IMG/VR virus record: IMGVR_UViG_3300006923_000059
Location: 1-38,762 of that record
Reading direction: 5' to 3' (one strand)
Source of the DNA: a virus
DNA length: 38,762 nt
This document shows positions 1 through 38,762 of the stretch, in pieces; the stretch's first letter is position 1; each line of letters begins with the position of its first letter. The translations under genes and the position numbers were made by a program. The notes beneath the pieces were generated by a model. It saw only the letters and a list, made by a program, of their open reading frames with translations, searched no databases and was not told the origin of the DNA.

Positions 1-1315
1 ATTTATTTATTTTTATTCCCTCGGCATCATTGAGTAACTTATTGTTTATGAAAGAAGATAGATTCAAAGACGGAATAACCCAAGGAAATCCATCAGAGAT
101 ACCATTGGAATTGATATCATTTTTAATGTCATCCATTATAGGAAAATCAATAGAAGAATTTAATAAACTATCATTTGTGGAGGTGTGTGTAAATTTACTG
201 CTTATATCACCAAACTTATACTCCATGGCCGACCAATGGGTTATAATTGCATAATTATTCTTGGTAAATCCTTTCAGTTCTTTTTTATCGGGCTTTGTTG
301 TGTATAGTTTACCAATCCCTGTATCTAAATTACCGAAGGCTTCTTGACCCCCATATCCATAAAATTCACCCAAATAAAATCCACCGAATTTATAATCACC
401 GATTTTCCAACCATCAACAACACTTCTCGAAACTGTTTTAGTTTTAATAAATTCCTGCAAAGGTGATATACCATCATCACTACAATCTAATGGAATGCCG
501 TCTTTAATTCCCATCCAAAATCCATCACAATCCTTTGCCTTCTTTATTTGACACGAATCTTTTCGTACACATGCAGAAAAAATTGATGGATCATTTTCAG
601 TGAATATTTTATCGACCGATGTATTATTACCAACAGAAAATACCCCATCTTTCTTTGTTGATAAACCACCTTCTTCGACAAGTTTTCTGAAACCAACATC
701 ACCACACATAATACCATCATCATCGGTAGGATCATCACACGCAACGTCTGGATGATGTGTTGCAGTACCATCTGGATTTACATCTGTTTGCTTTTCTCCG
801 CATTCTATTCCAGAACAAACATCATAACATTCAAATCCACCATCACCCAAATCTACACAACACCCTTGAGGAAATCTTACATCATATTCGATGGGATCAG
901 GAATCTGTGGGTTTTCTGACTTCCCTCTTGTACAAAATCCGAAAATGTCATCAACTTTTGAGCAAGATTGGTTTGCTCCCAACCACACCCCACCTATTGA
1001 AGAACATTCACAAAATGAAATATCGTCTGCTAATCCACCACTATAGTCCGACTCACCCTGATCAATTGAGTCCATGTAATCCTCAAAGCTGTCAACGTAA
1101 CTGCAAGCGCAGCAACACCCAGTGTCGCTTATAGATGGACATTTTATATCTTCTGTTTCTTCTCCATATTGAAAATATCCGTTGTCATCAATACATTGAC
1201 TATATGAAGTGTTGTCTGATGAGTTCCCATCAGGATAACAACAAATTCCTTGATCAGAAAGGTCTGTACTATAATCTGCTGTTGATTTAATTCTCGATCT
1301 GAATTGAATGCTCAT
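1..1315 (-). CDS. Cys-rich virion protein with DUF1566-like C-terminal part (3' end beyond window)
   Basis: The frame opens at an ATG at 1313-1315, 19 bases after the stop of the 3078-aa gene, and stays open to base 1, so at least 438 codons are present and the C-terminus lies outside. The first ~200 residues are Cys-rich, with GICCYPDG, DTGCCCAC and QGCCVDLGDGGFEC motifs matching the modules of the neighbouring giant genes. The later part is Cys-poor. Around residues 305-325 it reads GDYKFGGFYLGEF, and around 406-418 PWVIPSLNLSSFI. These resemble the GDLYAGGMVVGLY and WYIPSQDEMSFI segments of the DUF1566-like domain in the 1045-aa protein. I infer another tail adhesin at the end of the fibre gene run. 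Upstream GAAAAAGAT is a weak ribosome site. There is no collagen stalk, unlike its three neighbours. Confidence 0.8.
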   Translation of the reverse strand, partial: MSIQFRSRIKSTADYSTDLSDQGICCYPDGNSSDNTSYSQCIDDNGYFQYGEETEDIKCPSISDTGCCCACSYVDSFEDYMDSIDQGESDYSGGLADDISFCECSSIGGVWLGANQSCSKVDDIFGFCTRGKSENPQIPDPIEYDVRFPQGCCVDLGDGGFECYDVCSGIECGEKQTDVNPDGTATHHPDVACDDPTDDDGIMCGDVGFRKLVEEGGLSTKKDGVFSVGNNTSVDKIFTENDPSIFSACVRKDSCQIKKAKDCDGFWMGIKDGIPLDCSDDGISPLQEFIKTKTVSRSVVDGWKIGDYKFGGFYLGEFYGYGGQEAFGNLDTGIGKLYTTKPDKKELKGFTKNNYAIITHWSAMEYKFGDISSKFTHTSTNDSLLNSSIDFPIMDDIKNDINSNGISDGFPWVIPSLNLSSFINNKLLNDAEGIKINK

Positions 1316-1334
1316 ATATTATATATCTTTTTCA

Positions 1335-4300
1335 TTACCGGCACAGAGGATATGGACAATTTGGTGAAATGCAATTCATCCAAACACACTGTCCAGATGG
1401 AAGTTTAACATAACTATTTAGATCTTCAAATTCTTTGCCGCGTGGTGGTGGTGTCGCATCACAAAGAATGCATTTGGGATCATCATCTTTACATTCAATA
1501 TCGTGATCTGAACATACTGAGTTATCACCGTAGTATTCACCTCCTGCGGTCTCGCAAGCAGTATGACCCCATCCCTCCGAACAAGAATTATTAATGCAAC
1601 ACGCACCAGTTGGGACATCTTGATCTGCACACTCTGCATATTCAGAAAAGTCTGCACATTCACCATCACCCTTCCAGTGACTCGCAGAAATAGAATCACA
1701 TTCGTATTTTATTGTTCTAATGCATGACGGATTTCCACCATCATCGTAACAACACACACCAAGGTCACATGGTTTCATACCGGTTGCAGGATCAATCATA
1801 GTACAATCGTCATATGATGTTAGAGGTTGTCCATCTTCATCACTGCATTGTTGTTGTGTTATATCTGAACAATTTCCTGTATATATTCCTCCAACTTTCT
1901 CACAACACGCATATGAATCGTCTACACACTCGTCTGTACAATCATTTACTAATGTACCGTTGGTGCAGCATGTCCAATTCTCATCGCATGCAAAGGTTGA
2001 CGTGTTACAACATGATGGTCTTCCATCACAAGGGTCACCGGCACATGAATTATTTATGTTCCACTCACCCTTGCACTTTTCGCATTCCGCTTGGGATTTG
2101 TCAGTCATACAGGTACTATCACCATAACAGCAACGACCCACAGTGATCGGAGTGCAATTCACATCTGCACATGCATCATCCCAGTACCAATCATAGCTGC
2201 CGAGTTCACCGCACTCCCAGAAAGTTAGGTTTTCTACACATGTGTCTGTACTAAGGCAACATGCTCCTACTGGTGCGCCGCATGCGTTCGCGGTGCAAGT
2301 TCCATTTGGGCTCCATGTATAATTGGAAACACAGGTAAGGCTGCAATTGCTTTGAGTGACATTATCGGTGCAGGACCACATTCCACCAGCATTTTCACAA
2401 CAACAAGATCCATAATCTGGATTACATGATATATCGGCACACAGTATACCTATACCTTGGTATATACCACTCAAATTAGAACAATCATCTTGAGAGAGGT
2501 TATCCGAGCAACTGGTATCAAAACAGCAAGCACCTTCGCAAGCACGGCAAGTTGACCCAATACCCATCCAAGTGCCGCTGTTGTTCAAGCAGTCTTGTTG
2601 AGTACCATCTTCTCCACATGTGCTATTTGCATAATAACAACAGGCACCGTCTTCACTTATAGGGGCACAAGGGTCACCGGCACATGTTGAATTGTCACCT
2701 TGGTATGTACCACCAGCAGCAGAGCAGTCTGCTTCAGTACCAGTTCCACAACTTGTACCAACACAGCAAGCACCTGTTGCAGGAGGGGCACAAGGGTCAC
2801 CGGCACATGTTGAATTGTCACCTTGGTATGTACCACCATCCCAAACACAATTACCTTCTGTCACTACTGAACAAACATTACTAATGCAACACGCACCAGT
2901 TGTGTAGTTGGCACAATCTAATTCGCATGTCTGCCCCGCTTCCCAATTACCACCCCAAGCACACCAGGAAGGCAGAGTGGGGTCGGCACACTGCACTTCA
3001 GTTATATTATCAGTGCAACTGTCCCCCGGATTGTCACAACAACACATACCCGTACCAAGATTACACGGGTTTTGGGTACATAGGTCGTTGTGCCAGGTTC
3101 CACCACCACATTCGTAGAGTGTTAGATCAAGACAACTTCCACCACCCGATAAACAACAACCACCAAGTGTGCATGGTAATGTATCACAATTTGAATCGTC
3201 GCCCTGCCATGAAGCACCTCCTGTGTTGTCGCATCCAAACTGTGTCGTAGTAGAACATCCACCTTGATCGTCACAACAAGCACCACAAGGGTTGTCATCA
3301 CATTCATGGTCCTCACCCATCCAATCGCCTGACGCACTTATACATTCTTTTTGGGTCATTGTTTGACATTCATTATCAATGCAACACCCACCATCAATAT
3401 CGTCGCACAATTTGGGAGTACAAGCAACACCTGTACCATAGTGATCACCATCTTTACCATCGCAAACACTCACAGATACCTCGGTACAACTTGTACCAAC
3501 ACAACACGCACCGCAATCGGGGCAACACGTATTCATCCCACAGGTTGAATCGTTACCTTGGTATATACCACCTGAAGCACTGCAGTCAGCAGCAGTTTCA
3601 ATAGAACAACTTGTATCAACACAGCATGCGCCAGTTGTGTTAGAGCAAAGGTCATCGGTACAACTAGTACATCGGTACCAAGTACCACCCAACCCTTCGC
3701 CATCATCTGGAATGCCCACGCACCATGATTGTGATTCTGCAGTACAGATTGGGTCTCCATTAGCGTCCTCGTAACAACAAGCACTGAGACCACAATCTGG
3801 TAATTGGGGTAGATCAATTTGATGTTCAATTACACAGAACGGGTCTGTACAGGTGCAGCAAGGCGCGACCACGTCAGTCTCAGAATCTCTTTCAGTCCAG
3901 AAGGGACCGTCGAATTCGGTTGGGATGAATATGCAGTCTTGTTCAATAACACCCTCTTCGCACTCCCACGAATTTGTTGCTTGTACACAACAAGTTCCAC
4001 ACTTTCCACATGTCCCATTCTCCCACACTTCATCTCCAGTATTCCAAGTACAGGGCTCACAGAGTTCATTGTCACCTTGGTAATCGCCCCCCAGCCATCG
4101 CACACATGCGTTCTCTGTCGTCTCCGCGCAAATTTGAATATCACTGCCATTATGAGTGTAGGTAAAACAACACGCTCCTTCAGGAATGTTACAAATATCA
4201 ACATCTGCGTCTTCACAACCTGAGCAGGTTTCATCGTTGCACCCTTCCAATACTCCATCCATCGGTTGTCCACCTTCCTCGACACACCTGCAAAATGGTA

Positions 4301-7300
4301 TATTAACACAATTTGGTTTGTGATCCGGGTGATCGCAACAAATAACGGTAGGATGCGAAACGTTGTTGCAAGAAGCAGGCGTATCACAGTAGTGTTGAGA
4401 CCCACATTCCCAAATTAATCCACCGACACCACCACCGCATGGGTCGCATGTGTCACCATCAATGCACCACCTGACGTAGCACTCCCCCGGATCGTTATCG
4501 CCGCAGCATAACTTGCAAGGGTTCTCGCCGGAAAGTTCATCACAGCTGGGAACGGTTCCTGCAGCATCAGGACCTTCAAAGAATCCACCAAGTACGCATT
4601 CACATGTTTGTTGTGCAACATCATCTGTGCAGATGTGCTCCCTTGGAATATTGTCACATTCGTCCCCAGCGCCGAGTCCGCAGGGGTCGGAACATCCACA
4701 GCAAGCATCGGCAATGTATTGCCCTGGGGGATCTAATATCACACAGAGATCTTCTTCATACTCCCAGCACCCACCGTTCCAGCAACACGCATGCGATGGA
4801 TTGGGGCATTCACAGGCCGCAGGTTCCAAGTGACAGCATCGTCCCTTTGGTTCGTAACAATTGCGATCATTGCAACTCGTCATTTCAGAAGTTCCACCAA
4901 GACCTTCACACACAGCTGGTGCTATTTCTAAACAAATTCCGGGAGGAATACAGCAACTATATGAGGTGATGTGGTTTATACACTCATATAGAAAATTTGG
5001 AAAATCTTGGGAAGCACTTTCAATTCTTTTCCAAGTTCCAAGTTCCCAATCGCCGTTGTGGTCACAAACTCCGCTCGCAGGACAGAGTTCTGTGCAAGCA
5101 ATGTCCTTTGCATAGTTTTTGTATGTATCTGGGATCACGCCCTCTGGCATTGGCCAAGCCCAAACATGACCACTACATACTCTCGGTCCGGTGAATTCTC
5201 CAATATTTTCTGCGAAACTTCTTATCTGATCTGCTGGTACCCTCGCACCCCCACCTGACATGCAGAAATCGATAAAATCGGAAACAACAATGGTCCACTG
5301 TGGGATTGTGCCTAGGGTCTTGTGTGGTGGCAGCACATAACTACCGGCAGATTGAAGAGCTCCAGCAATACAAGTAGCACCCGTAGGGGGTGGGGCATCG
5401 GCCATATTTTCCACCATCCCACATAAATGTGATCCGTCCCAAATTATGAGGCTGCCGTCACCGTTCACATCATATACGCCACCCGGGAAAAGTTGGTCAG
5501 TATCAACTAATTGTTCTCTTAGCCAAATTTGTACTGTATCAGTACCACTACCCTGAAATGTTAGTATAGAAACTGTAATAACTCCCATACCACTCATTGT
5601 ATTATTCGTCCCATTAAATGCCTCACAAATTCCAGCAACGGACTTCAGAAGCATAGGACCATTCACACTACCAGATGTATCTATCAGGAATGCAATATGC
5701 GGATTGTCACGTTCAGGGTCAAACTCAGCAAATCCAATACAATATTTCTCGGTGTTGCCGCATTCCACTGAAACGGAGTCATTGCAACTGGTTTGGTTTT
5801 GAACAAACAAATCACGGCAACAACAATCCAAGGGGCAAGGGTCACAACAATCAGCGGTGACCGAGCAATCCGAGGTTTCGATGAATTTGCTCCATTCGTA
5901 CGCTCCTTCGTAAGGGTCGGTCGGAAACGTTGGGGGATCGCCGGGTTTCACCAAAATCGATGGGTTATAACAACACTTCCCATAACTAGCGACCGAACAT
6001 GGCCCACCATCACAAGCCCAGTAGTCATCAACCACCATACTACAATGACCTTCCATGCAACACCCAGGATTAGCAGGATCTTGCTTATTACAACAAACGT
6101 CGCAAGAATTGTTGTTCATCCACTCTCTTTTGTAATACCCATCATCCCCCCAAGGGGTTGAGTCAACCCAGTAAATGCAACAAATACCGTCGTCATCGTC
6201 ACCCCTTCCCCCATTGATCCTATTGTCATCTCCTGCAGCAGTACAACAAATTTCACCTACACCATACCATGTTCCGTCTGCTTCGAGACATTCTTTTTCT
6301 GATAAATCTTGACAACTAGAACCGAGACAGCAAGCACCCACTGGTGATGTCTGACATGGATTTGGACTGCATGCTGAACCCGACCCCCACCACTCTCCTC
6401 CGCAATCATCTTCCGAAGATATTGAACATGACTCACCATTGCAGCAAGCACCCATTACTTCTTGATCACCACAACAATTTACAGCATTTTCACCATCACA
6501 TTTGGTGTTTGGTCCCATAAATTGTCTACCAGTGCTATTACATATGTTGCTGTTAGTTTCTTCGCACGATTCACCGTCTGGTGAACAACAAGCACCAACA
6601 TATATTGTTGCATTGCAACAATCGACTTCACCGCATTCTCCTGGTACTGCTATCCCACCGTATACAAATTCACAAATTGTCCTTGAGAGTGGTGGCAGGC
6701 AGGGCATGTCTGAATCGCAATGACCCATAGAGTCACCGATACAAACACCATCTTTACAACAAGCAATAGGATCACAACACGGACTTACACAAATATCATC
6801 ACTAAAATTAGTACAATTTTCCCCGATGTCATCACATTCACCCGTACATTGTCCATCTAAATGCCATATATTTCCATCACTTACTAAACAATTCGGCTGC
6901 GTCTGACCAACTATACAATCGTATCCACCACTGCCTGTTGGGATACAACAAGAACCCGTTACAGAACATGTCACACAAACATCGTTCTCGCAACATAGTC
7001 CAGCTCCACAATCATCATCGTCGGTGCAAGCTCCTGTGCAAGTCACACAAACATTGTTCTCGCAACATACAACACCAATTCCACAGCAATCACCATCAAT
7101 TCCACAATACTCTCCGATAGAAGACTCACAAACATTGTTCTCGCAACATTGTCCAGCTCCACAATCATCATCGTCGGTGCAATCTCCTGTGCAAGTCACA
7201 CAAACATTGTTCTCGCAACATAGTCCATCATCACAATCCTCTGGGACGGTGCAATCTCCTGTGCAAGTCACACAAACATTGTTCTCGCAACATACAACAT

Positions 7301-10300
7301 CAATTCCACAGCAATCAGCATGATTTCCACAAGAGTCTCCGAGAGAAGACTCACAAACTTTGTTCTCGCAACATTCTCCATCTCCACAATCATCATCGTC
7401 GGTGCAATATCCTGTGCAAGTCACACAAACATTGTTCTCGCAACATAGTCCATCATCACAATCCTCTGGGCCGGTGCAATCTCCTGAAGAAGCACAACCA
7501 CCGTCGCAACCGGTTCCTGCACATGTTGTGTGTATTCCCATCCAAACTGGATTAATTATGGGGTTCCAGCCACCGTTCGATTTGATGCTCTCTGGTATGC
7601 ATTCACCACCATTTTCCATGCAGGCACAAGTATCGGAACCTACCCCTTGATCGGGTTCGCAGGGTCCACTCATGAAGAAACCGCCCTGGTTGTGGCAATT
7701 TAAACGATTCATTCCCTCGTCAATACATTGAGGACCTCCTTCGTGGGGTATGCAACACGCACCATCATTGATGTTGGTGCCATCTTCGTGAACCGGTGCA
7801 TAGATTATGCCATCAGAAGAAGGTTCCAAACAGGTCCACGGACTGTGCGCCTCGAAGCAAACTGGAGTTCCGTTTTTGAGTGTTGCACAGCAAGCACCAG
7901 GTGTGCATCCCCAACAACTACCATACTTTTTCGATGAATATTGTTGCTCGCTGGCCTCTAGGACAGAAAGCCAAGCGGGGGAATCTGGATTCAAACACCC
8001 TTTTAGTTGATCTGGAAAATGAGTTTTACCACTTCCGATCCCACAATCGTGGTCACAGGACCAACTTGGATCAATGATGTCTGCGCAACGATCATTTTTC
8101 TGCACGCAACGATCGTCTTCGAGCCATCGCCCCCAAGGTTCTTCACCCTGAAATGGTCCGGTCTGGGGGTTGAACCGATTATAAGAATATCTACTCGACC
8201 ATATGCTGCGAGATACGAGGTTTTTGGTGCATACTGATCCACCATCGGGTCCATAAATGCATCTGCCAGGGTTGTACATATTGTTGTCAAAATAACATGC
8301 ATCACATGTCTCAACGCCGGGCATACAATGCTGGTTGTTGTGCCAACAATTAGTCATGGTATTATGAGAACAATCAGAAGCGCACATATTACCTGGATTA
8401 CAGACCCATTCGTTGTCTCCTTCGAACCCGCAACACTTCTCTGAACCATAGGCACCCAATGAACAAATCGAAAACGAATGGTTCTTGTCCCAGCGACCCA
8501 GCTGGGCGAAACAATCAACTACATTACCCTGACATTCCGGTCCATCTGGACCAGCCCAGCACTCGCAATTGGTTGGATCGCCATCCCCCCCTTGGCCCTG
8601 ATCACAGCCCGGGCAACCCAAGCAATTTTGGTCGTTCCAGCACCATTTCGCGCCATATGGTGCTTTTTGGAGAATTCCCCACAAAGTTGAGTCACAGCCC
8701 GTTCCCGAACAATCGGGTGGGTGTGAAGTGAGGCTTGGATATTGTTCAACCATATTCATCGCGTAGTCTTTGGACATCCAAAAACCATCCCAATGTCCAA
8801 ACATCAAGGTGCCCATAAAGTGGTACTTTACTGGAAAAAGTTGTACGGTGTCTTCGGCCAGTCTGCATTTCGTTCCGCATTTATCGGGATCGCCGCAAGC
8901 ATCCCCGCATTCGGCGTCCGGGACGTGTATTATCTCAACTTCCGATTTCCAAGTTACCTCTGTTCCTATTCCTAGGAAAGTACCACCAAACCATGCACAA
9001 TCATCTGCGGTCATGTAATTTTGGTAACTGCCGCACTCAGGATTCCCATATGGTACGGACCCCATAGTGTTGTTGTCGTCGGGCATTTGCATACAACAGG
9101 CTCCGCGTTCGTCTTCCCCAACATTACCATCTTGTTCGTAGGTCCAGGGGAAGTCTTCATCACCAGAACTACGATGATGTTCATCTGTAATAATGTCACG
9201 AATGCTTCTATTTTTGTTTAGTAGTCCTTCTAAATTATCGCAAGTAATTGGAATCGGCTCTGCCAATAAAACCATTCGTCCAGTTTCTTCTTCTCTTTCA
9301 TAATAAAAATAGTTCCAAAAAGTACCACCAAAATAATCACACTCTGCTGCACCAACATTTTCTATACAAACTCTTGTTCCTGTATCCGACCAGTCACCAC
9401 CTTCACTACAACAAATACCAACTGCATCCATACCGCAATTCTCTGCACATGTAGAAAACGCGTTAAAATATCCACCACCTGCATCTGGAACACCATCACC
9501 ATCAAAATCAAAGGGACTGTCCAATTCTTTACATTCTGTTTCTGTCATGTAATCACGACAATTTAATTCATTGTCGTCATCCATATAACAGCAAGATCCC
9601 AAACCATGAACACTTTCGCAATCACTCGTACCATATCCACGAATTGTTACCGTTGCTTTCCAACTTCTTCCTGCATCATAGGAATAAAAGTTGATAATGT
9701 CCCACCCACAAGAGAAATATAAATCATCTTCATCAAAATATACATTTGACGGCCAATCCCAAATTTGATTACCACCCAATTGTATTGTGAAGTTGAAAAC
9801 CTCAAGTTCGTTAAAATCTCCAACAATCTCATTGATACCAACTGGTGTTTCTATTTTATAAACACTACCTCTATTTACTTCTAAGTTTATTCCCGTCTCA
9901 CCACCACAGTATGGACCAAACCCTTCATATTCACCACCAGTAATTCCGTATATGATAGGATCATCAGTGTCTGCACTAAATTGTGGTAATGGTCCAATAG
10001 GAACAATAACTTCTTCTGGGTCATATGACCATTCGTTGCCTGCATCAGTAGTACCAAATGATATAGTACCATCCGATTCAGTCCATAATTTTGTTGCATT
10101 TACAGTTCCTGTTCCAGACAAATATGCAAGCCTATCCTTGACTGCACTCTCCACCACACCCACAATATATGGAATATCACCACTGATACCAATAGTGTTA
10201 TCAGAAATATATGATCCCAATGATCCCTCGGTAGTTATACCTTTGAACCAAAAAGTTGTTCCGTCTGAAACTTCTTTAAATATAGAGTATTGGTTGTCAC

Positions 10301-10571
10301 CCAAAGTCAAACCATCAGCATTTCCAGCAACACCAGTTGGGCCGTGAATATGTTCTATCGTTAGTTCTCTACCATCAGAAAGAACTAATTTTAAACTTGT
10401 TTCGTATGGATACCCCGAAAGAATGTACGCTCCAGTTGCACCAGTTAATCCGGTTGCACCAGTTGGACCAGATGCACCTGTATGACCAGTGAAACCAATA
10501 GGACCAGTAAGCCCTAGTGGCCCCTCGACTGAATCTGGTATTACTACGGCACTACTTCCGATTACTGGCAT
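1335..10571 (-). CDS. Giant 3078-aa collagen-stalk, VWA-containing, Cys-rich tail adhesin
   Basis: No single known family covers this protein. Residues 17-48 are eleven Gly-X-Y triplets (collagen-like stalk). Residues ~50-330 are a Cys-poor, beta-rich-looking fibre region. After that come more than thirty degenerate Cys modules of the type GACC..(S)C...T...C...GG.Y.G..S.C....C, best conserved at residues ~2250-2950. Residues ~1026-1203 form a Dickkopf/WAP-like block of repeated CTDDDDCG.G.CCENNVC units. Residues ~1623-1865 form a von Willebrand A domain with MIDAS residues D1631, S1633, S1635, T1733 and D1765. The ATG at 10571 is preceded by AAAGGATGA, a plausible ribosome site, and the short GSS-containing leader before the stalk is shared with the next two upstream genes. 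The product is probably a secreted-type adhesive structure on the virion. The cytoplasmic origin of so many cysteines is odd. Some patches are far more GC-rich than the flanking baseplate genes. Confidence 0.9.
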   Translation of the reverse strand: MPVIGSSAVVIPDSVEGPLGLTGPIGFTGHTGASGPTGATGLTGATGAYILSGYPYETSLKLVLSDGRELTIEHIHGPTGVAGNADGLTLGDNQYSIFKEVSDGTTFWFKGITTEGSLGSYISDNTIGISGDIPYIVGVVESAVKDRLAYLSGTGTVNATKLWTESDGTISFGTTDAGNEWSYDPEEVIVPIGPLPQFSADTDDPIIYGITGGEYEGFGPYCGGETGINLEVNRGSVYKIETPVGINEIVGDFNELEVFNFTIQLGGNQIWDWPSNVYFDEDDLYFSCGWDIINFYSYDAGRSWKATVTIRGYGTSDCESVHGLGSCCYMDDDNELNCRDYMTETECKELDSPFDFDGDGVPDAGGGYFNAFSTCAENCGMDAVGICCSEGGDWSDTGTRVCIENVGAAECDYFGGTFWNYFYYEREEETGRMVLLAEPIPITCDNLEGLLNKNRSIRDIITDEHHRSSGDEDFPWTYEQDGNVGEDERGACCMQMPDDNNTMGSVPYGNPECGSYQNYMTADDCAWFGGTFLGIGTEVTWKSEVEIIHVPDAECGDACGDPDKCGTKCRLAEDTVQLFPVKYHFMGTLMFGHWDGFWMSKDYAMNMVEQYPSLTSHPPDCSGTGCDSTLWGILQKAPYGAKWCWNDQNCLGCPGCDQGQGGDGDPTNCECWAGPDGPECQGNVVDCFAQLGRWDKNHSFSICSLGAYGSEKCCGFEGDNEWVCNPGNMCASDCSHNTMTNCWHNNQHCMPGVETCDACYFDNNMYNPGRCIYGPDGGSVCTKNLVSRSIWSSRYSYNRFNPQTGPFQGEEPWGRWLEDDRCVQKNDRCADIIDPSWSCDHDCGIGSGKTHFPDQLKGCLNPDSPAWLSVLEASEQQYSSKKYGSCWGCTPGACCATLKNGTPVCFEAHSPWTCLEPSSDGIIYAPVHEDGTNINDGACCIPHEGGPQCIDEGMNRLNCHNQGGFFMSGPCEPDQGVGSDTCACMENGGECIPESIKSNGGWNPIINPVWMGIHTTCAGTGCDGGCASSGDCTGPEDCDDGLCCENNVCVTCTGYCTDDDDCGDGECCENKVCESSLGDSCGNHADCCGIDVVCCENNVCVTCTGDCTVPEDCDDGLCCENNVCVTCTGDCTDDDDCGAGQCCENNVCESSIGEYCGIDGDCCGIGVVCCENNVCVTCTGACTDDDDCGAGLCCENDVCVTCSVTGSCCIPTGSGGYDCIVGQTQPNCLVSDGNIWHLDGQCTGECDDIGENCTNFSDDICVSPCCDPIACCKDGVCIGDSMGHCDSDMPCLPPLSRTICEFVYGGIAVPGECGEVDCCNATIYVGACCSPDGESCEETNSNICNSTGRQFMGPNTKCDGENAVNCCGDQEVMGACCNGESCSISSEDDCGGEWWGSGSACSPNPCQTSPVGACCLGSSCQDLSEKECLEADGTWYGVGEICCTAAGDDNRINGGRGDDDDGICCIYWVDSTPWGDDGYYKREWMNNNSCDVCCNKQDPANPGCCMEGHCSMVVDDYWACDGGPCSVASYGKCCYNPSILVKPGDPPTFPTDPYEGAYEWSKFIETSDCSVTADCCDPCPLDCCCRDLFVQNQTSCNDSVSVECGNTEKYCIGFAEFDPERDNPHIAFLIDTSGSVNGPMLLKSVAGICEAFNGTNNTMSGMGVITVSILTFQGSGTDTVQIWLREQLVDTDQLFPGGVYDVNGDGSLIIWDGSHLCGMVENMADAPPPTGATCIAGALQSAGSYVLPPHKTLGTIPQWTIVVSDFIDFCMSGGGARVPADQIRSFAENIGEFTGPRVCSGHVWAWPMPEGVIPDTYKNYAKDIACTELCPASGVCDHNGDWELGTWKRIESASQDFPNFLYECINHITSYSCCIPPGICLEIAPAVCEGLGGTSEMTSCNDRNCYEPKGRCCHLEPAACECPNPSHACCWNGGCWEYEEDLCVILDPPGQYIADACCGCSDPCGLGAGDECDNIPREHICTDDVAQQTCECVLGGFFEGPDAAGTVPSCDELSGENPCKLCCGDNDPGECYVRWCIDGDTCDPCGGGVGGLIWECGSQHYCDTPASCNNVSHPTVICCDHPDHKPNCVNIPFCRCVEEGGQPMDGVLEGCNDETCSGCEDADVDICNIPEGACCFTYTHNGSDIQICAETTENACVRWLGGDYQGDNELCEPCTWNTGDEVWENGTCGKCGTCCVQATNSWECEEGVIEQDCIFIPTEFDGPFWTERDSETDVVAPCCTCTDPFCVIEHQIDLPQLPDCGLSACCYEDANGDPICTAESQSWCVGIPDDGEGLGGTWYRCTSCTDDLCSNTTGACCVDTSCSIETAADCSASGGIYQGNDSTCGMNTCCPDCGACCVGTSCTEVSVSVCDGKDGDHYGTGVACTPKLCDDIDGGCCIDNECQTMTQKECISASGDWMGEDHECDDNPCGACCDDQGGCSTTTQFGCDNTGGASWQGDDSNCDTLPCTLGGCCLSGGGSCLDLTLYECGGGTWHNDLCTQNPCNLGTGMCCCDNPGDSCTDNITEVQCADPTLPSWCAWGGNWEAGQTCELDCANYTTGACCISNVCSVVTEGNCVWDGGTYQGDNSTCAGDPCAPPATGACCVGTSCGTGTEADCSAAGGTYQGDNSTCAGDPCAPISEDGACCYYANSTCGEDGTQQDCLNNSGTWMGIGSTCRACEGACCFDTSCSDNLSQDDCSNLSGIYQGIGILCADISCNPDYGSCCCENAGGMWSCTDNVTQSNCSLTCVSNYTWSPNGTCTANACGAPVGACCLSTDTCVENLTFWECGELGSYDWYWDDACADVNCTPITVGRCCYGDSTCMTDKSQAECEKCKGEWNINNSCAGDPCDGRPSCCNTSTFACDENWTCCTNGTLVNDCTDECVDDSYACCEKVGGIYTGNCSDITQQQCSDEDGQPLTSYDDCTMIDPATGMKPCDLGVCCYDDGGNPSCIRTIKYECDSISASHWKGDGECADFSEYAECADQDVPTGACCINNSCSEGWGHTACETAGGEYYGDNSVCSDHDIECKDDDPKCILCDATPPPRGKEFEDLNSYVKLPSGQCVWMNCISPNCPYPLCR
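2661..2838 (-). repeat. Tandem Cys module with 123-bp period
   Basis: Bases 2661-2715 and 2784-2838 are identical over 55 bp, a 123-bp (41-residue) period. Both encode the GGTYQGDNSTCAGDPCAP end of a Cys module. The intervening sequences encode GACCISNVCS and GACCVGTSCG starts. Most other modules in the gene have diverged much further, so this pair looks recently duplicated. Confidence 0.85.
4980..5707 (-). other. Segment encoding von Willebrand A domain with intact MIDAS
   Basis: Within the 3078-aa protein, residues ~1623-1865 read HIAFLIDTSGSV (DxSxS), then PPTGATCIAGALQSAG (the MIDAS threonine and the usual following helix), then WTIVVSDFIDF (the final MIDAS aspartate). Spacing and order fit a metal-ion-dependent adhesion site of the VWA family, which binds protein or glycan ligands through a divalent cation. 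The domain is flanked on both sides by Cys-rich modules. It also contains an EF-hand-like DVNGDGS loop near residue 1695, a possible additional calcium site. Confidence 0.85.
6965..7490 (-). repeat. Dickkopf/WAP-like Cys repeat block with 225-bp higher-order repeat
   Basis: Seven near-identical copies of a segment encoding CCENNVC(V/E) lie at irregular 70-80 bp steps. Above this is a longer repeat of exactly 225 bp (75 residues): the CTxPEDCDDGLCC unit, the CTDDDDCG unit and the ESS.G..CG...DCCG unit recur in the same order. A landmark CTCTGGG lies at 7239-7245 and again at 7464-7470. The repeat is in frame and coding, and reads as a recent segmental duplication. Confidence 0.85.
10428..10523 (-). 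repeat. Collagen-like Gly-X-Y stalk of the 3078-aa protein
   Basis: Residues 17-48 form eleven uninterrupted Gly-X-Y triplets, with Thr or Ala frequent and Pro present (for example GATGLTGATG). Collagen-like runs in phage fibres usually mark a trimeric stalk, so this adhesin is probably a homotrimer. Matching stalks occur at the same place in the next two upstream genes. Confidence 0.85.
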
Positions 10572-10612
10572 TAAATATCATCCTTTAATAAATTAAATAC
10601 TAATTATGTATA

Positions 10613-13270
10613 CTAAGTAAAACATCCGTCACATCCATTCACGCAAATACCTTGCTTATTTTCACATTCAGAACACGGTATAGGATTCTTATATTCTTTA
10701 CATCCACCCATAGGCAAACAGCACGAACATGTCATCCATACTGGATTCTTTAAACTTGTTTCATCTAAGTATGGAACACAACCGTGTTTGTTTGGCTGCC
10801 ATTGTTCTGGTTTATTACATATTGATATGTTTGTCGGTAAAGAAGTTGTTTTGATTTTTGTTTCGTTACTGTTACATTCGCCCCCAGAACAGTCGAACAC
10901 TGCAAAACCACCGAGATCCTTACAATCACTAACAATACCACCTTCACCTAATGCACCTTTCCAACAAGCTTCTGGACAACAGCAATCACAATCACCATAT
11001 CCAGCCTCTATTATCCATCTATCTTTATTTTTTGGTGGAATAACAATTCCTGGTTCCATACAAGAAGACAATTCACCAACACCAGAACACCCACCAGATG
11101 CTTTTGGTTTAGGTATTGGTTTTCTTTCTTTTGATGATTTTTGAACTGATTTATTAGTCTTTCTTAATTTTCTTCGAGAAGAAATGATGTTGTATGATGG
11201 TTGTGATGGTGAATCTCCCGATCCAAAATCATTTGCCGTCCTAACAGTCGTACAAGATTCACCATCACAATCACCACCAGTCCATATTCCACCACCCTCC
11301 CAACATTCTGAAATACTTAATTCAGGAGAACAACTTGTACCAACACAGCATGCGCCGGAATCACAATCTATATTTGCACACAATTTTCCAGAAACAAATA
11401 CTCCACCCCTTGACCAACAATCATCATCAGTCAACTGTGAACATGTATATGCACCATTTACATCTATGCAACATGCACCAGTAGGATTTAATTCATCTGG
11501 ATTTGGCTGATTCCTACAACATTCCCAACATTTATTATCAACCAATTTAATTGTACCGCAACTGTCTCCATCTTTACAGGAGTATGATGGATCACTGGTG
11601 GGTGAACAGTGACAATCAATTCCGGGGCAAAGACAAGGAGTATCATCCCCACAAGATCCATCCCCATATTCATACGTCCATCCCGTACATTCACATGTAC
11701 ATGGTGGAGGAGTAGAATCACATACACAATTCCCACCCTCGTCCAATAGACCTCCAATTTCGGGTCCGTCATCCCCATCAACCAGACAGTTAAATGGTGC
11801 ATATGCAGCATCGGCAACTCCCGACCCCTGAATTAAATTCAAACCTGCACATTTGGAACCAGTTCCCCAATATATCCCCCTACTGGTTCCGTCATTAGAT
11901 TCCAACGAAGAACAAATTGCCGGCGTCGTTTGATAACAAACTTCATCTACACAACAAGCACCATAATTTCCTTCTAAGCAGCAATTTGTCTGATCACAGG
12001 TTTTATCGAACCATATACCTTCTGGATAAAAAGCACATGCGTCTTGAGACATTTCATAACATTCATTGTTAATGCAACATGCACCCAACCCAGTACACGG
12101 ATCCACACATCCACCCAGACTTTCTATACTTGTTCCTCCAAACGGATCAATGCATGGAATTCCTTGAACAAACAAACCACCATATGTTTGACATTTTGTC
12201 TCACTTGTGTCTATACATCTACCGTTTACGCAACATGCACCCTCAGAATAACAATTTGGTCCTTCTGATCTGTGCAAACATACAACATCTGAAAATTTGC
12301 CACCAACTTCATCACAATATAATTTAGTTACATAATCTATACAATCTCTATGATCAACCTTGTTTGGATCTTGATCTTCTGTACAATAGCAACAGGAACC
12401 AATAGAAACATCTGTTTGTAATAATTGGGAACTGAAAGTTACACCAGGGAATCTATAAACTTCTCCACCACCCAAATGAATCCCACTTGCAATCGCAGTT
12501 GATCCAGCAGGCCCACCATAATTCTCAGATGCTACAATACTACTAAATGTTACAGAAGTCCCTGTTACACCAGAAACACTTACAACAGGAGTTGTGTTTG
12601 TTGGGTCTGTGTTCCATACCGGAAGATTGTTGTTATCTGTTGTATTCTGCCATCGTTCTCTGTGTCTTAATATTCTTGTTTGAAGATACTCACCATCATG
12701 ATGGTTTTCCCAATATGTATTTTTTGCACCACTACCAGACAATCCACCGGATGAAGAATCCCAAGCAAAAATTAATTCACCAGTATTACCCAACCGACCG
12801 TCACCAGTTGCACCACTAAGAAGTATAGTATAATCATCTGGTTGGTTGACAGTTATATCTCTACCAGAAACGGTAAGGTTTCTGAAATATGCAGTTATTC
12901 CTATCTTTTCTTTGAATAATTCTCCATAATCTGGACCTTGGATCGTATTGGTAATAGAATATTCGGCAGTTTCTGCAGTACCTGTATTACCACGAACTCC
13001 TGTTATACCAAGAGTGATGCCTTCTTCCAACGAACCTTCTTCATTATATCCTTCGAGAGTTACTACTATTTGATATTCATTACTGGATGGACCTGCTGTT
13101 CTGGTTCCCACAGCACCCTTAATTCCTTCACCCGTATATCCTATTGGGCCCTGACCACCAGTTGGACCAGTTGGACCAGTTGGGCCTCGTTGACCACGCG
13201 AACCACTTGCCCCAGTTAGTGGACTGATTCCTGTTAGGTCATCTATTCTACTGCTTCCGTGTATTACCAT
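10613..13270 (-). CDS. 885-aa collagen-stalk, Cys-rich tail fibre protein
   Basis: It starts MVIHGSS, close to the MVSIIHGSS of the gene upstream, followed by a Gly-X-Y stalk at residues ~20-49. A Cys-poor fibre region runs to about residue 280. Then follow Cys modules such as GACCVNGRCIDTSETKC, GACCINNECYEMSQDAC and GACCVGTSCSPELS. A Lys/Arg-rich, Cys-free linker at residues ~693-723 (RRKLRKTNKS, KPIPKPK) separates the main Cys block from a last Cys-rich segment ending GICVNGCDGCFT. The ATG at 13270 directly abuts the TAG of the upstream gene, and AAGGT precedes it by a few bases. It lacks the VWA and Dickkopf-like parts of its 3078-aa neighbour. It is probably a paralogous trimeric fibre on the same baseplate; the ligand is unknown. 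Confidence 0.88.
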   Translation of the reverse strand: MVIHGSSRIDDLTGISPLTGASGSRGQRGPTGPTGPTGGQGPIGYTGEGIKGAVGTRTAGPSSNEYQIVVTLEGYNEEGSLEEGITLGITGVRGNTGTAETAEYSITNTIQGPDYGELFKEKIGITAYFRNLTVSGRDITVNQPDDYTILLSGATGDGRLGNTGELIFAWDSSSGGLSGSGAKNTYWENHHDGEYLQTRILRHRERWQNTTDNNNLPVWNTDPTNTTPVVSVSGVTGTSVTFSSIVASENYGGPAGSTAIASGIHLGGGEVYRFPGVTFSSQLLQTDVSIGSCCYCTEDQDPNKVDHRDCIDYVTKLYCDEVGGKFSDVVCLHRSEGPNCYSEGACCVNGRCIDTSETKCQTYGGLFVQGIPCIDPFGGTSIESLGGCVDPCTGLGACCINNECYEMSQDACAFYPEGIWFDKTCDQTNCCLEGNYGACCVDEVCYQTTPAICSSLESNDGTSRGIYWGTGSKCAGLNLIQGSGVADAAYAPFNCLVDGDDGPEIGGLLDEGGNCVCDSTPPPCTCECTGWTYEYGDGSCGDDTPCLCPGIDCHCSPTSDPSYSCKDGDSCGTIKLVDNKCWECCRNQPNPDELNPTGACCIDVNGAYTCSQLTDDDCWSRGGVFVSGKLCANIDCDSGACCVGTSCSPELSISECWEGGGIWTGGDCDGESCTTVRTANDFGSGDSPSQPSYNIISSRRKLRKTNKSVQKSSKERKPIPKPKASGGCSGVGELSSCMEPGIVIPPKNKDRWIIEAGYGDCDCCCPEACWKGALGEGGIVSDCKDLGGFAVFDCSGGECNSNETKIKTTSLPTNISICNKPEQWQPNKHGCVPYLDETSLKNPVWMTCSCCLPMGGCKEYKNPIPCSECENKQGICVNGCDGCFT

Positions 13271-16200
13271 CTAGTACCTTTGGTTTATTCCTTTGTCTTC
13301 GTCTCGCAAAACATTCGGCATCTTCCACAACTTATAGTTGTTATCAGACCCGTCAGCAAATCGACCATCACACCTAATCAAACGAATAGGTCTTACCTGA
13401 TATGTATTCTGTGTTCTATCTTTCTTTCCTACCATAAAGTTTTCCACTATACCATTTTGATCAAACTTCATAGCCCAGGCAACAGTTCCTGGATCTGCGG
13501 TTACACCAGAAGGTCCAGTTGCACCAACAGGATTTATAATTCCCTCACCTGCACCTGCAGTCCTACCTTTTGTTTCGTTGAATCCACCACTGGAAGTCCA
13601 GTGCCATCCATGAATAGGTTCTCCACCTTCTTCTAATAATTTAATATTTAAATCAAACCCATCATATGTTCCTAAACAATTTGAAGCAATAAACGACATT
13701 TCATCTTGACTGGGGATATACCAACTAGAAACATTATTTGAATTTGAACCAGTTGCCCCTGTTGCTGAAATTAATCTATCATCAAATAATCTAGTAGCAC
13801 GAAATGCAGAAATATAAGAACCTGTTAAACCTGGACCGAAATCAACAGAAGAATAATCTCCAGCAGGATCATTATAGTTTTTATATAGTGCATTATCCGC
13901 ACTAATGATTCTAATATTATTATACATTCCCCAATTTCTATGCCATAATCCGTGTGCTGTCTGTGGTGATTTTGTTTTTAGTTTTTGAATAGCACCATTA
14001 CCCAATCGTCTTGCTTTTCGACACGAATCAAATGTGTTGACAGCGATATTTCCCAAGGAACCACTACCAGCATTTTGATCATACCAATAACCTTCAGAAA
14101 GTCTAAATATTTTAGATTTATAATCTGGTGTTATGTCATCATACTTGCCGGTTTTTTGGTTATATAGTGGTCCCCATGCACTACCAAGATTTCCCCAATA
14201 GAATTCACCAGTTGCACCATATATTTCTTTTGGATTCACTATATCACGATCACCCGTAATTCCTAACGGATGCATAGAAATTACGACATAATATGCATCA
14301 GGTCTGCTAGTCATTTCCTGCGAAAGTGACATATTATCATATTCTGGACATCCATCAGAATCAAATCCATATCCATGATAATCATATTTTGATCTATATG
14401 AATTACAAGAAAGTCCATAAGAATCTAAGGTTGCACCAGAACTACCACTTAGTAGGTTTTGCCATTTAGTATATTTACTACCACCAAACCACTTATTACC
14501 AAACATATTAGAACCATATGGTCTATAAAGTCCAACAACCATACCACCCGCATATAAATCACCCGGTTGTAAATCTAATCCAGCAACCTCAGTCACACAA
14601 CCCGATGTTGTATCATTAGTTCTGCATGAAATATCTCCACATAAAGACCCATCACCAGTGTATATGAAATTATTGTCTATACATCCTGCACCAGTTGCAC
14701 CATCAACACAAATACCAGAACCCTGACAACATGCCCCAGTACCACCAGAACAAATATTGAATCCATATCTTTGTGAATAGCACGATAGTCCGATTCCTTG
14801 GAAATAATGTCCTTGTTTCAAACAAACAGATCTGTTTAGTTGTTTACAGTTTCCTATTCCGTCACAACATGCACCAATTTCCTTGGAAATTTTACCACAC
14901 TTCATATCATTACAGATACTACCAGTACCACCAAATGCAGAAATGTTGTTTAGTAAATTTCCTATATCGACACAATCATTTACGGACATTTCTTCGTAAC
15001 AATTAACATCGTTTGTTTGCTCATTAGTTACGCAACACGAACCATATGTGTCATAACAAATTCCACTCGTACTACCAGTTCCGCCTGTTCCACAAACACT
15101 ACCACTTCCATGATAATATCCAGTACATGCATTTTCTGTAGTGTGTACACAAACTCCGTCACCTATGCAGCAAGCACCAGTCGAACCAGTTGTTCCATCT
15201 ATGTATGGATACTCTCTAAAGTTTTTGTTATAAATATATCCACCACCATCACAATCAAAAACATCATCGGTATTTCCACTTGAATAATTTTGAGAATGGT
15301 ATTGAATTATATTTCCATGCCAAGCAGCATCACCAACGCAACTATCTACAGTTCCGTCCCCATCCAAATCTCTAGATTCACACGGTAACCAAAAGAAATT
15401 GAAAATGTCAGTACCACCACTCCAACAAGGTTGCTTGTCTAGTGGCCAAATTATATTAGAACCAGCAAATCTAACAGTTCCATCTGCATTCGATGCACCA
15501 TGAACTATTAGAGTAAATGCTTTGCCGTATTTTGTACTTGTGGTTGCTTCTGATGATCCGTCGGGACCCTGTCCAGTGTAACCAAACTTAGCATCAGTAA
15601 ATCTAAGTTGTACAGGACCAATTGATCCATCAGCAGGAACACCATCAACTTGTCTCATGTCCAACACAAATATCTTTGAAAGGTTTGGGTTTATTGGACT
15701 TCCTTCGGGAGTTGTATAGAATATATTACCACCTGGACCCACATCAACAACATCAGCATCTTCACCAACTATAAGATATTTTGTTTTTTCTTTATAACCT
15801 TTTATTCGTGCATCAATTGCATATGCACCATCTTCCATTCCTAGACTAGAACCACGATCATATGTTGTACCAAGAACCCCCACCAATAACCCAGTGGTGT
15901 CTGGATCTGTTGAAACGAGTTCTCCATGATTTCCACTTTCAATGTTTACATATCCAAAATCACCTCGATCATAATAAATATCGACAGTATCAATAGAATC
16001 GTCTTGTGTGAGAATGACGGCATCACCCCAAACTTCAAGAGTCTTCAATACGATACTATCTAAATCACCTGCTGCATTTCTACCTTTACCAAAAGTAGCA
16101 CCACCAATATCGTATGTGTTACCAACATCAATCAGGTTATATGTTGATCCAGTTGGTCCCTTTATTCTTGTATTTGTTGTATAGTTAGATTTTGATCCAT

Positions 16201-16408
16201 CAAAAGATGTAAACTCGACATATAAATGTCCAAAATCATCGGTGAGATACATGTTGGTGATGTTATCACCACTATATCCTCTTGGTCCTGTTCTTCCTTG
16301 ACCTGTTGCCCCAGTTGGTCCAGTTGGACCAGTGGGTCCAGTTGGACCGGTAATTGCCGTTTGTCCGATTGGTTTGAAGTGACTACTACCATGAATTATT
16401 GATACCAT
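13271..16408 (-). CDS. 1045-aa collagen-stalk tail fibre with Cys modules and DUF1566 (Lcl_C)-like tip
   Basis: The leader MVSIIHGSS is followed by a Gly-Pro-Thr stalk at residues ~21-47. Residues ~50-380 are a Cys-poor fibre body. About five Cys modules follow (GACCIGDGVCVHTTENAC, GSCCVTNEQTNDVNC, GACCDGIGNCKQLNRSVC, GACCQGSGICVDGATGAGC). From residue ~612 the protein resembles the DUF1566/Lcl_C family seen at the C-termini of Legionella collagen-like adhesins and many phage or bacterial surface proteins: GDLYAGGMVVGLY, SSWYIPSQDEMSFI near residue 895, GWHWTSS, WAMKFDQNG and VRPIRLIRC near the end. The order stalk, modules, globular tip suggests a receptor-binding fibre. The start is preceded only by AGAATAAACT, a weak ribosome site, so translational coupling to the gene upstream is possible. 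Confidence 0.88.
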   Translation of the reverse strand: MVSIIHGSSHFKPIGQTAITGPTGPTGPTGPTGATGQGRTGPRGYSGDNITNMYLTDDFGHLYVEFTSFDGSKSNYTTNTRIKGPTGSTYNLIDVGNTYDIGGATFGKGRNAAGDLDSIVLKTLEVWGDAVILTQDDSIDTVDIYYDRGDFGYVNIESGNHGELVSTDPDTTGLLVGVLGTTYDRGSSLGMEDGAYAIDARIKGYKEKTKYLIVGEDADVVDVGPGGNIFYTTPEGSPINPNLSKIFVLDMRQVDGVPADGSIGPVQLRFTDAKFGYTGQGPDGSSEATTSTKYGKAFTLIVHGASNADGTVRFAGSNIIWPLDKQPCWSGGTDIFNFFWLPCESRDLDGDGTVDSCVGDAAWHGNIIQYHSQNYSSGNTDDVFDCDGGGYIYNKNFREYPYIDGTTGSTGACCIGDGVCVHTTENACTGYYHGSGSVCGTGGTGSTSGICYDTYGSCCVTNEQTNDVNCYEEMSVNDCVDIGNLLNNISAFGGTGSICNDMKCGKISKEIGACCDGIGNCKQLNRSVCLKQGHYFQGIGLSCYSQRYGFNICSGGTGACCQGSGICVDGATGAGCIDNNFIYTGDGSLCGDISCRTNDTTSGCVTEVAGLDLQPGDLYAGGMVVGLYRPYGSNMFGNKWFGGSKYTKWQNLLSGSSGATLDSYGLSCNSYRSKYDYHGYGFDSDGCPEYDNMSLSQEMTSRPDAYYVVISMHPLGITGDRDIVNPKEIYGATGEFYWGNLGSAWGPLYNQKTGKYDDITPDYKSKIFRLSEGYWYDQNAGSGSLGNIAVNTFDSCRKARRLGNGAIQKLKTKSPQTAHGLWHRNWGMYNNIRIISADNALYKNYNDPAGDYSSVDFGPGLTGSYISAFRATRLFDDRLISATGATGSNSNNVSSWYIPSQDEMSFIASNCLGTYDGFDLNIKLLEEGGEPIHGWHWTSSGGFNETKGRTAGAGEGIINPVGATGPSGVTADPGTVAWAMKFDQNGIVENFMVGKKDRTQNTYQVRPIRLIRCDGRFADGSDNNYKLWKMPNVLRDEDKGINQRY

Positions 16409-16416
16409 AGTTTATT

Positions 16417-17754
16417 CTACTTCTTTGTGATGTTTGCATTGCCGGTTGTTGAACTCGCAATTCCATTTATTGCCAAATCTAATGCATCAAGTTTGGTTTG
16501 CATTTCATTGAGTGCTTCTGCAAGGTCGGACACTTTTACATTCTCATTTTCTGCAATTATCTTTGTTGCATCTATTTCAACAACTTTGATAGAATCTGGA
16601 ATAGACATCGCATGTGTTTTCATTGCAGCACCACTCCCCCTGATTGCATCTGATCCACTATAAACATAAAATTCAATTGGCATATCTTTGTCAGTGTCAC
16701 CGTCTGAAACTCTTATAGTCTTTAATGAATTATTTCTAGATATTCCTGGATATTGATATGTCTTGTAACTAAAAGAACTTGCGGTAAATAATAAACCATT
16801 ACTCACATTTATAACTGCTCCATTTGTTATAAACTGTTCAAACTTTCCATAATATGAACTAGAGAATGTAACTCTTATAGTCTTTTGTGCAGAATTAATG
16901 TCTTTAATATATCCAACTAGTTTAGAAGAACCACTTTTGATGATAATTCTTTTATTGTTTATATTAGAAGTTGGAATCTCTTTCACATTTATTTCCAAAA
17001 CGGTACTACAAATATCACCTATGGTTTTATATGCAGTATAATATGTTTCTCCTTTTAATGGGTCTAAATTATAAGTTCCCCCAAGAGGATGCCAACCTCG
17101 TTTGGAAGAACTTGAATCTATCTCCAATCCAGCTGGAACCATCACCATCGAACCTAGGGGAACCGTATTTGTATCTTCCACTACGATTTGTCCACCCTGT
17201 TGATATCCGATATAATTTACTACTTGTCCAGTAAACGGATCATCAGGAGCGACTTGATATATTGGTTTGATAACTTGTGTTGCTTCTGCTGGTGCAAGAT
17301 TTTGAATAACACCTCCAGTTGCAGCACTTAGAAAATAAACATCATTACCACCCGCAGAACCAGTCAAACCAGCCTCTGCATCAATGTGTTGAGAAAGACG
17401 AAGTTTTGTTGTGGGATAATTTATTTGTCCAGATAATACAATGACGGCAGTTGCATCATTACCACTACTAATACTTTCAATGATACCAACAACTTCGGAA
17501 TTTGCAGGAACATCCGCTTGTGCTTTAATATATTTACCACCACTAGGATTAGTTACTGAATCATATGGGATTGCATTATATCTGACTGCATCACCAGCAG
17601 TGACACCATCGTCTCCAGGATGTCCAGACAATCTTCCACCAGAAAAACCACTCAACGGAACAGTCATTAATAATCTTGCACCACTACCCGAAACATCACT
17701 GACATTGACATTTCCTAAAAGATTTGAACTATTTGCTGCGCAACTACTTGACAT
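16417..17754 (-). CDS. Phage virion structural protein, fibre-associated (445 aa)
   Basis: This is a Cys-poor protein whose N-terminal 200 residues contain GDAVRYNAIPYD, GGKYIKAQADVPANSEVVGIIES and GNDVYFLSAATGGVI. These segments recur in altered form in the 778-aa gene just upstream and, as I recall, in fibre or decoration proteins of marine T4-like phages. The C-terminal ~50 residues (VSDLAEALNEMQTKLDALDLAING) look like an amphipathic coiled coil, fitting trimerisation. A clear ribosome site, GGAGATAAC, precedes the ATG at 17754, and the gap to the upstream stop is 13 bp. Its place between wedge and fibre genes suggests a fibre connector or short fibre. No catalytic motif is seen. Confidence 0.75.
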   Translation of the reverse strand: MSSSCAANSSNLLGNVNVSDVSGSGARLLMTVPLSGFSGGRLSGHPGDDGVTAGDAVRYNAIPYDSVTNPSGGKYIKAQADVPANSEVVGIIESISSGNDATAVIVLSGQINYPTTKLRLSQHIDAEAGLTGSAGGNDVYFLSAATGGVIQNLAPAEATQVIKPIYQVAPDDPFTGQVVNYIGYQQGGQIVVEDTNTVPLGSMVMVPAGLEIDSSSSKRGWHPLGGTYNLDPLKGETYYTAYKTIGDICSTVLEINVKEIPTSNINNKRIIIKSGSSKLVGYIKDINSAQKTIRVTFSSSYYGKFEQFITNGAVINVSNGLLFTASSFSYKTYQYPGISRNNSLKTIRVSDGDTDKDMPIEFYVYSGSDAIRGSGAAMKTHAMSIPDSIKVVEIDATKIIAENENVKVSDLAEALNEMQTKLDALDLAINGIASSTTGNANITKK

Positions 17755-17767
17755 TTGTTATCTCCAT

Positions 17768-20104
17768 TTATGACATATTCTCGTCTAATTCTGCATCTGC
17801 AACATAATGAGTAGAAACTTGATCCCATAGAACAGTACCACTAGGAACAATGATAATCATTCCATCTTCGCTTGTATATTCTGCTTTGATTGTTTCCGCT
17901 CCTGCTGAGGCAACTCTTGTTGCACCACCGTAACCTTGTGTTCCGGATGTGTATCTTAAATCTGTTTCAGCAGTTCTATTATATGCATCAGCAGTATAAC
18001 CCGTGTCGGGTGAATAAAATGTAATGGTCGGATTTCCTCTCATTCTAACAGGAAATTTGAAATATAAATCCTTCATTGGTGTAGTTGTAAAATCGACCAC
18101 AGTTGTTGTTGGATTATTTGTATCTTCCATCGTAATACTATGTGTGTTTTCATCAACCTTATAACTTCGCTGATAATACCTATTACACCTTTTCAATTCT
18201 TCATTTTGTTGAACGGATTCGTTCACTGTTGCAACCAAACCTCTTTCTAATTTTACTTTGGCAAAATCAACATCTGTATCCAAGTAAGTTACATTGAAAC
18301 CGACACCGAGGTAGTGTTTACCAGTCGGAATTGTTGTTACTGTTGGTATATTGAACGAGACTTCATATTTCCCCCATAATGTTCCTAGGGACGCATTCGC
18401 AACAGTTGTTGAGGTCGTATTTGATCCATCGTACTGGTTTAGCACAATTCCCATAGTAGATCCAGTTACACCACACTTAGCATGGAATGACAGCGTTACA
18501 TCTTCACCTTTCAAAGTTCTAACATCTTCAATACGATTTTCAATATGAATATAATCACCGTTACTTGGTCCACTGATTGAGTGGTTAGATGTCATATAAT
18601 ATGTTGGACTACCATAAACTTCGGATTGATTCTTAGTAAACTCTTGCCTTTGTAAACTAGCAGAAGTTATTGTTGAACCACCACCAGAAACACCGTTTAG
18701 TCGAACCCATCTGTCTGCAAAATAAGTTGTTTCGATTCCACTATATGTTGAATCTTTTCCTATAGATCTTTGCCATACATCAAATGCACCATTGATTAGA
18801 ATGTTATTGTTGATTGCACTTCCGTATGTTACACCACCCGATGTGGATGATCTATATGCCCATGTTTGACTTCCACCATTGAATGTAGATCGGGCACCTT
18901 CTCCCCCTCCACCCCCAGCATGATTTTGGTTTAGTATCACACCTCTGTTGGTTAGAGATCCACCACTTACAGGCCATGCAACCGCAAACGGTTTTTGGAA
19001 TCCGGCAACAAGATCAGAAGTTAACTTACCGTCCGAATCAACATATAAAATTCCAGTAGATTTATTTACAACAGGAATATTATTCACATGTCCAGATGAT
19101 ACGATTTCCATATAGTCAGTGCCGTCAAGAGTAAATTTATCAACAACTAAACCAACAGCATCAGCAACTGATGTACTATCTGTGCATTTTTGCCAACTAC
19201 CACCTCTATATCCAACGACAACACCACGAACCAAATCTGCGGTAGAATCTGCAATAATAAATTTGTTGTTATCTATCCCACCAGTACCACCAGTGCCAGT
19301 TCCTTGTAGGAACTGTCCGCGATAATTTAGAAATACACCTTCATCTGCGGTCAATCCCAAAAGAATTGGTTTGGAAACTTGACCAGCGATTGTGGGTTCT
19401 GTTGGAGTAAGTCCACCACTATTACCAGGACTTAGGAAATATACCTGTCCAGCAGTAAGTCCAATGTTGTCATCATTAGCAATACTAAAATCACCCTTAA
19501 CTCTACCAGAAAGAGTTGCTTCTATCCATGTATTTGAATTTGTATAGGGTGAAGATGGAATATTAGAACCGTCTACCGGCCATGTAACACCAGAAACAAT
19601 ACCAAAAGTTTCGGCATTAGTTATGGAGTCTGCTTTTCCTAAGAAATATGACTTTCCTCCCAAGCAACTTTCAATACCATCAGAATCTTTCATACCAACA
19701 CGAATAGGCATACCAAAAGTGAAACCTTTTGTTCCTGTAAACCCTTCATTGGAATATAACTTTACTCTAAGATTTGAAAATTCATTTTTACTTAGATCAT
19801 AATTTAGAGTACCGTTGATAGTAACATCACCAGCAAAAGTAGTTCCGTTTGGAATAACTTCTGCAAGACTGCACCTAAATGTTCCTGATGGAAGATCAGG
19901 ACCACTGGTTGCACCACCAACGGGGTCATTTGGTGCAGTAGTTCCTAAAGTAAACACAATACCATCACCAGAAGAACCATTAAATACTTTCAACAAATTG
20001 AGTTTATTTACAACAGATGTGTTGTAATGACTAGCCCAATCAGCAAAGGTATGATTACCTGTTAGGTATGGTATCGAATAATTATTGTTGTCTACATTTG
20101 CCAT
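17768..20104 (-). CDS. Tail fibre protein with carbohydrate-binding-like module (778 aa)
   Basis: The N-terminal half contains repeated beta modules: GMPIRVGMKDSDG, GKSYFLGKAD, GLTAGQVYFLSPGNSGGLTPTEP, KPILLGLTADEG and VVVGYRGGSWQKCTDS. They parallel the 445-aa protein downstream. From residue ~440 it reads INGAFDVWQRSIGKDSTY followed by YFADRWVRLNG, the hallmark start of a jelly-roll, carbohydrate-binding-like region common in phage tail fibres. LSFHAKC and LKRCNRYYQRSY follow further on. The final ~110 residues (from FKFPVRMRGNPTITFYSP) are also typical of fibre C-termini. The role is host-surface recognition on the tail, inferred from these features and its position. AAAGAGATAAAAC precedes the start at 20104. 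Confidence 0.82.
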   Translation of the reverse strand: MANVDNNNYSIPYLTGNHTFADWASHYNTSVVNKLNLLKVFNGSSGDGIVFTLGTTAPNDPVGGATSGPDLPSGTFRCSLAEVIPNGTTFAGDVTINGTLNYDLSKNEFSNLRVKLYSNEGFTGTKGFTFGMPIRVGMKDSDGIESCLGGKSYFLGKADSITNAETFGIVSGVTWPVDGSNIPSSPYTNSNTWIEATLSGRVKGDFSIANDDNIGLTAGQVYFLSPGNSGGLTPTEPTIAGQVSKPILLGLTADEGVFLNYRGQFLQGTGTGGTGGIDNNKFIIADSTADLVRGVVVGYRGGSWQKCTDSTSVADAVGLVVDKFTLDGTDYMEIVSSGHVNNIPVVNKSTGILYVDSDGKLTSDLVAGFQKPFAVAWPVSGGSLTNRGVILNQNHAGGGGGEGARSTFNGGSQTWAYRSSTSGGVTYGSAINNNILINGAFDVWQRSIGKDSTYSGIETTYFADRWVRLNGVSGGGSTITSASLQRQEFTKNQSEVYGSPTYYMTSNHSISGPSNGDYIHIENRIEDVRTLKGEDVTLSFHAKCGVTGSTMGIVLNQYDGSNTTSTTVANASLGTLWGKYEVSFNIPTVTTIPTGKHYLGVGFNVTYLDTDVDFAKVKLERGLVATVNESVQQNEELKRCNRYYQRSYKVDENTHSITMEDTNNPTTTVVDFTTTPMKDLYFKFPVRMRGNPTITFYSPDTGYTADAYNRTAETDLRYTSGTQGYGGATRVASAGAETIKAEYTSEDGMIIIVPSGTVLWDQVSTHYVADAELDENMS

Positions 20105-20133
20105 GTTTTATCTCTTTGTATATGTATATCAGT

Positions 20134-21144
20134 CTACCAGGTGAATAAAATCATATTATTCATATATCTTATTGTTTTTTTGGCCATATTGACTTTACAG
20201 ACCATAGAAATTTGATTATATTCATTTTGGCCTGCATTACTCCAATCGTCTTGTGCATTAGCCGGCCAATAAACCTTATTTACACTTTTCACACCAACTG
20301 CATTGACCGCATATCTACTAGCTCCACAAGCAGCTGGATTTGCAAACCCTGCTGCATTATCACCAAGACCTGGATCACAGATGACCAACGGATCATTGCT
20401 ATCTGAACAGCAAATTTTATAATCACTTTCCAATACAAATCCTACTGGAATTTCAACATCTGGATAGGAAGAAAACGGAATTTCTATTTGAAATGCAAGG
20501 TCAGGAACACCACTACTCCAACTAGAATCGATATAAATCCAATGCTTTAGTCCACTTATTCCAGTTGCAACAGAACCCGTGTTTGGGTTGGGAAGTTCCA
20601 CCAACCACCATCCAGAATTAAATGTAAGTTTGAGTTTTTCTGGAAGTAATTCGACCGTTACTGGTCTATCAGTGTTTGAACCACTGTAAGGTGATTCATA
20701 TGGATGTAAAGGAGTAGAACCCCTCCATCCTGGTCCCGATATTGCATGCATTTGGGAATGACCACCACCGCTGTTTGATCCACCTTGTCCAATAGAAGTG
20801 TTATATTCAAAAGATTCAAAACGACCACCTTCACCATCACCTGGAAAATCCTCATCTGCACCATCCCATAAAGGTCCAGCTCCAGAAGTAATCCAATTAT
20901 TCATCATCGCAATTGAAAGTGTTAGTTGTAATTGAAAATGTTCTTGTATTTCGTTTAGTTCTGATGCTTGTAATGGAAATCCTGGCCGAAATGCAACAAA
21001 TTGATAGTTTTTTGGTTTAGTTCCTTGACCACCCTCAAATACAACTTCACTTTCCACTCTACTGTTGTATGGATGTCCTTCGCTTGGTGAAAGAGGAAAT
21101 GATGGATATCCTCCTGTTTTAATTGGTTCTATACTTCTTGCCAT
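20134..21144 (-). CDS. Virion structural protein with LQASELNEIQ motif (336 aa)
   Basis: Residues ~48-68 read FRPGFPLQASELNEIQEHFQ. A PG..LQA.ELNE.Q signature near the N-terminus is characteristic of a family of phage fibre or baseplate-proximal proteins in T4-like marine phages (DUF4815-like, from memory). The rest is beta-rich with Gly/Ser segments (GQGGSNSGGGHSQMHAISGP), and two CC/C pairs occur at YKICCSDSNDPLVICDPG. No enzyme motif is present. It lies between fibre genes, 22 bp after the 632-aa gene. CTAGGAG precedes the start at 21144. A collar between wedge and fibres is a reasonable but unproven role. Confidence 0.7.
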   Translation of the reverse strand: MARSIEPIKTGGYPSFPLSPSEGHPYNSRVESEVVFEGGQGTKPKNYQFVAFRPGFPLQASELNEIQEHFQLQLTLSIAMMNNWITSGAGPLWDGADEDFPGDGEGGRFESFEYNTSIGQGGSNSGGGHSQMHAISGPGWRGSTPLHPYESPYSGSNTDRPVTVELLPEKLKLTFNSGWWLVELPNPNTGSVATGISGLKHWIYIDSSWSSGVPDLAFQIEIPFSSYPDVEIPVGFVLESDYKICCSDSNDPLVICDPGLGDNAAGFANPAACGASRYAVNAVGVKSVNKVYWPANAQDDWSNAGQNEYNQISMVCKVNMAKKTIRYMNNMILFTW

Positions 21145-21166
21145 TTTTATAAACTCCTAGTTATGT

Positions 21167-23065
21167 TCAAAATAAATTATTTCCTGTTCCAACAATTACC
21201 TCAAATACAACATTTAACGAATGTCCTATACCACTACTTCCTAGTTTTGCTTGATCTGGTATATTTATTTTGGTTGAGTTCTGGTGATATAATTTGGTCG
21301 ATTGTGCATCAAGAATTTCACCTGTCTTTTTGTTCGTTGGTGGTATCGAAGATGTTGTCGTAAAGACATCTCCTTGTTCGTCGGTAAACGTCATATTGGT
21401 TGTTGTATCATTGTCTAAATTTCCTGCATAAAACTCAAATATGGTGTTGGATCCGCTTACGTGTTTAAATCCGGCAACACTAGAATATTTAGCATCGTTG
21501 TCATTTTTATAATATTTTGTCTTTTTCAATAATTGGTTTGATTGCCATTGATCATTCGATAAGCTCGGAGACCCAGATGTATCTACAGACAGTTCGTTTT
21601 TAAATGTCAACCTTGCACTTCTTGTAACTTTACTAGAATCTGAAAAATATTTTCCACCATCTTGTGTAATTAAAGTTCCTATACCATAACTATCGAATGT
21701 GTCTACGGCAGTAAGTTCAGCGATTTCTGATAAATTAATAGTTTTTCTAATCATTAGTTGTTTTGGTAATAATTGATGAATGTCTTTGTGAAGGTCTGGA
21801 ACCATTACAATTCTAAAATATTTTTCGTCTGCATTGGGCCAAATTTCTCGCAGTAGAGTTATATCTATTTTTGGAATTGATGTATATTGACCATAACTCA
21901 CGGCACTAATTCCACTAACATATGATTCACCCTTACTTCCCACAACCGTAAGGTGATATACAGTATTGGTTTTATTTGGATCTTGGGATCCTTCTATTAG
22001 TGTTATAACTTTTTCTTTATCATGCCAATCTTTATTAATTTTTCTTACAGAAGAATGAAGATCGGTAAATTCACTTGTAAGATGAATGAACACCATTCCA
22101 TTTCCTGTATTCTTCCACCAGTTACTATAAAGTGCATTTTGCTTTGCAGTTCCGTTTACAGGAAGATTTATATCGTTTAATATTGAATCATTTCCGTCAA
22201 CAACCTCTATCTTACAACTACACGGTCCACAGTTTGTTGGAAAATTATCATCAGTACAATTCAAACATTCATCACCAGTACCACCAATGAAAGGATTAAA
22301 AACATATTTCATGTTCATTGCTTGTGCAAGTTCTAAACATCTGTAACACTTGGTACAGGTACATTTATAATACTCACCTGGTGCATATGTGACTCCTGCA
22401 ACAGAATCATAATGATTCTCTTTATAATAGAGACAACATGTACCAGTTCTTTGTTCATTTCCAGATCCACAAATATTTGTAGATTGACTCACGACATCAA
22501 TCGAATTCAATTCAATATAATCTTTGATATCGTCGTCAGAGTTACGAACTTTAATATACTTATCAGACAAATCATCAATTCCATTTGAGATTTGTGCAAC
22601 CATGCTGCAGATCCATCCATTTTTGGTTTCAAATAAACCAGGTCCTCTATTGCTTGGAATATCGTCTTTGAATGAATATGCTGTATAATTTTTTTCTTGC
22701 CATTGTGCGTTTGAATTATTTCCAAAAACAACAATCAATTCTCCACTGGAAGTCAAATGCCATGCTTTATTACTTTTTGTGGATGACTCACCTGTACCTT
22801 TGAAGTATCCAATATTAGTGGTACTCGTTGATACTATTTTTGAATGTCCTTCTGGTACTGCTGCTACAGAAAAAATTTCGTTTTTGCCTATTTCAAACGC
22901 AACAGCCATTCCGTTTTTGAAATTTCTTTCTGCCTGAGATGTATTATTTATTACATCATCTTTGTTGGAATTTGCAAATATTAATGCCAATCCTTCCTCT
23001 TCATGAAAAGAATTGATAGCGTCATCAACATTTCTTGCTAGTATTGGTGATCTGTTATTTGACAT
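21167..23065 (-). CDS. Virion structural protein with central Cys cluster (632 aa)
   Basis: I do not recognise a family. The N-terminus (SNNRSPILARNVDDAINSF) and the beta-rich body look like a virion structural protein. Residues ~198-283 carry a dense Cys cluster: GTCCLYYKENHYD, YYKCTCTKCYRCLELA, CLNCTDDNFPTNCGPCSC. This resembles the Cys inserts seen elsewhere in this operon. The C-terminal half is Cys-free. The gene sits between the gp7/gp8-position protein and the LQASELNEIQ protein, 9 bp after the former, with GGAATTT before the ATG. The Cys cluster could coordinate metal or form disulfides. Confidence 0.72.
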   Translation of the reverse strand: MSNNRSPILARNVDDAINSFHEEEGLALIFANSNKDDVINNTSQAERNFKNGMAVAFEIGKNEIFSVAAVPEGHSKIVSTSTTNIGYFKGTGESSTKSNKAWHLTSSGELIVVFGNNSNAQWQEKNYTAYSFKDDIPSNRGPGLFETKNGWICSMVAQISNGIDDLSDKYIKVRNSDDDIKDYIELNSIDVVSQSTNICGSGNEQRTGTCCLYYKENHYDSVAGVTYAPGEYYKCTCTKCYRCLELAQAMNMKYVFNPFIGGTGDECLNCTDDNFPTNCGPCSCKIEVVDGNDSILNDINLPVNGTAKQNALYSNWWKNTGNGMVFIHLTSEFTDLHSSVRKINKDWHDKEKVITLIEGSQDPNKTNTVYHLTVVGSKGESYVSGISAVSYGQYTSIPKIDITLLREIWPNADEKYFRIVMVPDLHKDIHQLLPKQLMIRKTINLSEIAELTAVDTFDSYGIGTLITQDGGKYFSDSSKVTRSARLTFKNELSVDTSGSPSLSNDQWQSNQLLKKTKYYKNDNDAKYSSVAGFKHVSGSNTIFEFYAGNLDNDTTTNMTFTDEQGDVFTTTSSIPPTNKKTGEILDAQSTKLYHQNSTKINIPDQAKLGSSGIGHSLNVVFEVIVGTGNNLF

Positions 23066-23074
23066 ATAAATTCC

Positions 23075-24457
23075 TTAGCATTTGGTATACCCCGTACATC
23101 CTGTCAATCCTATATTTGGACTATCTTCGGCAGGACTTAATTGTATGAACTCTCCTATATATATCTCCCTAAATGGAATGCTGTGATCTGCATCACCACA
23201 AATTCCTCTTGCCCAGTCTGGATAGAAAAATGTTGGTGAACCAAATGTTCTTCCCATACCTTTTGCACAATTCTCAACACCACCCCACGCAGCCATACTT
23301 GATGTTGAACTATAACCTTCTATGCAAATTCCACCCGATCCAATTCCGTCCCAAGCACTACCATAAGTCCATCCTGTGCTTCCACCGTAAAGTTGTTCTG
23401 AAACACCATTAAACATTGCAGTAGGACCATCAAAAGTATAACCACTACCAGAACACCCTGCACAGTATTGTATGGTTGATTCGTCCATCATTCTGTATGG
23501 GAAATAATTTTCCAATTTTGGTGACTCGCCGAATGCAAATCCTCCACTCCAATCATCTGGTGGAACATAATCCGATTCGGTTTTTTCCCAAAATCCTTTC
23601 ATCCCAGCAGGATGTAATAATTCATGTAATATATCAAAATAAATCGGCAATCCAGTTTCTTCATCAACATCATTAACATATCCTTTAAGAACATAAGAAT
23701 ATTCTTGATACCAATAACTATCCTGTATTACATACCTACCATTTAAATAACTACCACCCATATTCCATTTGGGTGGTCCAATCTCTCCTCTGTTACCATC
23801 ATAAATATCTTCTACAAGACCACCATAATGTCCAGTCACACCACCAACTTGAACTACACCCCATCCATCAAATTTACCACCATTTAGTCTGAGTATATCT
23901 GCCTTTGGATAAAAGAATTCGGTGCTTTCTTTGATACCATCTCGGTCAACTTCTACTCGTTCTTTATATAAAGAAGAAAAGAAATACCTATATGCATCTT
24001 CTGTACTTTTTCGTTGATAAAACCCCTGTCTAATGTTTTTTATAAAGTTACGAATTCCTTGACTTGTATCGGTTCCGTCTGGTCCAGCAGTTGCACCAAT
24101 ATACCATTCTGGAAAACCAGATGCATATGAATATGTAAAGTGTTTTAGAAATTCGACCGGAGTTTCACCTATATCCATTAACTGTCGAATACCCGCCGAA
24201 TTAAAATTCGTAGGTATTAGTTTATATTCACTATAATTATATAACCAATCATAATATGATTGTGTGAAATTTATCAGATGTGTGGTTGGTGGATTTGCTT
24301 CGCTCTTTTCCACAATCCACCTTGGAAACATTACACGAACATCAAGAGATGTTTTTGGTATTTTACTAGAGATATTCTCTACTTTTTGACCCAATAAGAG
24401 TAAAAAATAGTTTTCGTTTTGATCTGCTTGTGTAAATGGTATACCACCAAAGAACAT
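23075..24457 (-). CDS. Baseplate wedge-associated structural protein (gp7/gp8 position)
   Basis: The N-terminal part contains YYDWLYNYSEYKLIPTNF, LKHFTYSYASGFPEWYIG and, near residues 150-170, AYRYFFSSLYKERVEV followed by YPKADILRLNGGKFDGWG. That last combination is familiar from large baseplate wedge proteins of T4-like marine phages. From residue ~331 the protein changes to a Gly/Cys-containing region (CAGCSGSGYTF, GGICIEGYSSTSSM, GICGDADH, GLTGCTGYTKC). The gene directly follows gp6, where T4 relatives place gp7 and gp8. Length, 460 aa, is far below T4 gp7, so I do not assign the symbol. GTAGGAGTAGGT upstream is a good ribosome site. Confidence 0.7.
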   Translation of the reverse strand: MFFGGIPFTQADQNENYFLLLLGQKVENISSKIPKTSLDVRVMFPRWIVEKSEANPPTTHLINFTQSYYDWLYNYSEYKLIPTNFNSAGIRQLMDIGETPVEFLKHFTYSYASGFPEWYIGATAGPDGTDTSQGIRNFIKNIRQGFYQRKSTEDAYRYFFSSLYKERVEVDRDGIKESTEFFYPKADILRLNGGKFDGWGVVQVGGVTGHYGGLVEDIYDGNRGEIGPPKWNMGGSYLNGRYVIQDSYWYQEYSYVLKGYVNDVDEETGLPIYFDILHELLHPAGMKGFWEKTESDYVPPDDWSGGFAFGESPKLENYFPYRMMDESTIQYCAGCSGSGYTFDGPTAMFNGVSEQLYGGSTGWTYGSAWDGIGSGGICIEGYSSTSSMAAWGGVENCAKGMGRTFGSPTFFYPDWARGICGDADHSIPFREIYIGEFIQLSPAEDSPNIGLTGCTGYTKC

Positions 24458-24468
24458 TATACCTACTC

Positions 24469-26259
24469 CTACTGAATGTTAATTCTTTCTATTTGTAAAT
24501 CCAAAGTCAACTGAGAAACAATATTTTCCTTTGCATCAAAAATTGAACCTACAGGAAAACATGTAATTTCAAATGGTTCTGCAGCAACACCCTGATTGAT
24601 ATAAATTATACCTTTCTTTGGTACAAATGATCCAGCATCCGATAAAACACTTGTTGTATTATTTTGGTTTTGATAATATGCTTGTAGTTTTTGTGATCCA
24701 TCTCGTTTAACAGAACCGACCGTTCTCAATTTTATAAGTTGATCATGTGGTACATTACCATCACTCCATTTTGTACCCACCCTAAAACTAGAAGTAGTTA
24801 GAGTATGTGATTGTAATTCGTTTTTAAAGTTGACTTTTTTCACACCAAGATCTGGACCAAGATCAACCATAGACCTTACCAAAAAGTAAAAATCACCAGA
24901 AGATGTTGAAATTGCTTGGGGGTCTACCGAATTTATTTCATTAGAAATTTCAGATATATTATATTTATTTTCAAACCTTTTCGGAAATTTACGAGACAGA
25001 GATTCATCAATTAATCCCATAATCTGTTCTCTTGAATTTGCAGATTTCATAGAATCCCAATAAATCGTACCACTAAAAACAACATTAACTATTTCTGGTG
25101 ATAAAAATTCTGGCAAAATAGTAACACAAGTTTTTTCTTTTAGTGTAGATATTGCGGTTTCGCCAGAAACTATCAGATCGATAGGATTTTCTTCGTTGAT
25201 AGAAACAAAAACCCTACCATACATCGGGGGGTCCATATCTTCACCACCCCATACATTAAAGACTTCAAGCGGATCTGCTGTATCTCCAACAAACCCTCTA
25301 CTTGCTAATAATGCTCTACAATCTTCCACCGTTACTGCACGATCTTGTGCAGCAAACCACTTTGGTGCAAAGAATCGAATCATATCTAAGTTTGGTTCGT
25401 CTGATCCACCAGAAGAGAGAGAAACCGTATCGGTTTCTGCGGCAACTACAAGACCATGAACATTCCACGCACCAACTTCATTTGCCCCTTTACCACTACT
25501 TTTCAAATATGATACTCTAATAAGATCGTTTGTAGTTATTTGTTGTCCAATTTGAGTTACACTTTCACTTCCGACATTACCACCAAATACAACAAAAAAT
25601 CCCAACTCTGATCTTTCTAACCAATATACTTTACTGAATTCGTCTAAACCAGTCTCTATATTGTTTGATTTTGCCCATTCTTTCCATTCACCCGTTTGTG
25701 AATCTTTCACTTCGACTGAAATTGTACTGATGTCGATATCTAACCCATGTAAAAAGGCCTTTTGAGTTTCTTGACTTACTATCAAAGGAACTTCTTTAAT
25801 CAGAGACTTTCCTTCTACAATTTCCGCGATAACTTCTCCATCTAAATTCAACCTATAATCTTGAATCGTATAAAATGAATACGGAACACCCTCTCCATTA
25901 TATCCAGAAAATCTAGTATATTTTGGTATTGGGGTTCCTTCAACTCCACCATGCCTGATTTTTGCTTTACCCCTTGCAGATGTTTTTGCCGGAACAACAA
26001 ATCCCAAAGGTTTTACTAATGATATGATAGACTCTATTCGTTGAGCAGAGTCTAAAAACATTTCAGTAGAAACCATATTAGCATAATAACCATAATACAT
26101 TGTGTTATATGCCAATACATCTATGAGTACCTGAGCAGCAGATCCTGCGTAATTATAATCTTTTAGTATATCTTGTGTTTTTAGATAATCTATGATACTA
26201 TCTTTTATATCATAAAAATCTAATTTTCCTAATTGTGTATTTGGAGATTGTGAATTCAT
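24469..26259 (-). CDS. 6: Baseplate wedge protein gp6 (baseplate J-like)
   Basis: The N-terminal ~110 residues contain AYNTMYYGYYANMVSTEMFLD followed by RIESIISLVKPLGFVVPAKTSARGKAKI, a strong gp6 signature. Near residues 290-320 the segment WFAAQDRAVTVEDCRALLASRGF matches the conserved AVT..DY..L motif of baseplate J-like proteins. At 596 aa it is slightly shorter than T4 gp6 (660 aa). In T4, gp6 dimers form the continuous inner ring of the baseplate and join the wedges. The start ATG at 26259 lies 1 bp past the gp25 stop codon, and its ribosome site (AAAGGTAAGA) lies inside the end of gp25, implying coupled translation. Confidence 0.92.
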   Translation of the reverse strand: MNSQSPNTQLGKLDFYDIKDSIIDYLKTQDILKDYNYAGSAAQVLIDVLAYNTMYYGYYANMVSTEMFLDSAQRIESIISLVKPLGFVVPAKTSARGKAKIRHGGVEGTPIPKYTRFSGYNGEGVPYSFYTIQDYRLNLDGEVIAEIVEGKSLIKEVPLIVSQETQKAFLHGLDIDISTISVEVKDSQTGEWKEWAKSNNIETGLDEFSKVYWLERSELGFFVVFGGNVGSESVTQIGQQITTNDLIRVSYLKSSGKGANEVGAWNVHGLVVAAETDTVSLSSGGSDEPNLDMIRFFAPKWFAAQDRAVTVEDCRALLASRGFVGDTADPLEVFNVWGGEDMDPPMYGRVFVSINEENPIDLIVSGETAISTLKEKTCVTILPEFLSPEIVNVVFSGTIYWDSMKSANSREQIMGLIDESLSRKFPKRFENKYNISEISNEINSVDPQAISTSSGDFYFLVRSMVDLGPDLGVKKVNFKNELQSHTLTTSSFRVGTKWSDGNVPHDQLIKLRTVGSVKRDGSQKLQAYYQNQNNTTSVLSDAGSFVPKKGIIYINQGVAAEPFEITCFPVGSIFDAKENIVSQLTLDLQIERINIQ

Positions 26260-26260
26260 A

Positions 26261-26728
26261 TTATCTTACCTTTATTATTCCTATATTAATTGAATCTCTT
26301 AAGTGTTTTCCGTCTAAACTAACCTTATTTAAGAAATATGAAATGTAAACATATAACATATTGGTGTCAGATGCATATGCTTTTGCATCTGATATATTAT
26401 GTCCGGGAACCGTAGAAGATTGTTCTGTGATGGGAGCATCATTTATTATGATATCATCCGTTCTAACTCTCGGTTCAAACAGTTTTATAGCATCCCTCAA
26501 TTCCATTTCCAACCTCATATTATCCATAGGACTAAAATTTTCAAACAACATATCATTGATTCTGGTGCCAAATTTTCTATTGAACGGTTTTTCACCAGGG
26601 ATAGTCAGAATAAGGTTAATAAGAGATTGTCTTACTGCATAGACATCTTTCATCAAAGAAACATCTCCTGTGAATTTGTTTTTGCTAAAATTTATATCAA
26701 TATCTGAATTTACGGTAGAAAGTGCCAT
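26261..26728 (-). CDS. 25: Baseplate wedge protein gp25 (GPW/gp25 family)
   Basis: The segment AVRQSLINLILTIPGEKPF, then NRKFGTRINDMLFENFSPMD and LRDAIKLFEPRV, is the GPW/gp25 core motif. This includes the EKPFN..FG element typical of contractile-tail sheath-platform proteins. At 155 aa it is slightly longer than T4 gp25 (132 aa). In T4, gp25 sits at the inner wedge and nucleates sheath polymerisation. AGGAGATTAAT precedes the ATG at 26728. The gene is followed immediately by gp6, a pairing seen in most contractile tail systems. Confidence 0.93.
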   Translation of the reverse strand: MALSTVNSDIDINFSKNKFTGDVSLMKDVYAVRQSLINLILTIPGEKPFNRKFGTRINDMLFENFSPMDNMRLEMELRDAIKLFEPRVRTDDIIINDAPITEQSSTVPGHNISDAKAYASDTNMLYVYISYFLNKVSLDGKHLRDSINIGIIKVR

Positions 26729-26765
26729 ATTAATCTCCTAATTTATGTATAACAAAATACCCATT

Positions 26766-27605
26766 TTAGAATAGATCTTGAATGAACTTCCACATACTTT
26801 CAAAAACATTTGGATCATCGTTTGGATCAAAAACAGCGGTATCTCTTACCAAAGAAATATCCATTGCATGTGCGTGAGGGAAATTACCAATTCTATGTTG
26901 TATACCTGCAACCAACCACCTACCACCTAATCGTTTTTCTTTATCTTCTGTTGCCTTGGGTTCTTTGATGTATATTAAAGTTCCTGGTCTCAAAGTCAGA
27001 TCACCATGAATTATCATTAAGGATTTTTGTGATGTCACTAACATCATTTGTGCATTTCTCCACAATGGTTGTTGTGGTGGAGTATCCCAATAGGTTGAAT
27101 ATGTGTTAGTATATTCTAAATATTCTCCAAACTTTTTGCCAACACAAGGACAATTACAGCTACTTGGATGCTCCAAGTCAGTCCATAAACATCCAAGATA
27201 TTCTTCTCCCAAACCCTCAGCAGATTTTATCAATTCACATTCTTTGATAGACTCTTTTGCTTCTTTTATTTCTTCTTTTGTTGGTTCTTTTAGATCATCC
27301 TTAGAGACTGTTGGGATAGTTATACCATGAAAATCCAAATACCATCCCCAGAATCCCCCAATCCCATCATCAATTTCTTCGTTGATTCTTTCAACTTCTT
27401 CATCTGAGTCTGGTTTTAGTTCTTGGCAGGGGCAGTTACATAATGGTTCATCTTCATCACAATCTGAGTTGTCAACAGGTCCATCTGGGTTTGCACAAGG
27501 ATATTCTTCCCACACACCCATGTGAGAATGTGTTATTTTTTTACTACTTGTCCAAGTATCGTTGGCAAACCTAGTCAGTTTAGATATTAGTATATTTTTA
27601 CTCAT
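26766..27605 (-). CDS. Hub C-terminal-like protein with Cys-rich inserts (279 aa)
   Basis: Residues ~165-260 (LWRNAQMMLVTSQKSLMI, GDLTLRPGTLIYIKEP, GGRWLVAGIQHRIG, HAMDISLVRD) look like the C-terminal domain of large baseplate hub proteins in T4-like marine phages. The pattern is a structural element ending in RPG..(I/V)YI, then G.W.V..I.H, then an L.RD end. The N-terminal half is unlike that domain. It has Cys clusters at residues ~36-65 (EYPCANPD, CDEDEPLCNCPCQEL) and ~150-156 (CNCPCVG), and an acidic/lysine helix between (KEPTKEEIKEAKESIKE). I infer that this is the separated tail of the hub encoded upstream, with the 2015-aa Cys-rich gene lying between them. AAAGGAG lies 13 bases before the ATG. 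Confidence 0.72.
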   Translation of the reverse strand: MSKNILISKLTRFANDTWTSSKKITHSHMGVWEEYPCANPDGPVDNSDCDEDEPLCNCPCQELKPDSDEEVERINEEIDDGIGGFWGWYLDFHGITIPTVSKDDLKEPTKEEIKEAKESIKECELIKSAEGLGEEYLGCLWTDLEHPSSCNCPCVGKKFGEYLEYTNTYSTYWDTPPQQPLWRNAQMMLVTSQKSLMIIHGDLTLRPGTLIYIKEPKATEDKEKRLGGRWLVAGIQHRIGNFPHAHAMDISLVRDTAVFDPNDDPNVFESMWKFIQDLF

Positions 27606-27623
27606 TGCTTTATTTATGCTCCT

Positions 27624-30600
27624 TTACCAATCCCACCACCCAGATCCTTGATTTGAGTCCCACCAATTTTCTGGAAGAAATATTCCCGAACCACATCGAT
27701 TGGGGTGTGAGCAATCGACATAAGGGCAATTGCACGTTTGACAATAAACAGTTGCTGCATGACCTTCACCAATCTCCTCATCACTTCCCCATGTCCGACA
27801 AAACCAAAGACAGTCGCAATCTCTTGAAGTACAACTATCACTAACCGTCTCACATGGGTTATTAACACATCGAATTCCGTCGCCCATATATGTACAATAT
27901 TTGCATTCTGAACTTTCGTCATAATTACATGGTATATTTGAATGATGATCACAAAATTCATAATTATTAGATTCTGCTTGATGATGAACAGAATCATTTC
28001 TTGTATTACAGTCAGTTTCCGTTTCATAAGAACATCCGCCACCCAATGTTCCGTCTATGTTTCTGCAACAACAGGCACCTTTTGGCATACTATCTGGTGA
28101 TTTTCTAGGATCACCCCTTTCTCTACATCGACCCAAAAGACATGCCAATTCTGACGGACAGTCAGAATCTGATAAACACTGGGGAGGATAATCTACAGGG
28201 TCTGCAGGGGGATCTTCTCCGGGTTCGGGACAACCACCCAACAATTCTACACTTTCTTCTGGTTCTTCTCCTTCTTCAACTTCTGCAGAAACACATGGCA
28301 TATCTGGGAAATATGTTCCACCATACCAATCACAATTTTGCTCAGTGATTCCGTATACACAACCCCCATTCCAACAACAAGATCCACATTCGTTTGTACA
28401 TTTTCCATTTATACAACATTCGCAACTCTTACAATCTTCATCATCATCGCAAATACAAATGTCAATACATCCTTCTTCACAAGTTTTATGATATTTCCAT
28501 ATACCAACGTCATTTGTTTCTATAGCACAATCCCAAGGATACATTTCGTTTCCTACACATTCCCAGTCGCATTGCAAATCACATTCACATTCTTCACATT
28601 CCCCATCGTTGCAACATAAACCACACTCACAATCATCATTATTTTCACAATCATCATCATCAGATGGTTCGCATTCTTCACATATACCTTCATCTTCGTT
28701 GCAGCATTCACCTTCGATTGTACAATCATTATTAGATTCGCAGCAAGTAACACACATATTTTCATCGCAACATTTTCCTGGATTACAATCTGTTGTTTCT
28801 TCACATGTATTATCGGATATTGCTTGATCACAGCAAGTTTGTATATCTCCAGAACACGATGATCCCGGTCCATTCCATTTATATGTTGGCGTCGTCCACG
28901 GAAGCGTAGTCATCCCGAAGGCATACCACGGCGGTTCTGCCGGTAGGGGGTCTTGCATGTCCCCAATATGGCCATGTTCCAACAACCAAGGAACCAAACA
29001 CTCTAAATGTGTGGTTATTTTACACCCGACTTCATCAGAAGTAGGATCGCTATTACAACAAGCACCACTTGAATTTAAGTCCACAAGTATTTTCCCAAGA
29101 ACACCATCTTTCTGACACCAATCTTCTAACCCTACATCAGAAGGATCAATACACGAAAAATTAGAGTAGATGTGGTTTCCATTTGCATTACTTGCCTCGA
29201 CTTCACAAGCATCAGCACTATTGTTAGCAGATTCCTCATGCACCCAACAAACAGTATAACCCTGGCTCCTTTGTTTACACCACGAATAATGAACGTCCTC
29301 ACCCTCTCCGTAAAAATCCGGAATGTATATTTCAAAACAAGTGGTATCGTAAGGACATGAATAACTTCCGCAGGTTCCCCAAAAAGAACCATCTTCATTA
29401 GATTCTTCTTCATGACAATGACATTCTTCCTCTTGTGGGTACATACACGTGTCATCGCCCCAACCCTCGACGGAACACACCAAGTGAGATGCACATTCTC
29501 CATCCATAGAACATCTCTCCATCCAACCACTACCACAAATATCTTGAAAGTTGCAATTGGTAGATGCACAAAAATCAGAAATATCAGAACAAGATGATCC
29601 CGGTCCATAACGTCCACTTGCTGGTATCCCATCTGGCATCGGATTAGGCCACAGTGGTGCTTCAATACAACCATGGCATGTAGTATCCCAAGCAATAATC
29701 CCTGTTGCATGACAATTACATCTTACTTCACCTTCTGGAGGTGGATTGCAGATCGGTCCAACCGGACCCATAATACAATCTTGACAGCCCAAACAATCGG
29801 GGCAACTTTCACATTCACAAACCATTTCATAAAAATCTGGGTAGTTGTCGATCCATTCGGGGGGTATACAATTCGCAGTGAGGTTTCGAAAGCCTGCGCG
29901 AGTGCAATATTTTTCGTAATATATGCCTTGTTCGCAAGTTGACCCAAATTCGCAATCGGAATCACTTTCACATTCTACCCCTGCCCCATCCCCCCCATCG
30001 CAAAACCAACTACAAGTTGGGGGATGCGCACAACTCCCGTCCCAGCAACCTGTTCGATGTTCGCAACACAAAGAACCAGCACATTCACTATCTTCTTCGC
30101 AAATAGCACCAAACAATTTAAAACCATTCTCTTCGCACCAAGGACACCCACCTGTCTGATATCCGCCGTACCTTTTTGCGCCCCAAATACCATTGTAATC
30201 AATTCTGAAACAACCAGAACCCAAACCAAGCCATCTTGTTCTATGTTCTATTCCATAAACGGGATCAATATATCCATCATAATCACTACATTCTGTTGCA
30301 GTAAGAATTTGACAATCAGTCTGTTGGGTATATTGATCATGAGAAGAAGGATCCTCACATGTTGTCGTATCAATTGCAGGAATACATGGAGTACCAAATA
30401 TATCATCGTTGGTGACTGTAAAGCAACATGCACCAAATTCAAATTCACATTCACAATCTTCTTCTTTTGTGCAAGGTACAACACTGCAATCTGTTTCTGG
30501 TCCAAACCAATGCCCGACACAACTATCTTTTACTACATAATCACATTCACCATCATGACAACATGCACCGAGTTTGTCACCGACAGTACACCATTCTTCC

Positions 30601-33600
30601 GGTAAGCACCTACCACAACAACTATTACCGCACCAAGTTCCAGAACAAACACAACATCCATCTTCACACCCAATGTCTTGGTCACATAATTCATCTGGAT
30701 CAATGCAAGGTAAGCATCTTGATGTACCGTTGCCTAATACAAAGCAACACAAATTACCACCACAACCACCATCTACACAACCATCATCTTGTGGTTCAGG
30801 TTCACAATTTTCATTAATATCAAGACCTTCCCAATATTCTGAACATGTTGTATTGCAACACCACACTCCACCCGTCATATTACAAAAACATTCGTTTCGT
30901 GTCCAACACGCAGGCCAATGACCATGATCGAAATCCATATAAATGCAGGAACATTCTGCTTCTTGTGTTTCGCATTCTATATCTCCGGGCCACACATCAG
31001 GGAAAAATACTGAGTCAGATCCATCTGGAAGGTTAGAACAATCTTCTTCTGTAGATCTTGCAGCAACTTTATAACATTGCGATGGTAGAGTACTACCAAC
31101 CATAGGATAAAAGCAACAAGTTCCCATCACTGGTGGTTCTGGTTGTTCACATAAACCATCTGTACATATAATTTGGTCACCTTGAAAAATCCCGTTTTCG
31201 TTGTTATAGCAATCGCTGCATGACATTGCTTGACAAGATTCATCTAGTAAACAACACGCACCATACCCGATACACTCAACATCCTCATCTTCACCTTCTT
31301 CATTTCCTTCATAGTCATCTTCTGTACTTTTGCAAACTCTATTTTTTCCTTGCCAAACACCATCTAATTCTTCGCATTCTTCTGGTAATAAGGAATTCAC
31401 ACATTCTTCAAATTCAATATCTCCACTTTCACATATACAACAAGAACCTCTATCCATAAAGCAATTTACATATGGTCCATTACAAAATGTTTCGTCACCT
31501 TGATAGGAACCCTGATATATGTAACCCTCGCACAAAAATTGTGATAGGTTATCTATACATCCTTCATCTGGTAAACAACATGCACCAAACATCATCTGAC
31601 ATGAGGCACATTTATTATTTACACAACAGTTACATCCTTGACAATCGATATCAACAGTTTCTTCGTTGCAAGGTCTACCAATACAACTTTTACATACACC
31701 AAACACACAACAGTCGCATCCTTGACAATCTTCATTTTCGGTACAAGGTTCGTCCGGTAAATCACAAAGACCAGGTAAACATTCTGTATCTTGTCCTTGG
31801 TACTCTCCTTCTACTGCTGCACAAACTTCTTCTGGAATAATTTCACAAGTTCCATCTGGTAAACAACATGCACCCCCAATCCCCTGACATAAACAACACC
31901 CTCCAGTTAGAGGCTCACATTGTTCTTCTATTTCGGAACAACTTGGGTTACACCAGTGTTGTGGGTCTGCACCATTTTTTCCCACATTAGACGAGGCACC
32001 CAAATAATTTGGCAACCTACCGCGCCATCGACCCAATTTCTCCGTACATTCCCAAGTGTTTAAATTTTCACAAGACCCATCAGGCATACAACAAGCAGCA
32101 GTAGGTAAACAGGGATTTTCTTCGTATTCTTTTCCTTTATGATCCCAAAAAATATCCCCGCAATTATCAGAAATTTCATACCCCTCTTCTGATAAGAAAT
32201 CACTACAAACAAATTGCCAAAAATCATTATTACAATGCTTTTTCTTTAGCTGTTCTTCCGTTGCGCCACCAAAAGTGCCGCCACCATCTTCATCCAATAA
32301 AGAATATTGAAAATTGTCGATTTGGGTTGCATTCAATCCCCACACACTACTATCATATACAACAATGACCGCACCCTTGCCATTCTTTTTCCAAACTACT
32401 GTACAATTTTTATTATTATCACAATCTTCTGGACAATGAACCGCCTTGCAACTTCCAACTAATCCCTTACCTTTATTTACAGGAACAAGTCCCTGTGCAT
32501 ATTTGGTATAAAAAGGTAATGCTCTTCTGGTTCCATTTTCATCTTCTTTTCTGAAAGGACTCTTTGTTTTTTGGCATGTAGAAATTATATTGGATGCGTT
32601 TGGACTTCCACCGTGTGTGTGGTTACTATCATCGTCTGCCAACCACACTTCATTTATAAGGTCGTCACCAAAATCAAAAAATTGTTCCTCCGACTCGCCT
32701 GGTTCTGCTGCACAAAATTCTGCAAATTCTATTAGTCTGTCATTAACCATCTCGACGGTCATATTTTCTTCTGGATATTCGTCCCACACATTGTCAACAT
32801 CACAAGAAACATTTCCAACATGAGATTCATAAAATGGACCTGGTTTATAAAAAATAAATGACTTGTCTTGTGCGTGTTTCCATTCACCCATAATCACTAA
32901 TTTACCACCAGAATTAACCCAGTTTCTAATCCATTCCCAATTTTCATAATTATTTTCGGGTGTGGGTGGAATAGTTGCAACTTTCATAGACGAAACTACA
33001 CCAGACTCTTGATAATTTCCAACGTTTCCAACGAAGGCAATCTTATGACAATCTATATTATCTTTGGTGCAATGCATTGTACAATCACCTTGAGGAAATA
33101 ATGGACCTCCCCAATAAACCATCCACTCTGCAAAAACCTGAGGTGACCAAGGAAGAAATCCATGAGGCGGTGCAAATTGATAGCGCCAAGGTGGAGTAAT
33201 ATCTGGCCAATGGATGTCTCTCCATCGTTCATCGTCAGGATCAAATCTTCGTGAGCAATACGAAGATTTCCAATATTGAGTCCCCACAGACCCCATATCA
33301 AAATATGAATTTGTGGTTGCATCATTTTCAAGTTCATACATGTCGGGGTATGTTGACATGTATGGATTGCTGCCCATCGCAGGAAATGTATATGAAGATT
33401 CTCCTATTGCACAGACTGGACAACTTCCTTTGAGATTAGAAAATAAATTATCAACAAGTTCTTTATGATCTTCTTTGTGTTGCAACCAAGCATTATCCTT
33501 ACAATCAATATTATCACCACAACCAGGAATAACCGTGGAATCATATTCAGTTATTAAATTATTTTTTAATTCAACATACTGATGCCAGAATGTATCTTTA

Positions 33601-33671
33601 TAAGAATATACACTCTCATCACAAGGATTGTCACCACACCCACAACAACATGTAGTTCTATGAGTAGACAT
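27624..33671 (-). CDS. Giant 2015-aa Cys-rich baseplate-linked protein
   Basis: The first ~500 residues begin TTCCCGCGDNPC and are otherwise mostly moderate in Cys. A segment near residues 215-260 (KIAFVGNVGN, WIRNWVNSGGKLVIMGEWK) reads like a Rossmann-like, ThuA-type fold, a weak similarity. From residue ~527 onward come Cys modules (ACCMPDGSCENLNTWEC, GACCLPDGTCEIIPEEVC, GACCLLDESCQAMSCSDC). Near residues ~1610-1720 comes a WAP/Dickkopf-like stretch (CNPGKCCDENMCVTCCESNN). The end is Trp-rich (WWDSNQGSGWWDW). There is no collagen stalk, unlike the downstream giants. The gene lies between the hub and the hub-tail-like gene, so the product may attach at the tail tip. The ATG at 33671 has no convincing Shine-Dalgarno site and follows the hub stop by 6 bp, suggesting coupling. 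Confidence 0.88.
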   Translation of the reverse strand: MSTHRTTCCCGCGDNPCDESVYSYKDTFWHQYVELKNNLITEYDSTVIPGCGDNIDCKDNAWLQHKEDHKELVDNLFSNLKGSCPVCAIGESSYTFPAMGSNPYMSTYPDMYELENDATTNSYFDMGSVGTQYWKSSYCSRRFDPDDERWRDIHWPDITPPWRYQFAPPHGFLPWSPQVFAEWMVYWGGPLFPQGDCTMHCTKDNIDCHKIAFVGNVGNYQESGVVSSMKVATIPPTPENNYENWEWIRNWVNSGGKLVIMGEWKHAQDKSFIFYKPGPFYESHVGNVSCDVDNVWDEYPEENMTVEMVNDRLIEFAEFCAAEPGESEEQFFDFGDDLINEVWLADDDSNHTHGGSPNASNIISTCQKTKSPFRKEDENGTRRALPFYTKYAQGLVPVNKGKGLVGSCKAVHCPEDCDNNKNCTVVWKKNGKGAVIVVYDSSVWGLNATQIDNFQYSLLDEDGGGTFGGATEEQLKKKHCNNDFWQFVCSDFLSEEGYEISDNCGDIFWDHKGKEYEENPCLPTAACCMPDGSCENLNTWECTEKLGRWRGRLPNYLGASSNVGKNGADPQHWCNPSCSEIEEQCEPLTGGCCLCQGIGGACCLPDGTCEIIPEEVCAAVEGEYQGQDTECLPGLCDLPDEPCTENEDCQGCDCCVFGVCKSCIGRPCNEETVDIDCQGCNCCVNNKCASCQMMFGACCLPDEGCIDNLSQFLCEGYIYQGSYQGDETFCNGPYVNCFMDRGSCCICESGDIEFEECVNSLLPEECEELDGVWQGKNRVCKSTEDDYEGNEEGEDEDVECIGYGACCLLDESCQAMSCSDCYNNENGIFQGDQIICTDGLCEQPEPPVMGTCCFYPMVGSTLPSQCYKVAARSTEEDCSNLPDGSDSVFFPDVWPGDIECETQEAECSCIYMDFDHGHWPACWTRNECFCNMTGGVWCCNTTCSEYWEGLDINENCEPEPQDDGCVDGGCGGNLCCFVLGNGTSRCLPCIDPDELCDQDIGCEDGCCVCSGTWCGNSCCGRCLPEEWCTVGDKLGACCHDGECDYVVKDSCVGHWFGPETDCSVVPCTKEEDCECEFEFGACCFTVTNDDIFGTPCIPAIDTTTCEDPSSHDQYTQQTDCQILTATECSDYDGYIDPVYGIEHRTRWLGLGSGCFRIDYNGIWGAKRYGGYQTGGCPWCEENGFKLFGAICEEDSECAGSLCCEHRTGCWDGSCAHPPTCSWFCDGGDGAGVECESDSDCEFGSTCEQGIYYEKYCTRAGFRNLTANCIPPEWIDNYPDFYEMVCECESCPDCLGCQDCIMGPVGPICNPPPEGEVRCNCHATGIIAWDTTCHGCIEAPLWPNPMPDGIPASGRYGPGSSCSDISDFCASTNCNFQDICGSGWMERCSMDGECASHLVCSVEGWGDDTCMYPQEEECHCHEEESNEDGSFWGTCGSYSCPYDTTCFEIYIPDFYGEGEDVHYSWCKQRSQGYTVCWVHEESANNSADACEVEASNANGNHIYSNFSCIDPSDVGLEDWCQKDGVLGKILVDLNSSGACCNSDPTSDEVGCKITTHLECLVPWLLEHGHIGDMQDPLPAEPPWYAFGMTTLPWTTPTYKWNGPGSSCSGDIQTCCDQAISDNTCEETTDCNPGKCCDENMCVTCCESNNDCTIEGECCNEDEGICEECEPSDDDDCENNDDCECGLCCNDGECEECECDLQCDWECVGNEMYPWDCAIETNDVGIWKYHKTCEEGCIDICICDDDEDCKSCECCINGKCTNECGSCCWNGGCVYGITEQNCDWYGGTYFPDMPCVSAEVEEGEEPEESVELLGGCPEPGEDPPADPVDYPPQCLSDSDCPSELACLLGRCRERGDPRKSPDSMPKGACCCRNIDGTLGGGCSYETETDCNTRNDSVHHQAESNNYEFCDHHSNIPCNYDESSECKYCTYMGDGIRCVNNPCETVSDSCTSRDCDCLWFCRTWGSDEEIGEGHAATVYCQTCNCPYVDCSHPNRCGSGIFLPENWWDSNQGSGWWDW
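31285..31310 (-). repeat. 26-bp acidic-insert repeat, copy in 2015-aa gene
   Basis: Matches the two hub copies at 25 of 26 bases, with one T-to-C difference on the plus strand. It encodes the EGNEEGEDEDVE stretch between two Cys modules. Confidence 0.7.
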
Positions 33672-33677
33672 ATTTAA

Positions 33678-35717
33678 TTAGAGACAATCACACAACCCAT
33701 CGTGGGCATTTGGTACATCAAAGAAAAATATTTCTTCTGGGAAATTGTCATCTTCACCTTCTTCATTTTCTTCTGGAACAAAAACTTCTAACATATAACT
33801 CGGAATCCTATTCATCTGTACAATATGTTTATGAAAGTGAACATCATCACCATCAACCGAACACGGATCTACTCCAATTTTATAATAACCACCTACGGGC
33901 ATCATTTGATATGCTTCTGGATAATCGTTGAAATCTTCGTCTGCGACATTGACACCGGGTCCAACAAATATATTATTACCTTCTTTAGTGTTTAATAATT
34001 CGTTTATGTTGAATGCACCATTTTCTACATTTGCAATACCTTTCAAACCATCTGGTATTACAACAACACTAAATGGTGCATTTTCTTTTGTTAGAATTTC
34101 TAGTTCGATATCATCTTCACCTTCTTCATTTTCTTCGTCATCGACTATTGCATCTTTCGGCCAAATCTCTACTTCTCTCCAAGTGTATTCATATATTCCA
34201 CCCCTTGCATCATCTTGTATTAATTTTGCATCATCAATTACCGCAAAAAATTGCATTTTTATATCTTCTTTATCGCAGCATATAGTGTGTCTATACACAT
34301 CCCATTTTTCTTTTAGGTTCTTTATTCTTAAATATTCTTTATAATTCTCTTTACTTGGTTCAATTACATTTTCGTAAATATTTTTTAATTTGTTAATTTC
34401 CATGTTGGTTTGATCAAACATTGTCTGCCACATATTTGTGTTTTGTTTACCGAAACCACCATCTTTCATTCTACTAACTAAAAAGTCTTGGTCTTTTAGT
34501 TTTCTATCATTGTTAAATACAGAAGAAAAGTAGCCATAAATGTCATTCTTCTTTATTTCTCTACTCTTCTGGGGAGATTTTTTATCTATACTCGTATCAA
34601 TCCAGTCTGGAAGTAATTTATATTCTTCTACCGTTTCCCAATTTTCCCAATCTCTATGATAATCATAATCAATTATACTTTGATCGTGCATAGAAAGACC
34701 GTCCGAATAGTTGTGATAGGGATCAGAATAATTTGGTTTAATTAGTTCATAATATGAAGAATAACCACCATTTTGCCACAAACCCAAATGATCATATTCT
34801 GTATCACTTGCGAAAGATAATAGTTTAGGATCACCCTTATCTTTTACAAACTCTAGGTCTTTGGTTGCACCGTCACTTTTCCCATAGACGAACGGAGTGG
34901 ACTTCTCAGGAGAATATTCGGAAGATTTTGGTAAATTCGAGTCTGTGATCATCTTTCTTATAGATTTGAAATGCCATCCATCAAAATCATTCCAGAACAA
35001 GAAATTAGAATGACCTTGCTGGTTTACACCAATAGAATTTTCGGTTAGGTTGGTCATGAGTTGCATGAGAGTCAGGTTATTTGATTTCTTTCCCCACGGA
35101 TATAAATTTGGATTCTTTTTCATCCATATAGAATTGTGAGTTTCTTCGATATCCATACTGTTTGGAACTGACCAACCATCAGAGCCATTGAAATATTTTC
35201 CTGCAATGTTATTTACTAATCCACCATCTTTTCCAGAACTAGCAATCTTTACAAAAGAATCCGTATTCAAAAATTCAGCGTGTTGTTCATTATCGGGAAT
35301 ATTATAATAATATCCTTCACATGACATGAAGTTTATTTTATATTGACCTTTCTTTAAAGTACCACCATATGCACCATCTGCAGTAGCAATATCGCCCTGT
35401 TGGTGAGCTTCCGTCAAACAAAATTCTAAAATTTTCTTAGAACCAGGAATTCCCGGTGTTTCCATCTCTATATGTACGACTTCATCTTGACCGTTTACTA
35501 CAAATTCACCAACCATATTGTCTGGCTCCTTTATAATCATACTCCCCACAATAGATGGTGAAAGTATACTTTCCATTATAGTCATTGTATAAAGGTTATG
35601 CCCAATTTTTTTTGTTTCTGGACCAACGATAATAATTTCTTCATCTTTAGATTTTATCTTTCGTATAGACAACTTCGTGATGTCAACTTTATATCCTTCA
35701 TTTTCAGTATATACCAT
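33678..35717 (-). CDS. Baseplate hub protein, N-terminal part (gp27-like)
   Basis: Residues 1-110 (KDEEIIIVGPETKKIG, MTIMESILSPSIVGSMIIKEPDN, GQDEVVHIEMETPGIPG) are typical of the N-terminal beta domain of gp27-type hubs in T4-like marine phages. LMTNLTENSIGVNQQG and FLFWNDFDGWHFKSI follow as in those hubs. At 679 aa it ends abruptly in FFFDVPNAHDGLCDCL, without the RPG/GRWLV domain I expect at the end; that domain appears in the 279-aa gene downstream. Two acidic inserts, EENEEGEDD, occur at residues ~527 and ~650 and are encoded by the same 26-base sequence. AGGTTCT precedes the ATG at 35717. In T4 the hub is a trimer joining spike and tail tube. Confidence 0.78.
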   Translation of the reverse strand: MVYTENEGYKVDITKLSIRKIKSKDEEIIIVGPETKKIGHNLYTMTIMESILSPSIVGSMIIKEPDNMVGEFVVNGQDEVVHIEMETPGIPGSKKILEFCLTEAHQQGDIATADGAYGGTLKKGQYKINFMSCEGYYYNIPDNEQHAEFLNTDSFVKIASSGKDGGLVNNIAGKYFNGSDGWSVPNSMDIEETHNSIWMKKNPNLYPWGKKSNNLTLMQLMTNLTENSIGVNQQGHSNFLFWNDFDGWHFKSIRKMITDSNLPKSSEYSPEKSTPFVYGKSDGATKDLEFVKDKGDPKLLSFASDTEYDHLGLWQNGGYSSYYELIKPNYSDPYHNYSDGLSMHDQSIIDYDYHRDWENWETVEEYKLLPDWIDTSIDKKSPQKSREIKKNDIYGYFSSVFNNDRKLKDQDFLVSRMKDGGFGKQNTNMWQTMFDQTNMEINKLKNIYENVIEPSKENYKEYLRIKNLKEKWDVYRHTICCDKEDIKMQFFAVIDDAKLIQDDARGGIYEYTWREVEIWPKDAIVDDEENEEGEDDIELEILTKENAPFSVVVIPDGLKGIANVENGAFNINELLNTKEGNNIFVGPGVNVADEDFNDYPEAYQMMPVGGYYKIGVDPCSVDGDDVHFHKHIVQMNRIPSYMLEVFVPEENEEGEDDNFPEEIFFFDVPNAHDGLCDCL
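33748..33773 (-). repeat. 26-bp acidic-insert repeat, copy near hub C-terminus
   Basis: This 26-bp sequence, encoding the acidic string ENEEGEDD, is identical to bases 34111-34136 in the same gene. It matches 31285-31310 in the 2015-aa gene at 25 of 26 positions. All copies are read in the same frame. Confidence 0.8.
34111..34136 (-). repeat. 26-bp acidic-insert repeat, internal hub copy
   Basis: Identical in sequence and frame to 33748-33773. It encodes an acidic insert at hub residue ~527, directly after IVDDE. It may be a surface loop tolerant of insertion. Confidence 0.8.
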
Positions 35718-35732
35718 ATTCTAAGAACCTTA

Positions 35733-36767
35733 TTATAAAGTTGTTATATATTTAGTAGTTCCCGGTGGAACCGTATTATTTATTAGCGAATGAAATTCTC
35801 CGACCACAAGATTCAATATTTGTGGTCTCAATAATTTAATTATCCTATTATTATCATTTTTTCTAATAATGTCTGCCCCTTTGCTAATTACTTTAATTCC
35901 ACTATTTACTGGCATATCATCAGTAACCCATTTATACAACAAAGTTGCGGTCAAACCACACAAACTTCCAGCACCTTTATAAAAGTCACCAGTCGTTCCA
36001 TTTGGAGAGTTTCCGTCAATCATTGAATATGGATTTAGCATATCTTCATTATGATATTCAAAGAATGATAAACCATTTTTTATAGATTCAGATCTTCTAA
36101 TGATTCCGAAAGTTGAACCAGCAGTTGCACAATATGGACCTTGCGCTTCTGTTTCATCATCGGTAGGTCCCGTAATTTGAACACACGCCGTCCCACCAAG
36201 TGATTGGATTGCACATGCTGTCAGTCCGAAACCGTTAACCTTTTTATATCCTTCATTTGTCGGCGTATATACATAGAACTCATCTCCTTGAGAAAATGTT
36301 CCTTCAGATTCTTTGGTTTTTACATCTACTCTATGATGGAAATGATCAATATCGTTTATAATTCCCCAAACATTCAAATCAAGTATATTACCTGTAATAT
36401 CTCTTCGTACTATGACATCATCTTCTTTGATGTCTAGGTTTTCCATAAAATAATAACTCTTACCGTCTAAAAATTCAGAAAATAACTTATTGATTTCGTT
36501 GGATGATTTTGACCAATCATTATCTAAATCAACGATGCCATTTGAAAGTAAAACCACCCACCACAATGCACTATCTCCATAGACATCAAATGCAACTTGA
36601 TCGGGAGTATCTCCGTCATTTATGACATACTGATTAAAGTTAGTGGGTGTATCTAAAGTTTTCTTTTTGAGTGCGACTCTACGAAAAACATCCTGCATCT
36701 TAATGGTAAGATTGCCGTTCTCTGTTGAAAATTCATAATCTATTTTTGGAAAATTTTTAAAATACAT
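35733..36767 (-). CDS. 53: Baseplate wedge protein gp53, enlarged
   Basis: The N-terminus MYFKNFPKIDYEF, LTIKMQDVFRRVALKKK and the segment GDTPDQVAFDVYGDSALWWVVLLSN (residues ~50-76) are strong gp53 signatures. YYFMENLDIKEDDVIVRRD follows at the usual place. T4 gp53 has 196 aa. This one has 344 aa, with extra sequence from about residue 175 containing TACAIQSLGGTACVQITG and QGPYCATAGSTFG before a conserved-looking end (IIKLLRPQILNLVV). In T4, gp53 clamps neighbouring wedges at the inner baseplate. GAGATAATAA precedes the ATG at 36767, and the gene follows the tail-tube cap gene by 17 bp. Confidence 0.88.
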   Translation of the reverse strand: MYFKNFPKIDYEFSTENGNLTIKMQDVFRRVALKKKTLDTPTNFNQYVINDGDTPDQVAFDVYGDSALWWVVLLSNGIVDLDNDWSKSSNEINKLFSEFLDGKSYYFMENLDIKEDDVIVRRDITGNILDLNVWGIINDIDHFHHRVDVKTKESEGTFSQGDEFYVYTPTNEGYKKVNGFGLTACAIQSLGGTACVQITGPTDDETEAQGPYCATAGSTFGIIRRSESIKNGLSFFEYHNEDMLNPYSMIDGNSPNGTTGDFYKGAGSLCGLTATLLYKWVTDDMPVNSGIKVISKGADIIRKNDNNRIIKLLRPQILNLVVGEFHSLINNTVPPGTTKYITTL

Positions 36768-36784
36768 TTATTATCTCATTAAAT

Positions 36785-37651
36785 TTATAACGGTGACATT
36801 CCACCATACATGCCACCATAAACACCCGAACCTGCATCTGTTGCAGCAGAGTATGGCAATATACTCGTCCAGTCGTTGGTTGCAACTGCTTGTGATGCTT
36901 CTAAAAAACTCAGTTTTAATGTAGTTGCAAGAGGAAATCCATCTCTGGCTACTGCCATCGAACCGTCAGTTAGTTGTGTTGGTGAAATTGATACACTCAT
37001 CAAGACAGAAAGAAATTGATCCATGTGCCATCGCCAGCCACCTGGTTTGTGTGGAGCAGCTTCTGCATTGATATCTTGGGACGGGGCTTCTTGAGGATGG
37101 GCAAAAGTAACATCCCACATTGGTGGTGGTTGTACTTGTTCATTCCCGCGGATTCCAGCCTTACCCATTGCCTGTACTGGATATACAGATGCCTGAAAAG
37201 ATCTACAGATTGTTGCAATAACTTCGCCATCACCAATCTCTCTGTTTATCAAATTCCAAGAATAATGTCGTTGTCTCAATTGCGGCATCTTAAATTGAGC
37301 CATACTCAATTCCATCTGTTCTATATCATTCAAAGCTCGTCTACCCGAACCGACCAACCCAAAGGTGAGAAAATTTGCTGTACCAGAAAGCGCTTCTCCC
37401 CAACCACCTCTGAGATCCGCATCTGTATATCCCCAAAATCCATCATTTGCACCCTGATCCCATATTGCCGTATCAGTAGACACGACACTAGGATATGGTA
37501 GATAAATATCATGAATAGATCCAGAATCTGTTGACGATTGTGATTGGTCGTCTAATGTATTTTCAAACGGTCTTGCAGCAAATCGTAAAAAACCACTACT
37601 AACTTCATCACTAGACCAGACACCCTTCTGTGGATATGATAATGCAGTCAT
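36785..37651 (-). CDS. Baseplate tail-tube cap protein (gp48/gp54 family)
   Basis: Residues ~127-145 (RHYSWNLINREIGDGEVI) followed by ICRSFQASVYPV match the region where gp48- and gp54-type cap proteins carry Y.F.L.P.N..E and a fold shared with the tail tube. MWDVTFAHP and LKLSFLEASQ further on fit the same tube-like domain. The N-terminus (WSSDEVSSGFLRFAARPFEN) and a Gly/Met-rich C-terminus (GVYGGMYGGMSPL) are less conserved. In T4 these proteins sit above the hub and start tube assembly. I cannot tell gp48 from gp54 with certainty; order and the adjacent gp53 favour gp48. It is the first gene of the leftward operon, with a TATAAATA box 33 bases upstream and AGGAAA as ribosome site. Confidence 0.82.
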   Translation of the reverse strand: MTALSYPQKGVWSSDEVSSGFLRFAARPFENTLDDQSQSSTDSGSIHDIYLPYPSVVSTDTAIWDQGANDGFWGYTDADLRGGWGEALSGTANFLTFGLVGSGRRALNDIEQMELSMAQFKMPQLRQRHYSWNLINREIGDGEVIATICRSFQASVYPVQAMGKAGIRGNEQVQPPPMWDVTFAHPQEAPSQDINAEAAPHKPGGWRWHMDQFLSVLMSVSISPTQLTDGSMAVARDGFPLATTLKLSFLEASQAVATNDWTSILPYSAATDAGSGVYGGMYGGMSPL

Positions 37652-37684
37652 TGTATTTTCCTAATATTATTTAATATCATACTA

Positions 37685-37692
37685 TATTTATA
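37685..37692 (-). promoter_or_regulatory. T4-type late promoter box for the leftward operon
   Basis: The minus strand reads TATAAATA, an exact match to the T4 late promoter consensus recognised through gp55 and gp33. The box ends 33 bases before the ATG of the tail-tube cap gene, giving a leader of about 27 bases that carries TTAGGAAA. It probably drives the whole run of minus-strand structural genes late in infection. Confidence 0.75.
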
Positions 37693-37700
37693 CGAAAGTT

Positions 37701-37708
37701 CATAAATA
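37701..37708 (+). promoter_or_regulatory. Possible late promoter box before gp4
   Basis: CATAAATA matches seven of eight positions of the T4 late consensus, but it lies only 6 bases from the ATG at 37715. If used, the transcript would be leaderless or nearly so. No Shine-Dalgarno site is visible before gp4, which is compatible with that, but the match may be chance in AT-rich sequence. Confidence 0.35.
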
Positions 37709-37714
37709 AATCAT

Positions 37715-38134
37715 ATGGCGTATAAAACTAAATATAAAATAAAAAATAAAGATAAATACATTGGTGACCCATCCAATATTGTTTGTAGGTCTTTATGGGA
37801 ACGGAGAGTGTGTAAATATCTCGATGAAAATGTCAATATCTCAAAGTGGGGAAGTGAAGAAGTTTCAATCCCATATTATTCCACCACAGACAAAAAAATG
37901 CACAAATATTATCCAGATTTTATTATAAAAAGTGGAAATGATATCTCAATCCTTGAAGTTAAACCCAAAAAACAAACAATTCCACCAAAAAAACCAAAAA
38001 AATCAAGAAAAAGTTACATAAACGAATGTATAAGGTATACAATAAACCAAGAAAAGTGGGAATCTGCAAAAGATTTTTGCAAAAGTCGAAATTGGAAATT
38101 TATAATACTCACAGAAGATGATATTCTTCCATAA
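37715..38134 (+). CDS. 4: Head completion nuclease-like protein gp4
   Basis: At 139 aa it is close to T4 gp4 (150 aa). NIVCRSLWERRVCKYLDENVNI, KWGSEEVSIPYY, KYYPDFII and ILEVKPKKQ follow in the order found in the gp4/gp50 head completion family. P67-D68 and E81-V82-K83, with E29 in the first helix, form a PD-(D/E)XK-type nuclease pattern. The family trims or seals the packaged DNA end before tail joining. The C-terminal RSYINECIRYTINQEKWESAKDFC helix is also typical. It is transcribed divergently from the baseplate operon and is followed 19 bp later by the tail tube gene. Confidence 0.9.
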   Translation: MAYKTKYKIKNKDKYIGDPSNIVCRSLWERRVCKYLDENVNISKWGSEEVSIPYYSTTDKKMHKYYPDFIIKSGNDISILEVKPKKQTIPPKKPKKSRKSYINECIRYTINQEKWESAKDFCKSRNWKFIILTEDDILP

Positions 38135-38137
38135 ATA
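38130..38137 (+). promoter_or_regulatory. Possible late promoter box before the tail tube gene
   Basis: CATAAATA overlaps the gp4 stop codon and lies 16 bases before the tail tube ATG. A T4 late promoter here would start transcripts about 10 bases before the gene. Seven of eight consensus positions match. A separate strong late promoter would suit a highly expressed tube protein. Confidence 0.45.
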
Positions 38138-38153
38138 AGTATAGAGAATAAGC

Positions 38154-38732
38154 ATGGCCGGATATCATAGAACAATAGACGATTTCAAGACACTCCTATC
38201 AAGAGGTGGTGGTCTGTCAACACCAACTAGATATGCTGTGGAAATTATGGAGGTGGGGGGTGAAGGTGAAGTGGAATGGAAGGGTATGGAGGGCAGCGGC
38301 GGAACTAAACCAGCATCAAGCAACCTGTTTCACCCAGAAAACATAACACTACCATCAAGATCATTTTCAACTATTGCAGACACACATTTTGGTCCAGTTC
38401 GTCAATATCCCCACAGAAGACAATATAATTCTGAAATTGTAATGACCTTTATATCATCGGAAAATCAGTGGGAAAGAAATTATTTTGAACAGTGGATGGA
38501 TCTCATTATTGATAAAAATAATAACATAGACCCATACTCTTTGTCCAACATGTCTGACAACATGTTTATTTATGTTTTGAACCATTCAGATGAAGCAACT
38601 GGAAAATTTAGCTTAGATGGAGTATATCCATCGTCCATCATACCGGCAAATTATGGATATGGAATGATAAACGAATATGCAAAATTTCAAGTTACATTTA
38701 GATACAGAGATTATAAATTTGAAAGAATATAA
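38154..38732 (+). CDS. 19: Tail tube protein (gp19-like)
   Basis: At 192 aa it compares with 163 aa for T4 gp19. The pattern NITLPSRSFSTIADTHFGPVRQYPHRRQYNSEIVMTFI is set out in pieces: ENITLPSRSF, FGPVRQYPHRRQYN, IVMTFISSENQWERNYFEQW and FQVTFRYRDYKFE. It matches the tube-protein fold, with the PGRSF-like loop, a Y..D/E.TF strand, a short FE.W helix and a closing VTF.Y strand. Monomers stack as hexameric rings to form the inner tail tube. A Gly-rich insert (GGEGEVEWKGMEGSGGT) near residues 34-50 is longer than in T4. A gp54-type role is less likely because of the short length. GAGAATAAG precedes the ATG. Confidence 0.8.
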   Translation: MAGYHRTIDDFKTLLSRGGGLSTPTRYAVEIMEVGGEGEVEWKGMEGSGGTKPASSNLFHPENITLPSRSFSTIADTHFGPVRQYPHRRQYNSEIVMTFISSENQWERNYFEQWMDLIIDKNNNIDPYSLSNMSDNMFIYVLNHSDEATGKFSLDGVYPSSIIPANYGYGMINEYAKFQVTFRYRDYKFERI

Positions 38733-38736
38733 ATTT

Positions 38737-38742
38737 AAGGAG
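38737..38742 (+). promoter_or_regulatory. Ribosome binding site AAGGAG
   Basis: AAGGAG lies 8 bases before an ATG at 38751 and fixes the start of the next gene at the right edge. Confidence 0.8.
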
Positions 38743-38750
38743 ATTATATT

Positions 38751-38762
38751 ATGAGCATAGTA
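38751..38762 (+). CDS. Start of next rightward gene (cut by window end)
   Basis: ATG AGC ATA GTA (MSIV) follows a strong ribosome site 18 bases after the tail tube stop. Only four codons are in the window, so no function can be given. In T4-like genomes another tail or portal gene often follows gp19. Confidence 0.6.

Follow-up and report, generated by a model that had tools for sequence, protein, structure and literature searches.

Giant proteins with cysteine-rich GACC modules encoded in the baseplate and tail operon of an uncultured T4-like phage lineage

The window analyzed here is a stretch of 38,762 bases, corresponding to positions 1-38,762 of the IMG/VR virus record IMGVR_UViG_3300006923_000059. 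It carries a cassette of five minus-strand genes, gA to gE, whose products contain a recurrent cysteine module, hereafter the GACC module. Four of these genes are consecutive, as the first-pass annotation had described: gA (2-1315), the last gene of the cassette, with 438 aa in the window and its C-terminus past the edge; gB (1335-10571), encoding 3078 aa with 359 Cys (11.7%); gC (10613-13270), encoding 885 aa with 8.5% Cys; and gD (13271-16408), encoding 1045 aa with 3.3% Cys. The four open reading frames (ORFs) total 5446 aa, in line with the more than 5400 residues previously given. The fifth gene, gE (27624-33671), was likewise found within the baseplate cluster, where it separates two halves of the hub gene and encodes 2015 aa with 233 Cys (11.6%). 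The gA product (5.3% Cys) has a Cys-rich N-terminal half and is devoid of collagen-like sequence, and the complete homologue seen in a relative has 531 aa.

The neighboring genes on the same strand encode a gp53 baseplate wedge (35733-36767; PF11246, 3e-11), an N-terminal hub part (hubN, 33678-35717; phrog_350 profile positions 166-358), a C-terminal hub part with a conserved Cys motif (hubC, 26766-27605; phrog_350 profile positions 349-428), a gp25 baseplate wedge (26261-26728; PF04965, 1e-11), a gp6 baseplate wedge (24469-26259; PF21379, 5e-15) and a baseplate wedge-like protein (23075-24457; PF23786). Next to the cassette lie a tail fibre gene (17768-20104; phrog_4492) and a gene for a 445-aa protein (16417-17754), a conserved neighbor of gD that has a domain in common with the tail fibre gene. 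The gp53, gp25 and gp6 profiles all score over their cut-offs within one operon, so the previously proposed linkage to these genes holds, and a phrog_219 match (6e-83) provides further backing for a T4-like baseplate wedge set. These profile matches support the assignment of the cassette products to a T4-like baseplate/tail operon. A TnsA-like endonuclease gene (PF08722, 2e-17; 37715-38134) adjoins the operon on the opposite, plus strand.

The hub is represented in the window by two ORFs covering consecutive parts of phrog_350; in Sinorhizobium phage phiN3 and Pelagibacter phage HTVC008M it is a single protein of 416 or 445 aa. Three distant relatives (G010, G021 and G027) have a single ORF of 1555-1675 aa that includes both parts, separated by ~900 aa of inserted sequence, as well as a second stretch resembling the C-terminal hub part (hhalign 94.5%). 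On this comparison, the window's own group has a split hub, with gE at the point of separation. The ~900-aa insert occupies the same place as gE but shows no detectable homology to it (hhalign probability 0.15%), which makes it a counterpart of gE in position at most. No gene matching gp5 was seen between gp53 and gp25 in the window, where gE and hubC fill the slot, and phiN3 carries the gp5 lysozyme gene at the corresponding position.

The spacing of the module is GACC-x4-C-x7-C-x3-GG-x-Y-x-G-x4-C-x4-C, with Y, W or F accepted at the Y position in the module test, and the consensus reported earlier was correct to within one residue. A hidden Markov model (HMM) built from 440 distinct modules and applied at a threshold of >10 bits detected 1, 15, 5, 3 and 7 modules in gA, gB, gC, gD and gE, respectively (~31 in total, those of gD at residues 411-600), and none in composition-preserving shuffles used as controls. 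A strict regular expression detected modules in three of the proteins (gB, gC and gE) and gave practically no matches in shuffles. Recognizable modules cover 5%, 18%, 20%, 10% and 12% of gA to gE, and much of the leftover Cys in gB and gE belongs to other Cys-rich patterns. Most of gA and gD is not Cys-rich, nearly all Cys of gD falling within residues 328 to about 620. The statement that the cassette proteins are dominated by Cys modules is therefore only partly confirmed: the modules are real and far above chance, but their coverage is 5-20%, and gA and gD, with 3-5% Cys, are not Cys-dominated, so that a genuine observation had been overstated.

The main array of consecutive modules occupies residues 2314-2716 of gB (2424-3632, minus strand). 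It includes an in-frame 123-bp tandem duplication (two copies, 2661-2902, minus strand) whose 41-aa unit equals one module, and elsewhere in gB a 225-bp unit of another Cys-rich pattern (75 aa) is repeated in frame 2.3 times (6970-7486, minus strand) with copies 92% identical. The in-frame repeats noted earlier are thus present at the DNA level. These in-frame copies, one set of them 92% identical, show array growth by duplication.

The N-terminal heads of gB, gC and gD are homologous to one another (hhalign 95.8-98.5% across 125-181 columns, values that the repetitive collagen part may inflate). The head and the collagen-like stretch common to the three proteins had escaped the first-pass annotation. 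The collagen-like G-X-Y runs span residues 17-49 of gB (10425-10523, minus strand), 20-49 of gC and 21-38 of gD, and the Pfam collagen match in gB (E 6e-4) falls below the cut-off. A candidate von Willebrand A (vWA) domain of gB (5172-5729, minus strand) contains IAFLIDTSGS near residue 1628; its match to PF13519 (E 0.076) is below the Pfam cut-off, and the motif is present as DTSGS in the window and as DVSGS in a relative's gB and in the gE-position gene of G038. The C-terminal region of gD (residues 620-1045; 13274-14551, minus strand) is Cys-poor, is conserved in 10 relatives and contains the motif SxWYIPSHDEMAFIA...WTSTGAF...VRPIRxIRCDG, which we take to resemble the W-PS-E...YWTST...VRPIR motif of Mtd/DUF1566-type C-type lectin tips. 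This region gave a weak match to PDB entry 4eps (E 0.042) and no Pfam match, and a fold search with its low-confidence model (pLDDT 48) found nothing; a lectin-like tip is possible on this weak sequence evidence. The distal regions of the cassette proteins matched no Pfam or PHROG receptor-binding family, and no signal-peptide-like start was seen by eye at their N-termini.

An exact-module scan of IMG/VR returned 91 stretches, and T4-like gp6 is present in 18 of the 50 of these records that were searched. The relative L003/G002, whose gp6 is 62% identical, contains all five cassette genes in unchanged order: gp53, hubN, gE, hubC, gp25, gp6, further genes, fibre genes, gD, gC, gB and gA, followed by a gene of ~170 aa and by gp13-like and gp14-like neck genes (named by eye). 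Gene maps revealed the same block in G043, G038, G026 and partly G007; the cassette is more diverged or partial in G021, G010, G027, G040, G005 and G049, and more distant relatives retain the gD-gC-gB-gA order. Between the window and G002, identity is 45% for gA, 49% for gB residues 1-536, 47% for gC, 60% for gD and 42% for gE residues 1-597. In gB and gE the arrays of Cys modules and patterns are mostly unalignable between the two, whereas the N-terminal heads are conserved; in gE the first ~600 aa are conserved and the remainder is variable. Across relatives, the gE-position gene encodes 324-2247 aa, and gB is present in one to several copies. In addition, a distant relative (G040:2622-17744) contains a 5041-aa ORF with 2% Cys at the cassette position.

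In the gp6 tree, ten cassette carriers and two partial contigs fall on one side of a branch with 100/98 support, with no isolate on that side, and the cassette carriers thus constitute one well-supported uncultured group of T4-like phages. Module-bearing T4-like phages also occur elsewhere in the tree, namely G047/G033, G018/G008, and G012, G024, G046, G048 and G004, the last five forming a sister group of the pelagimyophage and cyanophage isolates. Within that sister group, G012, G024, G046 and G004, but not G048, encode Cys-rich proteins of 893-2425 aa between the gp53 and gp25/gp6 genes. Four distinct sister phages, G048 among them, have a gp6 that itself ends in two in-frame C-terminal GACC modules; these fusions (L021, L082, L089 and L094) are encoded by ORFs of 789-799 aa, and the four phages are 86-92% identical. 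Separately, contigs that do not look T4-like (G013, G015 and G009; L271-L278) encode, close to genes of structural appearance, proteins of 300-440 aa that each bear one to three GACC modules, and the module may therefore serve several kinds of phage.

The first-pass annotation knew of no described phage tail of this kind, and tblastn searches of 50,697 phage records with gC, gE, gD, hubN and four modules gave no match (low-complexity filter on), consistent with that statement. A first back-translated peptide scan with gC also gave no match, and a literature search found no published description of either the phage proteins or the module in bacteria. In bacteria, a scan for the exact module pattern across one genome per species (84,980 species) yielded at least 120 loci. 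At least 108 of the 120 loci listed are from Planctomycetota (counted by eye from record titles), which agrees with the suggested likeness to secreted planctomycete proteins; the others listed belong to Myxococcales, Eisenbacteria, Krumholzibacteriia, Zixibacteria, GN15, Gemmatimonadetes, Streptomyces and one unnamed bacterium. Judged by eye, the bacterial proteins appear to be secreted, with signal-peptide-like starts, and many end in dockerin-like repeats. Planctomycete YTV cell-wall proteins are also Cys-rich (PMC8567305). A gp6 profile gave two weak matches and no host link among 397 genomes of the class containing a module-rich Phycisphaerales genome, and no match in the planctomycete members of 19 module-bearing genomes.

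The proposed structure prediction of three to four consecutive modules was carried out on four gB modules (residues 2557-2716; window 2424-2903), using an alignment of 46 rows from phages and bacteria. The model has a mean pLDDT of 91.3 and a pTM of 0.51, the latter making the module-to-module packing of low certainty. Each modelled module comprises a beta-hairpin, a helix and mostly one further strand, with six cysteines, and the GACC module is confidently predicted to be a self-contained fold. The sole matches of the sequence profile in the PDB were iRhom1 and iRhom2 (E 2e-4 to 0.015), and a fold search of the PDB likewise returned iRhom alone (Foldseek E 0.8-1.4), with 37 residues superposing at 1.8 A (Z 3.6). 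A search of BFVD with the module model gave nothing significant, and Pfam scans of the cassette proteins listed no rhomboid domain. The iRhom domain, in which 16 cysteines form eight internal disulfides, has been described as unprecedented (PMC11248996, PMC10148629). It is notable that the sequence and fold searches converge on a single target, but each match is weak and the likeness may reflect convergence, so kinship is offered as a lead only.

Collectively, conserved anchors, variable arrays and collagen-like stretches in a receptor-binding slot make adhesin fibres the best reading of the cassette. We infer that the proteins are located in the virion, trimerize, form disulfides and bind receptors, and that they are probably baseplate adhesin fibres of an uncultured T4-like lineage, collagen-trimerized and with disulfide-knot stalks, gE being a hub extension. 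In position, gA, gB, gC and gD fill the slot between tail-fibre and neck genes, which in other T4-like phages houses receptor-binding proteins. The common N-terminal head would attach gB, gC and gD to the baseplate, and the collagen-like stretch would trimerize them. The GACC knots would each be shut by their own disulfides once the virion leaves the reducing cytoplasm, and strings of knots may form stiff, protease-resistant stalks whose length is altered via in-frame duplication. Distal domains, including the Cys-poor C-terminus of gD, gA and the candidate vWA domain of gB, would bind the host surface, and gE may extend the hub with Cys-rich sequence, perhaps surrounding the central spike. 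The variable length at the gE position, the variable gB copy number and the unalignable arrays are what adhesins would show, and the joining of modules to gp6, a virion protein, in sister phages also counts for fibres. The synthesis of virion proteins in a reducing cytoplasm counts against disulfide-bearing fibres; a search of 21 virus records found neither sulfhydryl oxidase nor thioredoxin families, although these records, being fragments, allow a weak test. It is also conceivable, though unlikely, that the module was taken from the extracellular proteins of (planctomycete) hosts and expanded into fibres that bind the host matrix module-to-module, with disulfides forming only after lysis, in oxidising surroundings; tail and host surface would then share one building block.

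The armour half of the earlier inference, a covalently cross-linked matrix around the baseplate in which cysteines of different chains are linked into a sheet, fares less well than its adhesive half. The very high Cys content, the large protein size and the odd Cys counts of gB, gC and gE, which leave at least one unpaired Cys in each, would suit such a sheet. However, nothing points to intermolecular links: the six-Cys module is predicted with high confidence to fold alone, iRhom, its nearest solved relative, pairs every cysteine internally (PMC11248996, PMC10148629), and collagen-like heads with arrays of variable length suit fibres better. Because the modules appear self-contained with six Cys, interchain cross-linking as the main role is disfavored, and we regard armour as improbable. 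A metal-binding role, in which the cysteines stay reduced and either provide the virion with bound Zn, Cu or Fe or trap metal inside infected cells, has a similarly slim chance. Synthesis in a reducing cytoplasm and the other Cys-dense patterns of gB and gE, whose CC pairs could hold metal, are compatible with this role, but in its spacing and its predicted beta-hairpin/helix fold the module corresponds to a disulfide domain of the extracellular type, and the secreted-type starts and dockerin-like ends (by eye) of the bacterial homologues also speak against it.

Because modules of this type characterize secreted proteins of Planctomycetota, the cassette could encode secreted or surface-displayed infection proteins, such as host-matrix mimics or lysis-stage proteins, that merely lie within the tail operon. 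We give this possibility little weight, since the N-termini lack a signal-peptide-like appearance by eye, the head and collagen-like stretch form a fibre architecture, gp6 bears the module in sister phages, and the co-directional order with baseplate genes is retained in relatives. The abundance of the module in Planctomycetota, together with a GC content that climbs from about 0.38 to 0.47 across part of gB, might also suggest an assembly chimera of phage and planctomycete DNA. However, both the junctions and the gene order are retained in relatives at 46-62% protein identity. A second IMG sample (possibly not independent in origin) also yielded a contig that is 100% identical over 10,271 bp, running from gp53 through hubN, gE, hubC and gp25 into gp6. 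A chimera is ruled out by these diverged syntenic relatives and the identical contig, and with it the earlier proviso that the Cys-rich and baseplate genes might come from different molecules.

The lineage uses a building block absent from the phage records searched, and its proteins of 2000-3000 aa reach Cys contents of about 11-12%. Should the proteins be virion parts, the question arises of how tail fibres rich in disulfides can be assembled in the reducing cytoplasm; the cassette would also help to flag phages whose hosts may be Planctomycetota or their neighbors, and a bacterial and phage module would be tied to an animal iRhom domain, for which the original studies reported no structural counterpart in the databases that they searched (PMC11248996, PMC10148629).

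Among known systems, T4-like cyanophages and pelagimyophages such as HTVC008M have the same variable operon region beside baseplate and neck genes; in pelagimyophages the corresponding slot has been named the host recognition cluster, and collagen-repeat proteins have been reported inside the structural operon of such phages (PMC7029224). However, in the pelagimyophage-type isolates examined, HTVC008M and Melnitz, the tail regions encode no Cys-rich protein, every ORF of at least 300 aa having less than 1% Cys, unlike the Cys-rich proteins of the cassette. Collagen-like phage tail fibres resemble the cassette in their G-X-Y runs near the N-terminus and weak PHROG tail-fibre matches, whereas in the cassette the stalk is replaced by arrays of Cys modules in proteins of up to 3078 aa. 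The secreted GACC proteins found in Planctomycetota (Phycisphaerales), and in a small number of other phyla, have the same module, spacing and tandem arrays; by eye they differ in their secreted-type start and often dockerin-like end, where the phage proteins have a fibre head and collagen-like start and are encoded in a tail operon. The iRhom homology domain (IRHD) of animal iRhom1 and iRhom2 has the CC...C...C...G...C....C spacing of the module, but iRhom has a rhomboid membrane core, and none was seen in the phage proteins. A T4-like tail with fibres is therefore of a known kind, and it is the building block and its scale that are unusual.
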